From positions 4,285,001 to 4,349,000 of the forward strand of contig NZ_JAUSVK010000001.1 in NCBI RefSeq assembly GCF_030814655.1: a DNA stretch of 64,000 nucleotides, written 5' to 3'. How positions within the stretch are numbered: position 1 is the first letter of the stretch; each line of letters starts with the position of its first letter. The notes beneath the pieces are model-generated. The model saw nothing but the letters and a program-made list of their open reading frames with translations. It searched no databases and had not been told where the DNA came from. Below, piece after piece: positions 1-64,000 of this stretch. The stretch is from Labrys monachus (GTDB lineage: Bacteria > Pseudomonadota > Alphaproteobacteria > Rhizobiales > Labraceae). Position numbers and translations under genes: made by a program.

Positions 1-13
1 TGACGCGGGCCAT
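1..13 (-). CDS. rpoZ: RNA polymerase omega subunit, first codons only (partial)
   Basis: The reverse complement of the first 13 bases reads ATG-GCC-CGC-GTC-A, that is Met-Ala-Arg-Val and then probably Thr, the usual N-terminus of alphaproteobacterial RpoZ. A purine-rich GGAAAGG lies about 6-12 nt before this ATG. The rest of the gene is outside the window. The call rests on only four codons plus gene order (NYN protein, UDG, smpB and dapA are recalled as rpoZ neighbours in Hyphomicrobiales), so it stays tentative. Confidence 0.5.
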
Positions 14-535
14 GCGACGCCTTTCCGTACCGTGTTTTTGGGGTCAAGCGTGTCACGTACACCAGCTGTTCTTTTTGCGCAACCCCGGCGACTCGCGCCG
101 CAGCGGCGAAGGCGATGCAGCGCATGCCCTGCACGGCGGCGTCGCGTGCCCGGTCGCGGATGCCCGCCTGCCGGCGAGCGGCAGTGGCCGCCACCGGCGG
201 CAAAGCTGTCCTCGGGAAGATATTCTCCGAAGGCACACAATAACGAGGCATATCGTCTCGATATTGTAATATAACGACTTCGCCGCCAGTTGGCTCAGTG
301 TTACAAAATGTTTAGTTAAGCGGGAATGTTCAAAAACTTGACATTTTATTTCGCGAGGGGCAAAAGCGGATTGCGACGCTCCTAACCTTGGCGTTGTTGA
401 CTCTGCGCCGAAATTGCCCAGATAAGAAAATTCTCGTCGTGGCCTCAGAACTTATTGCAGGAATTCACTCAAGGCCCGCATCTTCGACATTTCCGAGCAA
501 ACCGTAGCACCAGAACGAACATCCATCGGCAGAAA
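14..535. other. Gene-free divergent region rpoZ / NYN gene
   Basis: No convincing coding frame is seen here. The stretch from about 240 to 360 is AT-richer than its surroundings, as expected for a promoter region. A TTGACA hexamer at 338-343 points toward the NYN gene, but the hexamer 17 nt downstream (CAAAAG) is a poor -10, so no promoter is claimed. Confidence 0.5.
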
Positions 536-1213
536 ATGAGCAACACACAGGAACGCATCGCCCTTTTTATCGACGGCGCCAATCTCTATGCCACGGCGAA
601 GAGCTTGGGCTTTGACATCGACTATCGCAAGATGCTCAAGGAGTACCAGAGCCGGGGTTATCTCGTCCGCGCCTTCTATTACACGGCTCTCGTCGAAGAC
701 CAGGAGTATTCGTCGATACGTCCGCTGATCGACTGGCTGGACTATAACGGCTATGCCGTCGTCACCAAGCCAACCAAGGAGTTCGTGGATTCGACTGGCC
801 GCCGCAAGGTCAAGGGCAATATGGACATCGAGCTCGCCATCGATGCCATGGAACTGGCCGATCACATCTCGCATATGATTCTGTTTTCAGGCGACGGGGA
901 TTTCCGTTCGCTCGTCGAGGCGATGCAGCGCAAGGGCGTGCGGGTTTCGGTCGTCTCGACCGTCTCGACCCAGCCTCCGATGGTGGCGGATGAACTGCGC
1001 CGGCAGGCCGACGAGTTCGTCGACCTCGTCACCCTTCAGTCCAAGATCGGTCGCGACCCGGCGGAACGCGCGGTGCGCGCGCAGAGCGGCTCCGCCTATC
1101 CTGCCGGCCCTGCGGCATCGCGGCAGGCGGCGCAGCAAGCCCCGCAGCAGGGTTTTGCCGGACAGACTCCGGGATTCATGGCGAGCGGCGCCGCCCAGAA
1201 CGACGAGGATTGA
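536..1213 (+). CDS. NYN domain (LabA/DUF88-type) protein
   Basis: 225 aa. The N-terminal two thirds form a NYN (PIN-like ribonuclease fold) domain: IALFIDGANLYATA near residues 7-20 carries the first acidic residue, and later NMDIELAIDAM and LFSGDGDFRSLV carry the remaining conserved aspartates of the putative metal site. The C-terminal 50 residues are rich in Ala, Gln, Gly and Pro and look disordered. I chose the ATG at 536 because the domain begins right after it; the frame is open upstream to 455 but that part has no family character. Members of this family are regarded as RNA-processing or RNA-degrading enzymes; the substrate here is unknown. It is transcribed away from rpoZ. Confidence 0.85.
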   Translation: MSNTQERIALFIDGANLYATAKSLGFDIDYRKMLKEYQSRGYLVRAFYYTALVEDQEYSSIRPLIDWLDYNGYAVVTKPTKEFVDSTGRRKVKGNMDIELAIDAMELADHISHMILFSGDGDFRSLVEAMQRKGVRVSVVSTVSTQPPMVADELRRQADEFVDLVTLQSKIGRDPAERAVRAQSGSAYPAGPAASRQAAQQAPQQGFAGQTPGFMASGAAQNDED

Positions 1214-1419
1214 GCGAGCGATCCTCGTCCACGCCGTGGCCGAAGCTTCCGGCCGGCCTTTGCGGAACCGTCGTCGTTTCCGGCGCGGCCGCGAGCCGGC
1301 GATGCCACGACGCTCCCGCCTTCGCGACAGTCGCGTCGGTTGCCTCGGCCCCCGCAGGGCGGCCATGATGCCGCCGGGCGTCCCGCCCGTGCAGGCGCCG
1401 TTCCGGAAATCATTCCTTC

Positions 1420-2082
1420 ATGTCGGTCTCCCCTCTTTCTCCCTCCGAACCCGGCCGCGACTGTCCGCTTTGCGAACGCCTGGTCGCGTTTCGCCTGCAT
1501 TGGCGAGCCAAGCATCCGGCCTGGCACAATGCGCCGGTGCCGAGTTTCGGGCCGCTCACGGCGCGATTATTGATTGCCGGCCTGGCGCCCGGGCTGCAGG
1601 GCGCCAATCGCACCGGGCGGCCCTTCACGGGGGATTGGGCGGGCGATCTGCTCTATGAGACGCTCGGCGATTTCGGCTTTGCCGTCGGCCATTACGACGA
1701 ACGGCCCGACGACGGCCTTGCGCTCGTCGATTGCAGGATCACCAACGCCGTGCGCTGCGTCCCGCCGGAAAACAAGCCGACCGGCGGCGAAATCGCCACC
1801 TGCCGTCCGTTCCTGGCCGGAGCGATCGCCGAAATGCCGGCTCTGGAGATCATTCTCGCTTTGGGCAAGATCGGCCATGACAGCGTCGTGACCGCGTTGG
1901 GACAGCGCCCGTCGCAATGGCGCTTCGCCCACCATGCCCGCCACCGGATCGGGGGGCTGACGCTGATCGACAGCTATCATTGCTCGCGATACAACACCAA
2001 TACGGGCCGGCTGACGGCGCCGATGTTCCGGGCCGTCTTCCAGACCATCAAGGACATGCTGCAGGAGTCTCCCGCGGGCTGA
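1420..2082 (+). CDS. Uracil-DNA glycosylase, family 5 (UDGb-like)
   Basis: 220 aa, a usual length for iron-sulfur UDGs. CPLC near residues 15-18 and two later cysteines (AVRC, IATC) fit the 4Fe-4S ligands of families 4 and 5. The first active-site motif is GLAPG followed by GANRTGRPFTGD, typical of family 5, which lacks the usual polar catalytic residue at this place. The second motif is SYHCSRYNTNTGRL, with Cys where many members have Pro after His. The enzyme should excise uracil, and in this family also other deaminated bases, from DNA. It ends 31 bp before the convergent PaiB-like gene. No strong ribosome site precedes the ATG. Confidence 0.85.
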   Translation: MSVSPLSPSEPGRDCPLCERLVAFRLHWRAKHPAWHNAPVPSFGPLTARLLIAGLAPGLQGANRTGRPFTGDWAGDLLYETLGDFGFAVGHYDERPDDGLALVDCRITNAVRCVPPENKPTGGEIATCRPFLAGAIAEMPALEIILALGKIGHDSVVTALGQRPSQWRFAHHARHRIGGLTLIDSYHCSRYNTNTGRLTAPMFRAVFQTIKDMLQESPAG

Positions 2083-2113
2083 AGCCTCGCGAAAGCGGCT
2101 TCGCGGTCGGCCG

Positions 2114-2740
2114 CTATCGCTTTCCGGCGGCAACCAGGCCGGCCATGGCGCCGTCGCCCTGCGCCGCCAGGCCGTCGACCACGCCGGCCCGATCGGCATC
2201 GGGCCGGTTCTGGCTGACCTTCCATTTGCCCTCGAGGCGGGTGATCTCGATCTCGAGCCCGACAATACCCTTGATCTGCGACTGGATGAACGCTTCGGGC
2301 GCATCGTCCACGTGCCAGGGCGCGGTGCGGGCGCCTTCATGGGCCTTGGTCAAAGCGGCGATCTGAACCCTCAGCCAGGCGGGATCCTCGATCAGCGTCA
2401 GCCGGCCATGCACATGGACGGTGACGTAGTTCCAGGTCGGCACGACCTTGCCGGTCTGCCGCTTGGTTTCATACCAACTCGGCGTGATATAGGCGTCCGC
2501 ACCCTGGAAGATCGCCAGGACCTCGAAGGAGGGGTCGTGGCGGGCGACCAGATCGTTGCCCCGCGCGATATGGGCCTGGAGCACGCCGTGGCTGCCGCGC
2601 CCGGGATCGAGAAGCATCGGCACATGGTTGGCGTCGAGGCTGTCGCCGGCCTTGGTCACCAGCGTCGCCAGGGGGTGCGCCCGCATGAGCGCATGCAGCA
2701 CGTCGCGGTTCTCCTCGCGGAAATGCGGGGGCTGATACAT
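2114..2740 (-). CDS. PaiB-like FMN-binding (negative regulator family) protein
   Basis: 208 aa, matching the PaiB family in length and start (MYQPPHFREENRDVL). Typical segments are HPLATLVT, the DANHVPMLLDP stretch, GADAYITPSWYETK and VPTWNYVTVHVHGR, which together build the split-barrel FMN-binding fold. The Bacillus relative was described as a negative regulator of sporulation and protease genes, but most bacterial members have no proven role and may be flavin reductase-like. It starts 18 bp after the smpB stop codon on the same strand, so it probably belongs to the dapA-smpB transcript. Confidence 0.85.
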   Translation of the reverse strand: MYQPPHFREENRDVLHALMRAHPLATLVTKAGDSLDANHVPMLLDPGRGSHGVLQAHIARGNDLVARHDPSFEVLAIFQGADAYITPSWYETKRQTGKVVPTWNYVTVHVHGRLTLIEDPAWLRVQIAALTKAHEGARTAPWHVDDAPEAFIQSQIKGIVGLEIEITRLEGKWKVSQNRPDADRAGVVDGLAAQGDGAMAGLVAAGKR

Positions 2741-2758
2741 GGCGCCTCTCCTCGGACT

Positions 2759-3232
2759 CTACCCCTTGTCGCGCAGCAGGCGGCCCTTCTCGCGCTGCCA
2801 GTCGCGCTTCTTCTCGGTCTCGCGCTTGTCGCCAAGCGTCTTGCCGCGCGCCAGGGCGATCTCCACTTTCGCGCGGCCCTGCTCGTTGAAATAGAGCTTC
2901 GTCGGGACGATGGTCAGGCCGTCGCGCTGCACCGCACCGATCAGCTTGGCGATCTGGCGCTTGTGCAGCAACAATTTCCGCGGACGCTTGCGCTCGTGAT
3001 TGAAGCGGTTGGCCTGGAGATATTCGGGAATATCGGCATTGAACAACAGGAGTTCGTTGCCGGACGGCCCGGCATAGGATTCGCCGATCGTCGCCTTGCC
3101 GAGGCGCAAGGACTTCACCTCCGTGCCGGCCAAGGCGATGCCGGCCTCGAAGGTGTCGAGGAGCTCGTAATGGAACCGCGCCTTGCGGTTGTCGGCGATC
3201 AGCTTTTGGCTGACGCCCTTCTTGTCGGACAC
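2759..3232 (-). CDS. smpB: SsrA-binding protein SmpB
   Basis: 157 aa. SmpB binds tmRNA and is needed for rescue of stalled ribosomes (trans-translation). Family segments in order: [21 protein letters not shown], the [18 protein letters not shown] motif, the [20 protein letters not shown] stretch, and the basic tail [20 protein letters not shown] that folds in the decoding centre. It lies 13 bp downstream of dapA on the same strand, an arrangement common in Hyphomicrobiales. No tmRNA gene is visible in this window. Confidence 0.97.
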
Positions 3233-3245
3233 GGCGGACCGCCTT

Positions 3246-4136
3246 TCACCCGTTGGTCAGGCCCGCATGAAGCATGGCCTGCTTGATCTGCTCGCGCACC
3301 GGCTCCGTCACCGGAAGCAGCGGCAGGCGTACCTCCTCCTTGACGCGGCCGAGCATGGCCAGGCCGCATTTCGCCCCGGCAAGGCCGGGCTCGAGGAAGG
3401 TGGCAGCATGAAGTGGGGTGAGACGGTCCTGAATTGCAAGGGCCGCCGCGTAATCTCCGCGCAGGGTCGCCTCCTGCAGAGCGGCGCACAGACGCGGCGC
3501 GATGTTGGAGACGACGGAAATGCAGCCCTGCCCGCCCGCAGCGTTGAAGGCCAGCGCCGTCATGTCCTCGCCCGAAAGCTGGATGAAATCCGGTCCCAGA
3601 TGCTGGCGCTGGAGCGAGACCCGCGCGAGGTTGCCGGTCGCGTCCTTCACGCCGGCGATGTTCTCCAGCTCATACAGGCGCTTCATGGTCTCGACCGACA
3701 TGTCGACCACGGACCGGGGCGGAATATTGTAGATGAAGATGGGAATGCCGACGGCGTCGTTGACGGCCTTGAAGTGCCGATAGAGGCCCTCCTGCGTCGG
3801 CCTGTTGTAATAGGGCGTCACCACCAGCACGGCATCGGCACCGGCCTTCTCGGCATGGCGTGCGAGATCGATCGCCTCGACGGTGTTGTTGGAGCCGGCG
3901 CCGGCGATCACCGGCACGCGGCCCTTCGCCTCGGCGACGCAGATCTCCACGGCGCGCTTGTGCTCGTCGTGGCTGAGGGTCGGGCTCTCGCCGGTCGTGC
4001 CGACCGGGACCAGGCCGTGGCTGCCTTCCCCGATCTGCCAGTCGACCAGGTCCCGAAGGGCTTTCTCGTCCAGAGCGCCGTCACGAAACGGCGTCACCAA
4101 GGCGGTGAACGAACCTCTGAACCGGGCCTTCGTCAT
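3246..4136 (-). CDS. dapA: 4-hydroxy-tetrahydrodipicolinate synthase
   Basis: 296 aa. It condenses pyruvate with aspartate semialdehyde, the first committed step to lysine and meso-diaminopimelate (peptidoglycan). The (beta/alpha)8 barrel shows GTTGE at residues 46-50, the catalytic tyrosine in IYN (residue 136) and the Schiff-base lysine in GVKDATGN (residue 164). I chose the ATG at 4136, which has GGAG 8 nt upstream; an in-frame GTG three codons earlier (4145) is less likely. It heads the dapA-smpB-paiB-like set and is divergent from the lytic transglycosylase, so diaminopimelate supply and wall turnover genes share one intergenic region. Confidence 0.97.
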
Positions 4137-4496
4137 GATTTGCACTCCGCGCGGCAGGCGAAAGGAAAGAATTGCCGGCGGCCAGACATATACGAGCAGC
4201 CCTGCGGCGAAAAGAGCGCTGAGGCCAATTCGAGACCGTTCGCAGACGAATTCGTCACGGGCCGCGGCGTCCGCAGCCGCGGCCGCCCTTCGCAGGAAAA
4301 AGCCGCGTCCAAAACCATGCGACGTTCCGTCACCTCGCGTAACGAACGCATGAAATCGCCGTCCATCGGCCCTGAAAACAGCGTCTTCCGGACCGCGCCC
4401 GGCCCCGTTCGGGCATTACATCGCTGTAATTCACGGTTCATCAACGAGGAGACGCGACAATAGCCGACCTGATTGTCTCCGGTTGGCGTTGCGGTA
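4137..4496. other. Divergent promoter region dapA / slt
   Basis: 360 bp with no gene. It must hold the outward promoters of dapA and the transglycosylase gene. The only distinct structure found is the inverted repeat at 4415-4430, listed separately. Confidence 0.6.
4415..4430. promoter_or_regulatory. Perfect inverted repeat ATTACA-N4-TGTAAT (operator candidate)
   Basis: The two 6-bp arms match exactly around TCGC. It sits 67-82 bp before the chosen start of the lytic transglycosylase and about 280 bp before dapA. Spacing and AT content suit a dimeric helix-turn-helix regulator, but the protein is unknown. Confidence 0.35.
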
Positions 4497-6563
4497 ATGC
4501 TTTTGCGATTTGTGACGGGAACTTCGTTGTTCGTGGTCGTGTTGACCGGCGCCGTCGCAGCCCCTCTGACGTTCCCGGCCTCGAAGCCTCCCGAGCCGGT
4601 CTCGCCGGCGGTTTCCTTCCGGCTCGACACCGACGTCACCGGATCGCTCGGGATGGTCACCCCGCCTCTCGGCTCGCAAATGCTGCTGCTGCGACAGACC
4701 ATCTCCGCTTACGAGAGCGGCGATCTTTCCGGCGGCGACGCTCTGGCCCGGAGCCTCGCGGATCCGGCCAGCCGCGCGGCGGCCGAGTGGATCTCCATCC
4801 GCACGGCATCGCGCCAGGTCGGTTTTCAGCGCATCGCCGGCTTCCTCACGGCCTATCCGAGCTGGCCGGCGGCACCGGCGTTGCGCCTGCGTGCCGAGGA
4901 AGCGCTCTACAACGAGAAGCTCGATCCGGGCACCGTCCGCGCCTTCTTTGCCGATACGAGCCCCCAGACCGACGAGGGCAAGGTGGCGCTCGCCGGCGCT
5001 CTCCTGCGGGCCGGCGACCAGCGGCGGCCCGTCGCGCTCATTCGCGACGCCTATCGCAACGACACGCTCTCCGGCCAGATCGAGGCGGACCTCCTGCGCA
5101 ATTACGGCACCATGCTCACCCGCGCGGACCACAAGTTTCGGGCGGACCGGCTGATCTATGACGGCGATTTCGCCGGAGGCCTGCGCGCGGCGGCACGCGC
5201 CGGTGCCGATGTCGCGGCCATCGCCAGGACGCGGATCGCGGTGGCGCGGCAGGCCCGCAACGCCGGCGCGCTGATCGCGGCCAATGCGTCGAGCGACCCC
5301 TCCTATCTCTTCGCCCGCATCAGCTATCTGCGCCGGCAGGAGAAGGACAAGGAAGCCGCCGCCCTCCTGCTGCGGGCGCCGCGCGACCCGGCGCTGCTGG
5401 TGCGCCCCGACGAATGGTGGACCGAGCGCCGCCTGGTGTCGCGCGACCTCCTCGACCAGGGGGACGCCCGCACGGCCTATGCGGTGGCGGCCGGCTACAC
5501 GGCCGAAAGCGCCAAGGTCAGGATGGAGGCGGAGTTCTATTGCGGCTGGATCGCCTTGCGCTTTCTCGGCGACGCGCGCACGGCAGCGCGTCACTTCGCC
5601 AATCTGAGCGCACGCGCGGAGCATCCGATCTCGATCTCGCGCGGCGCCTACTGGCAGGGCCGCTCCGCAGAGATGCTGGGCGACCGCGGCGGCGCGGAGC
5701 GCTTCTACCAGCTCGCCGCCCATTATCCCACCACCTATTACGGGCAGATCGCCCGCGCCCGCCTCGGCATGCGCTCTCTCGATCTGCAGGTGCCGCCCGA
5801 GGCCTCGGCCTCCGTGCGACAGAGCTTCGACAGTCTGCTGGCCGTGCGCGCCATCGCCCAGCTTTATGCCCTCGGCAAGCGCGACTATGCCCGCAACCTG
5901 GTGAACGAGCTGGGCAAGCGTCTGCAGGACAGCGCGCTGCTCAAGCTTCTGGGCGACCTCGCCATGGCCAACCGCGACACCAAGGCGGCCCTCTGGGTCG
6001 GCAAGTCGGCCACCCAGCGCGGGCTGCCCCTGGAGGCGATCTCGTTCCCGATCGCCGCCATCCCCGGCTTCAAGGAGGCCGGCAACGTCGAACGCGCCGT
6101 CGTCTACAGCATCGCCCGGCAGGAGAGCGAATTCGGCCACGACGTCGTCAGCCATGCCGGTGCGCGCGGCTTGATGCAGGTGATGCCCTCCACCGCGAAG
6201 GCGACCGCCCGTGCGGCCGGCATGGCCTTCGATCCAGAGCGCCTGACCTCGGACCCCGCCTATAATGCGCGGATCGGCGCAGCCCATCTCGGGGAGCTGA
6301 TCGGCCGCTTCAGGGGCTCCTACATCATGACCTTCGCCGCCTACAATGCCGGCGCCTCCCGGGTCGCGGACTGGGTGAAGATCTATGGCGACCCGCGCGA
6401 TCCCGCCATCGATCCGATCGACTGGGTCGAGCGCATTCCCTATACCGAGACGCGCAACTATGTGCAGCGCGTGATGGAGAACGTGCAGGTCTATCGCGCG
6501 CGGTTGAGCGGACGGACGGCCCTGCTGATCGATTCCGACCTTCGCCGGGGCACGGGGAAATAG
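4497..6563 (+). CDS. slt: Soluble-type lytic murein transglycosylase
   Basis: 688 aa. It cleaves the glycan strand of peptidoglycan, forming 1,6-anhydromuramyl ends, in the periplasm. A signal peptide is seen at the ATG at 4497 (MLLRFVTGTSLFVVVLTGAVA); an in-frame TTG at 4473 would add eight residues. The long middle part is alpha-helical and repeat-like, as in the superhelical U/L domains of Slt70. The C-terminal SLT domain has the catalytic glutamate in ARQESEF (about residue 543), then GARGLMQVMPSTA, the AAYNAG motif and the YTETRNYVQRV segment. Usual length for the family. Monocistronic and divergent from dapA. Confidence 0.92.
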   Translation: MLLRFVTGTSLFVVVLTGAVAAPLTFPASKPPEPVSPAVSFRLDTDVTGSLGMVTPPLGSQMLLLRQTISAYESGDLSGGDALARSLADPASRAAAEWISIRTASRQVGFQRIAGFLTAYPSWPAAPALRLRAEEALYNEKLDPGTVRAFFADTSPQTDEGKVALAGALLRAGDQRRPVALIRDAYRNDTLSGQIEADLLRNYGTMLTRADHKFRADRLIYDGDFAGGLRAAARAGADVAAIARTRIAVARQARNAGALIAANASSDPSYLFARISYLRRQEKDKEAAALLLRAPRDPALLVRPDEWWTERRLVSRDLLDQGDARTAYAVAAGYTAESAKVRMEAEFYCGWIALRFLGDARTAARHFANLSARAEHPISISRGAYWQGRSAEMLGDRGGAERFYQLAAHYPTTYYGQIARARLGMRSLDLQVPPEASASVRQSFDSLLAVRAIAQLYALGKRDYARNLVNELGKRLQDSALLKLLGDLAMANRDTKAALWVGKSATQRGLPLEAISFPIAAIPGFKEAGNVERAVVYSIARQESEFGHDVVSHAGARGLMQVMPSTAKATARAAGMAFDPERLTSDPAYNARIGAAHLGELIGRFRGSYIMTFAAYNAGASRVADWVKIYGDPRDPAIDPIDWVERIPYTETRNYVQRVMENVQVYRARLSGRTALLIDSDLRRGTGK

Positions 6564-6629
6564 GCGATGGCCGGCGACGGAGGGCGCTGACCCCCGAAAC
6601 GGACATTTTCGCCGCCGGCGCCGAAACCG

Positions 6630-8009
6630 CTATGTCACTCTGCAGATGAACTCTTCATACTTGCCGTTCCTGCCGGAGGGCAGGCGTTCGCGCGATTGCA
6701 CGAGTTCAATGTTGAATTCGGTGCCCAGCGCCTCGCGCGCCAGCCGGCATACGCCCTCGGCGTCGGCAGCGCTGATCTCCTCGTCGGTGGCGATCTTCAA
6801 TTCGATCCTGTCGACGCTGTGCTGGATGAACTGGAACTGGCGAACCGGCGCGACCTCCTGGAACTTGATGAGGCCGATCGGCGGCCAATGCCTGGTGCCG
6901 TCGGGCTTCACCAACAGGTTTCTTTCGCGGCCGAGAATGCGGCGCAGGGTCGGCAGGCCGCGCCCGCAGCTGCAGGTCCCGCCCACCTCCGCATGGTCTC
7001 CATTGACGTAGCGGATCATCGGCGAGGCGAAGTTGTGGAGATCCGTCACCACCACGCGCCCGATCTGCCCTTCCTTGCAAGGCTCTCCCTTGTCGTCGAT
7101 CACCTCGACGATAAGGGCTTCGGCCATGATGTGGTACAGGCCGCTCTCCGGACATTGGATGGCGATCGTGCCGACCTCCTCGGAAGAGTAGACATCCTCG
7201 ATCCGCAGGCCGGTTATTTTCATGGTCCGGACACGAAGATCCTCCGAGACGGTCTCGGCGATCGTCTTGATATGCTTCAGGGGCGGGATCTTGAATCGTC
7301 CAGTCTCCCACAGCGTCAGGAGAGCGCTCAGATTGTTGGGATAGAGCAGGAGAATTTCGGGCTTGAACTTTTCGATCAACCTCGCCTGGCGCTCGATGTC
7401 GGTCTCGATCGGAATATCCTGCGAAGGACCGCTTTCGAACAGATCGGAGGTCGGAGCAGCCCATTCGTCGAATTCGCCGATGGCTTCCACATGGGATCTG
7501 ATCGACATCATGCGCGAAAGAAAATTGCGCCGATACCAAAAATTGTCCCGAAATCCGAAGGCCATGAAGAAGAGCTGATTCAGGCCGGTCTTGCGGATCT
7601 CAACCGGCTCTCCCGTCGATCCGGAAGATTGCACCATCGCCGCGGGCATGTGGCTCCTCGGCACCTGCTTTGCGAAGAAGGACGGGCCCGCGCTCTGCAG
7701 CTCATGCCGGGTCAGCGGCGCGATGGCACGCAAGCGGGCTATCGAATCGCTCTTCTCCGCTCTCCGGCCAGCCGCCTTGAAACGTTCGGCAAAAAGGGGG
7801 GAATGCCTGACATGATGCCTGATCAGCACCGCCAGCTGCTGGGCTTGACGCTGCTCGATCACCGCCTGCGGCAACCATTGGGTCGTTTCGAGCTCGGCGA
7901 GCAGAGCTGCGAGGACGGCATGTTCACCAACCAGGACCGGAGGCCATTTGACGCCCTCCATCTGCGATCTACGACGGGGGGCATCTGCGGAAATAAGATT
8001 TCGTTCCAT
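6630..8009 (-). CDS. PaaK/CapK-family adenylate-forming enzyme (phenylacetate-CoA ligase-like)
   Basis: 459 aa from the ATG at 8009, which has AAGAGA about 5-10 nt upstream; the open frame continues upstream to 8108 but without a ribosome site. The ATP-binding loop SSGSTGEP lies at residues 128-135. Later come YSSEEVGTIAIQCP, the GTCSCGRGLPTLRRILGR segment typical of PaaK relatives, and a C-terminal lysine-containing tail (GRNGKYEEF). Such enzymes activate an acid to an acyl-adenylate and often transfer it to CoA or another acceptor. No aromatic-degradation or exopolysaccharide gene is adjacent, so the substrate is unknown. It is convergent with slt. Confidence 0.8.
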   Translation of the reverse strand: MERNLISADAPRRRSQMEGVKWPPVLVGEHAVLAALLAELETTQWLPQAVIEQRQAQQLAVLIRHHVRHSPLFAERFKAAGRRAEKSDSIARLRAIAPLTRHELQSAGPSFFAKQVPRSHMPAAMVQSSGSTGEPVEIRKTGLNQLFFMAFGFRDNFWYRRNFLSRMMSIRSHVEAIGEFDEWAAPTSDLFESGPSQDIPIETDIERQARLIEKFKPEILLLYPNNLSALLTLWETGRFKIPPLKHIKTIAETVSEDLRVRTMKITGLRIEDVYSSEEVGTIAIQCPESGLYHIMAEALIVEVIDDKGEPCKEGQIGRVVVTDLHNFASPMIRYVNGDHAEVGGTCSCGRGLPTLRRILGRERNLLVKPDGTRHWPPIGLIKFQEVAPVRQFQFIQHSVDRIELKIATDEEISAADAEGVCRLAREALGTEFNIELVQSRERLPSGRNGKYEEFICRVT

Positions 8010-8311
8010 AAGTTCTCTTTTGAAGATCAGTGGCAGCGCAGCGGTGGAAAAATACACACATTTAAAGAAAGCATAAACCCATCCCAACCACAATGCCGTA
8101 GAATACATTCAAACAAGCACAGGATGAAATGAAGGATTCCGGCTCGGCAATCGGGGAATGATCTCAGCGGCGGGCTATTCGCAATGATCCCCACTCGCGA
8201 GAAGAACGGTTAGACATCAGCCAAGATTTTTTGGCCCAGCGCCCGCGGCCTTCATGGATCTCTGCCGGACCGGAAGCCGCCATTGCGGCAGATCCGGTCG
8301 CATTCCAGGCC
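8010..8311. other. Gene-free region between porin 1 and the ligase gene
   Basis: About 300 bp. It contains an AT-richer stretch at 8040-8110 upstream of the ligase gene, presumably its promoter region, and the 3' flank of porin 1. No coding frame or clear terminator with a T-run is seen. Confidence 0.5.
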
Positions 8312-9523
8312 CTAGAAGGAACGCCTGACCCGCAAGGCCCCTGTCCATCCCTTGCTTTCGATGGGGCTTGCCGGCGTGTAATCCGATTTTGCAGCATAAT
8401 GGCTGTAAAAGACCTCCGCGCCGAAGGTCAGGCCGCGCGTGAAGGTGTAGACGGCGTTGCCGCCGGCGATCCATGCCTTGATGTCCGGCGTCGGCGGATC
8501 GAGATAGTTGTCGGCATTGGCGCCCTTATAGTCGAGATAGCTGCCGAGCAGGTTGAAGGTCAGGCGCGGGGTGAGGTTGACGCCGAACTCCCCGGTCGCG
8601 GTCCAGCCATGCCCGAGATCCGTCATGCCGCTATAGCCGTCGAACGCGGCGTCGACCTGCTGCCAACCCAGATAGGTCGAGGCTCCCTTGGCATAGGTCC
8701 CCTCGGCGGCGACATGCGCGCCGGAGAGAATTGGCAGGTCGAGGCCGAGCGCCCCGCCGGCGGCAAAGCCATAATCCGATCCCTTGATCAGGGGGCCGGC
8801 GGTCTCCGGGCCGGGGTAGCGGATCTGGTGCATGGCGCCGAACAGGGCGGCCTCGCCCCAATCCCGGTCGATGCGCAGATTGCCGACGACGTCCGGCGCC
8901 ACCGTGCCGCCCGACGGCACGCTCTCGAAGAATCCGAGTTCGTTGAACAGCGAACTGCGCGTATGCGCGGCATCCTCGACCGAGAGCGTGGCGGACAGGG
9001 CGCCGCCGACTTCCTGCGTGTAGGCAAGGAGATTGGTCGTCCCAGCATAGCCGAAATAGGGCTGCCGGATATCGCTGGCGTAATCGAGATCGTAAATGCC
9101 GAAGAAGCTGTGGGCGTAGCCCGCCGTCACGCCGTCGAACTGGACATAGGCCTTGTCGACGATGAAAGACGACTTGCCTCCCGGCAGGACATAGGCATCG
9201 AGAAGGATATAGGAACGCAGCAAGCCGTAATCGGTGGCCGTACGCGCATCGAAGCCGATCTGGCCCCGCGTCTCGAAGGTGGTGGTGTCCAGGGCCCGGT
9301 TGCCGGGCTGCGTCACGATGTAATCCGCCCTCACCTCGCCGCTTACTTTCAGGCAGGTGTCGGTGCCCGGCAGCGCCCAGAAGCCGACGCCCATGACCAC
9401 GCAGGCCTGGAGCTTGTCCTGCTGGGGCGCCTTTGCCACAGGCAAATCCTGCGCCATGGCGACCGAACCGGTCGCCATGCCTGCCAGTACGGAAAGGGCA
9501 TAGATCTTCTTCACCACTTTCAC
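8312..9523 (-). CDS. Porin (Porin_2 family), divergent paralog 1
   Basis: About 403 aa. It has a signal peptide (KKIYALSVLAGMATGSVAMA), then the family pattern QDLPVAKA, two conserved cysteines around VVMGVGFWALPGTDTC, and many aromatic, amphipathic beta-strand segments ending in RVRRSF with the terminal Phe typical of outer-membrane beta-barrels. It should be an outer-membrane pore for small solutes. The start is uncertain: GTG codons at 9523, 9517 and 9514 all precede the signal peptide and another GTG lies at 9562; none has a clear ribosome site. It is clearly diverged from the next three porins and lacks their shared leader and terminator. Confidence 0.85.
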   Translation of the reverse strand: MKVVKKIYALSVLAGMATGSVAMAQDLPVAKAPQQDKLQACVVMGVGFWALPGTDTCLKVSGEVRADYIVTQPGNRALDTTTFETRGQIGFDARTATDYGLLRSYILLDAYVLPGGKSSFIVDKAYVQFDGVTAGYAHSFFGIYDLDYASDIRQPYFGYAGTTNLLAYTQEVGGALSATLSVEDAAHTRSSLFNELGFFESVPSGGTVAPDVVGNLRIDRDWGEAALFGAMHQIRYPGPETAGPLIKGSDYGFAAGGALGLDLPILSGAHVAAEGTYAKGASTYLGWQQVDAAFDGYSGMTDLGHGWTATGEFGVNLTPRLTFNLLGSYLDYKGANADNYLDPPTPDIKAWIAGGNAVYTFTRGLTFGAEVFYSHYAAKSDYTPASPIESKGWTGALRVRRSF

Positions 9524-9775
9524 CGGACAATATCGAAGAACCGAGCGGACGCGGGCGGGCACAGATGGTCTATTTGATTCGATAACACAACTTGCGCGTG
9601 CCTCACAGCATCGATGGACCTCGATGCTGCAAAACTATTATCCTGTGACGCAAACGGCACAAAGGCGGTGATGCACCCCAATCGGCTACGGCCGCGCGAC
9701 ACTGCAAGTCTCGGCGCACCGCTTCCGTAGAAGACATCGGCTGGGTCCATCGAGCTTATCGGCAGCGTTGCGTCC

Positions 9776-9801
9776 AAAAAAAAGCCCGGCTTGCGCCGGG
9801 C
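9776..9801 (-). terminator. Rho-independent terminator of porin 2
   Basis: Read on the minus strand, a perfect 7-bp stem GCCCGGC/GCCGGGC with a 4-nt loop is followed by eight T. It lies 23 bp after the porin 2 stop codon. Confidence 0.88.
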
Positions 9802-9823
9802 CTCTCGTCGAAAGAACGAAGCG

Positions 9824-11140
9824 TCAGAAGCTGCGTTCGATGCGAATGCCGCCGACGACCGCGTCGGTCTTGCTCTTCTCCAGAGCGGTACCGTCCGTGC
9901 CTTCGCCGAGCACGATCGTGCTGCCCGAGTCACCATCGGACCGGGTGTTGACGTAATACACTTCGGCGCCGATCTTCAGGCCCTTCACGATCTGGTAGTT
10001 CAGCTGCGCGCCAGCGACATAGGACGTGAAGTCTGCCGCTGTGCCGGTCGGCGCGTCGAAGTTCGCATAGCTGCCGAAGACCATGGCCGTCAGCTGCGGC
10101 GTGATGTCGAAGCCGGCTTCACCCGTCACCGACCAGCTCGAAGCCTGCTTCTCGCGGCCATCCGGGGTCTCGTAGGAGTCATACACCTCAGGCGCACCGG
10201 CAGGCGAGAACTGCGCTTCGTTGGTACCGGTGAAGGCATTGGCGCCATGAGCGTAATTGCCCTCGACCGCCAAATAGGCACCCGGAACCAGCGGCAGGTC
10301 CAGCGACAGGCCGGCGCCGATCGCATAGCCCCACTTGTTCTGGCTGCCGGTGTCACCCGCCACGTCGGAGATGGTGCTGCTCTCATGGAGGGCAGCCATC
10401 AACTGAGCCCGCCCCCAGGACGCGTCATAGAGGATGTTGCCGATGAAATTCGGCATCTTCGCGCCGGCCAGCGTGCGCGTGTCCGATCCGAGACGGGCTT
10501 CCGCCGGATCTTCGACCGACAGCGTGGCGCTGAAGCCGCCGCCGAACTGGGCGGTGTAGGCGATCAACTGCTTGGTACCGATACCACCTGACCCGAAGTA
10601 AGGCGCGAAGAACGTATCGCCGTAATAATTGTCGTAGAAGGCATAGAAGGATTCGGCATAACCGGCCGTCAGGCCGCCGAACTGGATATAGGCCTTGTCG
10701 ACATAAATGTTCGAGCCATGGACGCTGCCGACCTGCCAGGACTGGCCGCCGGAATTACCCGTGGCGGCGTCGATCAGCAAATAGGAACGCAGCAGGCCGT
10801 AATCGGTATCGGTGCGAACATCGAAACCGATCTGCGCGCGCCCCTGGAAGGAGGTCTGCGACAGGGACCGCTTCGATCCGGTGCTTTGAACCGTACCGTT
10901 GGTATCGACCGTCACCGGGCGACTGGGAACACTGTTGAACGTGTAGTCGGCGCGAATGTTGCCGCTGATCTTCAGGCAGCTGTCGGTGCCGGGAATATAG
11001 AAGAAGCCCGGCCCATACTGGGTGCAGACCTTCACATATTCAACCGCTTCGGCTTTCGTCACGGGAAGATCGGCGGCCTGCGCGACACCGACCACGGCGA
11101 TGCCGGCAGCGGCGCCGAGGAGAAATGACTTCATCTTCAT
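9824..11140 (-). CDS. Porin (Porin_2 family), paralog 2
   Basis: 438 aa, outer-membrane beta-barrel. The signal peptide is KMKSFLLGAAAGIAVVGVAQA, followed by ADLPVTKAEAVEYVKVC, FFYIPGTDSCLKISGNIRAD, and a C-terminus ending RIERSF. I chose the ATG at 11140 because a strong GGAGG lies 6 nt upstream. Long stretches (TDYGLLRSYLLIDAATG, YIQFGGLTAGYAESFYAFYDNYYGDTFFAPYFGS) are nearly identical to paralogs 3 and 4, while segments that would be surface loops differ, the expected result of duplication followed by loop diversification. Confidence 0.93.
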   Translation of the reverse strand: MKMKSFLLGAAAGIAVVGVAQAADLPVTKAEAVEYVKVCTQYGPGFFYIPGTDSCLKISGNIRADYTFNSVPSRPVTVDTNGTVQSTGSKRSLSQTSFQGRAQIGFDVRTDTDYGLLRSYLLIDAATGNSGGQSWQVGSVHGSNIYVDKAYIQFGGLTAGYAESFYAFYDNYYGDTFFAPYFGSGGIGTKQLIAYTAQFGGGFSATLSVEDPAEARLGSDTRTLAGAKMPNFIGNILYDASWGRAQLMAALHESSTISDVAGDTGSQNKWGYAIGAGLSLDLPLVPGAYLAVEGNYAHGANAFTGTNEAQFSPAGAPEVYDSYETPDGREKQASSWSVTGEAGFDITPQLTAMVFGSYANFDAPTGTAADFTSYVAGAQLNYQIVKGLKIGAEVYYVNTRSDGDSGSTIVLGEGTDGTALEKSKTDAVVGGIRIERSF

Positions 11141-11261
11141 AGATGACCTCCAAGACAATTACATCAGACCGAATGCGCGAGCGACCTTCGATCATCGAGA
11201 GATCCTGGCCCAACCCCAAGTCGTTCCCCGGACCCGACCCATCACCTGAATCGATGTGGAG

Positions 11262-11290
11262 ACAATGCTGCAGGGGTCCGCCTTATACAA
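11262..11290 (-). promoter_or_regulatory. Promoter candidate of porin 2
   Basis: Minus strand TTGTAT, 17-nt spacer, CATTGT. The same arrangement occurs at the same distance from the start codon in paralog 3, so it is supported by comparison of paralogs rather than by match to a consensus alone. The implied leader is about 115 nt. Confidence 0.4.
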
Positions 11291-11600
11291 CAGCTATTCT
11301 GCGGCAGGCCCGGCCATCCAGTGTTTTGGTAAAAACGTGTAGCAGAAATGACACAGACATATTTATGGGGCTTTTGCGGCAGAAATCGCCTCAAATGCCG
11401 GATATTCGTCACAATCGCTGACAGGCGTCACCTCCCGCTCGCGCGGGGCGGTCGTCCGCCTGCACCAAGGCCAGGCCCGATCGGAACCCAACCAATCCGC
11501 GTGCAGCATTTGACCGCACGGGGATGTAGCAATCGGTAATCCGCCCGGCGCGATTCGGCGGCAGGGGTCAGGCTCATCAAGAGCGTTGCGGACCAGACGC

Positions 11601-11627
11601 AAAAAGGCCCGGCAAAAGCCGGGCCTT
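11601..11627 (-). terminator. Rho-independent terminator of porin 3
   Basis: Minus strand: an 8-bp GC stem (GGCCCGGC/GCCGGGCC), extended by A-T pairs, with a TTTT loop and a T-run of five. It lies 23 bp after the porin 3 stop codon. Confidence 0.88.
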
Positions 11628-11649
11628 CCTGTTGATCGATCGAAACCGA

Positions 11650-12942
11650 TCAGAACGTGCGGATGATGCGAACACCACCGACGATAGAGTCGGTCTTGGC
11701 CTTCTGCAGAGTAACACCCTCACCGGCAACGATATTATTGCCTTCGGAGTCAGACTTCGTGTTGGCGTAGTACACTTCGGCACCGATCGTCAGGTTCTTG
11801 ACGATCGCGTAGCTCAGCTGGGCACCGACCTGATAAGCCGTGAAGTCGTTGTAGACAGACGGCGCATCGTAATGGCCGTAGCTGCCGAAGAGCATCGCCT
11901 TCAACTGCGGGGTGATGTTGAAGCCGGCTTCGCCGGTCACCGCCCAGCTCTTCGCGGTCTTCAGGCCGCCGTTGACCCAATAGGCATCATAGGCGTTCGG
12001 GGCGCCGGCCGGCGAATACTGGTTGTCCGCCACGCCGGTGAAGGCGTTAGCACCGTCAGCATAGTCGCCTTCCAGGGCGATATAGCCGCCGGCAAGAGCC
12101 GGGATGTTGATCGACACACCAGCGCCGACAGCAAAGCCCCACTTGCTGTGGCTCGACGTGTCAGAGCTGGACGCGATGTTGATAAGGTCGGTCTGATGGA
12201 GCGCACCCATGATCTGGGCTTTGCCCCACGCGCCGTCATACAGCACGTTGGCGATGAAGTTCGGCGTCTTGGCGCCGGTGTTCGTCGCCGTGCTGGAATT
12301 GCCGATACCACCGCGATAGGCTGCCGGATCTTCGATCGACAGCGTGGCGCTGAAGCCGCCGCCGAACTGAGCGGTGTAAGCGAGCAGCTGCTTGGTGCCG
12401 GTGCCACCCGAGCCGAAGTAAGGCGCGAAGAAAGTATCGCCGTAGTAATTGTCGTAGAAGGCGTAGAAGGTTTCAGCGTAACCGGCCGTCAGGCCGCCGA
12501 ACTGGATATAGGCCTTGTCGACGTAGACCTTGGAGCCGGAGACATTGCCGACCTGCCAGGACTGGCCGTTCGAGGTACCCGTTGCGGCATCAAGCAGCAA
12601 ATAGGAGCGCAGCAGGCCGTAATCGGTGTCGGTACGGACGTCGAAGCTGATCTGGGCGCGACCCTGGAAGGAGGTCTGGCCAAGCGAACGCTTGGACGTG
12701 GTGCCTTCAGAGGCGTACGGGCGGCTCGAGAGGCTGTTGAAGGTGTAGTCGGCACGATAGTTGCCGGCGATCTTCAGGCAGGAGTCGGTGCCGGGGATGT
12801 AGAAGAAGCCAGGCCCGAACTCCGAGCAGACCTTCACATACTCAACAGGCTCAGCCTTCGTCATGGGCAGATCGGCAGCCTGAGCAGCGCCGATCGTGGC
12901 GATGCCTGCAGCGGCGCCGAGGAGAAGTGACTTCATCGTCAT
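11650..12942 (-). CDS. Porin (Porin_2 family), paralog 3
   Basis: 430 aa, outer-membrane beta-barrel. MTMKSLLLGAAAGIATIGAAQA is the signal peptide, then ADLPMTKAEPVEYVKVC and FFYIPGTDSCLKIAGNYRAD; the C-terminus ends RIIRTF. The start ATG at 12942 is preceded by TTGGAGGTCATCTA, a strong ribosome site shared with paralogs 2 and 4. It is closest to paralog 4 in the N-terminal part. Its own terminator downstream and promoter-like block upstream suggest that each porin is transcribed separately. Confidence 0.93.
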   Translation of the reverse strand: MTMKSLLLGAAAGIATIGAAQAADLPMTKAEPVEYVKVCSEFGPGFFYIPGTDSCLKIAGNYRADYTFNSLSSRPYASEGTTSKRSLGQTSFQGRAQISFDVRTDTDYGLLRSYLLLDAATGTSNGQSWQVGNVSGSKVYVDKAYIQFGGLTAGYAETFYAFYDNYYGDTFFAPYFGSGGTGTKQLLAYTAQFGGGFSATLSIEDPAAYRGGIGNSSTATNTGAKTPNFIANVLYDGAWGKAQIMGALHQTDLINIASSSDTSSHSKWGFAVGAGVSINIPALAGGYIALEGDYADGANAFTGVADNQYSPAGAPNAYDAYWVNGGLKTAKSWAVTGEAGFNITPQLKAMLFGSYGHYDAPSVYNDFTAYQVGAQLSYAIVKNLTIGAEVYYANTKSDSEGNNIVAGEGVTLQKAKTDSIVGGVRIIRTF

Positions 12943-13070
12943 TAGATGACCTCCAAGACAGTTATTATCTGATCAAAAGCGCCGCTCGGTGCTTCGACCG
13001 TTTCGCGAGACCCCGGCCCCAACCAGTGGTTGCTTCCCGGATACGACCCATCGGATGAATCGATGATTGG

Positions 13071-13099
13071 ACATTGCTGCACGCGCCCTGCTTGTACAA
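13071..13099 (-). promoter_or_regulatory. Promoter candidate of porin 3
   Basis: Minus strand TTGTAC, 17-nt spacer, CAATGT, in the same position relative to the start codon as in porin 2. The flanking bases TGCAGCA are also shared with porin 2. Confidence 0.4.
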
Positions 13100-13558
13100 T
13101 AGCGATTGTGCCCTACAACCGGAGCACGCAGCATTTTGGCCATGATGTGTAGCAAAAAAGACACAGAGGCACTTGCGAGGCTTTTTGGCGTGGAACAGGG
13201 CAAAATCGGGGATTTTAGTCCTGAATTGTGCCGATTGGCGGCAGATAGATGAAGGCCGGCGGCGAGGCTGGGGCTGCCGCGACGGGAGATCGGCAGCGCA
13301 ATCATGGCCAGATCTTGCCCTTCGGATGTCAGTAGAGGCATCGGCCGCAAGGCCGTCGTGCCGTATCTGGCACGCCGCCGCCGGGAGGACATGGGCTCGC
13401 CGGCGGCCGAATGAGAATCCCTCGCGCGACTCGCCGGCCGGGCGAATCCGGCGGCGGCCGCGACATTCCCCCAAGAATCAGGAGGAGCCGGATCCGCGAT
13501 GGCGGGCCGGGTCTCCGCGATTCGCACGGAGGCGAACCGCCCGGCGAATCGCGCTCAC

Positions 13559-13588
13559 AAAAAAAGGCCCGGCGCGAGCCGGGCCTTT
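13559..13588 (-). terminator. Rho-independent terminator of porin 4
   Basis: Minus strand: AAA, the stem GGCCCGGC/GCCGGGCC with a 4-nt loop, then TTTTTTT. It lies 20 bp after the porin 4 stop codon. Confidence 0.9.
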
Positions 13589-13608
13589 CGAAGTTCGGGC
13601 AGGATGGA

Positions 13609-14919
13609 TCAGAAGGTGCGCTTCACGCGAAGGCCGGCGACCAGGGAATTGGTCTTGTCCTTCACGAGTTCTGACGACGTCGAGCCGTCCGTCACGAAGA
13701 CCGGCGTGCCGTTGTGGGCATTGGTGCCGGCATAATAGACTTCGGCGCCGATCTGGAAGCCCTTGACGATCTCGTAGTTCAGCTGGCCGCCGACGACGTA
13801 GGAGGTGAAGTCCCCGTCCTGGCCCACGGCGACATCCGACGGCGCATTGTAGTGGCCGATGCTGCCGAAGAGCATCGCGGTGAGCTGGGGCGTGATATTG
13901 AAGCCGGCTTCACCGGTGACCGAGTAGCTCGTCGCCGTCTTGATACGGCCGCCGAGCGTGAAGTCGGCGTCGTAGGCGTTGGGCGCACCGGCCGGCGAGA
14001 ACTGGTTCGCGGCGACGCCGGTGAACGAGCTGGCACCGTCGGCATAGTTCGCTTCGAGGGCGATATAGGCACCCGGGACGACCGGGAGGTTGACCGAAAG
14101 GCCGGAACCGACCGCAAAGCCCCACTTCGAGCTGCTGTGCGTGCCTTCGAGATCGCCGAGGACGTCGATCTGGTGCAGGGCACCCATCACCTGGAACTTG
14201 CCCCAGGAGGCATCGTAGAGGACGTTGGCGATGATGTTCGGCGTCTTGGCGCCGGCATTCGTCAGCTGGCCGCCCTCGGTGTTCACGCCGTTACGCTCGC
14301 CGGCCGGATCTTCGACCGACAGCGTGGCGCTGAAGCCGCCGCCGAACTGGGCGGTGTAGGCGAGCAGCTGCTTGGTGCCGACCATGCCCGAGCCCATATA
14401 GGGCGCGAAGAAGGTATCGCCGTAATAGTTGTCATAGAAGGCGTAGAAGGATTCGGCGTAACCGGCCGTCAGGCCGCCGAACTGGATGTAGGCCTTGTCG
14501 ATATAGACATAGGAACCACCGATGGGATGGCCGATCTGCCAGTTCTGCGCCCCGGAGTTGCCGGTTGCGGCGTCGATGAGCAGGAAGGAACGCAGCAGGC
14601 CGTAATCGGTCTGGGTGCGCACGTCGAAGCCGAGCTGGGTCCGCCCCTGGAAGGAGGATTGGGACGTAGCACGGCTCGAGGTTCCGGCGGCCCGGTTATG
14701 GCTGTCGGCGGTGTTGAAGGTGTAGTCGGCGCGAATGTTGCCGCTGATCTTCAGGCAGCTATCGGTGCCGGGGATATAGAAGAAGCCGGGCCCGAACTCC
14801 GAGCAGACCTTCACATACTCGACAGGCTCAGCCTTCGTCATGGGCAGATCGGCGGCCTGGGCAGCGCCGATAACGGCGATACCGGCGGCGGCGCCGAGAA
14901 GAAGAGACTTCATCGTCAT
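13609..14919 (-). CDS. Porin (Porin_2 family), paralog 4
   Basis: 436 aa, outer-membrane beta-barrel. The signal peptide MTMKSLLLGAAAGIAVIGAAQA starts at the ATG at 14919 with GGAGGTCAT directly upstream; the open frame runs to 15048 but that part is the untranslated leader. Mature start is ADLPMTKAEPVEYVKVC and the C-terminus is RVKRTF. It differs from paralogs 2 and 3 mainly in short loop-like segments (for example NTADSHNRAAGTSSRA after the first strands). It shares leader, ribosome site and terminator type with paralogs 2 and 3. Confidence 0.93.
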   Translation of the reverse strand: MTMKSLLLGAAAGIAVIGAAQAADLPMTKAEPVEYVKVCSEFGPGFFYIPGTDSCLKISGNIRADYTFNTADSHNRAAGTSSRATSQSSFQGRTQLGFDVRTQTDYGLLRSFLLIDAATGNSGAQNWQIGHPIGGSYVYIDKAYIQFGGLTAGYAESFYAFYDNYYGDTFFAPYMGSGMVGTKQLLAYTAQFGGGFSATLSVEDPAGERNGVNTEGGQLTNAGAKTPNIIANVLYDASWGKFQVMGALHQIDVLGDLEGTHSSSKWGFAVGSGLSVNLPVVPGAYIALEANYADGASSFTGVAANQFSPAGAPNAYDADFTLGGRIKTATSYSVTGEAGFNITPQLTAMLFGSIGHYNAPSDVAVGQDGDFTSYVVGGQLNYEIVKGFQIGAEVYYAGTNAHNGTPVFVTDGSTSSELVKDKTNSLVAGLRVKRTF

Positions 14920-15482
14920 TGATGACCTCCAAGACATCTTACTTTGATCGAAAGCAGCGGCTGCTTCGACCGGGTCGCGAGACCCCGGCCTCAACCTCAG
15001 ATCGGCTTCCGGTTTACGACCCATCGGATGGAATCGATGGATCGACACTGCTCCACCCCCCCCTCACTCCACAATGCAAAATTAGCGCTTCCTCATGTAT
15101 TCGAGTCTCTTTGCGGCAGATGTGTCACTCAAAAGACACAACATAATCCGCCGTGAGCCTCAAAAGAAGCCACTTATACTACTATTGATTGCATAATTTA
15201 ACATTACAACCGTAGATTTTATTTTACAATCTAGCGTACATCTATTCTTACGTGTATCATTGACATTCACATGCGTAGATACATATGATAGATAACGATA
15301 AATACTATTGATTGAATTTTTTACACTGTGCAACCGATTGGAATCGTTCGGTGGCAACATTGCCACCGTCCCGAAATCGATGATGCCGGGCGAGCCGCTC
15401 AGCGGCAAAAGAAGGAAGTCGGAGGCCGAGACACCCGTGCTCCGTCACCGCGCCCTTTTCGCCGGCGCCGGACGCCGGCGGC
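14920..15482. other. Gene-free region upstream of porin 4 with AT-rich patch
   Basis: 563 bp. It contains the porin 4 leader (block at about 14970-15055), a weaker match to the promoter arrangement of its paralogs (CAGTGT at 15045-15050 with TTGTGG 18 nt upstream), a TGTGTC...GACACA palindrome at 15121-15138, and then an AT-rich patch. No gene is supported; short open frames here have no protein-like character. Confidence 0.55.
15160..15345. other. AT-rich island with 11-bp direct repeats
   Basis: Roughly 70% A+T in a genome segment that is otherwise about 65% G+C. ACTATTGATTG occurs at 15181-15191 and again at 15304-15314. It may be a regulatory region bound by a nucleoid protein, or the remnant of a small insertion; neither is shown. 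Confidence 0.45.
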
Positions 15483-16370
15483 TCAGCGTCGAGGCTGCAG
15501 CCGTTGCGCCGCCGTCTTCACCCGTTGCTCGTTGACGGCGATGTAGTCGGCCAGATCCTCGGCCGGCGGCGCGGCGAATGCATCCTGGGCGTAGCCCCAC
15601 AGGAGGTCGCGGAGCGCGGCGGCGAGGCGCATCGCAGCGAAGGCCTCGCGCTCGCCGGCGTCCGGGCCGTGGCCGAGCCACTGGGCCAGGGCCTCGCCGG
15701 CGTGCTCCTCGGAAAGCAGGGCGTTGTTCGCCAGGCTGGCGATGTCGGCCATCGGCTGTCCCTGCCCGGCATATTCCCAGTCGACCAGCCAGAGCCGATG
15801 GCCGTCGTCGATCAGGTTGCCGCCGTGAATGTCGTTGTGAGCGAAGCCGGGGGGAATGGCGGCAAGGCCGGCCGCGAGCCTGGTCAGGAGCGGCCGGCAG
15901 GCCTCGACCGCGCCGCGCCAGCGATTGGGCCGCTCCGAGAGCATGCGCCGATAGCGGTCCAGGAGCACGAGCGGACGGCGGTCGAGCACGGGCCCGCGAT
16001 AGAGGCGCGGCATCGCCGTTCCCGCCAGCCTCAGCAGCGCCACGGTCCGCCGGAGCGTCGCGGCCTCCGCAAGATCCGTCGCCGCCAGCGTGCGGCCCTC
16101 GACATGGCGCAGGACCATGAGATCGGCCTCGGCCCAGACGAGTTCCGGGCCGAGGCCGGCTTCGGCGGCGGCACGCGTCGCGGCCTGCTCGGCGCGGCGG
16201 TCGATGCCATGGATGGCGTTGTCGCCCGCGGCCCGCGCGACGAAACGGCCCTGCCCCGACCGGACCAGGACGTTACGGTTGGTCAGCCCGCCGGGCAGCG
16301 GCTCGATCTCGAGGGGGCCGGACCAGAGCGGCAGCGCGGCGAGACGGGTGGTGAGGTCGGGAAGCGGCAT
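15483..16370 (-). CDS. Choline/ethanolamine kinase-like phosphotransferase (APH family)
   Basis: 295 aa. The protein-kinase-like fold is shown by PLPGGLTNRNVLV (nucleotide loop), the catalytic-loop motif HNDIHGGNLID in which Asp is the likely base, and LVDWEYAGQGQPMADIA with the metal-binding Asp. The family includes choline, ethanolamine and thiamine kinases and aminoglycoside phosphotransferases. Placement as the last gene of a run with alcohol and aldehyde dehydrogenases, a glutamine synthetase homolog and a permease suggests an amino alcohol or related small hydroxylated molecule as substrate; this is inference. 72 bp separate it from the dehydrogenase gene. Confidence 0.8.
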   Translation of the reverse strand: MPLPDLTTRLAALPLWSGPLEIEPLPGGLTNRNVLVRSGQGRFVARAAGDNAIHGIDRRAEQAATRAAAEAGLGPELVWAEADLMVLRHVEGRTLAATDLAEAATLRRTVALLRLAGTAMPRLYRGPVLDRRPLVLLDRYRRMLSERPNRWRGAVEACRPLLTRLAAGLAAIPPGFAHNDIHGGNLIDDGHRLWLVDWEYAGQGQPMADIASLANNALLSEEHAGEALAQWLGHGPDAGEREAFAAMRLAAALRDLLWGYAQDAFAAPPAEDLADYIAVNEQRVKTAAQRLQPRR

Positions 16371-16380
16371 GGCTGGGTCG

Positions 16381-16429
16381 CGCGGTCGGCCGATGGAAGG
16401 AAGGCCCCCGGCCGCCCTCGCCGACCGCG
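16381..16429. repeat. Intercistronic inverted repeat (10-bp arms)
   Basis: CGCGGTCGGC at 16381-16390 pairs perfectly with 16420-16429, in the gap between the Fe-dependent dehydrogenase and the kinase-like gene. No T-run follows on the minus strand, so it looks like an mRNA-stability or processing hairpin rather than a terminator. Confidence 0.6.
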
Positions 16430-16442
16430 GACCGTCGCTCTC

Positions 16443-17609
16443 CTACAGCGCGCCTTCGAGCGCCTTGCGGTAGAGCTTCAGGGCGCCGGCCTTGGTGAGC
16501 GCAACCGGATTGCCGCCGGCGGTCGGATCCTTCGGCGCCATCTTCGACATCAGATCGAACTTGCCGTCGTCGACCTTGAGACCCGCGAGCGTGTTCGGCA
16601 CGCCGAGTTCCTCGCGCAAGGCGAGCGTCCAGTCGAGGAAGGCCGAATAGCGCGGCTTCAGACCGATATAGGCGGCCAGCCGCTCGATCTTCTCCTTCAC
16701 GGCCTTCTTGTTGAAGGCGATGACATAGGGCATGAAAACCGCGTTGGTCAGGCCGTGATGGGTGTCGTAGAGCGCACCCACCGGATGGGACAAAGCATGG
16801 ATGGCGCCGAGGCCCTTCTGGAACGCGGTGGCGCCGATCGCAGCGGCCGACATCATATGCGCGCGCGCTTCGATGTCCGTGCCGTCGGCATAGGCCCGCG
16901 GCAGATATTCCTTGACCAGCCGGACGCCTTCCACCGCCATGCCTTCGGCCATGGGATGATAGGAAGGCGCGCAATAGGCCTCCAGGCAATGGGCGAGAGC
17001 ATCGAGCCCGGTGCCGGCGGTGATGTGCTTGGGCATGCCGACGGTGAGCTCGGGATCGCAGATCGTCACCTTCGGCATCATCAGCGGGTGGAAGATCACC
17101 TTCTTGGTGTGGGTCTTCTCCTGCGTGATCACGCCGGCGCGACCGACCTCGGATCCCGTTCCGGCCGTCGTCGGGACGGCGATGATCGGCACGATGCCCT
17201 TCGGGTCGGCCCTCGTCCACCAGTCGCCGATATCTTCGAAATCCCACATCGGCCGCTTCTGGCCGGCCATGAAGGCGATGACCTTGCCGGCATCCAGCGC
17301 GGAGCCGCCGCCGAACGCCACCACGCCGTCATGGCCGCCCCGGCGCAGCACTTCGAGGCCCGCATAGACGTTCGACTCGACGGGGTTCGGCTTCACCTCG
17401 GAGAAGATCGCCGCGTGCAGCCCCGCCTCCTTCAGGCTCTCGAACGCCGCCTTCGTCATCGGCTGGGTGGCGAGGAACGGATCGGTCACCAGCAGCGGGG
17501 CCGTGATGCCGGCGCTCCTGCAGGCTTCCGCCAGTTCGGAAATGCGGCCCGCGCCGAAACGAATGGCGGTGGGGTAGTTCCAGTTGGCGCGCGGTGAGGT
17601 CGAAGTCAT
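16443..17609 (-). CDS. Iron-containing alcohol dehydrogenase
   Basis: 388 aa, group III Fe-dependent dehydrogenase. VVAFGGGSALDAGKVIAF is the NAD(P)-binding GGGS motif; the metal ligands are seen in order as Asp and His in TGLDALAHCLEAY, then His in HALSHPVGA and His in YDTHHGLTNAV. VPTTAGTGSEV is also typical. The start is the ATG at 17609. It should interconvert an alcohol and aldehyde in the cytoplasm. Between the aldehyde dehydrogenase and kinase-like genes, it probably oxidises the hydroxyl group of an amino-alcohol adduct; the substrate is inferred. Confidence 0.9.
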   Translation of the reverse strand: MTSTSPRANWNYPTAIRFGAGRISELAEACRSAGITAPLLVTDPFLATQPMTKAAFESLKEAGLHAAIFSEVKPNPVESNVYAGLEVLRRGGHDGVVAFGGGSALDAGKVIAFMAGQKRPMWDFEDIGDWWTRADPKGIVPIIAVPTTAGTGSEVGRAGVITQEKTHTKKVIFHPLMMPKVTICDPELTVGMPKHITAGTGLDALAHCLEAYCAPSYHPMAEGMAVEGVRLVKEYLPRAYADGTDIEARAHMMSAAAIGATAFQKGLGAIHALSHPVGALYDTHHGLTNAVFMPYVIAFNKKAVKEKIERLAAYIGLKPRYSAFLDWTLALREELGVPNTLAGLKVDDGKFDLMSKMAPKDPTAGGNPVALTKAGALKLYRKALEGAL

Positions 17610-17644
17610 GAGGGGTTCCGTTGGAGCGATGGAAAAGACGGTAT

Positions 17645-17681
17645 CGCCTGGGACGACCGGCCGGACCGGCCGTCCCAGGCG
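17645..17681. repeat. Intercistronic inverted repeat (11-bp arms)
   Basis: CGCCTGGGACG at 17645-17655 pairs perfectly with 17671-17681, between the aldehyde and alcohol dehydrogenase genes. On the minus strand it is followed some bases later by TCTTTTCC, so partial termination is possible. Confidence 0.6.
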
Positions 17682-17688
17682 GTGATGC

Positions 17689-19074
17689 TCAGATCGTGCG
17701 CAGATGGTAGCTCTTGGGCTGCGTGAGCGCCTCATAGCCGAGGCGCGACAGGCCCGCGCCGCGCCCGGTGTCCTTCACGCCGGTCCAGGTCAGACCCGGA
17801 TCGAGGTAGTCGCAGCGATTCATGAAGACGGTGCCGGTCTCGATCTCGCCGCCGATCCGCTCGGCCGCGTCGAGATCCTGGGTCCAGATCGCGGCAGTCA
17901 GGCCATAGGGCGAATCGTTCATCAGGCGGACGGCATCCTCGTCGGACCGCACCTTCATGATGCCGACCACGGGACCGAAGCTCTCCTCCATCATCACCGA
18001 CATCGAATGGTCGACATTGGTGAGGACCTGCGGGGCGAGATAGGCGGTCTTCCCGGTATCGGCAGGATATTTGGCGACGTCGATATGGGCGGTCGCCCCC
18101 TTGGCGACGGCCTCGCCGGTCTGCTTGCGCACCCAATTGGCGAAACGCACATTGGCCATCGGGCCGAGCGTCGTCGCCTCGTCGAGCGGATTGCCGAGCA
18201 CATATTGGCTGGTGAGGCTCACGAAGCCGTCGACGAAACGGTCGTAATGGTTCTCGTGCACATAGATGCGCTCGATGCCGCAACAGCACTGGCCCGAATT
18301 GTAGAAGGCGCCGTCGACGAGGTTCTCGATCGCGTGGTCGATATCGGCGTCGGCGCGGACATAGGCCGGGTCCTTGCCGCCGAGTTCGAGCCCGAGCGAC
18401 ATGAAGGTGCCGGCCGCGGCCTGCTCGATCGCACGGCCGCCGGCGACGGAGCCGGTGAAATTGGTGTGGTCGACGAGGCCCCGGAACAGCAGGCTGCTGG
18501 TCTGCTCATGGGTGAGGACGAGGTTCTGGAACACGCCCTTCGGCACGCCGGCCGCATCCATCGCCTTCTGGAAGCGCTCACCGACCAGGATGGTCTGCGC
18601 CGCATGCTTGAGGATCACCGCATTGCCGGCGATGAGGGCCGGCGCCACGGTGTTGACGGCGGTCATGAAGGGATAGTTCCACGGCGCGATCACGAAGACG
18701 ATGCCGAGGGGCTCGCGCTTGATCATGCGCTTGAAGCCGGGCCGGTCGTCGTCGGGAACGGTCGGCGCGAGGCTGGCCTCGGCAATGCGCACCATGTAGC
18801 GGACGCGCTCCTCGAAGCCGCGGAATTCGCCGCCATAACGCACCGGCCGGCCCATCTGCTGGGCGAGTTCGGGCACCACTTCCTGGTTGCTGGCGAGCAT
18901 CGCCTCGAGGAATTTGAGCACATAGGCGCTGCGCTCCGCGATCGGGAGCCTGCGCCATTCCTTCTGGGCCGCACGGGCCGCCGCGATGGCGCCGTCGATC
19001 TCCTGGGCGCTGGCGGCAGGGCGGCGCACCAGTTCCTTGCCGTCGATCGGAGAAATGCAGATGATATCCGACAT
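17689..19074 (-). CDS. NAD(P)-dependent aldehyde dehydrogenase
   Basis: 461 aa from the ATG at 19074. The Rossmann part has APWNYPFMTAVNTVAPALIAGNAVILKHA; the catalytic glutamate lies in LELGGKDPAYV and the nucleophilic cysteine in NSGQCCCGIERIYV (about residue 265). EESFGPVVGIM is also conserved. It oxidises an aldehyde to the acid. It is 79 bp upstream of the alcohol dehydrogenase on the same strand, so the two probably act in sequence on one carbon. Gamma-glutamyl aldehydes are the substrate class suggested by the glutamine synthetase homolog upstream. Confidence 0.92.
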   Translation of the reverse strand: MSDIICISPIDGKELVRRPAASAQEIDGAIAAARAAQKEWRRLPIAERSAYVLKFLEAMLASNQEVVPELAQQMGRPVRYGGEFRGFEERVRYMVRIAEASLAPTVPDDDRPGFKRMIKREPLGIVFVIAPWNYPFMTAVNTVAPALIAGNAVILKHAAQTILVGERFQKAMDAAGVPKGVFQNLVLTHEQTSSLLFRGLVDHTNFTGSVAGGRAIEQAAAGTFMSLGLELGGKDPAYVRADADIDHAIENLVDGAFYNSGQCCCGIERIYVHENHYDRFVDGFVSLTSQYVLGNPLDEATTLGPMANVRFANWVRKQTGEAVAKGATAHIDVAKYPADTGKTAYLAPQVLTNVDHSMSVMMEESFGPVVGIMKVRSDEDAVRLMNDSPYGLTAAIWTQDLDAAERIGGEIETGTVFMNRCDYLDPGLTWTGVKDTGRGAGLSRLGYEALTQPKSYHLRTI

Positions 19075-19576
19075 GATGGTCTCTTGTTGAGAGCACCGGC
19101 GCCACCGCACCGGAACTTCGGTGAAAGGAAGGCGGATCGCTGCGTGGACACTGCGTCGCGACAGGCGCAGGCTCGCGGCCGTTCCGAAATCGACGTCGTC
19201 TCACGGCCCGGGATCGACAAAGCACCACGCCGTGCCCCGATCGATCCAGGTCCGCCCTCTGGATGATGCCGTCGTTCTACAGCATCTCGCCCGATTTTCG
19301 AACCGGATCCGATGCTGCATCTCCGGTAATCGCATCATGTCCGCCGAAACCGTCTCTGCTTCCGGCGCGATGCGTAATGCGTTCTACCTCCAGATCGACT
19401 CATCAAGAATCGCAAAATTCTCTTGGCACCAATCGCCAAATTGATGATCCGCTCTGGCTTGAACGCATCTTGCTCCGGTGCGTTCTACCTCCAGACCGAA
19501 TCACCGGGAACCGCAAAATTCTCTTGGCACCAATGCGCTAAACTGGTGTGCCGCTCCGGCTCGAACGCCTTTTGCT
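19075..19576. other. 502-bp gap carrying a duplicated element
   Basis: No gene is seen. The left part (19075-19300) is plain GC-rich sequence; the right part is a tandem duplication listed separately. The gap splits the catabolic gene run, so the aldehyde dehydrogenase may have its own promoter, or transcription reads through. Confidence 0.6.
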
Positions 19577-19577
19577 C
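19378..19577. repeat. Direct repeat, two copies of about 99 bp
   Basis: Copy 1 spans 19378-19475 and copy 2 spans 19479-19577, offset 101-102 bp. Both begin TGCGTTCTACCTCCAGA and end with TGCTC; a 23-bp core is identical at 19410-19432 and 19512-19534, and the right third (CGCTCTGGCTTGAACGC / CGCTCCGGCTCGAACGC) is similar. Copy 2 ends on the stop codon of the glutamine synthetase homolog. It resembles a dispersed intergenic repeat of the kind common in Hyphomicrobiales. Confidence 0.75.
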
Positions 19578-20950
19578 TAGATGATCTCGAAATAGCGCTC
19601 CAGCTGCCAGTCGGAAATGGATCGGCGGAATTCCCGCTCCTCCCATTCCCGCGTGGCGGCGTAATGGTCGACGAAGGCGTCGCCGAACAGCGCGCGGGCC
19701 GCCTCGGACGCCTTCAGGCGATGGGCCGCCTCCATCAGGCTGCGGGGCAATTGGCGCTCCCTCGGGAATTGCCTGTCATAGGCCGATCCCTCGACCGGCG
19801 CATCCGGCTCGATCCTGTTCTCGATGCCCCAAAGGCCCGAACCGATGGCCGCCGCCAAGGCGATGTAGGGATTGATGTCGGCCGCCGCCACCCGATATTC
19901 GACGCGCTGCGACTTTTCCGAGCCGGGGATGACGCGCAGCGCGCAGGTCCGGTTCTCGACGCCCCAGCTCGCATCCGTCGGCGCCCAGAAGCCGGGAATG
20001 AGGCGCGTATAGGAATTCACCGTGCAGGCGATCATCGCCAGCAATTCGGGCATCAGCGCCTGCTGGCCGCCGACATACCAGCGCATCTCGTCCGACATCG
20101 CATGCGGCTTGTCCTTGTCGTAGAACACGCCCCGGCCGGTTTCCAGGCTGGTCAGCGAGGTATGCAGATGCCCGGACTGGCCCGGCCAGTCATGCGACCA
20201 CTTGGCCATGAAGGTCGCCATCCAGCCCCGCTTCTGCGCGAGGATCTTGGTGAAGGTCTTGAACAGCGCCGCCTTGTCGGCCATCGCCAGCGCCTCGTCG
20301 ACGCGCAGCGCCGCCTCGAGCACGCCCGGCCCCGTCTCGGTGTGAAGGCCCTCGATCTCCATATCCATGGCGCGGCAGGTGTCGAGCAGTTCCCGATAGA
20401 AATCGGCATGCACGCCGGCGCGCAGCATGGAATAGCCGAAGAAGCCCGGCGTGATGCTCTTCAGGTTGCGGTAGCGCTTCTCACGCACCGAATGCGGGGT
20501 TTCGTCGAAGAGGAAGAACTCGAACTCGGCCGCCGCCGCGACGGCGTAGCCCATGTCGGCGGCGCGGGCGAGCACCCGCCTGAGGGTACCGCGCGGACAA
20601 TGCGCCTCGGCCTCGCCGGCGAATTCACCGATGAAGAGCGGGATGCCGCCCTCGAAAGGAATGGTGCGCATCGTCTCCGGGACGAAGCGCGTCTCGGCGT
20701 CGCGGTAGCCGTTATGCCAGCCGGCGAAGCTCGTATTGTCGTAGAGTTGGTCGTTCGAATCCCAGCCAAGGACGACGTTGCAGAAGCCGAAGCCCTTTTC
20801 CAGCGCGCTCTCGAACTTGTCGCGGGCCATGTATTTGCCGCGAAAAATGCCGTCGATGTCGAAAACGCCGACCTTGACGTCGGTGAAGCCGCCTTCACGG
20901 ACATAGGCGATCGCCTCGGCTGCATTCTTGGGTTTCGCGGAATTCGCCAT
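19577..20950 (-). CDS. Glutamine synthetase family protein, PuuA-like gamma-glutamylamide synthetase
   Basis: 457 aa from the ATG at 20950. The beta-grasp N-terminus (VKVGVFDIDGIFRGKYM) is followed by the catalytic domain with metal-binding glutamates in AAEFEFFLFDET and ETGPGVLEAAL, SGHLHTSLTSL, and the ATP/glutamate loop NSYTRLIPGFWAPTDASWGVENR. Length and motifs fit the PuuA/GlnA3/GlnA4 group, which joins glutamate to an amine other than ammonia, more than housekeeping GlnA. With alcohol and aldehyde dehydrogenases, permease and amidohydrolase around it, it probably glutamylates an amino alcohol or polyamine before oxidation. The exact amine is not shown by the sequence. Confidence 0.88.
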   Translation of the reverse strand: MANSAKPKNAAEAIAYVREGGFTDVKVGVFDIDGIFRGKYMARDKFESALEKGFGFCNVVLGWDSNDQLYDNTSFAGWHNGYRDAETRFVPETMRTIPFEGGIPLFIGEFAGEAEAHCPRGTLRRVLARAADMGYAVAAAAEFEFFLFDETPHSVREKRYRNLKSITPGFFGYSMLRAGVHADFYRELLDTCRAMDMEIEGLHTETGPGVLEAALRVDEALAMADKAALFKTFTKILAQKRGWMATFMAKWSHDWPGQSGHLHTSLTSLETGRGVFYDKDKPHAMSDEMRWYVGGQQALMPELLAMIACTVNSYTRLIPGFWAPTDASWGVENRTCALRVIPGSEKSQRVEYRVAAADINPYIALAAAIGSGLWGIENRIEPDAPVEGSAYDRQFPRERQLPRSLMEAAHRLKASEAARALFGDAFVDHYAATREWEEREFRRSISDWQLERYFEII

Positions 20951-20987
20951 ATTTCGTCTGCTCCGGCTCCGGATGAATTCGATGGAG

Positions 20988-21022
20988 GCGGCCGGCCCCT
21001 GGTGAGGAAAGGGGCCGGCCGC
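20988..21022. repeat. Intercistronic inverted repeat (12-bp arms)
   Basis: GCGGCCGGCCCC at 20988-20999 pairs perfectly with 21011-21022, in the gap between the permease and the glutamine synthetase homolog. No T-run follows in the direction of transcription. Confidence 0.65.
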
Positions 21023-21030
21023 GTTTGTCG

Positions 21031-22620
21031 TCAGGCCGTCTCGCCCACGGCCTTCTCGGCCTGGGCGATCTCGGCCGCCCGGCGGGCGATGTCCGCGCCG
21101 ATTGGCGGGCCCTTGAAGCGGCGGGATTCGACGCCGAACCACAGCACGAGGAGAAGGATGACGAGGCCGATCGCGTAGTTGATCAGGATGTCGAAGGGCG
21201 GCTGGATGCCCGCATACATCAGGACCAGCACGCCCAGCACGGTGATCACCGCGAAGGGTTTCGACCAGATGCCGAGGCGGAAGGGACCGAACTCCGTCCA
21301 CGACTTGCCTTCGGCGAACAGGCCCGCCGCGATCGGCATGGCATAGGAGACATAGAGGAAGAGGGCACAGCCCGCCGCCAGCGCCGCGAAGGCCGGCGAA
21401 TACAGCGTCGCCGCCACCGAGAGCACCGCCCCGAGCCAGATCGCCGCCACCGGCGTGCGCCAGGTCGGGCTGACGCCCCGCCACAGCGAGGATCCCGGCA
21501 GGCCGCCGTCACGGGCGAAGGCGAAGATCATGCGCGAGGTCGAGGTCAGCCCCGCCAGGGCGCAGATGAAGTTGGCGACGACGATGCCGATGGCAAGCAG
21601 GTCCTTCAGGATCAGCGGCGCCGGCAGGTTGGTGAACAGGTTGAACCAGGCAGCTCCGCCATCCTTGGCCGTGGCAGCGAGATCCGGGCTCGCCAGGACG
21701 AAGGACACGGCCATGGCGAAACCGAATATCAGCGACCAGAGCACGGCGTGGATCATGCCGCGCGGCACCGCCACGCGGGCATTCTGCGTTTCCTCGGAGG
21801 TGTGGGCGGAGGCATCGAAGCCGGTGATGGTGTAGAGGGGATAGAGCAGGCCCACCAGGAAGGCGATCAGCGCGGGCCTCGGGGCCGGCACATAGCCGCC
21901 GCCGGCGTCGCCCGTGTTGTTGACGAAGGTGAACAGCCGCGAAAAGTCCCAGCCCGCTCCCCAGAACAGGAAGGTCAGGGTCAGCACGACCGCGACGACA
22001 AGGATGAGGTAGCCGGAGAAATCCGTCAGCAGCGTGGTGAGCTTGATGCCGAAATGGTTGATCAGGGCCTGCGCGAGCGTGATCACGCAGACGGCGACGA
22101 CCTGCGCGACATAAGCCGAGTTGTTGATGGCAGCCGCCTGCTCGGCGGTCATGCCGGCCGGCAGAGGATCGGACACCGCCGTCCAGGCCGTCACGTCGAC
22201 GTGGAACACGCCGGCGAGGACAAGGTCACGGAAGAGCAGCCAGACGCCGACATTCACCGAGGCGACGACGAAGATCAGGCCGAGCAGATTGATCCAGGCC
22301 GTCGCCCAGCCCCAGCCGCGGCCGCCCAGGATCGAGGACCAGTGGTAGAGGCCGCCGGCCGTCGGATAGGCGGAACCGATCTGGCCGAGCGAGGCGGCGA
22401 CGATCAGCGCAAAGAAGCCGCCTACCAGCCAGCCGATGGTCGCCTCGAAGCCACTGCCAGTGGCCATGGCGAGCGGGAAGGAGGTGATGCCCCCGGCGAG
22501 AATGCAGATGATGGAGAAGGAGATGGCGAAATTAGAGAATCCGCCCATGCGGCGCGCCAACTCCTGCGCGTAGCCCATGGAATGGAGGACCTTTACGTCC
22601 TCGTCCGTCGACCCAGTCAT
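21031..22620 (-). CDS. APC-family amino acid/polyamine/amine permease
   Basis: 529 aa with about 12 hydrophobic segments. The first membrane region GGFSNFAISFSIICILAGGITSFPLAMATG is typical of the amino acid-polyamine-organocation superfamily. Conserved features include ITGFDASAHTSEET in the middle and FAFARDGGLPGSSLWRGVSP. It should import an amine or amino acid across the inner membrane. It lies between the amidohydrolase and the glutamine synthetase homolog, so it probably brings in the amine used by that pathway; 80 bp with a hairpin separate it from the synthetase gene. Confidence 0.9.
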   Translation of the reverse strand: MTGSTDEDVKVLHSMGYAQELARRMGGFSNFAISFSIICILAGGITSFPLAMATGSGFEATIGWLVGGFFALIVAASLGQIGSAYPTAGGLYHWSSILGGRGWGWATAWINLLGLIFVVASVNVGVWLLFRDLVLAGVFHVDVTAWTAVSDPLPAGMTAEQAAAINNSAYVAQVVAVCVITLAQALINHFGIKLTTLLTDFSGYLILVVAVVLTLTFLFWGAGWDFSRLFTFVNNTGDAGGGYVPAPRPALIAFLVGLLYPLYTITGFDASAHTSEETQNARVAVPRGMIHAVLWSLIFGFAMAVSFVLASPDLAATAKDGGAAWFNLFTNLPAPLILKDLLAIGIVVANFICALAGLTSTSRMIFAFARDGGLPGSSLWRGVSPTWRTPVAAIWLGAVLSVAATLYSPAFAALAAGCALFLYVSYAMPIAAGLFAEGKSWTEFGPFRLGIWSKPFAVITVLGVLVLMYAGIQPPFDILINYAIGLVILLLVLWFGVESRRFKGPPIGADIARRAAEIAQAEKAVGETA

Positions 22621-22699
22621 TGTTAAGTCCCCCGACTTATGGTCTTGCGACCGGTGAAGTCCGTATCTGGCGTTCAGAACCGCTTTCTTGTTCGAGCGG

Positions 22700-23527
22700 T
22701 CATAGGCCGGCGCCGGCCCGCCGCGCCAGTGTATTTCCGGCCGGCGGTGCCGCTATGCTCTTGAGAATGCAAGCAAGTTTCATGCCCCAAATTGCCTCCT
22801 GCTGCTCCGTCGACAGGAGGTCGTTGCGAATCTCGATCATGACGCTCGACAGCCCCCGGCTCTGGCCGTGGCGATCGAGCGTATGATAGACGCGATCCCC
22901 GGGACTGTAGGGCTCGTTTGCCCCGACGGTCAGCGTCTCGTCCCGCCGCAAGGCCGCCAGCATCGGCGCGGACAGGCTCTCGTCATGGTCGAACAATACG
23001 CCGATATGCCACGGCCGCAACGCCCCGCGATAGACCGGCGTGAAACTGTGGACGCCGATCACCGCGACCGGGCCCGATACCCTCTTGGCCTCGACGGCCG
23101 CGGCGATACAGGCATGGAAGGGCTCGTATACCTCGCCGACGCGCCTCTGCCGCTCCGCTTCGTCGAGCCCCGCATTGCCGGGAATGTCGGTGTCTTCGCT
23201 GCGCAGCGGAATCGCGTCGAACATCGCGGGGTCTCGGTTGCAGTCGATCACCAGCCGGCTGACGCGGCAGGAGACCAGCGGCGCATCCAGTTCGCGGGCC
23301 AGCACCCTGGCGACGCCGAGGGCACCGGGGTCCCAGGCGATGTGGCGGGTCAGGTCCGCCGCTGTGAGACCGAGGTCCCCCAGGCGCCCGGGAATCACAT
23401 TGGAAGCGTGTTCGCAGACGATCACATAGCGTCCGGCGCCATCGGCATTCTCGACCAGCGCCGCGCCGTTCCCCACCGCCCAGCTCGCTTCAGGCCCCGA
23501 AGATCCGCTCGGGTTCGCTTCTAACAT
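22700..23527 (-). CDS. N-formylglutamate amidohydrolase family hydrolase
   Basis: 275 aa. The family zinc site and substrate residues are visible in VIVCEHASNVIP, DLTRHIAWDPGALGVARVL, SRLVIDCNRDP and VIGVHSFTPVYRG. Named members hydrolyse N-formylglutamate in histidine breakdown, but no hut gene is nearby. Here it opens a run with a glutamine synthetase homolog and dehydrogenases, so it may instead release glutamate from a gamma-glutamyl product, the step done by PuuD in the putrescine pathway. That role is inference. It is the first gene of the minus-strand run and is divergent from the RpiR regulator. Confidence 0.87.
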   Translation of the reverse strand: MLEANPSGSSGPEASWAVGNGAALVENADGAGRYVIVCEHASNVIPGRLGDLGLTAADLTRHIAWDPGALGVARVLARELDAPLVSCRVSRLVIDCNRDPAMFDAIPLRSEDTDIPGNAGLDEAERQRRVGEVYEPFHACIAAAVEAKRVSGPVAVIGVHSFTPVYRGALRPWHIGVLFDHDESLSAPMLAALRRDETLTVGANEPYSPGDRVYHTLDRHGQSRGLSSVMIEIRNDLLSTEQQEAIWGMKLACILKSIAAPPAGNTLARRAGAGL

Positions 23528-23594
23528 TCATTACGTCCGACTGGCATTTCATCTACATTGTTAGTCTGAGTACAGAGGCGGGCCGCTTGTCAAT

Positions 23595-23618
23595 CGCGAA
23601 ATTGGCATTTGTTTCGCG
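23595..23618. promoter_or_regulatory. Inverted repeat CGCGAAA-N10-TTTCGCG (operator candidate)
   Basis: Perfect 7-bp arms in the 178-bp divergent region between the amidohydrolase (-) and the RpiR regulator (+). A further GGCATTT occurs at 23543-23549 and inside this repeat at 23604-23610. It is a good candidate site for the adjacent RpiR protein. Confidence 0.45.
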
Positions 23619-23705
23619 TTCCGTGCTTTATTTGAGATCAGGATCGCGGCGGTCGAAGGCGTTCGCGCCTCGCCAGGGACGATCGAAGAAAGGGAGGGCC
23701 TCCGC

Positions 23706-24575
23706 GTGGCAGCTATCGAAGACCTCGCGGGCACGGCCGGCGACAAGACGCTCGCGACGCTCATCCGGGGGCGCCTCGGAAACCTCACGCCGACCGAGCG
23801 GCGAGCCGCCCACGTCCTCCTGTCGAACTATCCCTTCGCCGGGCTGGAGACGGTCGCGCAATTCGCCGCGCGTGCCGGGGTCTCCGCCCCGTCGGTCCTG
23901 CGCTTCGTCGCCCGGCTCGGCTTCGGCGCCTATGCCGACTTCCAGCGTCACCTGAAGGAGGAACTCGAGGCGCAGCTGCAGTCGCCGCTGATGAAGCAGG
24001 CGCCGGACCCGGCGACCGCGACCCCGCTCTCCGCCTTCGCCGCGTCGGCCGCCGCCAATGTCACGCAGACCTTCGCGGCGGTGGCGCCGGCCGAGTTCGA
24101 CGCTATCCTCGCTTTGCTGACCGATCCCAAGCGCAGGCTCCATATCGTCGGCGGACGTCTCAGCGAGGCGATCGCGCTCTACATGGCGCGGCACCTGCGC
24201 GTCATCCGGCCCGAGGTGGCGCTGGTCGAGGGGCAGGTCGAGACGTGGCGCGACCAGGTCATCGACTTCGGCAAGCGCGATGTCCTCATCGTCTTCGACA
24301 TCAGGCGCTACCAGGACGACGTCGTCCAGCTCGCCCGGGAGGCGGCCGAACGCGGCGCCACCATCGTCCTCTTCACCGACCAGTGGCTTTCACCCGTCGC
24401 GCGCATCGCCCGCCACGTCATCGCCGCCCGCACCGGCATCCCCTCGAACTGGGATTCGAACGTCGCCATCCTCGCCGTCGTCGAAGCCCTGATCGCCGCT
24501 GCGACGAAGGCCCTGTGGGATCTGGCGAAAGCGCGCATGCAGGCGCTGGAGCTGCTGCGCAAGTCGACGCGATGA
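23706..24575 (+). CDS. MurR/RpiR-family transcriptional regulator
   Basis: 289 aa from a GTG at 23706 with GGAGGG about 8 nt upstream. The N-terminal helix-turn-helix domain (LTPTERRAAHVLLSNYPF ... GVSAPSVLRFVARLGFGAYADFQ, residues about 25-80) is followed by a SIS sugar-isomerase-like effector domain (RRLHIVGGRLSEAIALYMARHL ... RDVLIVFDIRRYQDDV ... GATIVLFTD). RpiR members sense phosphorylated sugars or other small ligands. Divergent placement next to the amidohydrolase gene makes it the likely local regulator of the 15483-23527 gene run. It is convergent with the next ABC operon. Confidence 0.9.
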   Translation: MAAIEDLAGTAGDKTLATLIRGRLGNLTPTERRAAHVLLSNYPFAGLETVAQFAARAGVSAPSVLRFVARLGFGAYADFQRHLKEELEAQLQSPLMKQAPDPATATPLSAFAASAAANVTQTFAAVAPAEFDAILALLTDPKRRLHIVGGRLSEAIALYMARHLRVIRPEVALVEGQVETWRDQVIDFGKRDVLIVFDIRRYQDDVVQLAREAAERGATIVLFTDQWLSPVARIARHVIAARTGIPSNWDSNVAILAVVEALIAAATKALWDLAKARMQALELLRKSTR

Positions 24576-24638
24576 AGCAGGGGCGGTCCCGCCACCGGCA
24601 GGCCGCCGGAGAAACCCGAGACGGACAGGCGCCGCCGG

Positions 24639-25673
24639 CTACCGCCTCCTGCCGAAGCTCAGATAAGGCCGGATCGTCTGCACCGCCATCACCGCGATCA
24701 GCACAAGGCCCCAGATGGCCGCCGTGAGATAGGGACTGAGGCCGAGCTGGTTGAAGCCGGAGGAGATCACCTGGAGGATGGCCAAGGCGATCATCAGGCC
24801 GGAAACCTTGCCGAAGCCGCCGAAGGGATCGACGCCGCCGAGCACCGCCGCCAGGATCGTCACCAGGAGATAGGACTGCCCATAGTCGGCGCTGGCCGAG
24901 TTGAAGAGCGCGAGCGAGACCAGCGCCGCCACGAAGCACATCACGCTCGACAGCGTGTAGACGCCGACCAGCACCCGCCTTGTGTCGATGGCGGAAAAGC
25001 GGGTGGCTTCGATGTTCGAGCCGATCATGGCGCAGGAGATGCCGAAGGGCGTCTTCCGCAGCACGAGTCCGAGGAGATAAGCCGCGCCGGCGAGCACGAG
25101 GAAACTGACGGGTATGCCGAGGACGAGGGCCGTGCCGGCCCTCGCGAAGATGTCGGGAATGCCGGATTGGGCCTGGCCGCGCGTCAGATAGATGCTGATG
25201 CCGTCGATCAGCGATTTCGTTCCGAGCGTGACGAGGATCGGATGGACGCCGGTATAGGCGATCAGGGCGCCGGTGACGAGGCCGATGGCCACGCAGAGCA
25301 ACAAGCCGGCCAGCAGGGCCAGCAGGATGACGCCCAGCAGGGTGGCATTGCCCGCCTCCGGCGTCAGCAGCGTACGCATGACGAACACCATCAGCATGGC
25401 GCACTGGTTGGTGGTGGCGATGATCGCGAGGTTGAGGCCGCCGGTGATCAGCGGCACCACCATGGCGAGCGACAGCAGGCCCAGCAGCGGCAGCTGGAGC
25501 ATGAAGCTCTGCAGCGTGGCACCGCTGGCGAAGCCGGGGATCGAGACCGAAAAGCCGGCGACGAGCACCACGAGCAGCGCCAGCAATCCCGGCGAGCCGC
25601 CCGGTGCGCCGCTGCGCAGGCGGGTCATCAGGGCATTCAGGCCCGCATCGGCGGGCGAAGCGGATTCAGCCAC
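24639..25673 (-). CDS. Ribose-type ABC transporter permease
   Basis: 344 aa, about 8-10 membrane segments, RbsC/BPD_transp_2 family. Typical segments: SLAMVVPLITGGLNLAIIATTNQCAM (early conserved region) and AAVLGGVDPFGGFGKVSGLMIALAILQVISSGFNQLG near the C-terminus. It forms the inner-membrane channel of a sugar importer together with the next permease, with which it overlaps by 8 bp (stop of one at 25666, start of this at 25673). It is the last gene of the operon. Confidence 0.93.
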   Translation of the reverse strand: MAESASPADAGLNALMTRLRSGAPGGSPGLLALLVVLVAGFSVSIPGFASGATLQSFMLQLPLLGLLSLAMVVPLITGGLNLAIIATTNQCAMLMVFVMRTLLTPEAGNATLLGVILLALLAGLLLCVAIGLVTGALIAYTGVHPILVTLGTKSLIDGISIYLTRGQAQSGIPDIFARAGTALVLGIPVSFLVLAGAAYLLGLVLRKTPFGISCAMIGSNIEATRFSAIDTRRVLVGVYTLSSVMCFVAALVSLALFNSASADYGQSYLLVTILAAVLGGVDPFGGFGKVSGLMIALAILQVISSGFNQLGLSPYLTAAIWGLVLIAVMAVQTIRPYLSFGRRR

Positions 25674-26739
25674 GGGCGGTCTCCTGTCTTGGCGCGAGCG
25701 GCGTCTTCGATGCCTCCCGCGAGGTGTCGGCCGATCCGGGCGGCTGGCTCGGATTGCGATGCCGCCGCCGCTGGCGTGCGCTCATGACCGTGATCGAGGT
25801 CGAGATCAGGATGGTGAGGCCGATGACGATCTGGAAGAAGTAGGAGGAGACGCCGAGCAGGTTGAGGCCGTTCTGCAGCATCGCCAGGAGCACGATGCCG
25901 AGCAGCACGCCCGGCACCGTGCCGATGCCGCCGGTGAGGCTCGCCCCGCCGAGCACCGCCGCCGACAGCACCGAAAGCTCGGTGTTGTACATGGCGTTCG
26001 GCACGCTTTCGCCGACCCGATGGGCCTGCAGCAGGCCGCCCACGGCGGCCATGAAGCCGAGGAACCCGTAGGCGACGAAGTGCAGCAGGCCGATATTGAC
26101 GCCGACGCGGCGGGCCGCCTCCGGATTGCCGCCCATGGCGTAGAGCTGCCGGCCGATCTTCGTGCGGGTCATGAACAGCCAGGTCAGCAAGGCGGCGGCG
26201 AACATCATGACGATCGGCAGGGTGATGCGGGTGAGGTCGCCGTCGGCGTTCTCGGTCTGCCAGAAGACGATGCGGTCGGTCCACCAGTCGGGCAGGTTGT
26301 AGAGCGACCTGCCGCCCGAAAAATACATCAGCAGCGAGAAGGTGACGCTCATCATCGCGATGGTGGCGATGATCGAGGTGATGCGGACGAAGTGGATCAG
26401 CGCCGCGTTGAGGCAGCCCAGCACGATGCCGATCAGCAGGCCCGCCCCGATGGCGACGATGCCGGGCATGCCGGCCTGGGTGGCGAGGATGACGGCGACG
26501 TATTGCGCGACGGAGGCCGTGGCGGCGAAGGAGATGTCGATGCCGCCCGACACCAGCACCACGAACAGGCCCATGGCCATGATGGACTGGACCGAATAGG
26601 TCTCGAGCAGGTCGACGAGATTGGCCAGCGTCAGGAAGCCGGGCGCCGCCGCGCTCAGGAGCGCGCCGGCAACGATGATGACGGCGAGGAGCCAGGCCTC
26701 GGGCCGGCGCTGCAGGCGCGCGAGGGAGCCGTTACGCAT
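25666..26739 (-). CDS. Ribose-type ABC transporter permease
   Basis: 357 aa from the ATG at 26739. Membrane segments include SIMAMGLFVVLVSGGIDISFAATASVAQY, the hallmark ISGGIDLS-like stretch of RbsC relatives, and LSAAVLGGASLTGGIGTVPGVLLGIVLLAMLQNGLNLLGV. It pairs with the permease at 24639-25673 as a heterodimeric channel, as in LsrC/LsrD. Its first bases overlap the end of the ATPase gene by 8 bp, implying translational coupling. Confidence 0.93.
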   Translation of the reverse strand: MRNGSLARLQRRPEAWLLAVIIVAGALLSAAAPGFLTLANLVDLLETYSVQSIMAMGLFVVLVSGGIDISFAATASVAQYVAVILATQAGMPGIVAIGAGLLIGIVLGCLNAALIHFVRITSIIATIAMMSVTFSLLMYFSGGRSLYNLPDWWTDRIVFWQTENADGDLTRITLPIVMMFAAALLTWLFMTRTKIGRQLYAMGGNPEAARRVGVNIGLLHFVAYGFLGFMAAVGGLLQAHRVGESVPNAMYNTELSVLSAAVLGGASLTGGIGTVPGVLLGIVLLAMLQNGLNLLGVSSYFFQIVIGLTILISTSITVMSARQRRRHRNPSQPPGSADTSREASKTPLAPRQETARG

Positions 26740-28225
26740 AGATCCGCTCCTCGAGCTGGTGTTCGGTGATCCTGCCGGGGATCGCTTCCTCGACGATGCG
26801 GCCCCCGCGCATGTGCAGCACACGGTCGCAGGTGGCGAAGATTTCCAGCACCTCGTCGGAAATCACGATCACGCCGACGCCCTGGCCGGCGAGTTCGGCC
26901 ACGACGTCGTAGATGCCCTTCTTGTTCTTGATGTCGACGCCGACGGTGGGGCTGTCGAGGATGAGCACCTTGGGATGCGCCGCGAGCCATTTGGCGAGGA
27001 CCACGCGTTGCTGGTTGCCGCCGGACAAGGTCTGCACCGGCTTGTCGAAGCCGCCGATCTTGATCGCGAGACGCTCGACCCATTCCTTGGCCAGGGCGCG
27101 GCGCCGGTGGGCGGGAATGAGGCCGAGGCCGCCGCGAAGGTCCTTCAGGACGGCCAGGATGATGTTGTCCTCGATCGACTGCTTCAGGATGACGCCGAGA
27201 CCGAGCCGGTCCTCGGAGACATAGGCGATGCCGGCGTCGACCGCGTCGCGGTTGGTGCGCAGCTTCAGCTGCCTTCCCTCCAGCGCGATCGTACCGCTTT
27301 CGGGTTGCGTCATGCCGAACAGGCTGAGGGCGAGCTCCGTCCGGCCGGCCCCGAGCAGGCCGGTGATGCCGAGCACCTCGCCACGGCGAAGCGTGAAGGA
27401 CACGTCCGCATATTCGCCCTCGCGCGTCAGATTCCGCACTTCCAGCAGCGGCGGCGCGGCATCCATGTCGCGCGCCACGACCTCATGGGCGATGTCGAGC
27501 CCGGTCATGAGGTTGGCGATGCGGCGCTGGTCGACCTCGCCGACCGGCCAGGTGCCGACCTTCCTGCCGTCGCGCATGACGGTGACGCGCTCGGCGATCT
27601 CGACCACTTCGTCGAGCCGATGGGAAACGAACACGACCGCGATGCCGTCGGCCTTGAGCCGCGCCACGATGGCGAGCAGCCGGTTGACCTCGCTGCGGGT
27701 CAGGGAGGAGGTCGGTTCGTCCATGAAGATGAGCCTGGCATCCGCGGCCAGGCCCCGGCAGATGGCGACGATCTGCCGTTCGGCGACCGGCAATTCCCCG
27801 ACATTGGCACCGGGATCGAGGACGAAGTCGAGGCGCTTCAGCACGCGCTCCGCGAGGGCGCGCATCGCCGCATAGGAGACCGGCGTGGCCAGGTTCTCCA
27901 GATGGCTCTCGATGGCGATGTTCTCGGCGACGGTGAGATTCGGGAACAGCGAAAGATCCTGGAAGATCACCTGGATGCCGAGCTTGCGCGCCCGGCCGGG
28001 CGTGAGCGGCAGGACCGGCTCGCCGTCGATCTCGATCGTGCCGGCGGTCGGCGCGTGCACGCCGGCGACCGACTTGATCAGGGTCGACTTGCCGCAGCCG
28101 TTCTCCCCGACCAGGCAATGCACTTCCCCGGGACGGACGTCCCAGTCGATGCCTTGCAGGGCCTGAACGCCGCCGAAGCGCTTGGTGATGCCGGTAAGGC
28201 GAAGAAACGGCACGGGATCCGTCAT
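26732..28225 (-). CDS. Ribose-type ABC transporter ATPase (two NBDs)
   Basis: 497 aa, RbsA/LsrA-type duplicated ATPase. NBD1 has Walker A GENGCGKST (about residue 39), signature region LPVAERQIVAICRGLA and Walker B LIFMDEPTSSL. NBD2 has the degenerate Walker A GLLGAGRTEL usual for this family, LSGGNQQRVVLAKWLA and Walker B VLILDSPTVGVD, where Ser replaces the usual catalytic Glu. That change leaves NBD2 probably unable to hydrolyse ATP on its own. It energises import by the two permeases downstream and lies 60 bp after the binding-protein gene. Confidence 0.94.
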   Translation of the reverse strand: MTDPVPFLRLTGITKRFGGVQALQGIDWDVRPGEVHCLVGENGCGKSTLIKSVAGVHAPTAGTIEIDGEPVLPLTPGRARKLGIQVIFQDLSLFPNLTVAENIAIESHLENLATPVSYAAMRALAERVLKRLDFVLDPGANVGELPVAERQIVAICRGLAADARLIFMDEPTSSLTRSEVNRLLAIVARLKADGIAVVFVSHRLDEVVEIAERVTVMRDGRKVGTWPVGEVDQRRIANLMTGLDIAHEVVARDMDAAPPLLEVRNLTREGEYADVSFTLRRGEVLGITGLLGAGRTELALSLFGMTQPESGTIALEGRQLKLRTNRDAVDAGIAYVSEDRLGLGVILKQSIEDNIILAVLKDLRGGLGLIPAHRRRALAKEWVERLAIKIGGFDKPVQTLSGGNQQRVVLAKWLAAHPKVLILDSPTVGVDIKNKKGIYDVVAELAGQGVGVIVISDEVLEIFATCDRVLHMRGGRIVEEAIPGRITEHQLEERIYA

Positions 28226-28285
28226 GGGCGATATCCAAAGCGTCCGAAAACCCCTTCTCCCGCCATCGGGAGAAGGGGAACTGCA

Positions 28286-29293
28286 TCACAGCCCGAGATC
28301 GGCCAACCGCTTGATGTTGGCCTTGTCGAGCGATTCGAGCTTCTGGGCCTGGATGAGGCGCTTGTCGGGGTAGACCTTCACGGGACCGACCTCGACCAGT
28401 TCCATCCCGTCGGTCGGCTGCTTGCCTTCGGCCAGCAATTTGGCGAGCTGGATGAAGATCTGGCCTGCCGTCATCGGGTTCCAGATATAGCCGCCGCGGA
28501 TGGTGCCGTTCATCACGTATTTCATGCCCTGACCGGGGGAGAAGCCGCCGACGAGCACGATGGACTTGGCCTTGCCGCGATCGTCCAGCACCTTGGCGGC
28601 GCCGATCGGCCCCTGGGAGCCGAAGGTCAGGATGCCGTTGAGGTCGGGATGGGCGCGGAGCTGGTCCTGCGTGGTCTTGATCGACTCGTCCAGGCTCTCG
28701 GCGACGCCGAAGCGATCGCCCACCATCTCCATCTTCGGATATTTTTCCTTCTGGTAGGCGATCGCCGCATCGGCCCATGCATTGTGCAGAGGCACGGTCA
28801 GCGACCCCACATAGAGGATGTACTTGCCCTTCTCGCCCATCTCCTTGGCCAGCAGGTCCATATGGGCCTTGCCATAGGCGTCGATGGTGGTCAGCTCGAA
28901 ATCCCAGTCATTGCCCTTCAGGGCCGGGCCTTCGTGCGACAGCACCTTGATGCCGGCCGCCCTCGCCCGCTCCAGCACCGGCTCGAGCGCCGCCGCGTCG
29001 TTGGGCACGATGCCGATCACGTCGACCTTGCGCGCGATCAGGTCCTCGATGGCGCGGACCTGCTGGGCGGCATCGGCCTGGGTCGGACCGACCATCCAGC
29101 CATTGACCTTGTCGGTGGCATCCTGCTTCTTGATGCCGACCTCCATGGCGTTGAACCAGGGAATGCCGCCGATCTTCACCACGATGCCCACCTGGGGCTC
29201 CTTGGCATCGGCGAAGGCGCCGGATACGCCAAGGACGCTCATGGCAGCGCCGGCTCCCATCGTGGCGAGGAGCTCGCGTCGTGTCAGTTTCAT
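28286..29293 (-). CDS. Periplasmic sugar-binding protein (LsrB/RhaS-like)
   Basis: 335 aa. The N-terminus MKLTRRELLATMGAGAAMSVLGVSGAFA is a signal peptide with a twin-arginine-like TRREL. The mature part has the type-I periplasmic fold: VGIVVKIGGIPWFNAMEVGIK, IGIVPNDAAALEPVLERARAAGIKV and FGSQGPIGAAKVLDDRG. This pattern resembles LsrB and rhamnose-binding RhaS more than RbsB. The ligand is unknown. It delivers substrate to the downstream ABC genes and follows the LacI gene by 30 bp, so all five genes are likely one transcript. Confidence 0.9.
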   Translation of the reverse strand: MKLTRRELLATMGAGAAMSVLGVSGAFADAKEPQVGIVVKIGGIPWFNAMEVGIKKQDATDKVNGWMVGPTQADAAQQVRAIEDLIARKVDVIGIVPNDAAALEPVLERARAAGIKVLSHEGPALKGNDWDFELTTIDAYGKAHMDLLAKEMGEKGKYILYVGSLTVPLHNAWADAAIAYQKEKYPKMEMVGDRFGVAESLDESIKTTQDQLRAHPDLNGILTFGSQGPIGAAKVLDDRGKAKSIVLVGGFSPGQGMKYVMNGTIRGGYIWNPMTAGQIFIQLAKLLAEGKQPTDGMELVEVGPVKVYPDKRLIQAQKLESLDKANIKRLADLGL

Positions 29294-29323
29294 GGTTTCC
29301 TCCTTTTTTGCTTGGTCTTGAAT

Positions 29324-30346
29324 TCAGGCCGCCGCGTTGTCCGGCAAGCCCGTCCTCCGCAGCGACGAGCCGCGGATTTCGATCGCGCAAGAGAGGCGCA
29401 AGGTCCTCGGCACGGCGTCGCCGCCCGACAATCGCCGGATGAACTGCGTCCATGCCGCCCGCGCCATCTCCTCGACCGGCTGCCGCACCGCCGTGATCGG
29501 CGGCGTCACCAGATGCATCCATTCGGTGTCGTCGAAGCTGGCGAAGGCGATGTCGCGGGGAATCGACACCCCGAGTTCGGCGAGAAGCTGATAGGCGACG
29601 AGGGTCGTGAGATGATCCAGGGTGAACAGGGCGTCGGGCCGCGTCCCCGCGCTCAGCCGCGCCCGGAGCCGGTCGCGGATGACGCCACGGTCGAGACCCG
29701 ACTCCACCATCTCGATCGCCATCGGGCCGGCCGCGGCGGCCGCGCCCTCCCATCGCTCGCGCACATTGCTGATGGCCAGCATGCTGCCGGCCACGAGGCA
29801 GGTGCGGTGCCCCTCTCCCGCCAGATGCGCCGCGATGGCAGCGGCCGATTTCGCGTTGTCGACGGCCACGAGGTCGAAACCGCCATCGTCGGGAATGCGG
29901 TCGGCGACCACGATCGGCGGGTTGCCGCCCCGGGGAAGCCGCGCCGAAAGCCTGCCGTCGCAGGGGATGACGATCAGGCCCGCCGGGCGCCACGAGCGGA
30001 TGGAGCGCAGCCGTTCCGCCTCCTGGTCGGGGTCGTTGGCGGAGCTGACGACCAGGAGATCGAAGCCGTCATCGCGCGCAAGCCGCTCCAGCGTGGAGAC
30101 GAAGGCGCCGAACATCGGATTGGACAGATCCGGCACGACGACGCCCGCGAGCGAGTGCTTGCCCGAGCGCAGCCGGGAGGCATGGCTGTCGGCGACATAG
30201 CCGAGCTCGTCCACCGCGGCCCTGACCCGCGTGATGAAACCCTGCGAAACCGACGGCTTGCCGTTGAGCACGTTCGAAACGGTCGCCACGCACACGCCCG
30301 CATGCTCGGCAACCATCCGGATCGACACAGGAGCAGCACGGCGCAA
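29324..30346 (-). CDS. LacI-family transcriptional regulator
   Basis: 340 aa from a TTG at 30346, chosen because GGGAGGG lies 6 nt upstream. The helix-turn-helix is VSIRMVAEHAGVCVATVSNVLNG with the hinge helix region VRAAVDELGYVADSHASRLRSGK; the rest is a periplasmic-binding-protein-like effector domain (SLAGVVVPDLSNPMFGAFVSTLERLA). It is the first gene of the ABC operon and is divergent from the epimerase. It probably represses both directions and is released by a sugar taken up or processed by these genes. Confidence 0.93.
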   Translation of the reverse strand: MRRAAPVSIRMVAEHAGVCVATVSNVLNGKPSVSQGFITRVRAAVDELGYVADSHASRLRSGKHSLAGVVVPDLSNPMFGAFVSTLERLARDDGFDLLVVSSANDPDQEAERLRSIRSWRPAGLIVIPCDGRLSARLPRGGNPPIVVADRIPDDGGFDLVAVDNAKSAAAIAAHLAGEGHRTCLVAGSMLAISNVRERWEGAAAAAGPMAIEMVESGLDRGVIRDRLRARLSAGTRPDALFTLDHLTTLVAYQLLAELGVSIPRDIAFASFDDTEWMHLVTPPITAVRQPVEEMARAAWTQFIRRLSGGDAVPRTLRLSCAIEIRGSSLRRTGLPDNAAA

Positions 30347-30381
30347 GTTTATCCCTCCCGAGGCCCGTCGTCCTCATTCCC

Positions 30382-30395
30382 ATAAAACGTTTTAT
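30382..30395. promoter_or_regulatory. LacI-type operator, palindrome ATAAAACGTTTTAT
   Basis: A perfect 14-bp palindrome with the central CG typical of LacI/GalR operators. It lies 36 bp before the lacI-type gene and 128 bp before the epimerase gene, well placed to control both. Confidence 0.7.
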
Positions 30396-30522
30396 TGGAT
30401 GCTAGACATTCCCAGGAACTGTGTCAATTATGCGCCGCGCCGATATGGAGGGCGGGATCTTTTCGCATTGCAATATCTTTACTTCGCAGGCGCAACAAAT
30501 CAACGAGGTGTTGGAGGAATCA

Positions 30523-31416
30523 ATGAACAAGCTCGGAGTGCATGCCTTCGTCTGGACCGCCGGCTGGACCAACAACGATTGCGCCTATGCGATCGCCAAG
30601 ACCGCCGAAGTCGGCTTCGACCTCATCGAGGCATCCACGCTCGACCTCGATCTCCTGGACGTCGAGTTCACGCGCAAGCAGCTGAAGCAGGCCGGCATCG
30701 GCGCCACCTTCTCGTTCGGGCTCGACGACGAGACCGATATCTCGTCCAATGATCGCGAGAAGGAAAAGCGCGGCGAGGCCCGTCTTTTGAAGGCGCTCAA
30801 TCTGGCGCGCGACATCGGCGCCACGCATGTCTGCGGCATCCTGGAATCGGCCTTCCAGAAATACAGCGTGCCGACCACGGCGGAGGGCGTGAAGCGTTCG
30901 GTCGAGGTGCTGCAGCGCGTCGGCGAGGTCGCCGCCAAGAACGACATCATCCTCGGCCTCGAAGTGGTGAACCGCTACGAATCGAACGTGCTCAACACGG
31001 CGAGCCAGGCGGTGGAGATGTGCAAGCGCATCGGCTCATCCCATGTGAAGGCCCATCTCGACGTCTATCACATGAACATCGAGGAATCGGACATCTCGCA
31101 GGCGATCATCGATACCGGCGACTATATCGGCTACTTCCATACCGGCGATTCGCACCGCGGCTATATGGGATCGGGGACCATCGACCTCGCCGGCGTGTTC
31201 CGGGCGCTGGTGAAGGCCAATTATCAGGGGCCGATCACCTTCGAATCCTTCTCGTCCCGCGTGGTCGGACAGCCGCTCGAAGGCATTCTCGGCATCTGGC
31301 GCAATCTCTGGGAAGACAGCCACGACCTCGCGACCCATGCCCTGATGTACACCAGGGCGCAATTGAAGGCCGCGCAGGAAGCCGCCAAACAGGCCGAGCG
31401 CAGCCGCCTGCCCTGA
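30523..31416 (+). CDS. Sugar phosphate isomerase/epimerase (TIM barrel, tagatose-3-epimerase-like)
   Basis: 297 aa from the ATG at 30523, with GGAGG 5 nt upstream. AP endonuclease family 2 / xylose isomerase-like barrel. Metal ligands typical of D-tagatose/D-psicose 3-epimerases are present: Glu in LGLEVVNRYESN, Asp in KAHLDVYHMNIEE, His in YFHTGDSHRGYMG and Glu in ITFESFSS. It should epimerise or isomerise a free ketose or related sugar in the cytoplasm. Divergent from the LacI/ABC operon with a shared operator, so it is probably the first catabolic step for the imported sugar. Confidence 0.88.
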   Translation: MNKLGVHAFVWTAGWTNNDCAYAIAKTAEVGFDLIEASTLDLDLLDVEFTRKQLKQAGIGATFSFGLDDETDISSNDREKEKRGEARLLKALNLARDIGATHVCGILESAFQKYSVPTTAEGVKRSVEVLQRVGEVAAKNDIILGLEVVNRYESNVLNTASQAVEMCKRIGSSHVKAHLDVYHMNIEESDISQAIIDTGDYIGYFHTGDSHRGYMGSGTIDLAGVFRALVKANYQGPITFESFSSRVVGQPLEGILGIWRNLWEDSHDLATHALMYTRAQLKAAQEAAKQAERSRLP

Positions 31417-31451
31417 TCCGGGCCGGACGGCTCGATATCCGCGCTCCCGGC

Positions 31452-33554
31452 TCAATCCAGCCGGATCCGCACGCTCGCCGTGTGCCCCTGGGAATCGATG
31501 ACCGACAGGCGGGCGAAGCCGCGTTCCGGCCTGTCCCAGGCGGCGTCGCGGCGCTCCTCCCCCACCACGATCGGCAGGCCGTCGGCAAGCCAGGTGAAGG
31601 GCGGCGCGCCGCCCATGGCCTTCAGCGCCAGCGCCGCATCGGGATCCCCGGAGATATCGACGCGCGCGCCGTCGGGCGGGAAGGAAATCGCCAGGGGCGC
31701 ATCGCCTGGGCCCGCCGTGGCGATGTCCGGCAGGCTGCCCGGCCTGAAACGCTGCAGGGCCGGCGGCAAGTCGGCCGTCCGCGCGAAGATCACGCCGGCC
31801 GGCGGCGGCGCAAGCGGCGTCCTCTTCTCGCCGATGCGCTGGAAGGCGTCGAACAGGATCGGCGCCGCGCTCTTGCGTCCGACGAGATCGGACACCGGCG
31901 CGCCGTCCGGCCGGCCGACCCAGACCGCGACCGTGTTGGCGCCGTCGAAACCCACGGCCCAGGCGTCGCGATAGCCATAGGACGTGCCGGTCTTGTAGGC
32001 GATCTTGCCGGCTACGGCATTCTCGGGCGGCGGGGCGCCGATGAGGACGTCGCCGACCTGCCAGGCGGCGGCCTTCTCGAACAGGCGGCGCGGCGGGGCC
32101 GCCGATGCACGGTCCTGCGGACGCCAGATCAGCGGCAGCGATTCACCCCCGCGCGCCAGCGCCAGATAAAGCGTGGCGAGATCGGTGAGCTTCACCCCTG
32201 CCCCGCCGAGACCGACGGCCAGGCCCGGCGCCGCATCGACCGGCAGCACCGGCACGGCGCCGGCATTCTTCATGCGGGCAATGAGGCGGTTCGGCCCGAC
32301 GGCGTTGAGCAGCATCACGGCAGGCACGTTGAGCGATTGCTGCAACGCCCGCCGCATCGTCACCGTGCCCTGGAACGAATCGTCGAAATTCTCCGGCTTG
32401 TAGATGCCGAACCGGGCCGGCCGGTCGTCGACCAGCGTCTCGGGATTGGCGAGGCCGTCCTCGAAGGCGAGGCCGTAGATGAAGGGCTTCAGCGTCGAGC
32501 CCGGCGAGCGCAGCGCCTCGGCGAGATCGATCTGGCCGGCGCGGGCCTTGTCGAAATAGCCGACGCCGCCGACATGGGCCCGCACTTCGCCGGTGGCGTT
32601 GTCGACGGCGATGATGGCGACGGAAACGCCGCCGCCGATGGCGATCGCCCGCTCGCGCGCCAGATTTTCCAGCTGCTCCTGCAGGAAACGCGAAATCGTG
32701 GTCATCTCGACGTCGCTGCCCCGTTCCTGCCTGTCGCGCGCCTCCCGCGCCAGCCGCTCGGCGACATGGGCGGCGAGAACGGGGAATGCCTTGCGGCCCT
32801 GCGGGGCACCTTCGAGCCGCGCCGCCATGGCCTGGTCCGCATTGATGATCTTCTTGCCCGCCAGCAAGGCCAGCACGCGGTTCCGGGCGGCCCGGGCGGC
32901 ACCCGGCGCGCGGTCGGGACGCCGGGTCTCCGGCGCCTGGGGCAGCGCCACCAGCATGGCCGCCTCGGCCGTCGAAAGATGCTTCGGCTCCTTGCCGAAA
33001 TAGGCGAGCGAGGCGGCGCGCGTGCCCTCGAGATTGCCGCCATAGGGTGCCAAGGCGAGGTAGAGCGTCAGGATCTGGTCCTTGCTCAGCCGGTTCTCGA
33101 TCTGCCAGGCGCGGACCATTTCCGCCGCCTTGGCCGCGAAGGTCCGCTCCGGGCGCGGTTCGAGCAGGCGGGCGACCTGCATCGTCAGGGTGGAACCGCC
33201 GGAGACGACATGCCCATGCCGCACGAGCTGCCAGCCCGCCCGCAAAAGCGCGGCCGGATCGACGCCGTGATGCGAATAGAAGCGCTTGTCCTCATAGGCG
33301 ATGAGCATCGACAGGAAGCGGCGGTCGACGTCGCCGGGCCTCGCCGGCAGGCGCCAATAGCCGTCCGCCGTGGTGAAGGGACGCAGCAGCCTGCCGTCGC
33401 GGTCGACCACCAGCGGCGAATAGGTGATCGCCTCGCCGAGCGGCACCGGCCCGAGCCGGCGCAGGACCTCCGACAGCGTGAAGCCGACGGCGTTCACGGC
33501 GATGATCGCCGTGAACAGGAGCGCGCACAGGACGTGGACGCGCCGGGTTGTCAT
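31452..33554 (-). CDS. pbpC: Penicillin-binding protein 1C
   Basis: 700 aa. An N-terminal membrane anchor (VLCALLFTAIIAVNAVGF) is followed by a GT51 glycosyltransferase domain with the catalytic Glu in AYEDKRFYSHHGVD and GGSTLTMQVARL. The transpeptidase domain has SXXK in SPGSTLKPFIYG, SLN in QQSLNVPAVM and KTG in YKTGTSYGYRDAW. The C-terminal region from about residue 600 matches the BiPBP_C domain of PBP1C. It polymerises glycan and may cross-link peptides. Its ATG overlaps the stop codon of the alpha-2-macroglobulin gene by 4 bp (ATGA), the same pairing as in Escherichia coli. Confidence 0.96.
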   Translation of the reverse strand: MTTRRVHVLCALLFTAIIAVNAVGFTLSEVLRRLGPVPLGEAITYSPLVVDRDGRLLRPFTTADGYWRLPARPGDVDRRFLSMLIAYEDKRFYSHHGVDPAALLRAGWQLVRHGHVVSGGSTLTMQVARLLEPRPERTFAAKAAEMVRAWQIENRLSKDQILTLYLALAPYGGNLEGTRAASLAYFGKEPKHLSTAEAAMLVALPQAPETRRPDRAPGAARAARNRVLALLAGKKIINADQAMAARLEGAPQGRKAFPVLAAHVAERLAREARDRQERGSDVEMTTISRFLQEQLENLARERAIAIGGGVSVAIIAVDNATGEVRAHVGGVGYFDKARAGQIDLAEALRSPGSTLKPFIYGLAFEDGLANPETLVDDRPARFGIYKPENFDDSFQGTVTMRRALQQSLNVPAVMLLNAVGPNRLIARMKNAGAVPVLPVDAAPGLAVGLGGAGVKLTDLATLYLALARGGESLPLIWRPQDRASAAPPRRLFEKAAAWQVGDVLIGAPPPENAVAGKIAYKTGTSYGYRDAWAVGFDGANTVAVWVGRPDGAPVSDLVGRKSAAPILFDAFQRIGEKRTPLAPPPAGVIFARTADLPPALQRFRPGSLPDIATAGPGDAPLAISFPPDGARVDISGDPDAALALKAMGGAPPFTWLADGLPIVVGEERRDAAWDRPERGFARLSVIDSQGHTASVRIRLD

Positions 33555-36500
33555 TTCTCGGTCACGCTCATCGTCGTCGTGGCGAGGGTCGCGTTGCGAT
33601 CGGGCCGATACATGTCCTCGACATGCGCGCCGGGCATGACATAGCGGCCGGGGGCGACGGCGCGCACGATATAGGCGACCTTGACCGCCGTATCCGTATA
33701 GGCCGCGACGAAGCGGTCGTCGCGGAACTCGGCATGGGTGACGTCGGTGAGATCGCCGAGCCAGGAGAGATTGCCGGTCTGTCCGGTCGCGACGAGCGTG
33801 GGATTCTCGATCTCGAGCCCCGCCGGCAGGCGGTCGACGAGCAGGAAATTGCCGGTCTGGTCATCGCCGACGCGGCTGGCGTCGAGCACCACGACGAGCC
33901 TGGTGTTCTGCTGCACCTCGGCGGGATCGGCCGGCTTGCCGTCCAGCGTGTAGTAGCTGCGCGCGAGGGTCATGCCGCTGGCGGAGGCCGGTTCCGCCAC
34001 CGTCGGCGAACCCGACACCGCCACCACCGCCTGCACCGACGAGGGACCGGGATTGGTGACCGTATGCGGCTCCGCCAGGCGGTCATTGCGGTAGACCTTG
34101 TAGAAGGCGCCCTGATGCGGGGTGCCGTCGACGCCGAGTTGCAGCGAACGGGCTTGGTCGACGACGCCGCGGGCTGCGAGCACCATCCAGGTCATCTCCT
34201 GGGTGGAGCTGTAGCGATATTTCGCCCGCTGCTCGCCGATCACCTTAAGCGCGGCCCTGACCACCGGGGCGGAGGCATTGCCGTCGTCGGCCAGCGCCAC
34301 CATGGCGGCCGCATCGCGCAGCGGGGAGCCATAATGGGTGTAGGCGGAGATCGACCCGGCGCTCTCGCCCTGGAGGGCGTCGGCGGCCGAAGCGAAGGCC
34401 TCGCCGGCGCGCGGCTTGTCGCCGAGCATGCCGAGGGCGGCGGCGATCTGCGCCCGCGCCATCGCCGTGCCGAACTGGCCGATCTTGGTGTCGGCGAAAT
34501 ATTTCAGATCGCCGGCCGGGGCGCGGCCGGCCCGCGCCAGCGTGTAGAGCGCATAGGCGACATCCTCGCCCTTGCCCTCCTCCACGTCGGGCGAATTGCC
34601 GACGCGGTTGCGCAGATAGTCGACCGCCTGGGTCAGCGCGCCCTCCGGCACCGCGAAGCCCTTCTCGCGGGCCCGCAGCAGGAAGTCGGTGACATAGGCC
34701 GACAGCCACAATTCACCGCTGTCGGCGCTCCACAGGCCGAAGGCTCCGTTCGAATCCTGGCGCGACAGCAGGCGCTGCACCGTATCGGCCAGGCGATCCT
34801 TCACCGAACCGTCGAGATCAATGTCGTTGCCGCCGAGATCGGCGAGATAGAGAAGCGGCAGGGCTCGGCTGACGAGTTGCTCCGAACAGCCATAGGGATA
34901 GCGGTCGAGCTCCCGCAGCAGGCCCGGGACGTCGAGCGAGGACGGTGGCCCGACGGAGAGCGAGACCGCCCCCGTACCCGGCACCATCTCCGAGACGAGA
35001 TCGGAACTGAGGGTGATGCCGCCGCCATTCGGCGCGATCGTCTGCACCGTGCGCCGGGTCACCGCCGGATTCGCCGGCTCGACACCCAGCACGAAGCTCT
35101 GGTCGATGGCGACATCGCCGGGGCCGGCCAGCGAAGCGACCAGCCGCGCCGTGCCGACGCCGTTGGCGGTGATGGGAATGTTGACCGGGGTGCGCGAGCC
35201 GACCGGCCCGATCTTCACGGTCTGGTACAGGGCCGACGGCGCCGCGTCGATCGGGCCGTCGACATTCACGGCGAGGGTATAGTCGCCAGGCGCCGCCTCG
35301 GCATTGAGGAGATCCAGCCGGAAGCGGGACTGGTCGCCGGCCGAGAGGAAGCGCGGCAGCGTGCCGGCGATGACGACGGGATCGCGGACGATGACGTCGG
35401 TCGAGGCATGGCCGACCTTGGTCGGCGTCCATGCCACCGCCATCAGCCGCACCGAACCGTTGAAGGCCGGGATGTCGAAGCTGATATCGGCGGTGCCGTC
35501 GGCGCCCACCTCGACGATGCCGGAGAACAGGGCGAGCGGGGCCTGGGTGGGTGGCGGGCTCGTCTCCGCTGCCCCCCCGTCGCCGCCGGTGCGGATGCGT
35601 CCCCGCGCGCCGTCCATGCCGTCGATGAGCTGCCCGTAGATGTCGTGCAGCTCGGCCGAGAGGCGCTTCTGGTCGTAATAATAGGCCTCCGGCTGCGGCG
35701 GCTTGTAGCCGGTGAGATTGAGGATGCCGACATCCACGGCGGCGAGCGTCACATAGGCCTTCTCGCCCGCGAGGCCGCCGATCTTCACGGGCACCTTGAG
35801 CGCCTGCCGCGGCTTCATCGTCGCGACCGGCGACAGCGACACGTCGAGCGTGCGCTCGGTGCGGTCGATGCCGAACCAGGCGAGGCCGATCGAGCGCGTC
35901 GGCATGCGCTTGGCCTCGACGTCCATCGGCCGGAAATGGGTGACCACGACATAGGCGCCGGTACCCCAGTCACTGCCCACGGTCAGCGGCACGGTGGTGC
36001 CTTTTTCAGGCACGTCGATCAGCGTGGACGACAGGAGCCGGTCGCCGACCACCTGCACCGATGCCTTGCCGGCGAAGCGGGCGTCGATCTTCACCTGCAG
36101 CGTTTCGCCGGACTTCACGCTGGCGCGGTCGAGCGCCACCGGAAGCATGTCCGGCGTATCGGCCTTCTCGCTGGTGTAATAGCCGGCATAGAAGGTGTCG
36201 CTGGACGAAGCGAGGCCGTTGCCGGCGATCTCCAGGCGGTATTGGCCCCACTGCACCGGCGCGGCGATCGAAGCCGGCTTGTCGGCGGCGATATCGACCG
36301 TGCCGCCCGCGACCTTGCGCGCGGTGGTGACCGCCTCGTAGTTCCAGCGGTTGTCGGTGCGGTACCATTGATAGCTGGTCGTCAGCCGCTTCAGCGTCCA
36401 GCCGACGCCCTTGGCGGCGACGCGCGCCCCACCGGGATCCACCGCGATGACGTCGAAATTGGCCTGCTGGCCTTCCGGCACGGCACCGTCGTCGAAGCCC

Positions 36501-38776
36501 GGACGCAAAGCGAGCATCGGCCCCGGCGAAGCGATCGGCAGCGAGGCGGTGCGCACCACACCGCGGCCCCCGGCCTCGCGCATGCGGATGGCGAAGTTCG
36601 CCTTCAGCGGCCGGGAGGTCGTGGGCAGCTGCGGCAGCGGAACAGTGAGGTCGGCATGGCCGTTGTCGTCGGTCTGGGCGAGGTCGTCGACGGAGTTCTG
36701 CACGGCGTCGACGGTCTCGTCCGTCAGTCCGAACATGTAGTCCTTCCATTGCGGGAAGGGCTGGCCATCGACCGACACCGAGACGTCGCCCTCGAGGTCG
36801 AGATGGGCGGCGGGGGCGCCGAAGAGATAGCGCCCGTCGACCTTCAGGCTGGCCCCGCTGTTGCGGTCGACGCGGGTGCCGTTGGCGGCGAGGTCGAACT
36901 CGATGCGATCCGGCACATAATCCTCGACGAGGAAGCTCGTCTCGCCGATCGGGGAAGCCTTGGGGTCGGTATAGGCGGCGACGCGCCAGGTACCGCCGGC
37001 GGCCGAGGCGACGATCGCTATATCCGCGGCGCGGCCGCCGGCGCCCTGGTCCTTCAGCACGATGCGCGAATATTCGACGCCGTCCGGCCGCTGTACGATC
37101 AGCGTCACCGGCACATCGTTCACGGCATTGGCGTTGCCGTCGCGCAGCAGCACCGCCGCATGCACGGTCTCGCCGCGGCGATAGACGCCGCGCTCCACAT
37201 AGACGAAGGCGTCCGCCGGTCCGGGCGGATCCCGCCCCGCAACGCCGCGGTCGGTCAGGTCGAAGGCCTGCTGGGTGAGATCGATGAAGGCATAGTCGTT
37301 CTTGTCGTCGGAGGCGACGACGAGCGCCGGCTCCTGCCCGTCGCTGCCCTTGGTGAGGCCGGCGTCGAACGCAGCGGCGCCGTCGGGACCGGTCGTCGCC
37401 GTCGCCAGGATCTCGTTGTCGCGCGCGAGGAGGCGAACCTTGACGCCCGCCAGCGGCGAGGCGGTCGCGATCGAGCGCAGGAACACGTGCAGGCCGTCCT
37501 TGCCCTTCAGCGTCGAGAGGCCGAGATCGGATACCACGAACCATTGCGTGGCGAGCTGGCTGTCGTCGTCGCCGGCAGTGTCCCCCGCCTGGGCCGTCAT
37601 CACATAAAGGCCGGGATCGATCTTTCCGAGTGCCTCGTCCACCGGAAAGGCGGTGGTGACGTCCTCGTTGGGCGGGGTCGGCAGGTCCATCGTGCCTTCC
37701 CAGACCTTATGGCCCTTGGTGCGCGCGATGTCGCCGGCCTGCGAGCCGTAGAGCTGGTCGAGGAAGCTCGAATCGATCACGGCCGAGATCAGGCTGCGGT
37801 CGCCCACGCGGTAGAGCTTGAGCTTGGCCTGCTTCGTATTGACGGAGACCAGCGGAATGCCGTTCTGCCCCGAGCGCGGCAGCACGTAATTCTTGCCGAC
37901 GAACTGCACCGAGGGGGCGCGATCGCGCACATAGACGTCATAGTCGGCATTCTTCAGCAGGCTCTCGTCGACGGCCGAAGGCAGGCCCGCGCGCACGGTG
38001 ACGTGATAGCGCGCGCCGTGCTTCAGCCCTTCGATGCACAGCTTGGTGCCGTCGACGGTGACGGCCGAGACCGGGCCGGGATCCTGGGTGAAATAGGGAG
38101 CGAAGTCGCTGACGGCGTTGCTCACCGGATCTGAAAACTGGAAGCACAGGCGCGGCTGCGGCGCGTCGCTCTCGACCGTGTAGTCGGTGATGCGGAAGCC
38201 GTGGTTCTCGCGCAGGTCTTCATAGGTCTTGCGGATATCGCCGTTGTCGACGAGATCGAGGCTGGCGCGATAGGCGTTGAGCGCCGGGCGCCAGTCCTCC
38301 CGCTTGACCAGCGCCTGGGCGACATCGTTCAGCGCCGCCCCCTTCTCGACCGGCGTGCGCGCCAGCTCATAGGCCCGGATCGACGCGCCGAGCGCCTTGT
38401 AGGGCAGTTCGTAGCCGTCCTGGCTGTTGAAGGGCTCGGCGGCGAGGAGCAGGTCGGCGAGCTTCTGCCAGCTCCGCTGATCGTTCGGCGTGAAGGCGAG
38501 CACCTGCTCGACGACCACAGCCGTGTTGCGGGCATTCCCCGCCGCCGTCGCGGCCGCGAGGTCCTGCTGGATCTGCACCGGCGTCTTCTTCACCGTCTTG
38601 GCGAGCTTGGCGATGGTGTCCTTGTAGCTGTCGGCCGCGTAGCTGTAGCTGTCGGCCTGGAAAAGCGGCCCCGCCGCCGCCGGCAGCGAAGCTGCAAAGC
38701 CAAGCAGGACCAAAGCGAGCCAAAGGCTCGCCAGACGATGGATCGCACGGCTGAAGCCGCTCTTCGCGTCGATCAT
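33551..38776 (-). CDS. Bacterial alpha-2-macroglobulin with thioester motif (YfhM-like)
   Basis: 1741 aa from the ATG at 38776, where GGAGGAGGG precedes a signal peptide (ASLWLALVLLGFAASLPAAAG); the open frame extends to 39016 but adds no domain. Family domains follow in order: MG-like beta domains, the A2M N-terminal 2 region, the bait-region/MG7 block near MDGARGRIRTGG, and the thioester domain with YGCSEQL (Cys about residue 1297). The intact CxEQ motif predicts covalent trapping of attacking proteases in the periplasm. No lipobox cysteine is seen at the signal peptide end, unlike lipoprotein members. Co-transcription with pbpC suggests joint guarding and repair of a breached envelope. Confidence 0.93.
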   Translation of the reverse strand: MIDAKSGFSRAIHRLASLWLALVLLGFAASLPAAAGPLFQADSYSYAADSYKDTIAKLAKTVKKTPVQIQQDLAAATAAGNARNTAVVVEQVLAFTPNDQRSWQKLADLLLAAEPFNSQDGYELPYKALGASIRAYELARTPVEKGAALNDVAQALVKREDWRPALNAYRASLDLVDNGDIRKTYEDLRENHGFRITDYTVESDAPQPRLCFQFSDPVSNAVSDFAPYFTQDPGPVSAVTVDGTKLCIEGLKHGARYHVTVRAGLPSAVDESLLKNADYDVYVRDRAPSVQFVGKNYVLPRSGQNGIPLVSVNTKQAKLKLYRVGDRSLISAVIDSSFLDQLYGSQAGDIARTKGHKVWEGTMDLPTPPNEDVTTAFPVDEALGKIDPGLYVMTAQAGDTAGDDDSQLATQWFVVSDLGLSTLKGKDGLHVFLRSIATASPLAGVKVRLLARDNEILATATTGPDGAAAFDAGLTKGSDGQEPALVVASDDKNDYAFIDLTQQAFDLTDRGVAGRDPPGPADAFVYVERGVYRRGETVHAAVLLRDGNANAVNDVPVTLIVQRPDGVEYSRIVLKDQGAGGRAADIAIVASAAGGTWRVAAYTDPKASPIGETSFLVEDYVPDRIEFDLAANGTRVDRNSGASLKVDGRYLFGAPAAHLDLEGDVSVSVDGQPFPQWKDYMFGLTDETVDAVQNSVDDLAQTDDNGHADLTVPLPQLPTTSRPLKANFAIRMREAGGRGVVRTASLPIASPGPMLALRPGFDDGAVPEGQQANFDVIAVDPGGARVAAKGVGWTLKRLTTSYQWYRTDNRWNYEAVTTARKVAGGTVDIAADKPASIAAPVQWGQYRLEIAGNGLASSSDTFYAGYYTSEKADTPDMLPVALDRASVKSGETLQVKIDARFAGKASVQVVGDRLLSSTLIDVPEKGTTVPLTVGSDWGTGAYVVVTHFRPMDVEAKRMPTRSIGLAWFGIDRTERTLDVSLSPVATMKPRQALKVPVKIGGLAGEKAYVTLAAVDVGILNLTGYKPPQPEAYYYDQKRLSAELHDIYGQLIDGMDGARGRIRTGGDGGAAETSPPPTQAPLALFSGIVEVGADGTADISFDIPAFNGSVRLMAVAWTPTKVGHASTDVIVRDPVVIAGTLPRFLSAGDQSRFRLDLLNAEAAPGDYTLAVNVDGPIDAAPSALYQTVKIGPVGSRTPVNIPITANGVGTARLVASLAGPGDVAIDQSFVLGVEPANPAVTRRTVQTIAPNGGGITLSSDLVSEMVPGTGAVSLSVGPPSSLDVPGLLRELDRYPYGCSEQLVSRALPLLYLADLGGNDIDLDGSVKDRLADTVQRLLSRQDSNGAFGLWSADSGELWLSAYVTDFLLRAREKGFAVPEGALTQAVDYLRNRVGNSPDVEEGKGEDVAYALYTLARAGRAPAGDLKYFADTKIGQFGTAMARAQIAAALGMLGDKPRAGEAFASAADALQGESAGSISAYTHYGSPLRDAAAMVALADDGNASAPVVRAALKVIGEQRAKYRYSSTQEMTWMVLAARGVVDQARSLQLGVDGTPHQGAFYKVYRNDRLAEPHTVTNPGPSSVQAVVAVSGSPTVAEPASASGMTLARSYYTLDGKPADPAEVQQNTRLVVVLDASRVGDDQTGNFLLVDRLPAGLEIENPTLVATGQTGNLSWLGDLTDVTHAEFRDDRFVAAYTDTAVKVAYIVRAVAPGRYVMPGAHVEDMYRPDRNATLATTTMSVTEK

Positions 38777-39073
38777 GATGCCCTCCTCCCACTGCCGTTC
38801 CGGTTGGAGCCGGCGGCATTCCCACGCCATGATAGCGCGCCGGGATGACATCTGCACATCCCGCCTCGGTCCCATCGGACACATCCGCCGCAGCAGAGTA
38901 TGTGCCCGTTCGCACGACGGCAATTGCGCCATGCAAAAATGCGTCGGTGCTGTTTCACGCGGAACAGCGCAGGGCGCGAAGCCGGCTTTCTTTTTTGTAT
39001 CGCCACCTCTGGACATCGCCGAAAGCCGCCGCTATAAGCCCGGCTCTCGCGTCGGCGTCGTTCGGCAGCGGGC

Positions 39074-39149
39074 GCCTAGGTAGCTCAGTTGGTAGAGCAT
39101 GCGACTGAAAATCGCAGTGTCGGTGGTTCGATTCCGCCCCTAGGCACCA
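39074..39149 (+). tRNA. tRNA-Phe (GAA)
   Basis: 76 nt including encoded CCA. The acceptor stem GCCTAGG/CCTAGGC pairs fully, the D-loop has AGCTCAGTTGGTAGAGC, the anticodon loop is CTGAAAA with anticodon GAA, and the T arm GGTGG-TTCGATT-CCGCC is standard. Confidence 0.97.
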
Positions 39150-39435
39150 TCTCCTCTTCCTTGAAATCGCTGACAATTTCGATCTGCAGGCCGCATTCCG
39201 GCCGTGCACCGAGACGAATGCCGGCCCGCAACGGCGGCCATGCCGGTGAAATCCCGTATCAGCCGCCGGCAAGACAGGTGCAACGCCGCCGCATCGGGGT
39301 GCCGCAGCCGGTTTGGGTCGTCGCGATGAAGGCCGCAACGGCGGGTAACGGTCCGAATGCCCATTCCGCTCGGATATCGTCGGGATCCGAGAGGTCGGCC
39401 ATCACGAAGGAGGCCGCAGCGTCGTTCGGGAGCCG

Positions 39436-39573
39436 TCAGGGCTTCTGGTAGGCGCCCGACTCGATCTCGTCGAATGTCGGCCCTTGGGGAAAGGCTCCCA
39501 GCGCGATGTGCACGAAGGCCGCCAGGGCGGCGACCATGAACAGAAGTTTGAACGCAAGGGAAGAGCCGGCCAT
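39436..39573 (-). CDS. Small membrane protein, 45 aa
   Basis: The minus-strand frame from ATG 39573 to TGA 39436 encodes 45 residues: a short polar start (MAGSSLAFK), one hydrophobic helix (LLFMVAALAAFVHIALGAF) and an acidic, soluble tail (PTFDEIESGAYQKP). GGAA lies about 8-12 nt before the ATG. The split into one clean membrane helix and a polar tail is protein-like, unlike the other frames here. I do not recognise the family. It lies downstream of tRNA-Phe in the opposite direction, and no gene partner is adjacent. An FNR/FixK-type box lies 304 bp upstream. Confidence 0.6.
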   Translation of the reverse strand: MAGSSLAFKLLFMVAALAAFVHIALGAFPQGPTFDEIESGAYQKP

Positions 39574-39876
39574 TCTAGTCGTTCCGCCACGTGGTTTGCA
39601 CTGGTTCCCGAAGCTGGGTTCGGGGTGGGGTTCTCAGCCAGACGGCCGGAGCCGGCAGTCCTTGGGGTTCGCACGGGCAGCGGTGCGCGCTTTCGGCATG
39701 ACCGACCACAGGCTGCAGGGCAACGCGGTTGCCCCCCTCGAACGCCTCAATGCCCATCCGCTCACTCCGGTGGGCTATAAAAAGGCAAAGGCGCGGCAGG
39801 CATGCAGCTGTCCTTTTCGAGGCCTCTGGGCCGGAAGTGTTATCGTTTTTGTCAACATGCTCTTCAATGACGACTT

Positions 39877-39890
39877 TTGATCTGAGTCAA
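39877..39890. promoter_or_regulatory. FNR/FixK-type anaerobox TTGATCTGAGTCAA
   Basis: Matches TTGA-N6-TCAA exactly and closely resembles FixK/FnrN sites of rhizobia. It is far from both flanking genes (304 bp to the 45-aa gene, 576 bp to the secreted protein gene), so the target transcript is not clear. Confidence 0.55.
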
Positions 39891-40188
39891 GCCTCTTCTG
39901 CGCGATATCGTGCAACACTCTCCATTTTTTCCGAGGCTCGTCAGCCTGGCCAGAAAATAGTTACCACCGCGTGAAATCACCTGCCGAAGCTCCTGTACAG
40001 GGCTCGCGGCTCGCGGACCAAACCTGCAGCCATACTTGCATGGATCAAACGCGCCGGCCGGACAGAGCAATAGGGAAGGAAAACCTGCGTCGCGGCAAAG
40101 AGCGGGGCTCCTCGCTCCGGAAGCGGCATCGGCGCCGGCCCGCGACCACAATGCCGTCGCCGCTCTCGCCCGCAGATAGCAATAATGA

Positions 40189-40218
40189 TTGACTTCGGAA
40201 AAGAGTCTGTCGAATTAT
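40189..40218 (+). promoter_or_regulatory. Weak promoter candidate for the secreted protein gene
   Basis: TTGACT, 18-nt spacer, AATTAT. It would give a leader of about 240 nt containing the hairpin at 40233-40252. Confidence 0.3.
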
Positions 40219-40232
40219 AGACTAAGGTATGC

Positions 40233-40252
40233 CTGTCGATGAAAGTCGACAG
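40233..40252. repeat. Hairpin CTGTCGA-N6-TCGACAG
   Basis: Perfect 7-bp arms, 214 bp before the secreted protein gene, within its probable leader or as an operator. Confidence 0.5.
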
Positions 40253-40465
40253 CATCAAGAATTTCTATGTAGTATTTTTTCTGTGCCTTCGGCGGCTTCC
40301 TTCGCCATCGCGAACCTGTCTTCAGTTAAGGCGCACCGGAATGACGGCGTCCCCCGATGCAGACCGGGAGACGATGATGGGCGTCTCGTCGTGATACCAG
40401 CCGTCCACCGAGAGGTGTGGCGGCAGCAATCCCACACCCTTTTTCAGGAGATACGGAGACCGCTT

Positions 40466-41092
40466 ATGACAGGTTTTGATCGCAAAAAGAACAAAACATG
40501 GACATCCGACCGGGATGGAATCCGACAAATCGGCATGTTGGCCGGCACCGCAGCTGTCGGGGGCAAAACGCGGCAGCAGATCCGGCGCTCGCTTCCATCG
40601 AGCCTGTACGGGCTCCTGGCATGGGCCTGCATGTTCATCTGCCCGGCCGGCGCCACCCCCCTGCTGCACGCCGCTCTCGCCGGCCCCGGCGGATCCGTCG
40701 AGGCCCTGCGATCGCTGCAGCCGCAGTCCGGCCTCCTCTTGCGGGTGCGAAATCGAAGCGGCGCGGAGAGCCGGAGCAGGGACATGCTCGACTGGAGGAC
40801 GATCGTCGCCCGGGCGATCGAGCTCTCCAAGGCGCAGAACAGGGGGCATGTACAGGTAGGCCGGACTTGCCAGCCCGAGTTCGCCGCTTGCACGATCGCG
40901 ATATTCTTCCGGGACCGAAAGGGTAGGTTGACCATGCTGCGATCCGCCGAGGATGCCGACGGCCGCCTGCTCGCACGCGACATTTGCGAATTGAACGATT
41001 TCTGGGACGTGCGGACATGCACCTCGTGGGAAACCGGCGTGACCACGAAGGAGATGAAGGATTTGCGCGGAAACTGGCAGGCGGTTCAATAG
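40466..41092 (+). CDS. Hypothetical secreted or anchored protein with cysteines
   Basis: 208 aa from the ATG at 40466, with GGAGA 6-10 nt upstream. A basic N-terminus is followed by a hydrophobic stretch at about residues 47-65 (LYGLLAWACMFICPAGATPLL), which may be a late signal peptide or anchor. The C-terminal part has four cysteines (GRTCQPEFAACTIAIFF, ARDICELN, VRTCTSW) and ends TKEMKDLRGNWQAVQ; short proteins with similar endings (cysteine, WxTG, KEM, G-W) occur in Hyphomicrobiales without known function. Two disulfides in the periplasm are plausible. No operon partner; the next gene starts 251 bp later. Confidence 0.65.
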   Translation: MTGFDRKKNKTWTSDRDGIRQIGMLAGTAAVGGKTRQQIRRSLPSSLYGLLAWACMFICPAGATPLLHAALAGPGGSVEALRSLQPQSGLLLRVRNRSGAESRSRDMLDWRTIVARAIELSKAQNRGHVQVGRTCQPEFAACTIAIFFRDRKGRLTMLRSAEDADGRLLARDICELNDFWDVRTCTSWETGVTTKEMKDLRGNWQAVQ

Positions 41093-41343
41093 AGGACAGC
41101 ATCACGACGAGATCGTTCGCCGCTCGACGGGCCACGCGAGCGGCCCGGGCACGGCCCCGGCCCCAAATTGCCGCATTCGGGAAACTAGGATCGGCAGAAT
41201 CAGCGCGGGCGATCCGGCTCCGCGGTCGGAACCGGAGAGCACGAACATGGTTTCTGCTTGCAGCGAATTTTCCGCCGCCTTTTCCTGAAGGAAGGCCCCG
41301 CTTCCATGCCTTCGAATTTTCATGCCTTCGAAAGGGGAAACTT

Positions 41344-43185
41344 TTGACATCGCGCATCGAAGACTATGCTCTCATCGGCGATTGCGAGACCGCGGCCCTC
41401 GTTTCCCGCGACGGCTCGATCGACTGGCTGTGCTTTCCCCGGTTCGATTCGGCCGCGTGCTTCGCGGCCCTGCTCGGCACGCCGGACAATGGGCGGTGGC
41501 GCATCTTTCCCGCCGACAGGAACGCCCGCGTCACGCGGCGCTACCGCGAAGATACGCTCATTCTCGAAACCGAATTCGAGACCGATACGGGCGTGGCGAC
41601 GCTGATCGACTTCATGCCGCTGCGCGACGGCACCAACGACCTCATCAGGCTGGTCGTCGGGCAGAGCGGCCGGGTGGACTTCACCACGGATTTCGTCGCC
41701 CGATTCGACTATGGGCGTACCGTCCCGTGGGTGACGAAGGCCGAGGACGGCACCATCACGGCGGTGGCCGGTCCGGACAGGCTGATCCTCAGCACGCCCG
41801 TCACGCTGGAAGGCGAAGACCTGCACACCGCCGGCGCTTTTACGGTATCCGCCGGCGATCGCGTGCCCTTCGTGCTGACCTACGGCCCCTCGCACGCCTC
41901 GCGCCCGACGCAGCCGAATGTCGAAGCGGCACTGGAGAGCACCCAAGCCTTTTGGCGTGAGTTCGCGTCCCACTGCCCTCCCGTCGGACTGTGGACAGAC
42001 ACCGTCAAGCGCTCGCTCATCACGCTGAAGGCCCTGACCTACATGCCGACCGGCGGGATCGTCGCCGCCGCGACCACGTCGCTGCCGGAGCAGCTCGGCG
42101 GCACCCGCAACTGGGACTATCGCTTCTGCTGGCTGCGCGACGCCACCATGACGCTGCAGGCCTTCATGAAGCTCGGCTATTACGAGGAAGCCTCGGCCTG
42201 GCGCGAATGGCTGATGCGGGCGGTCGCCGGAGCGCCCGAGCAGATGCAGATCATGTATGGCGTCTCCGGCGAGCGGAACCTGCTCGAATGGGAGGCGCAC
42301 TGGCTCGGAGGCTATGAGAAATCCCGTCCGGTCAGGGTCGGCAACGCCGCGGCCGGCCAGTTCCAGCTCGATGTCTACGGCGAAGTCGCCGATGCGATGC
42401 TGCAGGCGGCGAAGGGAGGCCTGCCGCGCCACCCGCGCACCCGCGCGCTCAGCGAGGTGGTCATGCCGTTTCTCGAAAGCGCCTGGCGCCGTCCCGACGA
42501 GGGCATCTGGGAGGTACGCGGCGGCTCGCAGCATTTCACCCATTCCAAGGTGATGGCCTGGGTCGCCTTCGACCGCGCCGCGAGCATGGCCTCCCCCTCG
42601 GACGATCGGGCCGCCTTCACCGAACGGTGCCGCCGGGTCGCCGACGAGATCCATGCGGATGTCTGCCAGAAGGGCTTCGATCCGGAGCTCGGCAGCTTCG
42701 TGCAGGCCTATGGCTCGAAGACGATCGACGCCAGCCTGCTGCAGATTCCGCTGGTCGGCTTCCTGCCGCCGGACGATCCGCGGGTGATCGGCACGGTGAA
42801 GGCCATCGAGAACGGCCTCATGCATGACGGGCTCGTGCTGCGCTACCAGACCGAACGGGTCGACGACGGGCTGCCGCCCGGCGAAGGCGCCTTCCTCGCC
42901 TGCACCTTCTGGCTGGCGGACGTGCTGGTGCTGCAGAACCGCTATGCCGACGCGCGCCGCCTCTATGAAAGGCTGCAGGGCCTGTGCAACGACGTGGGCC
43001 TGCTCTCCGAGGAATACGATCCCGTCGCCGGACGCATGCTCGGCAATTTCCCGCAGGCTTTCAGCCATATCGGGCTGATCAACACCGCGCTCAACCTCGC
43101 CCGGCGCACCGGTCCGGCGGAAGAACGGGCCGAGGCCGCCGGCGAGGCGCCGAGCCAGACCGAAGCCGAGCCGGTTCCCGCCTGA
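41344..43185 (+). CDS. Glycoside hydrolase family 15 protein (glucoamylase/trehalase-like)
   Basis: 613 aa from a TTG at 41344, chosen because AAAGGGG lies 7 nt upstream and the family N-terminus TSRIEDYALIGDCETAALVSRDGSIDWLCFPRFDS begins there. No ATG is available in frame close by. The (alpha/alpha)6 barrel shows LGGTRNWDYRFCWLRDATMTLQA and the catalytic-acid region PGEGAFLACTFWLADV (Glu about residue 514). Bacterial members of this length hydrolyse alpha-glucosidic bonds such as those in trehalose or maltooligosaccharides in the cytoplasm. No signal peptide is seen. Usual full length. Confidence 0.93.
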   Translation: MTSRIEDYALIGDCETAALVSRDGSIDWLCFPRFDSAACFAALLGTPDNGRWRIFPADRNARVTRRYREDTLILETEFETDTGVATLIDFMPLRDGTNDLIRLVVGQSGRVDFTTDFVARFDYGRTVPWVTKAEDGTITAVAGPDRLILSTPVTLEGEDLHTAGAFTVSAGDRVPFVLTYGPSHASRPTQPNVEAALESTQAFWREFASHCPPVGLWTDTVKRSLITLKALTYMPTGGIVAAATTSLPEQLGGTRNWDYRFCWLRDATMTLQAFMKLGYYEEASAWREWLMRAVAGAPEQMQIMYGVSGERNLLEWEAHWLGGYEKSRPVRVGNAAAGQFQLDVYGEVADAMLQAAKGGLPRHPRTRALSEVVMPFLESAWRRPDEGIWEVRGGSQHFTHSKVMAWVAFDRAASMASPSDDRAAFTERCRRVADEIHADVCQKGFDPELGSFVQAYGSKTIDASLLQIPLVGFLPPDDPRVIGTVKAIENGLMHDGLVLRYQTERVDDGLPPGEGAFLACTFWLADVLVLQNRYADARRLYERLQGLCNDVGLLSEEYDPVAGRMLGNFPQAFSHIGLINTALNLARRTGPAEERAEAAGEAPSQTEAEPVPA

Positions 43186-43212
43186 GCGCGAACCGGCGCC
43201 GCATCACGGGAC

Positions 43213-43250
43213 CGAAAGGGGCGATGCCGGCGGGCGTCGCCCCTTTCGTC
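43213..43250 (+). terminator. Probable terminator of the GH15 gene
   Basis: GAAAGGGGCGA at 43214-43224 pairs perfectly with 43237-43247. The stem is strong, but the following bases (GTCTGTTGCCCTTT) give only a broken T-run. Confidence 0.55.
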
Positions 43251-43531
43251 TGTTGCCCTTTGTCAACATCGCAAAAATAATTGATAAAACCCTCCCCAGG
43301 GTGGTGACGGGCTCGCGTGCGGCCGTCATAAACGATCGGCCGCCTTCCGAGACTTTCGGACAGGGTCCGTGGGGGCCGGGCCTCTGCCATCTCGTATCGA
43401 TCGACGGTCAGACCCATTGCGACGGCGCCCAGCGAAGAAACGCCGCCGATGGGCATGATCCCGACGATACTTCTCACGAGATGTCTGCAGGCATGCATCT
43501 TGCTTCGGATGGGCGGTCAAAAAGGGGATCC
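43251..43531. other. Leader region of the ECF importer operon
   Basis: 281 bp with no gene, AT-richer at 43260-43300 (likely promoter). The remainder has several short inverted repeats before the S-component start. I looked for purine, preQ1, TPP and cobalamin riboswitch cores and found no match. Confidence 0.45.
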
Positions 43532-44107
43532 ATGATGCAACCAACTACCGTCAATCAAAGCGAAGGCAACACGCTTTTCCCGATCGTCCTTTCGATCGTG
43601 GCCGCGGCTGCCACCGGCGTCCTGTGGGCCTACGCCAATCCGATCCAGCTCGTGCCGGGCGTGATCCAGTGGCGCATCTTCGCGTTCCTTCCGCCGCTGG
43701 TCGGCATCCTGCTCGGCTGGAGGAGCGGCTTCATCTGCGGCTATCTCGGCACGATCGTCTGGTCGCTGCTGGCCGGCACCTTCATTCCCGCCCATTCGCT
43801 GATCGTCGACGGCATCATGGTCGGCCTGACGGGGCTCGTTCCCGGCCTGATCTTCGATCCGTCGAAGACCGGCCTCGGCACCAGCACGCTGGTCAAGATC
43901 GCCGTGGCCTGCCTCGTCATCGGCTTCGTCATGGTCGTGGCGGTCTCGGCGAGCCTGGCCTATCTCGGCATCTTCCCCTTCTGGTGGGCGGTGCTGTATC
44001 TGGGCCTTTCCGATATCGTCCCGATGATCATCGGCACGCCTCTCCTGGTCATCCCGGCCCTGAAGATCCTCCGGGGTGCCCATCCCGCGGGATTCACCCG
44101 CTTCTAG
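43532..44107 (+). CDS. ECF transporter S component (substrate-binding membrane protein)
   Basis: 191 aa from the ATG at 43532 (AAAGGGGAT just upstream; a second ATG follows directly). Five to six hydrophobic helices: LFPIVLSIVAAAATGVLWAY, WRIFAFLPPLVGILLGWRSGF, GYLGTIVWSLLAG, LVKIAVACLVIGFVMVVAVSASLAYLGIF, and ALYLG-like end with IVPMIIGTPLLVIPAL. Size, topology and position before fused ATPase and T component fit an ECF S component, which binds the vitamin or metabolite. It does not match a named vitamin S family I recognise. The downstream phosphoribosyltransferase points to a nucleobase-like ligand. Confidence 0.78.
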   Translation: MMQPTTVNQSEGNTLFPIVLSIVAAAATGVLWAYANPIQLVPGVIQWRIFAFLPPLVGILLGWRSGFICGYLGTIVWSLLAGTFIPAHSLIVDGIMVGLTGLVPGLIFDPSKTGLGTSTLVKIAVACLVIGFVMVVAVSASLAYLGIFPFWWAVLYLGLSDIVPMIIGTPLLVIPALKILRGAHPAGFTRF

Positions 44108-44129
44108 CTCGCGACGGTTCACAGACAAC

Positions 44130-45653
44130 GTGCTCGACATACACCATGTAACCGCTGGCTTCGGCGTTTCCGATCCCGTGATCGCCGACGCCAGCGTGAC
44201 GATCGCCAATGGCCAGAGACTGCTGATCTGCGGTGCGGCCGGCTCGGGCAAGTCGACCCTGCTCAATATCGCCGCAGGGATCATTCCCCGGCTGGTGCCG
44301 TCGCCGCTGTTTTCCGGCTCGGTCAGCCTGCACGGCCGGCCGATGGCGCAGTTCAGCAAGGACGATCTCTATACGGCTGTCAGCATCGTCTCACAGAATG
44401 TCGAGGACCAGCTCTGGGACCTCAGCGTCGAGGACCTCATCGCCTTTCCGCTGGAGAACCGCGGCGTCGACAGAAATCTCATCCGCGCGAGGCTGCAGGC
44501 GTTGCTCGGCGAGATGGAACTCGACGCCTTGCGCGGCCGGCGCGTGCTGACGCTGTCGGGCGGCGAGCGGCGCATGGTGGCGATCGCCGCCGCCCTCGCC
44601 GTCGCCCCCGGCCTGCTCGTCCTCGACGAGCCCACCACCGGGCTCGATCCTTCCGCCCGCCTGCGGCTGGTCCGCATCCTGAACAAGCTCGCCTCGGAAA
44701 TCCCAGCTCTCCTCGTTTCCGAACAGGATCCGGCATCGATCGAGGACACCATCGACAGCGTCATGCTGCTGGCCGGCGGCCGCCTGTCGCCGGTGACCGA
44801 GGCCGGCGAGATCCTGCGGCTCGAAACGCCGTGGCTCGAGGCCGGCATCCTGCCGCCACACCGCCGGCGCTCGCCGCGCAAGACCCCTCCCCCCGGACGG
44901 ACGCTGCTCACGATTTCCGGCCTGCGGACCCGCCTCGCCCGCCCGGACGGGCGGCCGGTGCTGCAGGACGTCGCCTTCGATATCCGAGCCGGCGAAATCC
45001 TGGCGCTGATCGGCCGCAACGGCGCCGGCAAGACCACCTTGTTTCAGTCGATCCTGGGCCTGGCCAAGACCGTCTCCGGCTCCATCGCCATCGGCGGCGA
45101 GCCGGCGCAGGACTGGACAGCGGCGAAGCGCGCCCGCTCGATCGCCTATCTTCCGCAGAACATGCGGCGCATCCTCTTCAACATGACGGTGCTCGAAGAA
45201 GTCGTCTTCTCCATCACCGCCGCGACGGGAACCGCCAAGGATGCCGCGGCGAAGGCGAAGGCGATCGCGACCCTCGGCAAATACGGCCTCGCCGCCCTCG
45301 CGGACAGCAGCCCCGTGGCGCTGTCCGTGCGCCAGCAGGCGCTGCTCGGCCTCGCCTGCGCCGATGCCGCCGGCGCCTCGATCGCCATCCTGGACGAGCC
45401 GCTGCTGGCGCGCGACGTGCACGGCCGGCGCATGCTCGACCTCTTCCTCGATACGATGCTTTCCTCCGGCCGCTCGGTCATGCTCATCTCGCACGACCTC
45501 GAACTCGTCGACGACGTCGCCTCGCGCCTGCTGATCCTCGAGGAGGGCCGCATCACCTTCGACGGCCGGCCCGACGAGGCCTGGGCCAGCCGGGCCTTCG
45601 GTGTCCTCGGCTGGCCCACGCCGCATGGCATTCCCGCCGGAGAAGCGGCATGA
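44130..45653 (+). CDS. ECF transporter fused A-A' ATPase
   Basis: 507 aa from the GTG at 44130; another in-frame GTG at 44076 would overlap the S gene by 32 bp. NBD1 has GAAGSGKST, SQNVEDQLWDLSVEDLIAFPLEN (the Q-loop form typical of ECF ATPases), LSGGERRMVAIAAALA and LLVLDEPTTGLD. NBD2 has GRNGAGKTT, a Q-loop (YLPQNMRRILFNMTV), a degenerate signature (LSVRQQALLGLA) and AILDEPLLARD. Thus one site is likely canonical and the other weak. It couples ATP hydrolysis to S-component toppling through the T protein that overlaps it by 4 bp. Confidence 0.88.
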   Translation: MLDIHHVTAGFGVSDPVIADASVTIANGQRLLICGAAGSGKSTLLNIAAGIIPRLVPSPLFSGSVSLHGRPMAQFSKDDLYTAVSIVSQNVEDQLWDLSVEDLIAFPLENRGVDRNLIRARLQALLGEMELDALRGRRVLTLSGGERRMVAIAAALAVAPGLLVLDEPTTGLDPSARLRLVRILNKLASEIPALLVSEQDPASIEDTIDSVMLLAGGRLSPVTEAGEILRLETPWLEAGILPPHRRRSPRKTPPPGRTLLTISGLRTRLARPDGRPVLQDVAFDIRAGEILALIGRNGAGKTTLFQSILGLAKTVSGSIAIGGEPAQDWTAAKRARSIAYLPQNMRRILFNMTVLEEVVFSITAATGTAKDAAAKAKAIATLGKYGLAALADSSPVALSVRQQALLGLACADAAGASIAILDEPLLARDVHGRRMLDLFLDTMLSSGRSVMLISHDLELVDDVASRLLILEEGRITFDGRPDEAWASRAFGVLGWPTPHGIPAGEAA

Positions 45654-46324
45654 CGAGGCTTCACGACGTCAATTTCTTCATCAAGCTCGCGGGCGCCTTC
45701 GCGGTGATGCTGCTCGCCTGGCTGGTCCCAGGCTGGCGTTTCGGGGTGCCGCTGGCGGTCCTCACCCTCGGTTTCCTGCATGTCGCCCGCATCCCCGCGC
45801 TCAAGGCCTATCTGAAGGGGGCGACGCTGCTGACGGGACTGGTCGTGGCCAGCTGGCTCGTCAACCTCGCCCTGCAGGGCATGCCGCTCCTGCACGCGAT
45901 CCCCGTCGCCATCGGCATGGCGGCCCGGCTCGTCACCACCACCGCCGCCTTCTACTTCGTGATGGAGACCAGTTCCCCCGGCTCCATCCTGGCGGCGGCC
46001 AGCGCCGCCCGCCTGCCGCCGATCGTCACGCTGGTGCTCTCCCTCACCTTCGGCATCATTCCGATGCTCCGCGAGGATTTCGAGCGCATCGCCGACGCCC
46101 AGCGTGCGCGGGGCATGGAGATCGACGACGTGCCGCTGCCGACGCGGCTGCGTTTCGCCCTCGCCCGCGGCATGCCGCTGCTGGTGCAGGCGATCCGCAT
46201 GGCCCATGCCATCTCGCTTTCCCTCTCGATCTACGGCTTCGACCTCAAGCGCAAGCGCGTCACCTGGCGCAATGTCGGCGTGCTGGTCGAAGCGCGCCTC
46301 GCCCCCCGGGAACAGGAACAATGA
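45650..46324 (+). CDS. ECF transporter T component (EcfT/CbiQ-like)
   Basis: 224 aa. The ATG at 45650 overlaps the ATPase stop (ATGA). About five hydrophobic segments near the N-terminus and middle (FIKLAGAFAVMLLAWLVPGW, LLTGLVVASWLVNLALQGM, PPIVTLVLSLTFGIIPML) are followed by the cytoplasmic coupling helix with the T-family Ala-Arg-Gly signature in DAQRARGMEIDDVP. A second coupling segment (LLVQAIRMAHAISLSLSIYGFDL) is present. It links the ATPase to the S component. Its stop codon overlaps the phosphoribosyltransferase start by 4 bp. Confidence 0.9.
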   Translation: MTRLHDVNFFIKLAGAFAVMLLAWLVPGWRFGVPLAVLTLGFLHVARIPALKAYLKGATLLTGLVVASWLVNLALQGMPLLHAIPVAIGMAARLVTTTAAFYFVMETSSPGSILAAASAARLPPIVTLVLSLTFGIIPMLREDFERIADAQRARGMEIDDVPLPTRLRFALARGMPLLVQAIRMAHAISLSLSIYGFDLKRKRVTWRNVGVLVEARLAPREQEQ

Positions 46325-46962
46325 CCTCTGAGAACCAAGCCGCCGGCCCGTTCACCGGCCAGTCCTGGACCGTCGACGTCGCCGGCCTCGACGTGTCGCT
46401 GCCGATCGTCGCCATCAAGCCCGACTTCGCGATCTCGCTGATGATGGTGATTGATCTCGGCGTCCGGTTCGGGGAGCATGCCGGCCGCAAGCTGGCCGAG
46501 AAGCTGGCGCCGCTGAAGCCCGACATCATCGTCGGGGCCGCGACGCTCGGCATTCCCGTGGCGATCGAGGTGACGCGGGCCCTCGGCCTCGACCATTACG
46601 TCATCCTGCAGAAATCGCCCAAGATCCATCTCGGCGACGCCCTCGTGCAGCAGATCTCCTCGATCACCTCGAAGGGCGAGCAGCGCCTCCTGCTCGACCG
46701 CCAGGCGATTCCCCTGCTCCGCGGCAAGCGCGTGGTCGTCGTCGATGACGTCGTCGCCTCGGGCTCCAGCCTCAAGGGCTCGGTCGAACTGGTGCGTCAC
46801 GCCGGCGCCGACGTCGTCGGCATCGGTGTCATCCTGACCGAAGCCCGCGATTGGCAGGCCACGCTCGGCGAGGATTGCGGCTTGATCCACAGCCTCGCGC
46901 ATATTCCGCAGTTCACGCAGCACGAAGGAAGCTGGACGCCCATTCCCGAGACGTTCCTGTAA
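46321..46962 (+). CDS. Phosphoribosyltransferase (adenine PRTase-like), coupled to the ECF importer
   Basis: 213 aa from the ATG at 46321 (ATGA overlap with the T gene). Type-I PRTase fold: the flexible-loop and core regions DIIVGAATLGIPVAIEVTRALGLDHYVILQKSPK and the PRPP-binding motif RVVVVDDVVASGSSLKG. The C-terminal hood (GLIHSLAHIPQF) may select the base. The enzyme should transfer ribose 5-phosphate from PRPP to a nucleobase or analogue. Translational coupling to the importer suggests that the incoming base is trapped as its nucleotide at once. Whether the substrate is adenine, another purine or an unusual base is open. Confidence 0.87.
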   Translation: MTSENQAAGPFTGQSWTVDVAGLDVSLPIVAIKPDFAISLMMVIDLGVRFGEHAGRKLAEKLAPLKPDIIVGAATLGIPVAIEVTRALGLDHYVILQKSPKIHLGDALVQQISSITSKGEQRLLLDRQAIPLLRGKRVVVVDDVVASGSSLKGSVELVRHAGADVVGIGVILTEARDWQATLGEDCGLIHSLAHIPQFTQHEGSWTPIPETFL

Positions 46963-47009
46963 TCCCGCGGGGCGGTCTTCGGATCGGGGGCCCGTCCCGC
47001 CGAGGGGGG

Positions 47010-47291
47010 CTATCGCTGCCTCTTCTGGCCCTCGGGCTTGAGGCAATAGGAGCACAGGCTGTGGATCGCCCGGTCGGTCGACGGCTCCAGCTCCTTGTCG
47101 AGGCGGGCCGGATCATCCTTGCTCGAGACGCCCGAGCTGTCGTTGTCCGGCATGACGGGCGGCGCCGCCGGCCGAGGCTGGAGATGGCCGACCGGCGCCG
47201 GCGGCAGGCCTGAAGCGGCATCGTCCGCCCGCGCAACGGCGGCGGGCAGGCAGATCAGCATCAAGCCGGCGAGAATACATATGCTTTTCAT
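47010..47291 (-). CDS. Small secreted protein with CxxC motif
   Basis: 93 aa from the ATG at 47291, with GAGGA about 6-10 nt upstream. A signal peptide (KSICILAGLMLICLPAAVARA) is followed by a proline-rich, probably disordered stretch (PPAPVGHLQPRPAAPPVMP) and a short C-terminal domain with HSLCSYCLKPEGQKRQR. The CSYC pair could hold a metal or disulfide, or bind heme if modified, but the full CxxCH heme motif is absent. Family not recognised. It is isolated: convergent with the ECF operon and downstream of the sugar-binding protein gene. Confidence 0.65.
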   Translation of the reverse strand: MKSICILAGLMLICLPAAVARADDAASGLPPAPVGHLQPRPAAPPVMPDNDSSGVSSKDDPARLDKELEPSTDRAIHSLCSYCLKPEGQKRQR

Positions 47292-47491
47292 GGCAATCCT
47301 CTTCGAGCAAAGGAACGACCAGGAAAAACGTATCCTCGACTTGTCATGTTCCCGCCGCGCGGGCCAGTATTTCCTAAGCTTGAAGTTGCAGCAAAGGAAG
47401 AGCGGCAGCCGCCTGAAACAACCCGGACGAGCATTCCGGTCTCGCGCAGGCTTTCGGCCTGCGCGCTTCGACTGGCTCTGGCTCGTTCTTT

Positions 47492-48487
47492 TCAGAACTG
47501 TTCCTTCTTGTAGAGATCCTTGGCGTTGTCCTTGCTGATCAGTTGCGAGGAAACCGTCACGGTGCGCGGCACGGATGTCGCGCAGTCGATCAGGATCTTC
47601 TTGGCGAGGTCGAGCGCTTCGGCCGCGCCGGTCGGATAGACCATGGTCGCCGCCCACTGCCCTTCGGCGACGGAGCGGATGCCGCCGGAGGGACCGGGAA
47701 GGCCGTCCGTGCCGATGATCTGCACCTGGTCGACCTTGCCGGCCTGCTTGGCCGCGATATAGGCGCCCGCGGCGGCCAGATCGTTGCTGGCATAGACGAG
47801 CTTGATGTCCGGATGGGCCTGCAGCATGGCCGAGAACACCGTCACCGCCTTGTCCTCCATCCAATCCACCGGCTGGACCGCGACCACCTTCAGCTTGGGA
47901 TTGCCGGCGATCCCCGCCTTGAAGCCTTCCAGGCGTTCGATTGCCGGGGACGAGCTCGGCAGGCCTTCGAGGATGGCGACCTCGCCGCCGTCCGGCAGCA
48001 GGGTCTTGGCCGCATATTCGCCGGCCTCCTTGGCGATCTCGCGGTTGTCGCCGCCGACGAAGCTGGTGTAATCCTCGCCGCTGGTCTTGCGGTCGAGCTC
48101 GATCACGGGAATGCCGGACTTGTAGACGCGGGTGACGACGGGGGTCAGCGGCGCCGCCTCGAAGGGCGAGATGAAGAGGATGTCGACCTGCTGCGTCAGG
48201 AAGTTCTCGACCTGCGACACCTGCGTATTGTCGCTGGCCTGGCCGTCGGCCATCACGATCTTGAACTGGGGAAATTGCTTCACCAGCCGGTCGAGCTCGT
48301 GGTTGACGTGCTCGCGATAGGGTTCCTTGAAATTCGCCTGCGAGAAGCCGATGACATATTGGTTGTTGGGGCCGCAGACCTTGGCGAGCGGCTTGGCGTC
48401 CGCAGCCTGCGCCGCGCCGCCCGTCAGGAGTGCGGCGAGCCCCGTGCCCAGGGCAAGGGCCGCCAGCCGTCCGGTCGATGGTCTCAT
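47492..48487 (-). CDS. Periplasmic sugar-binding protein (RbsB-like), system 2
   Basis: 331 aa with signal peptide (LAALALGTGLAALLTGGAAQA). Type-I periplasmic fold: YVIGFSQANFKEPYREHVNHEL, DILFISPFEAAPLTPVVTRVYKSGIPVIELDRK, and VYASNDLAAAGAYIAAKQAG plus IIGTDGLPGP. It is the ligand-binding part of the importer encoded just upstream (permease at 48506-49561, ATPase at 49558-51144), 18 bp away. The gene order ATPase, permease, binding protein is the reverse of system 3. Ligand probably a pentose, hexose or polyol. Confidence 0.92.
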   Translation of the reverse strand: MRPSTGRLAALALGTGLAALLTGGAAQAADAKPLAKVCGPNNQYVIGFSQANFKEPYREHVNHELDRLVKQFPQFKIVMADGQASDNTQVSQVENFLTQQVDILFISPFEAAPLTPVVTRVYKSGIPVIELDRKTSGEDYTSFVGGDNREIAKEAGEYAAKTLLPDGGEVAILEGLPSSSPAIERLEGFKAGIAGNPKLKVVAVQPVDWMEDKAVTVFSAMLQAHPDIKLVYASNDLAAAGAYIAAKQAGKVDQVQIIGTDGLPGPSGGIRSVAEGQWAATMVYPTGAAEALDLAKKILIDCATSVPRTVTVSSQLISKDNAKDLYKKEQF

Positions 48488-48505
48488 CTCGTTTCCTCCT
48501 TGTTA

Positions 48506-49561
48506 TCAGCGCGAACGTCCGTCGCGCCTGCCGACGAAGGTCTGCAGCGCCGCTGCGACCACGATGATCGCGCCCGTCGCCAGCAATTGCATGGCTGCGC
48601 TCACGTCATTGAGCTGAAGGATGTTGGCGAGGGCGCCCAGCATCACCGCGCCGGCGATGGTGCCGACCATGGTGCCGGCGCCGCCGAACAGGTCGGTGCC
48701 GCCGATCACGACGGCGGCGATGGCGTTGAGCTCGTAGCCCGAGCCGTCATTGGGGCTGCCGAAGGCGAACTGGCCGGCATGCACGATGCCGGCCACCCCG
48801 GCGCACAGGCCACTGAGGCCGTACACGGAGATCTTGATCCATTCGACCGGAATGCCCGAAAGCCGGGCGGCGCGCTCATTGCCGCCGACGGCGAAGACGT
48901 AGCGTCCGTAGCGGGTATGGTTGAGCACGAAGATGGCGACGATCGCCAATGCGACGAATACCAGCGTGGCGACCGGGAAGGTGTTGCCGAACAGCCGCTC
49001 GCCCAGGATGGCGAAGGCGGGGGGCGCGTTGCCCGGCCCGTCCCCGTAATTGATGTTGATGAACTGGTTGTCGGAGGCGATCAGCGCCAGACCGCGGGCC
49101 GCCTGCAGCCCGGCGAGCGTCACGATGAAGGATTGGATGCGCAGCCGTGTCGACAGGCCGCCCTGGACGAGACCGAACAGCGTGGCGGCGACGAGCACCA
49201 GCGGCAGCGTCGTCCACAGGCCCCAGCCCTGATTGACCATCAGCGCCGCGGTGAGCACGCTGGACAGGCCCAGCACGGCGCCGACCGACAGGTCGATGCC
49301 CGCCGCGATGATGACGAAGGTCATGCCGAGGGCGAGGATGCCGGTCTCGGAGATCGAGCGTACGATATTGGCGATGTTGTCGGCCTGCAGGAACAGGATC
49401 GAGCCATGCCGCCGCGGCGAGAAGACCACGCCGCCGATGACGACGAGGATGAGGCCGAGCAGGCTCTGGAAGCGCACGAGATAGGCGAGAGGGCTGCGGC
49501 GCGGCTGACCGCCCGTCCGGCTCGGCGGGGAAGTTTCGAGATCGCTCGGTTTGACGCTCAT
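48506..49561 (-). CDS. Ribose-type ABC transporter permease, system 2
   Basis: 351 aa. Hydrophobic helices with the conserved ILALGMTFVIIAAGIDLSVGAVLGLSSV and AIAAVVIGGTDLFGGAGTMVGTIAGAVMLGALANILQLNDVS. It is the only permease in this system, so the channel should be a homodimer, in contrast to systems 1 and 3 with two permeases each. Its ATG overlaps the ATPase stop codon by 4 bp. Confidence 0.94.
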   Translation of the reverse strand: MSVKPSDLETSPPSRTGGQPRRSPLAYLVRFQSLLGLILVVIGGVVFSPRRHGSILFLQADNIANIVRSISETGILALGMTFVIIAAGIDLSVGAVLGLSSVLTAALMVNQGWGLWTTLPLVLVAATLFGLVQGGLSTRLRIQSFIVTLAGLQAARGLALIASDNQFININYGDGPGNAPPAFAILGERLFGNTFPVATLVFVALAIVAIFVLNHTRYGRYVFAVGGNERAARLSGIPVEWIKISVYGLSGLCAGVAGIVHAGQFAFGSPNDGSGYELNAIAAVVIGGTDLFGGAGTMVGTIAGAVMLGALANILQLNDVSAAMQLLATGAIIVVAAALQTFVGRRDGRSR

Positions 49562-51144
49562 GCTGCCCTTGTCTCACCCATGCTGGCGCGGCGAAGCTCC
49601 TCTTCGCCGACGCCGGCTTCGAATTCCGCGACCGTGCAGCCGTCATGCATGACGACGATGCGGTCGCACAGGCCGATCAGTTCCGGCAGTTCCGACGAGG
49701 CCACGAGCACGCCCAGGCCCTTCCGGGCGAGGTCCCGGAGCTGGCGGTAGATCTCCGCCTTGGCGCCGACGTCGACGCCGCGCGTCGGCTCGTCGAGGAG
49801 CAGGAGGTGCGGCTCGCTGAGCAATTCCTTGGCGAAGACGACCTTCTGCTGGTTGCCGCCGGAGAGGTTGACGACGAGCGCCGCAGGCAGCGGGGGCCGC
49901 ACGTCGAAGCGCGACAGCGCTTCGCCGACCTGCCGGGCCTCGAGTTTGCGCGACACCAGTCCGAACGGCGTGATCCGCTTCAGCGTCGACATCACGATGT
50001 TGGTCGCGACGGAATGGTTGAGGATGAGGCCGGTGCCGCGGCGGTCGTCGGTGACATAGGCGATGCCGGCCTGCCGCGCGGCGGCCACCGTCCCCAGCGC
50101 CGCCGGCCTGCCGTCGACCATGACCTCGCCCGACCAGCGTCCCTTCACCTCGAAGCCGTAGAGGGCGCTGAGGAGCTCCGTGCGCCCCACTCCCATCAGG
50201 CCGGCGAGACCGACGATCTCCCCTTCCCGGACCGTCAGCGAGACGTCGCGCGGCTCCTGCCAGCCGGCGCGCGCCTCATCCGGCCGGAAAGCGGCATGGG
50301 CCAGGCGCAGCAATTCGCGTCCGGGCTTTTCGGCGCGAGGCGGAAACAGTTCCTCGAAGGGACGCCCGACCAGGAGCCGGACGAGTTCGGCCTGCGGCGC
50401 GTCGGGCCTCGCCTGCCCGACCACGGCGCCGTCGCGCATCACGGTGACGCGGGTGGCGATCCGCGGCACTTCCTCGAGGCGGTGGGAGATGTAGACGACG
50501 CCGACGCCGCGGCCGCGTAGTTCCAGCACGGTCCGGAACAGATGCTCGGCCTCCGTCGCCGAAAGCGCCGCCGTCGGCTCGTCCATGACGAGGATGCGCG
50601 CCTTGGCGTGCAGCGCCTTGGCGATCGCCACCAATTGCCGCTCGCCCATCCGCAGCGAGGAAACCGGCAGGGACGCGTCGAGCGAGACGCCGGCCTGCTG
50701 CAGGAGGCCCTGCGATTCGGCGAGCATGCGGGGGCGGTCGAGCGTGCCGAAAGGGGTCAGCCGTTCATTGCCGAGGAACAGGTTGGCGGCGATATCCAGC
50801 CCCGGCACGAGGTCGAGCTCCTGCGGGATCATGACGATGCCGGCCGCATGGGCCTCGCGCGGATTGGCGAAATGGACAGGCCGCCCGTCGATGCTGACGC
50901 TGCCCTGGTCCGGTGCGATGACACCCGACAGGATCCCCATCAGCGTGCTCTTGCCGGCGCCGTTCTCGCCGAGAAGGACATGGACCTCGCCGGCGACGAG
51001 GTCGAAATCCACGCCCCGCAGCGCGCGCACCCCTCCGAAACGCTTTTCGATGCCGCGCATCTCGAGAAGGGCGCTCAAGGCAGGCACCCTGGCGTCGAAA
51101 ACGGGCCTGCGTGCAGCCGGAACCGGCGCCCCATCCCCATTCAT
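49558..51144 (-). CDS. Ribose-type ABC transporter ATPase (two NBDs), system 2
   Basis: 528 aa from the ATG at 51144; an internal ATG at 51060 is a possible shorter start. NBD1: [41 protein letters not shown]2: GLMGVGRTEL (degenerate Walker A as usual), [28 protein letters not shown] with the Glu retained. It drives the importer with the permease and binding protein downstream. Upstream lies a short tandem repeat that separates it from the dehydrogenase gene, so it may have its own promoter. Confidence 0.94.
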   Translation of the reverse strand: MNGDGAPVPAARRPVFDARVPALSALLEMRGIEKRFGGVRALRGVDFDLVAGEVHVLLGENGAGKSTLMGILSGVIAPDQGSVSIDGRPVHFANPREAHAAGIVMIPQELDLVPGLDIAANLFLGNERLTPFGTLDRPRMLAESQGLLQQAGVSLDASLPVSSLRMGERQLVAIAKALHAKARILVMDEPTAALSATEAEHLFRTVLELRGRGVGVVYISHRLEEVPRIATRVTVMRDGAVVGQARPDAPQAELVRLLVGRPFEELFPPRAEKPGRELLRLAHAAFRPDEARAGWQEPRDVSLTVREGEIVGLAGLMGVGRTELLSALYGFEVKGRWSGEVMVDGRPAALGTVAAARQAGIAYVTDDRRGTGLILNHSVATNIVMSTLKRITPFGLVSRKLEARQVGEALSRFDVRPPLPAALVVNLSGGNQQKVVFAKELLSEPHLLLLDEPTRGVDVGAKAEIYRQLRDLARKGLGVLVASSELPELIGLCDRIVVMHDGCTVAEFEAGVGEEELRRASMGETRAA

Positions 51145-51244
51145 TTCCTCCGCGGGCCTTCGAAAGGACCCTTGTTGTCGGATGAAAGGCTACGGGAGCG
51201 CGCGGGCATGTCAAGCTTATCCGCAGGCGCGCGGGATGTTTGCC

Positions 51245-51390
51245 CGGTGGGCCGGTCTCCCGATCGGCACGGAAACACCGCGGTCGCGGAAAAGGCGGGT
51301 CAGGAGACCCGCCCACCGGTGTGCCAGTCCCCGACCGGCACGGAAACGCCGCGGTCGCGGAAAAGGCGGGTCGGGGGACCCGCCCACCGG
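51245..51390. repeat. Tandem repeat, two 71-bp units with internal hairpin
   Basis: Units of 71 bp at 51245-51315 and 51316-51386. The best conserved 59 bp (51261-51319 and 51332-51390) differ at four positions. Each contains GGCGGGTC-N4-GACCCGCC, a strong hairpin. A partial third copy begins after 51386. It lies between the xylitol-dehydrogenase-like gene and the system 2 ATPase. Confidence 0.8.
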
Positions 51391-51420
51391 CGCGGAAAAA
51401 CCGGCGCCGAAGCGGCGGTC

Positions 51421-52455
51421 TCAGTCCATCAGGATCTGGAGCTTCACGTCGGTCGGCTGGGCCGAGGCGGCCCTCTCGAACGCCTTGATGCTGTCCTTGA
51501 ACGCATAGGTTCCGGTGATCAGCGGCTTGAGATCCACCTTGCCGGAGGCGATCAGGGCAAGGGCGCGATCGTAGATGTTGGCATAGCGAAACACCGTCTC
51601 GATGCGCACTTCCTTTGCGATCGCGCCGGGCACGTCGAAGGTCACCGGCTCGACCGGCAGGCCGACCATCACCAGCGCGCCGCCCGGACGGACGAGATCG
51701 AAGATGCCGCTATAGGCCTTGGGGCTGCCGCTCGCCTCGAACACGATGTCGGCGCCCCAATCCGCCGTCTCGCGCGCCACGGCGGCCGCGAAGCTCTCCT
51801 GCGACAGGTCGACGGGCGTGACGCCGTCATAGCGGCCGGCGATCGCCAGCTTCTCCTTGCTGAAATCGGAGATCAGCACCCGGCTGCAGCCGCCGGCGAG
51901 CGCGGCGAGCGCGATCATGATGCCGATCGGTCCCGAGCCGATGACCGCGGCAACGTCGCCCGGCACGATACGGGCCCGTGCCGCCGCCTGCATGCCGATC
52001 GCGAAGGGCTCGACCATGGCGCCCTCGGCGAAGGACACATTGTCCGGCAGCTTGTAGGTGAAGGCGGCCGGATGCACCGCGAAGGGCGTGAGGACGCCGT
52101 GGATGGGCGGGGTCGCCCAGAACGTCACGGAGGGGTCGACATTGTAGATGCCGAGCTTGGAGGCCCGCGAGCTCAGGTCCGGCACGCCGGGCTCCATGCA
52201 GACGCGGTCGCCGACCTTGAGCCCCTTCACCTGCGCGCCCACCTCGACGACGGTCCCCGCCGCCTCATGGCCGAGCACCATCGGCGCGCGGACGACATAG
52301 GGCCCGATGCGGCCATGCGTGTAATAGTGGACGTCGCTGCCGCAGACGCCGACCGTGTGGATGGCGATCTTCACGTCGCTCGGACCGACCTCGAGCGGCA
52401 GGTCGATGTCGCGCAGGGACAGTTCCCCCTGGCGTTCGAGAACAAGGGCTTGCAT
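51421..52455 (-). CDS. Zinc-dependent polyol dehydrogenase (xylitol/sorbitol dehydrogenase-like)
   Basis: 344 aa from the ATG at 52455 (GGAGGAAGG upstream). Medium-chain dehydrogenase: catalytic zinc region [16 protein letters not shown] and [16 protein letters not shown]-binding [16 protein letters not shown]. The lobe that holds the structural zinc in many relatives ([20 protein letters not shown]) has no cysteine cluster, as in xylitol and sorbitol dehydrogenases of this branch. It should oxidise a polyol to a ketose. It lies between two sugar ABC systems, 127 bp after the system 3 ATPase, so it likely acts on one of their substrates. Confidence 0.9.
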
Positions 52456-52582
52456 GGGCCTTCCTCCAGCATTGCTGATTTGCGGAATTATTACATTCCC
52501 GTGCGCCGGCATAGCATGGATATCGCCGCGCCAAGGAGGGGGTCCGCGCCTCGTTTGTCGATCGGCTATCGTGAGCGGCGCT

Positions 52583-54109
52583 TCAGGCCGCATCCACCTT
52601 GTGGATGAGGTTCATGATGCCTTCGCTCATGCTGTCATAGTCCCGGCTGTTGTGCAGCCCGCCCGCCAGGCGATAATCGTTCATCACCACGATGCGGTCC
52701 GCCAGGGCGATCATTTCCGGCATGTCGCTGGTGATCAGCAGGATGGCGGTGCCGGTGTCCGAGAGCTCGCGCAGCAATTCATGCAGATAGGCCTTGGTCT
52801 TGATGTCGATGCCTACCGAGGGCTCGTCGACGATCAGGAGCTTGACCCCGGCGGCCAGCCATTTGGCGACGCTGATCTTCTGCTGGTTGCCGCCGGAAAG
52901 ATTGCCGACGGTCTGCTGGAGCGAGGGCGTGCGCACTTCGAGCTTGCGGATGTGGGGCTCGGCGGCCGCCCGCACCTTGCGGTCGGTGAGCAGGCCGAAG
53001 CGCGCCAGCTTCCGCCAGATGGTGATGCCGGCATTGTCGAGCACCGAATGCAGCAGGATGAGGCCCTCCTGCTTGCGATCCTCGCTGACATAGCCGATGC
53101 GATGGGTGTGGATGGCCTGGCCGACGCTCGTCACCTGCACCGGCCGGCCTTCCAGCTTGATGGTGCCTGCGGTCGCGGGGTATTGGCCCATGATGGATTT
53201 GGCGAGTTCCGTCCGGCCCGCTCCCACCAGCCCGTAGAGCCCGACGATCTCGCCGCGCCGGACGGTGAGGTCGATGTCGCGGTGCCCGAGCGGCGTCGCC
53301 ACGCCCTCCAGTTCCAGCACCGGCGGGGCGCCCGCATGGTCGCGCGGCTTCCAATCGGGGATCTGCTCGCTGCGGCCGATCATCAGCCGCACGAGGTCCT
53401 GGCGGCCGAGCCCGGCCATCGGACGGCTGTCGCAGGCGTTGCGCCCGTCGCGCAGCACCGTGACCTGGTCGCAGATCTCCTGCACCTCCTCCAGCTTGTG
53501 GCTGACGAACAGCATGCTGACCCCTTCGTCCCTGAGCTTCTTCAGGAGGGCGAACAGCGCCACCGTCTCGTGCGGGGTGAGCGAGGCCGTGGGCTCGTCG
53601 AGCAGCAGCACGCGCGAGCGCAGCGACAGCGCCTTGGCGATCTCGACGAGCTGCATCTTGGCGACGCTGAGCTGCGAGACCGGCGTCGAGGGATCGATGT
53701 CGAGACCGAGCACGTCGAGCCAGCGGCGCGCCTCGGCGTTGATGCCGGCATAGTCGATCGGCTTGAACAAATGCGCGCCGAGGCGCTCCAGCATGATGTT
53801 CTCGCCCACCGAGAAGCGCGTGATCAGGTTGCGCTCCTGATGCACCACGCCGATGCCCATGGCGATGGCGTCCCGGGTGGAGAGCAGCGTCACCGGCTTG
53901 CCGTCGACGAGCAGTTCGCCCTCGTCCGGCCTCAGCACGCCGGTGATCAGCTTGATGAGGGTCGACTTGCCCGCGCCGTTCTCGCCGAGCAGGGCATGGA
54001 TCGATCCCTTGGTGAGCGAGATGGACACGCCTTCCAGCGCCTTCACGCCGGGAAAGAACTTGCTGACGCCGCGCGCCTGGAACACGATTTCGCCCTTGGT
54101 ATCCGGCAT
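52583..54109 (-). CDS. Ribose-type ABC transporter ATPase (two NBDs), system 3
   Basis: 508 aa. NBD1: [43 protein letters not shown]2: [38 protein letters not shown]. It begins 3 bp after the permease gene at 54113-55072 and ends the binding protein-permease-permease-ATPase order. The C-terminus is [10 protein letters not shown]. It energises import by the two system 3 permeases. Confidence 0.94.
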
Positions 54110-54112
54110 GGC

Positions 54113-55072
54113 TCAGATCCTCTTGAGGCTGCGGGAGACCCGGACTTCACGCCAGCGGTTCATGCCCACGGCCCACAGGATGAGCCCGCCGAGCACCACC
54201 TGCACCAGCAGCGGGTCGATGTGGAAGAGCACCAGGGCCTGGGTGATGATGGCGACGATGACGACGCCGAGCAGCGTCGCGACCGTCGAGACATGCCCGC
54301 CGGCCAGCACAGCCCCGCCGATCACCGGCGCGGCGAAGGACAGGATCAGCCAGTCGTCGCCGATGGTGGGCTGTCCGATCTGCAGGCGCGCCACCAGCGC
54401 GATCCCCGCGAGAGCCGCGAGCAGGCCGGAGATCGCATGGGCCGAGATCACCGTGCGGGGCACCGAAATGCCGGACAGTTCGGCCGCGTGCGCATTGCCG
54501 CCGACGGCGAGGATGAAACGCCCGAGCGGCAGCCGGTTGAGCATGTACCACACCAGCCCGAACACCAGGGCGGCCGGAAGCACGAACCAGGGCAGCGGCC
54601 CGAGGAAGGTGGTGTTGCCGAAATCCTTGACGCTCTGCGGCACGCCGTAGAAGGGCTGGGCCCGGGTGATGCCGAGATTGATGCCCTTGAAGACCGAGAG
54701 GGTGGCGAGGGTGATGACGAAGGCGGAGATGCCGGTGCCGGCGATGAAGCAGCCGTTGATGATGCCGGCGCCGAGGCCGATGAGCGCGGCCAGCACGGCC
54801 GCAACCGGTGGCGACAGGCCCCAGACCTGCATCATGCCGGCAAAGGAGATCGCCGCCAGGCCCCCGATGGCGCCGACCGCCAGATTCATCTGCCCGATGG
54901 CGATGATGATCATCTGCGAGAAGGCGATCAGCATGTTGACGGTGATCGCCAGCAGCAGCACCTGGATGTTCAGCGGCGACAGGAAGGCAGGATTGAAGAA
55001 GCTGATGATCGCCATCGCCAGGATGGTGATCGCCAGCGGGCCGAACCAGTCCGTCTGCATCGTGCGGCGCAT
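54113..55072 (-). CDS. Ribose-type ABC transporter permease, system 3 (second)
   Basis: 319 aa from the ATG at 55072, overlapping the previous stop as TGATG; ATG at 55060 is an alternative. Helices include NMLIAFSQMIIIAIGQMNLAVGAIGGLAAIS and the late loop APVIGGAVLAGGHVSTVATLLGVVIVAIITQALVLFHI. It forms a heterodimeric channel with the permease at 55072-56121. Confidence 0.94.
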   Translation of the reverse strand: MRRTMQTDWFGPLAITILAMAIISFFNPAFLSPLNIQVLLLAITVNMLIAFSQMIIIAIGQMNLAVGAIGGLAAISFAGMMQVWGLSPPVAAVLAALIGLGAGIINGCFIAGTGISAFVITLATLSVFKGINLGITRAQPFYGVPQSVKDFGNTTFLGPLPWFVLPAALVFGLVWYMLNRLPLGRFILAVGGNAHAAELSGISVPRTVISAHAISGLLAALAGIALVARLQIGQPTIGDDWLILSFAAPVIGGAVLAGGHVSTVATLLGVVIVAIITQALVLFHIDPLLVQVVLGGLILWAVGMNRWREVRVSRSLKRI

Positions 55073-56121
55073 CACACCATCCTCCGGTGAGCGAGATAGG
55101 AACGCCGCATCAGGTCGATCAGCACGGCCAGGAGAAGGAGGATGCCGAGGCAGGCCTGGACCCAGAACTCGCCGATCTGCAGCAGGTTGAGCCCGTTGGT
55201 CAGCATCGTCACCAGGATGGCGCCGAGCAGCGTGCCGATCACCGACACCCGTCCGCCGCTGAGGAGCGTTCCGCCCAGCACCGGGCCGAGGAAGGCGAGC
55301 AGGAGCCAGTCCTGGCCGAGCTGCCCCGCCATGGAGGGGATCGCCGCGCCGGTGCGCGCGACCACCAGCAGGGCCGTTGCCGCGGCGATGGCCCCCGACA
55401 GCATGTGGCAGAGGATGAAGATCCGGCCGACCCGCACGCCCGACAGCTCGGCCGCCTCTGGACGTGCGCCGGCAGCCAGCATCTCGCGGCCGATCACCGT
55501 GTAGCGGTAGAGCAGGACGAGCAGCACGCCCGCTGCGAAGGCCACGACGAGCATCGGCGACACCACGCCGAACAGCCGCGCCCGCCCGAATTCGGAAAAG
55601 TCCGGCGGGATGCCGCGATAGGATTCGGCCTTGGTGAGATAGAGCATCAGGCCGAAGAAGATGCTCATGCTGGCGAGCGTGATGATGAAGCTGTGCAGGC
55701 CGGAGCGCACGATGACGAAGCCGTTGACCCAGCCGAGCAAGGCGCCCGTCGCGATGGCGCCGACGACAGCCGCCGGCCAGGGCAGCCCGCCGACCTGGGC
55801 GAGGAAGCCGAAGACCATCGCCGAGCACACGCCGATGGCGCCGACGGCGAGGTTGAGCCCGCCCGTCACGATGACCACCATCATCGAGAAGCCGACCATG
55901 ATGTTGACCGCTGCGACGCGGCCGAGCGTGAACTGGTTGAAGGTGGAGAAGAACCGGCCGTCGGTCATCAGCCCGAAGATGCCGGCGAAGACCGCGATCA
56001 GGACGACGAGACCGAACTCGTTCGTCAGATAGAACCGGATCGAGCCGCTCCGCACCGGCTTCGCGGCAGTCGGGGCCGGCGCCGCCGCACTCGTATCGTC
56101 ACCATGCATAGGCGGCCTCAT
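55072..56121 (-). CDS. Ribose-type ABC transporter permease, system 3 (first)
   Basis: 349 aa from the ATG at 56121, chosen for AAGGGA upstream; ATG at 56109 is possible. A hydrophilic Ala/Pro-rich N-terminus is followed by helices with MVGFSMMVVIVTGGLNLAVGAIGVCSAM and LGPVLGGTLLSGGRVSVIGTLLGAILVTMLTNGLNLLQI. It pairs with the next permease; the overlap of stop and start codons implies coupled translation. The binding protein gene lies 143 bp upstream. Confidence 0.93.
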   Translation of the reverse strand: MRPPMHGDDTSAAAPAPTAAKPVRSGSIRFYLTNEFGLVVLIAVFAGIFGLMTDGRFFSTFNQFTLGRVAAVNIMVGFSMMVVIVTGGLNLAVGAIGVCSAMVFGFLAQVGGLPWPAAVVGAIATGALLGWVNGFVIVRSGLHSFIITLASMSIFFGLMLYLTKAESYRGIPPDFSEFGRARLFGVVSPMLVVAFAAGVLLVLLYRYTVIGREMLAAGARPEAAELSGVRVGRIFILCHMLSGAIAAATALLVVARTGAAIPSMAGQLGQDWLLLAFLGPVLGGTLLSGGRVSVIGTLLGAILVTMLTNGLNLLQIGEFWVQACLGILLLLAVLIDLMRRSYLAHRRMV

Positions 56122-56264
56122 CGTCCCTTGGGAGGGGCGCACGCTTCAACGGACTGAAGCAACGCGTTGTACATCGTCGTCACGGGCGAAGCCGCGGCGG
56201 GGTCGCCGCCACGGCACGGGCAGGCGGGATGCGGAACCGGCCGCATCCCGGATGCGTCAGGGTC

Positions 56265-57290
56265 TCACTTGCAGACCAGATAGGTCTTCTGGAAATCGGC
56301 CAGCAGCGTCTTGGTGATGCCCTGCATGTAGGAGATGTAGTTGTCCACGCCGGACGCGTCGACGAAGACGGTGCCGGAATCGATGAACTTGTTGGTCAGG
56401 GCGTTGGTCTTGAAGGGCGCATCCGCCTTCACGGTGCAGCCATTGCGCAGCTTGTCGGCGGCGAAGGAGCCGATATAGCCCTGGCCGTAGGGATTCTGCA
56501 GCATGGTGCCGGTGACGAAGCCGTCCTTGATCGCCTGCAGCACGACCTGGTCGTGGTCGATGGCGACCATCTTGATGCGCTTGTCGCCGATCTTGCGCAG
56601 GGCGTTGGCGGCCACCACCGACGGCACCCAGGCGGTGGAGATGATGCCGTCGACCTCGCCGGCATGGGCCGCGAGATAGGCGTTGATCTTCTCTTCCGCC
56701 GGTTCGGGGGCATCGATGTCGGCGATCACCTGCACGACCTGGCCGCCCTCTTCCTTCGCGGCGCGCTCGACGGCGTCGATGCGCAGCTGCGTGTTGGGAT
56801 CGACGAGGAAGCCGGTGAAATGCGCGATGCGCTTCTTGCCGCCCAAAGCCTTGAACAGCTGCTTGGCGCCGAGATAGGCCGAGTTGCCGGTATCGGTGCC
56901 GAGGCAGAAGGCGGCCTTGGACGGATCCTTGAGGCAGCCGGCGAGCGCGATGACCGGCGCGCCGGTGTCGGCGAGCTCATTGGCCGTCGACACCGAGCCG
57001 ACCGGGTCGCCCGGGAAGATCAGAAAGGCGTTGTAGCCCTGGGTCACCAGGCTTTCGAGCAGATCGTTCTGCGTGCTCAGTTCCCATTTCTGCGGGACCT
57101 TGTAGTCCGCAGCGCCGAGGCCGAAATCCTTGGCGGCGTCCTTGCCGGCCTGCTCCCAGGCGGCGAAGTAGGGATGCGGGCCTCCCGGGACGAGGGCGAT
57201 CTTGGAATCGTTCGCGGCGAGCGCCGGAAGGGCGCCGGCGAGAAGCGCAGCTGCCGCGGCGCAGGCGATGATGTGACGTCGACCGAACAT
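56265..57290 (-). CDS. Periplasmic sugar-binding protein, system 3
   Basis: 341 aa from the ATG at 57290 (GGAAACGC upstream). Signal peptide FGRRHIIACAAAAALLAGALPALA. Mature part: KIALVPGGPHPYFAAWEQAGKDAAKDFG, FLIFPGDPVGSVSTANELADTGAPVIALAG and DGIISTAWVPSVVAANALRK. Four cysteines (LAGCLKD, AAFCLG, NGCTV and YLVCK at the end) could form two disulfides, which is unusual for RbsB-type proteins. First gene of the system 3 operon and divergent from the GntR gene. Confidence 0.9.
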   Translation of the reverse strand: MFGRRHIIACAAAAALLAGALPALAANDSKIALVPGGPHPYFAAWEQAGKDAAKDFGLGAADYKVPQKWELSTQNDLLESLVTQGYNAFLIFPGDPVGSVSTANELADTGAPVIALAGCLKDPSKAAFCLGTDTGNSAYLGAKQLFKALGGKKRIAHFTGFLVDPNTQLRIDAVERAAKEEGGQVVQVIADIDAPEPAEEKINAYLAAHAGEVDGIISTAWVPSVVAANALRKIGDKRIKMVAIDHDQVVLQAIKDGFVTGTMLQNPYGQGYIGSFAADKLRNGCTVKADAPFKTNALTNKFIDSGTVFVDASGVDNYISYMQGITKTLLADFQKTYLVCK

Positions 57291-57351
57291 GCGTTTCCAA
57301 TCCTGTGTTTTGTTCCTGCGCAGACCTGTTGCAGCCGGCCCGCGGACATGC

Positions 57352-57367
57352 TGGACACTAGTATCCA
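57352..57367. promoter_or_regulatory. GntR operator candidate TGGACACTAGTATCCA
   Basis: A 16-bp palindrome with one mismatched pair in the divergent region, 62 bp before the binding protein gene and 127 bp before the GntR gene. The TGG-N-CCA form is in keeping with FCD-type GntR sites. Confidence 0.5.
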
Positions 57368-57493
57368 AGGCAGAAACATGCAACGGTGATTGTAGGGCGT
57401 TTGGGAAAATCGGTTCCGTCGGCTCGGAGCCAGAATCAAAAGATACCCCTACCCCCTTGTTCGATATGCGCTTTCAGGGAGGCCGGCGCCGCG

Positions 57494-58246
57494 ATGTCCG
57501 CTGTGACACTGAAAACCCCGGATGACGACGCCGACAAGACCGTCACTGCACCGGGCTCGGACGGTCTCGGATTTGCCGTCGACATCAACCGCAAGCATCC
57601 CGTGGCCGACCAGATCTACGACGCGCTGAAGGAGGCGATCGTCTCGGTGCAATTGCTGCCCGGCACGTCGATCAGCGAAAACCGCATCTGCCGCCATTTC
57701 GGCGTCTCGCGCACGCCCGTGCGCTCGGCCGTGGTCCGCCTCAGCGAGGACGGCCTCGTCGACGTCTATCCCCAGCAGGGCAGCTTCGTCTCCCCGATTC
57801 GGCTCGCCGAGATCAACGACAGCCATTTCGTCCGCAAGAATCTGGAGATCGCGCTGCTGCGCGAGGCCGCGACGAAATGGAGCCCGGAGAAAAGCGCTCA
57901 CGCCCGCGCCATCATCGAGGTGCAGCGCCAGGCGATCGAGGCCGGCGACGGCAATCTCTTCTTCCGCGAGGACGAGCATTTCCACCAGGCCTTCGCCGGC
58001 TTCGCCGAACGCGAGGGCGTCTGGGCGACCGTGCTGCAGGCAAAAGCCCGCCTCGCCCGCTTCGTGCGCCTGTTCGGCAAGCCGGACCGCCTGCCCGTGG
58101 TGGTGCGGGAGCATCTGGCCATCCTCGATGCCCTCGATGCCCGCCAAATCGACAGGGCGATCCAACAGCTCGACTATCATCTCGACATGGCCTTCACCAT
58201 CCTCAAGCAATTGCCCGACGAATATGGACCCTATGTCGTGGAATAG
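57494..58246 (+). CDS. GntR-family regulator, FCD domain
   Basis: 250 aa from the ATG at 57494 (AGGGAGG 10 nt upstream). Winged helix-turn-helix: PVADQIYDALKEAIVSVQLLPGTSISENRICRHFGVSRTPVRSAVVRL and VYPQQGSFVSPI. The FCD domain has metal-binding residues in EDEHFHQAFAGFAE, VVREHLAILDAL and LDYHLDMAF. It should be the local repressor of the divergent system 3 operon and of the mannitol-dehydrogenase-family gene 55 bp downstream on the same strand, responding to a sugar acid or polyol. Confidence 0.92.
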   Translation: MSAVTLKTPDDDADKTVTAPGSDGLGFAVDINRKHPVADQIYDALKEAIVSVQLLPGTSISENRICRHFGVSRTPVRSAVVRLSEDGLVDVYPQQGSFVSPIRLAEINDSHFVRKNLEIALLREAATKWSPEKSAHARAIIEVQRQAIEAGDGNLFFREDEHFHQAFAGFAEREGVWATVLQAKARLARFVRLFGKPDRLPVVVREHLAILDALDARQIDRAIQQLDYHLDMAFTILKQLPDEYGPYVVE

Positions 58247-58301
58247 AGCCGGTTCGCCGCGGGGCGGTTGCGCCCGGCGGCGAACTGGGGAATGACAGGC
58301 G

Positions 58302-59801
58302 ATGGCCGCGCCATCCGACTCCAAGCAGGCACCTCGATCGATGCGTCTTTCCAACGCCGCCCTTGCCGGGCTTCCGCCTTCCGTCCTCCGCCCTTCCTAT
58401 GACCGCTCGGCCGTCACGGCCGGCATCGTGCATCTGGGCCTCGGCGCCTTCCACCGCTCCCATCAGGCGGTCTATGTCGAGGATCGCCTGGCACAGGGCG
58501 AAACCGGATGGGGCATCGTCGGCGCCTCGCTGCGCAGCGCCGACACGCGCGATGCGCTGGCGCCGCAGGACGGCCTCTACACCCTCTCCATCCGCGACAG
58601 CGACAGCGAGCAGTTGCGCGTCGTCGGCTCGATCCTCGATATCCTCGTCGCTCCGGAATCGCCGGCCCGGCTGATCGAGCGCCTGAGCGATCCCGCCATC
58701 CGCATCGTCAGCCTCACCATCACCGAGAAGGGCTATGCGGTCGACCTCGGGACCGGCAGCCTCAAGCTGGACCACCCGGACATCGTGCACGACCTCGCTC
58801 ATCCGCAGATGCCGCGCTCCGCCCTCGGCCTGCTCGCCGAGGCGATCGATCGGCGCCGCCGGGCCGGCGCGCCTCCCTTCACCGTGCTCTCCTGCGACAA
58901 CCTCCCGCAGAACGGCAAGACGCTCCGCCGCCTTCTCACCGGCTTCGCCGCCGAGCGCAGCAGGGATCTCGCCGACTACATCGCCGCCGAAATCCCCTGC
59001 CCGTCCTCGATGGTCGACCGGATCGTCCCCGCCACCACCGACGAGGACCGGCGCGCCATCGCCGCGGCGCTCGGCAGGGAGGATGCCTGGCCGGTGCTGA
59101 CCGAACCCTTCACGCAATGGGTGGTGGAGGATCGCTTCGTCGCCGGACGGCCCCGATTCGAGGATAGCGGCGTCGAATTCGTCGACGATGTCCAGCCTTT
59201 CGAACATATGAAGCTGCGCCTGCTGAACGGCACCCATACCTGCATGGGCGCGGTCGGCCGGCTCGCCGGCTTCGACACCGTCTCCCGCTGCATTGCCGAT
59301 CCCGGCGTCCTCACCCTCGTCGAGCGCCATTGGCGGGAAGTCATTCCGACGCTGTCGATCCCGGCCGACCGGGCGTTCGCCTATACGCGGCAGCTCCTGG
59401 CCCGCTACGGCAACAGGTCGCTGCATCACCGCACGGCGCAGCTCGCCAGCGACGCCTCCCAGAAGCTGACGCCGCGCATCGTCTATCCGATCCGCGAATG
59501 CCTGGCCCGCGGCCTGCCCTGCGGAACGCTGATATTCGCCGTCGCCGCCTGGATCCGGTCCTGCGGCGGAAAGGACGAGCAGGGGCGGCCCCTTCCCCTC
59601 AACGACCCGACCTTCCAGGCCTGGACCGGCCAGCCCGACCAGCAACAGGCGGCGCCGGACGAGGTGGTCGACGCGTTTCTCGGCCTCTCCTTCGTGTTCG
59701 GCGACGACCTGCCGCGCAACGCCGCATTCACGACCGCGCTGAAGCGCGCCTACCGCGCCATCGCCTCGCAAGGCGTGCTGGCCGCGGCCCGGCAAGTGTG
59801 A
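58302..59801 (+). CDS. Mannitol dehydrogenase family oxidoreductase (polyol or hexuronate)
   Basis: 499 aa, full length for long-chain polyol-specific dehydrogenases. GIVHLGLGAFHRSHQAVYVEDRL is the NAD-binding start, SCDNLPQNGKTLRRLL is diagnostic, and the catalytic Lys-x4-Asn-x2-His is K304, N309 and H312 in HMKLRLLNGTH. Members are mannitol 2-dehydrogenase, fructuronate reductase, tagaturonate reductase or arabinitol dehydrogenase. It lies downstream of GntR and next to ABC systems, so a polyol or hexuronate is likely. The start may instead be the ATG at 58341, where the family homology begins. Confidence 0.92.
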   Translation: MAAPSDSKQAPRSMRLSNAALAGLPPSVLRPSYDRSAVTAGIVHLGLGAFHRSHQAVYVEDRLAQGETGWGIVGASLRSADTRDALAPQDGLYTLSIRDSDSEQLRVVGSILDILVAPESPARLIERLSDPAIRIVSLTITEKGYAVDLGTGSLKLDHPDIVHDLAHPQMPRSALGLLAEAIDRRRRAGAPPFTVLSCDNLPQNGKTLRRLLTGFAAERSRDLADYIAAEIPCPSSMVDRIVPATTDEDRRAIAAALGREDAWPVLTEPFTQWVVEDRFVAGRPRFEDSGVEFVDDVQPFEHMKLRLLNGTHTCMGAVGRLAGFDTVSRCIADPGVLTLVERHWREVIPTLSIPADRAFAYTRQLLARYGNRSLHHRTAQLASDASQKLTPRIVYPIRECLARGLPCGTLIFAVAAWIRSCGGKDEQGRPLPLNDPTFQAWTGQPDQQQAAPDEVVDAFLGLSFVFGDDLPRNAAFTTALKRAYRAIASQGVLAAARQV

Positions 59802-59834
59802 CCGGCGGCGCGGGCAGGCCGGCCGCGGCCCCGG

Positions 59835-60284
59835 TCAGATGTGATACATGTAGGTGAGGTCGTCGAGGTCGGCGAGCGCGCGCATCTCGGCGAGGCTGCG
59901 GTTGTCGAGCACGGTCGAGATCGCCTGGCGCACTTCCAGCATCATCAGCCGGACGGCGCATTGGTCCTCGTTGGTACAGTCGTCGCAGCGCTGATAGGCG
60001 GTGCGGCTCGCGCAGGGAATCGGCGCGAGCGGTCCGTCGAGGACGCGCACGATATGGCCGACGCGGATTTCGCTGGCCGGCCGGCCCAGCACATAGCCCC
60101 CGCCCTTGCCTTTCTTGGAATGCAGGAAACCCGCATTCTTCAATTCACCCAGAATGGTGTCGAGGAACTTCTTGGGGATATCGTTCTGCTCCGCGATGTC
60201 GGAGACCAGAATGGGCTTGCCGGGCTCGGCCCCCGCCAGATGCACCATCGCCTTGAGGCCGTATTTGCCCTTCTTGGTCAGCAT
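59835..60284 (-). CDS. Rrf2-family regulator with cysteine cluster
   Basis: 149 aa from the ATG at 60284 (GAGGG upstream). Winged helix-turn-helix: LTKKGKYGLKAMVHLAG, ILVSDIAEQNDIPKKFLDTILGELKNAGFLHSKKGKGGGYVL. Four cysteines at 91, 100, 103 and 109 (PCASRTAYQRC, DDCTNEDQC) occupy the place where IscR, NsrR and RirA hold an iron-sulfur cluster, but with different spacing. It may sense iron, sulfur or redox state. It is the last gene of a sulfonate-type cluster, 83 bp after the monooxygenase, and could control it. An AT-rich stretch at 60300-60345 precedes it. Confidence 0.88.
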   Translation of the reverse strand: MLTKKGKYGLKAMVHLAGAEPGKPILVSDIAEQNDIPKKFLDTILGELKNAGFLHSKKGKGGGYVLGRPASEIRVGHIVRVLDGPLAPIPCASRTAYQRCDDCTNEDQCAVRLMMLEVRQAISTVLDNRSLAEMRALADLDDLTYMYHI

Positions 60285-60367
60285 GCATCCCTCGAATCGC
60301 TCGCTTACAACTCCACTTAGTTTATTAAATAGTGTCAAATTTCCCGATAGCCATAGGCATGGCGCCG

Positions 60368-61744
60368 CTATAGGGCCGGGCGCGCCCAGCGATAGGCGGC
60401 GCCGGCATGCTCCCCGGGCAACCGGGCCGAACGCCCGAAGAGCTTCTCGCGCAATGTCCCCTCGGCGTAGGACGTCCGGTAGCGGCCGCGCCGCTGCAGC
60501 TCCGGCACGAGGTGGTCGGCCACATCGCGGAACGTCTCGGGACGAACGGCGAAGGCGAGATTGAACCCGTCGATGCCCGTCTCGTCCACCCAGCGCTCCA
60601 GTTCATCGGCGACGGTCCCGGGCGAGCCGACGACCACCGGGCCGATGCCGCCGATCGAGACGTGTTCGGCCACCTGCCGCACGGTCCAGACGCGGTCGGG
60701 ATCGGCGCGGGTGATGTTCTCCAGGGCGCTGCGCCCGGCGTCGTTCTCGACATGCTGGACGACGGCGTCCGGATCGAGCTTCGAAAAGTCGATGCCGGTC
60801 CAGCCGGACATCAGCGTCAGCGCACCCTCATGGTCGGCATAGGCCCGGTATTCGTCGTGCCGCGCCTGCGCTTCCTCGTCGGTCGCGGCGACGATGACGG
60901 TGAGCAGGGAGAACATCAAGATGGCGTCCGGCGGGCGTCCCAGCCGGGCTGCCGCCGCGCGGATGGCCGCTACGCGCGGCGCGATCACCTTGCGGCTCGG
61001 TCCGGACATGAAGATGCATTCGGCGTGCCGCGCCGCGAAGTCGCGCCCGGCCGGCGAGGTGCCGGCCTGGTAGAGGACGGGCGTGCGCTGGGGCGAGGGC
61101 TCCGAAAGATGGAGGGCATCGATCTGGAAATGCGGGCCGCGATGCTCGATCCTGCGTACCCCGGCGGGATCGGCGAACACGCCCGCCGCGGCATCGGCAA
61201 GGACGGCGTCGTCCGCCCAGCTGCCTTCCCATAATTTGTAGACGGCCGCCATATAGTCCTCGGCGACGGCGTAGCGGTCGTCATGGGCCGTCTGCCGCGC
61301 CCGTCCCGCCGCCTTGGCCGCGCTGTCGAGATAGCCGGTGACGATGTTCCAGCCGATGCGGCCTTCGGTCAGGTGATCAAGCGTCGACATGCGCCGGGCA
61401 AAGCCATAGGGCGGCTCGAAGGAGAGGTTGACGGTGACGCCGAAGCCGAGATGACGCGTCGCGGCCGCCATGGCCGGCACCAGCAGCAGCGGATCGTTGA
61501 CGGGGATCTGCGTGCCGTGGCGCAGCGCCGCCTCCGGCCCCCCGCCGAAAACGTCGTAGACGCCCAGCACGTCGGCGAGGAACAGGCCGTCGAACAGGCC
61601 GCGCTCGAGAGTTCTGGATAGATCGATCCAGTAATCGAGCCGCTTGTAGTCCCTGGAGCGGTCGCGCGGATGTCGCCACAGCCCGGGAGACTGGTGCGCC
61701 ACGCAGTTCATCTCGAAGGCGTTGAAACGGATGGGCTTGGACAT
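60368..61744 (-). CDS. NtaA/SnaA/DmoA-type FMN-dependent monooxygenase
   Basis: 458 aa from the ATG at 61744. Luciferase-like monooxygenase fold of the NtaA branch: FNAFEMNCVAHQSPGLWRHPRDRS, LADVLGVYDVF, STLDHLTEGRIGWNIVTGYLDSAAKAAG, and VLYQAGTSPAGRDFAARHAECIFM. Uses reduced FMN from a separate reductase to oxidise a small substrate such as a sulfur compound or chelate; DmoA acts on dimethyl sulfide. Neighbouring SsuD-like and SfnB-like genes support a sulfur substrate. No flavin reductase gene is visible in the window. Confidence 0.9.
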   Translation of the reverse strand: MSKPIRFNAFEMNCVAHQSPGLWRHPRDRSRDYKRLDYWIDLSRTLERGLFDGLFLADVLGVYDVFGGGPEAALRHGTQIPVNDPLLLVPAMAAATRHLGFGVTVNLSFEPPYGFARRMSTLDHLTEGRIGWNIVTGYLDSAAKAAGRARQTAHDDRYAVAEDYMAAVYKLWEGSWADDAVLADAAAGVFADPAGVRRIEHRGPHFQIDALHLSEPSPQRTPVLYQAGTSPAGRDFAARHAECIFMSGPSRKVIAPRVAAIRAAAARLGRPPDAILMFSLLTVIVAATDEEAQARHDEYRAYADHEGALTLMSGWTGIDFSKLDPDAVVQHVENDAGRSALENITRADPDRVWTVRQVAEHVSIGGIGPVVVGSPGTVADELERWVDETGIDGFNLAFAVRPETFRDVADHLVPELQRRGRYRTSYAEGTLREKLFGRSARLPGEHAGAAYRWARPAL

Positions 61745-61831
61745 GGGGACACATGACGAATGTGCCGGCCCGAGGGCCGGCATTGCACGGGGGACGGAAT
61801 GGCGGGACCGGCCCGGCGGCCGGCCTGTCGC

Positions 61832-63028
61832 TCAGCCGGCTGCGGCGGCCTTGCGATGGGAGGGAGCGACGACATTGGCGATGATCTCGCCGAACGGCCC
61901 GGCATTCCTTGCCGGCCCCAGGTCGTTGCCTGTCGTCTTCTTCAGCGGCAGCTTCGGAAAGACGAGTTCCGCGAAACGGTAGCACTCTTCGAGATGAGGA
62001 TAGCCCGACAGGATGAACCGGTCGATGCCGAGCGCCATATATTCCTTCATGCGCTCGGCCACCTCGTCGGGATTGCCGACGAGCGCCGTTCCGGCCCCGC
62101 CGCGCACGAGACCGACGCCCGCCCACAGATTCGGGCTGACCTCGAGCTTGTCGCGCTTGCCGCCATGGAGCGCGCGCATGCGGCTCTGCCCCACCGAATC
62201 CATGCGCGCAAAGGCCTTCTGCGCCGTGGCGATGGTGTCGTCGTCGAGCTTGGAGATGAGGTCATCCGCCGCGCGCCACGCCTCGGCGGAGGTCTCGCGG
62301 ACGATGACGTGCAGGCGGATGCCGAAGGAGAGCGTCCGCCCCTGCCGCGCCGCGACCGCCTTGGCGTTGGCGATCTTCTCGGCGACCTGGGCGGGCGGCT
62401 CACCCCAGGTGAGGTAGACGTCGACATGCTTGGCGGCGACCTCGTTGCCCGCCGCCGAGGATCCGCCGAAATAAAGCGGCGGATAGGGCCGGCTGACGGG
62501 GGGATAGAGCAGCAGGCCGTCCTCGATGCGCAGGTGCTTGCCCTGGAAGTTGACTTTGCCGCCCTGCATCAGCGCGCGCCAGATGGTGAGGAATTCGTCC
62601 GTCTCCTCATAGCGCTCCGAATGGTCGAGGAAGACGCCGTCGCCCCGCAGCTCGGCGGGATCGCCGCCGCTGACGACGTTGACGAGCAGGCGCCCGTCCG
62701 ACAGGCGGTCGAGGGTCGCGGCGGAGCGTGCGGCGAAGGAGGGCTCCGTCAGGCCGGGCCGGACGGCGACCAGGAAGCGCAGGCGCTTGGTCAGCGGCAC
62801 CATCGCCGAGGCGATCACCCAGGAATCCTCGCATGAGCGGCCGGTCGGCAGCAGCACGCCGAAATAGCCGAGTTCGTCGGCAGCCCTGGCGATCTGCGAG
62901 AGATAGCCGAGCGAGACATGGCGCGCGCCGATCTCGCTGCCGAGATAGCGGCCGTCGCCGTGGGTCGGCAGGAACCACAGGACGTCTGTTTCCTTGGCGG
63001 GCGGGGGCAGATCGAGGTCTTGGGTCAT
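61832..63028 (-). CDS. ssuD: Alkanesulfonate monooxygenase-like protein
   Basis: 398 aa from the ATG at 63028 (GAGACGAACC upstream). SsuD-type luciferase-like protein: [70 protein letters not shown] and [33 protein letters not shown]. It should release sulfite from alkanesulfonates with FMNH2 and oxygen. It lies 87 bp upstream of the NtaA-type gene and 82 bp downstream of the SfnB-like gene, all on one strand. Confidence 0.93.
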
Positions 63029-63110
63029 GGTTCGTCTCGTGGGGTGAAGAGCCTTCCCGACGAAGTCGCGGCGTCGCCGGGGTCCGAAATCTGCGAGCGG
63101 GGGCTGGCCG

Positions 63111-64000
63111 TCATATCGCGCCGTGGCGCGGCGGGTTGATGCCGTTGAGCCAGTAGTCGCCGATGGCGCGGTACTTCCAGCGGACCGGATCGTGGACGCT
63201 GTGGGTGCGTGCGTTGCGCCAGAAGCGGTCGAGGCCGAACTGCTGCTGCGTCGCCCGGGAACCGGCGAGTTCGATGAGCTTGCTCGCGGCGAGGAGCGAG
63301 GCTTCCGTCGAGGCGACCTTGGCTTCGGCCACCGCCACGGAGGCGGCCGCCACCGTCTCGACGGTGGGATCGGCCACCGCGATGTCGGCATAGCGTCCCG
63401 CGCGCGCCAGCAGGGCGTCGGAAGCGGCGACGCGGATCTTCACCTCGCCGATCTGGGCGATGGTGTAGGGATCCTCGTAGCCGTGCTCGAGGCCGCTGTC
63501 CTTCCACGGCCGGGCATGGGCCTTGACGTAGCGTATCGTCTCGGCGAGCGCCGCGCGGGCGATGCCCGCCTCGACCGCCGCATGCATGATCTGCGCGACC
63601 GGGCCCATCGATGTCGGCCGGTCGAAGACGGCGCGCAGGGAAATCACCGAGAAGGGATGGACCTCGACATTCTCGATCACGGTCGTGCCGGAGCCGGTGA
63701 CACGCTGGCCGAAGCCGGACCAGTCGTCGACGACGGTGAGGCCCGGCGTCTCGCGCGGCACGAAGGAGATGGTCGAACGCCCCTCGTCGTCATTGGCGAC
63801 CACCGCCACCCAATGGGCGAAGAGCGCGCCGGTGCAATAGAACTTCCTGCCGTCGAGGCGCAGTCCCGCCCCGTCGCGGCTCAGCCTGGTATTGTGATCC
63901 TGCGCCGTCTTGGTCCCGAGCTCGGACAGGGCATTGCCGACGCGCTCGCCCGAGAGGATGCGGCCATAGAAGAAGCGCTTCTGCTCCTCGCTACCTTCCA
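63111..64000 (-). CDS. SfnB/DszC-like acyl-CoA-dehydrogenase-fold oxidoreductase (5' end outside window)
   Basis: The frame is open to the window edge, so about 295 C-terminal residues are seen. [40 protein letters not shown] and [26 protein letters not shown] are typical of the flavin monooxygenase branch of acyl-CoA dehydrogenases (DszC, SfnB). The C-terminal helical domain ends [15 protein letters not shown]. It likely oxidises a sulfur compound or desulfurises a sulfone. A GTG inside at 63809 could be mistaken for a start but lies within the conserved domain. Confidence 0.85.

Follow-up and report, generated by a model that had tools for sequence, protein, structure and literature searches.

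A probable ethanolamine gamma-glutamylation operon with a variant glutamine-synthetase homolog in Labrys monachus

Ethanolamine is a building block of cell membranes, and membrane-lipid ethanolamine constitutes a widespread carbon and nitrogen source. A cluster of seven genes at positions 15483-24575 of the window (the whole 64,000-nucleotide stretch of the Labrys monachus chromosome analysed here) raises the question of whether it degrades an amino alcohol, as the initial annotation proposed, and which one. The seven gene families named in that annotation are all present, each with Pfam matches above the curated cut-off. Six genes form a run on the minus strand, in the order FGase-family hydrolase, APC permease, glutamine-synthetase (GS) homolog, aldehyde dehydrogenase (ALDH), iron-containing alcohol dehydrogenase (Fe-ADH) and choline-kinase-like gene, and the gene of an RpiR-family regulator is divergent to them:

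15483..16370, minus strand, choline/ethanolamine-kinase-like phosphotransferase of APH fold (PF01636 2.9e-16, PF01633 7.7e-09)
16443..17609, minus strand, iron-containing alcohol dehydrogenase, proposed gamma-glutamylethanolamide dehydrogenase (PF00465 8.8e-50)
17689..19074, minus strand, aldehyde dehydrogenase, proposed gamma-glutamyl-aminoacetaldehyde dehydrogenase (PF00171 5.6e-120)
19577..20950, minus strand, glutamine-synthetase homolog of "class B", proposed ethanolamine gamma-glutamylase (PF00120, Gln-synt_C, 1.7e-96)
21031..22620, minus strand, APC-family permease, proposed ethanolamine importer (PF13520, AA_permease_2, 5e-47)
22700..23527, minus strand, FGase-family amidohydrolase, proposed gamma-glutamylglycine amidohydrolase (PF05013 1.2e-43)
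23706..24575, plus strand, RpiR-family regulator with HTH_6 and SIS domains, divergent (PF01380 6.1e-24, PF01418 3.1e-10)

Genes of the minus-strand run are separated by 72-80 bp, except for the GS and ALDH genes, which lie 502 bp apart. The starts of the GS, ALDH and Fe-ADH genes were placed at internal ATG codons of longer open reading frames, and relatives align across the trimmed lengths. An ABC-transporter run at 24639-29293, with its own LacI-type gene at 29324-30346, was rejected as a part of the system.

The cluster is not a chance assembly, since the seven-gene block, kinase included, was found in 4/4 other Labrys genomes examined, and the GS-ALDH-FeADH genes are retained in 68-69 of the 71 loci with enough flank that carry a GS of the window's type (class B, as opposed to class A, the canonical GS of ethanolamine operons). 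Gene order is preserved in relatives, and an RpiR homolog is located within 8 kb in 19/24 class A and 49/71 class B loci. These totals exclude L043 (where no GS exceeds 55%), L209, L094-L097 and the duplicates L137, L146 and L153; the locus set comprises 80 of 126 confirmed loci, and the comparative protein set leaves out proteins interrupted by a stop and those whose matches were short.

As a pathway this is already known: the gene set has been published for ethanolamine (PMC6529630, PMC9397018, PMC10132767). As these reports describe it, the same gene families form an ethanolamine gamma-glutamylation operon in Chromohalobacter, Phaeobacter and Agrobacterium (PMC10132767), with GlnA4 in Streptomyces (PMC6529630), and Table 2 of PMC9397018 has PF00120, PF00465, PF00171 and PF05013. 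In Phaeobacter sp. MED193, the operon holds RpiR, an FGase-type hydrolase, TRAP, GS, ALDH and a dehydrogenase; its four enzymes and EtoX are raised on phosphorylethanolamine, and EtoX binds ethanolamine with a Kd of 7.9 uM (PMC10132767). The operon names are EtoVWX, ETAGA, GAADDH, GETADH, GGAH and RpiR (PMC10132767, citing Vetting et al. 2015).

The window brings together the GS homolog, Fe-ADH (PF00465), ALDH and FGase-family hydrolase that define an eto/GGP operon, along with its divergent RpiR regulator. As in the operon of Phaeobacter sp. MED193, Chromohalobacter salexigens and Agrobacterium, RpiR, FGase-family hydrolase, transporter, GS homolog, ALDH and dehydrogenase follow in the same order; Labrys departs from it in having an APC permease in place of TRAP and in two real peculiarities, a GS from a different subfamily and an added kinase. 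By its description, the Streptomyces coelicolor GlnA4 cluster is similar too, with a GS-like gamma-glutamylethanolamide synthetase, a dehydrogenase, an ALDH, a hydrolase and, there, a negative regulator; unlike Labrys, its figure legend gives a short-chain dehydrogenase and a glutamine amidotransferase, and the discussion of the same paper instead terms the hydrolase formylglutamate-amidohydrolase-like (PMC6529630).

This match to a published ethanolamine operon supports, as the best reading, the amino-alcohol logic initially proposed, in which the amine is glutamylated, its hydroxyl oxidised to aldehyde and carboxyl, and the gamma-glutamyl amide hydrolysed. Most likely, the locus is an operon for ethanolamine catabolism by gamma-glutamylation, and we infer its substrate, every reaction and its regulation as follows. 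The APC permease would import ethanolamine, which the class B GS homolog would link to the gamma-carboxyl of glutamate using ATP. Fe-ADH and ALDH would then act on the hydroxyl end, giving first gamma-glutamyl-aminoacetaldehyde and, by further oxidation, gamma-glutamylglycine, and the FGase-family enzyme would split the latter into glutamate and glycine.

Glutamylation, oxidation and hydrolysis are also the logic of the E. coli Puu pathway (PuuA-D), and the Ipu pathway of Pseudomonas sp. KIE171 is said to gamma-glutamylate a monoamine. Unlike Puu, whose oxidase is PuuB, Labrys has an alcohol dehydrogenase. The GS described at first as PuuA-like is indeed a GS homolog, but its likeness to PuuA is loose (30% identity). 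A reading in which the cluster serves polyamines (Puu-like) or glutamine synthesis and the hydrolase acts on N-formylglutamate would find some footing in NCBIfam matches to GGputSyn (183.6 bits), GlnA (219.7 bits) and the deformylase model HutG, TIGR02017 (25.1 bits). These scores, however, lie far below the respective cut-offs of 650, 429.15 and 278.75, the run is without an oxidase or transaminase, and the ammonium-site Glu (GSI E327), the mark of a true glutamine synthetase, is replaced by Trp in the window GS, all of which makes such a cluster hardly credible.

The E327 column has Trp in 93/93 class B rows and Phe in 25/25 class A rows, which speaks against ammonia as the substrate; the residue is Phe in the GlnA4 model as well (PMC6529630). 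The D50 column of the ammonium site, in a poorly aligned stretch, has Asp in 93/93 class B rows, which would argue against a lost ammonium site, and Pro in 22/25 class A rows. At N264, class B has Pro, and class A and PuuA have Ala; most catalytic Glu, His and Arg residues are retained in the window GS. Column and identity figures leave out six own-genome GS paralogs, three of which (L001, L002 and L003) were apparently translated out of frame.

The window GS is 33-34% identical to two canonical class A rows and thus falls outside class A, where matches of the query L039 are 55-80% identical (two copies lie outside that range, at 53% and 48%). By genome, class A GS occurs in 1/22 class B genomes versus 125/275 others (Fisher p 7e-5), and by genus in 1/10 class B genera versus 66/112 (p 0.005); these p values, from 297 genomes drawn from a larger group with at most five candidates scored per genome, are optimistic, as exclusivity and trees share phylogenetic history. 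Genome G004 additionally carries a GS that shares 53% identity with class A and lies away from ALDH/Fe-ADH.

The oxidising enzymes, on the other hand, are shared: the window Fe-ADH and ALDH are 56-74% and 55-71% identical, respectively, to those of class A operons. The ALDH tree requires five changes of GS class, at least three of them forced by starred branches, and the Fe-ADH tree five, at least two of them forced; both are quick trees with several long branches. Most Microvirga rows and some duplicates were left out of these trees, of the FGase tree and of the upstream-site sets. The two GS classes have been exchanged on a common ALDH/Fe-ADH chassis. From sequence comparison, we claim that the window GS probably represents a separate subfamily on that chassis, a variant GS within the same type of pathway.

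At about 34% identity to the canonical GS, the amine could differ. The class B GS and the permease may have shifted the pathway to another amino alcohol (e.g., alaninol, 3-aminopropanol or N-methylethanolamine) with oxidising enzymes and hydrolase unchanged, the exchanged parts being precisely the amine-choosing ones; yet class B GS also occurs together with an SBP of the ethanolamine type, and the near-exclusion of classes A and B suggests one job, so that we regard this shift as improbable.

In this regard, six loci combine class B GS with an EtoX-like SBP: five come from Thalassospira (L159, L170, L172, L173 and L177), and the sixth (L081) is on a short contig from a family within Labrys' order. 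The L170 SBP has 4uab/4xf5 (1.1e-168) as its sole PDB match at E<=1e-20, 4UAB being Csal_0678 with ethanolamine bound. Class B GS adjoining an EtoX-like TRAP protein in these six relatives points to ethanolamine in Labrys too, and we take ethanolamine, by this association elsewhere, as the best candidate substrate. The window itself has the APC permease (TIGR00907 7e-64, below that model's cut-off) in place of an EtoVWX TRAP with ethanolamine-type SBP; all five Labrys operons carry APC, and none a TRAP system. Such a TRAP does not seem strictly required, since class A loci themselves vary (SBP in 9, APC in 8 and neither in 7 of 24). EutB (PF06751) of the EutBC ethanolamine ammonia-lyase route gave 0 matches in the genome; the control search over 14 genomes matched one, E. 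coli.

The operon hydrolase is either an FGase or a PuuD-like class-I GATase, the latter replacing FGase in some class B operons; both together are rare, and neither is within reach in 12/71 class B and 5/24 class A loci. This alternation supports FGase as a gamma-glutamyl-amide hydrolase and strengthens the earlier suggestion that FGase stands in for PuuD. In the tree, whose deep branches are weak, the window FGase falls among operon FGases of both classes.

The intergenic stretches hold the following elements:

19378..19534, no strand assigned, direct repeat of 56 nt in two copies that share 89% identity and lie 101 bp apart, between the GS and ALDH genes
23558..23575, no strand assigned, operator-like inverted repeat, 8/10 to CTGTA-N8-TACAG
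23588..23593, minus strand, TTGACA hexamer resembling a -35 element, operon promoter

RpiR could control the divergent promoter through the CTGTA-N8-TACAG-like site, which recurs upstream of class A and class B operons; this form was read by eye and then scored on the same sequences, and the recurrence is thus post hoc. What speaks for it is the preference for gap 8 in a spacing control (23/29, against 1, 1, 0 and 6 at gaps 6, 7, 9 and 10). Operator searches yielded nothing clear, either for 8-mers (the top one in 9/31 sequences versus a shuffled maximum of 8) or for exact 5-mer dyads (the top one in 3 sequences). The direct repeat makes a weak case as a dispersed repeat, since, with up to 3 mismatches allowed, the genome has only four occurrences of its core pattern, two of them at 19378-19534.

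The kinase accompanies 7/71 class B and 0/24 class A loci, in Labrys, Prosthecomicrobium-type genomes and Roseiarcus; two Labrys kinase genes with a TGA are intact, the TGA being the gene end. The window kinase matches PDB 3dxq, a "choline/ethanolamine kinase family protein", at 1.4e-17. Another kinase-family member of the L. monachus genome adjoins a DAO/GCV_T protein, and one in another genus is clustered with a betaine-type ABC transporter.

The kinase is accessory; our guess is that it phosphorylates ethanolamine or a related amino alcohol. Compatible with the ethanolamine operon is a dual fate, in which an amino alcohol such as ethanolamine or choline would be phosphorylated by it, either to be salvaged for lipids or to yield a phosphorylated ligand for the RpiR SIS domain, the GS branch taking the remainder. 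The neighbours of those kinase-family members favour this, as do the homologous kinases from Roseiarcus and one Prosthecomicrobium genome, which match Choline_kinase slightly better than APH (2/2 scanned); the window kinase itself prefers APH, and the kinase is missing from most operons that have this type of RpiR, leaving a dual fate unlikely. Very improbable, in turn, is that the class B GS was recruited independently as a second amino-alcohol gamma-glutamylase of its own specificity, with which Labrys and its kin would use the chassis for different or wider amino alcohols and sense the kinase product through the RpiR SIS domain.

Beyond the ethanolamine operon itself, the novelty of our findings is comparative: the GS subfamily swap, the EtoX-like neighbour, the hydrolase alternation, the recurring upstream site and the kinase addition. 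Our literature search, with coverage of subscription journals mostly missing, found no naming of the class B GS subfamily or of the FGase/GATase alternation. If correct, the model would describe a catabolic pathway with a fixed ALDH/Fe-ADH core on which glutamylase, hydrolase and importer are each exchangeable. It would likewise let gene context guide the naming of many GS homologs that otherwise pass for glutamine synthetases, and would assign a function to a set of FGase-family proteins.

Seven genes and one candidate regulatory site make up the cluster, and every gene from which the initial annotation had built an amino-alcohol gamma-glutamylation pathway was located:

15483-16370, minus strand: choline-kinase-like gene
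16443-17609, minus strand: iron-dependent alcohol dehydrogenase (Fe-ADH)
17689-19074, minus strand: aldehyde dehydrogenase (ALDH)
19577-20950, minus strand: glutamine synthetase (GS) homolog, class B
21031-22620, minus strand: APC permease
22700-23527, minus strand: PF05013 amidohydrolase (FGase)
23558-23575: CTGTA-N8-TACAG-like site
23706-24575, plus strand: RpiR regulator, divergent from the minus-strand run

Intergenic gaps within the run are 72-80 bp, but the GS-ALDH gap measures 502 bp; a 56-nt direct repeat in two copies lies there (19378-19534), and its core has weaker copies at two further genome sites. The entire block, kinase included, was found in 4/4 other Labrys genomes examined, with proteins 56-94% identical. 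The chromosome, a single contig of 6.92 Mb, encodes seven GS homologs and three FGase homologs. Immediately downstream of the cluster are two Porin_2 genes on the same strand (11650-15048). On the other side lie genes for a sugar-type ABC transporter, accompanied by a LacI-type gene and one for a xylose-isomerase-like protein (AP_endonuc_2), at 24639-31416 and, at 31452-39016, a bacterial alpha-2-macroglobulin (1821 aa) adjoining a transglycosylase/transpeptidase with a BiPBP_C domain, a known pairing.

The proposed pathway is correct in kind and already known, given the accounts in PMC10132767, PMC6529630 and PMC9397018. In Phaeobacter MED193, the gene set described comprises RpiR, a gamma-glutamylglycine amidohydrolase, the TRAP transporter EtoVWX, an ethanolamine gamma-glutamylase, an ALDH and a dehydrogenase. 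Levels of the enzymes and of EtoX are higher on phosphorylethanolamine, and EtoX binds ethanolamine with a Kd of 7.9 uM (PMC10132767, where the Chromohalobacter and Agrobacterium systems are credited to Vetting et al. 2015). Streptomyces GlnA4 is described as a demonstrated gamma-glutamylethanolamide synthetase, the subsequent steps being only proposed (PMC6529630), and PF00120, PF00465, PF00171 and PF05013 are tabulated in PMC9397018.

The initial annotation had also placed the FGase in the position of PuuD. Of the 71 class B loci (GS subfamily of the window) that have 4 kb of flank on either side, an FGase alone is present in 40, a class-I glutamine amidotransferase (GATase) alone in 17, both in 2 and neither in 12; when Microvirga and Labrys are each cut down to a single row (n=45), the counts are 14, 17, 2 and 12, and the two hydrolases avoid each other (Fisher p 0.004). 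Two GATases scanned are of the PuuD kind (PF00117/PF07722). Since two unrelated hydrolases alternate in one slot, we argue that the FGase cuts a gamma-glutamyl amide, in support of that substitution. Class A loci (GS subfamily of canonical ethanolamine operons) carry FGase in 19/24, GATase in 0/24 and neither in 5/24. The window FGase falls among operon FGases of both classes in a tree whose deep branches are weak, and scores below the cut-off of the HutG model.

At the class B loci with neither FGase nor GATase in reach (L085, L087, L093, L127, L136, L150, L154, L155, L157, L163, L168 and L176), a third hydrolase, or one encoded elsewhere in the genome, is possible; in the genome of L087 (G010), an FGase adjoins an RpiR gene on a different contig (L047). 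The Labrys genome itself holds a second FGase, an RpiR and a GS homolog together (G000:C1:4640295-4643427; L033:7295-10427), with an M20 peptidase and a Peripla_BP_6 protein close by; this may be a further gamma-glutamylation cluster acting on a different substrate.

Both classes share upstream elements. In 29 thinned RpiR-FGase gaps, CTGTA-N8-TACAG, a form picked from these same sequences, occurs with at least 8/10 matches in 23 (shuffled mean 1.1, maximum 4), and at spacings of 6, 7, 9 and 10 in 1, 1, 0 and 6. TTGAC-N11-16-GTA occurs on the operon strand in 17/29 (shuffled mean 0.28, maximum 3) and on the other strand in none.

Operons of other families in the order have ALDH 55-71% and Fe-ADH 56-74% identical to those of the window, and FGase 45-55% identical in the six operons first compared, with class A GS only 33-36% identical to the window GS. 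A class A GS (L039) matches PDB 5dm3, which we take to be the C. salexigens enzyme, at 3.8e-167 and PDB 11zs at 6.6e-205, against 1.3e-60 and 2.9e-69 for the window GS; by these matches both structures are of the class A type. In a set of 297 genomes from the order, class B at 60% identity or more occurs in 22, class A (E<=1e-120) in 126 and both in one. That one is G004, a Labrys genome; its class A-like copy (L209; G004:C3:197166-198521) is 53% identical to class A and has neither ALDH nor Fe-ADH nearby. This near-exclusion gives a Fisher p of 7e-5 when genomes are counted and 0.005 when genera are, both optimistic because genomes share ancestry. Quick trees with several long branches require five GS-class changes each, at least three forced by starred branches for ALDH (83 rows) and two for Fe-ADH (78 rows); GS has therefore probably been exchanged more than once on a common ALDH/Fe-ADH chassis.

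Regarding substrate, the GS alignment retains E129, E131, E212, E220, H269, R321, R339, R344, E357 and R359, these residues being read by their usual GSI roles. At E327, 93/93 class B rows have Trp, 25/25 class A rows have Phe and PuuA has Tyr. E327, D50 and Y179 are treated in PMC6529630. In class B, the D50 column, which lies in a poorly aligned stretch, is uniformly Asp and N264 is Pro; in class A, D50 is Pro in 22/25 rows and N264 is Ala, as it is in PuuA. Both columns weigh against the E327 evidence. EutB had no match in the Labrys genome. Five Thalassospira loci and a single short contig from another family pair a class B GS with an EtoX-like TRAP solute-binding protein. For the class B locus L170, this protein has 4uab/4xf5 as its single PDB match at 1e-20 (1.1e-168), and the same holds for its class A counterpart of L040 (2.1e-156); PDB 4UAB is described as Csal_0678 with ethanolamine bound. 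This association, seen in other species, outside Labrys, is the strongest link between class B GS and ethanolamine.

The choline-kinase-like gene adjoins the operon in 7/71 class B and 0/24 class A loci, namely in Labrys, Prosthecomicrobium hirschii and two genomes of its genus group, and Roseiarcus. The window kinase matches APH better than Choline_kinase; in the two homologs that were scanned, this order is reversed by a small margin. Family members occur in 26/60 relatives, this Labrys genome counted among them. Its second copy (L222:6932-10474) adjoins a DAO/GCV_T protein, and in G045 (L223:2337-11755) two copies cluster with an OpuA-type (betaine-type) ABC transporter and a DAO/GCV_T protein. 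Any role given to the operon kinase is a guess.

Taken as a whole, the Labrys cluster is most likely a variant of the ethanolamine gamma-glutamylation operon, in which the pathway is ordinary and the assembly is unusual and new.
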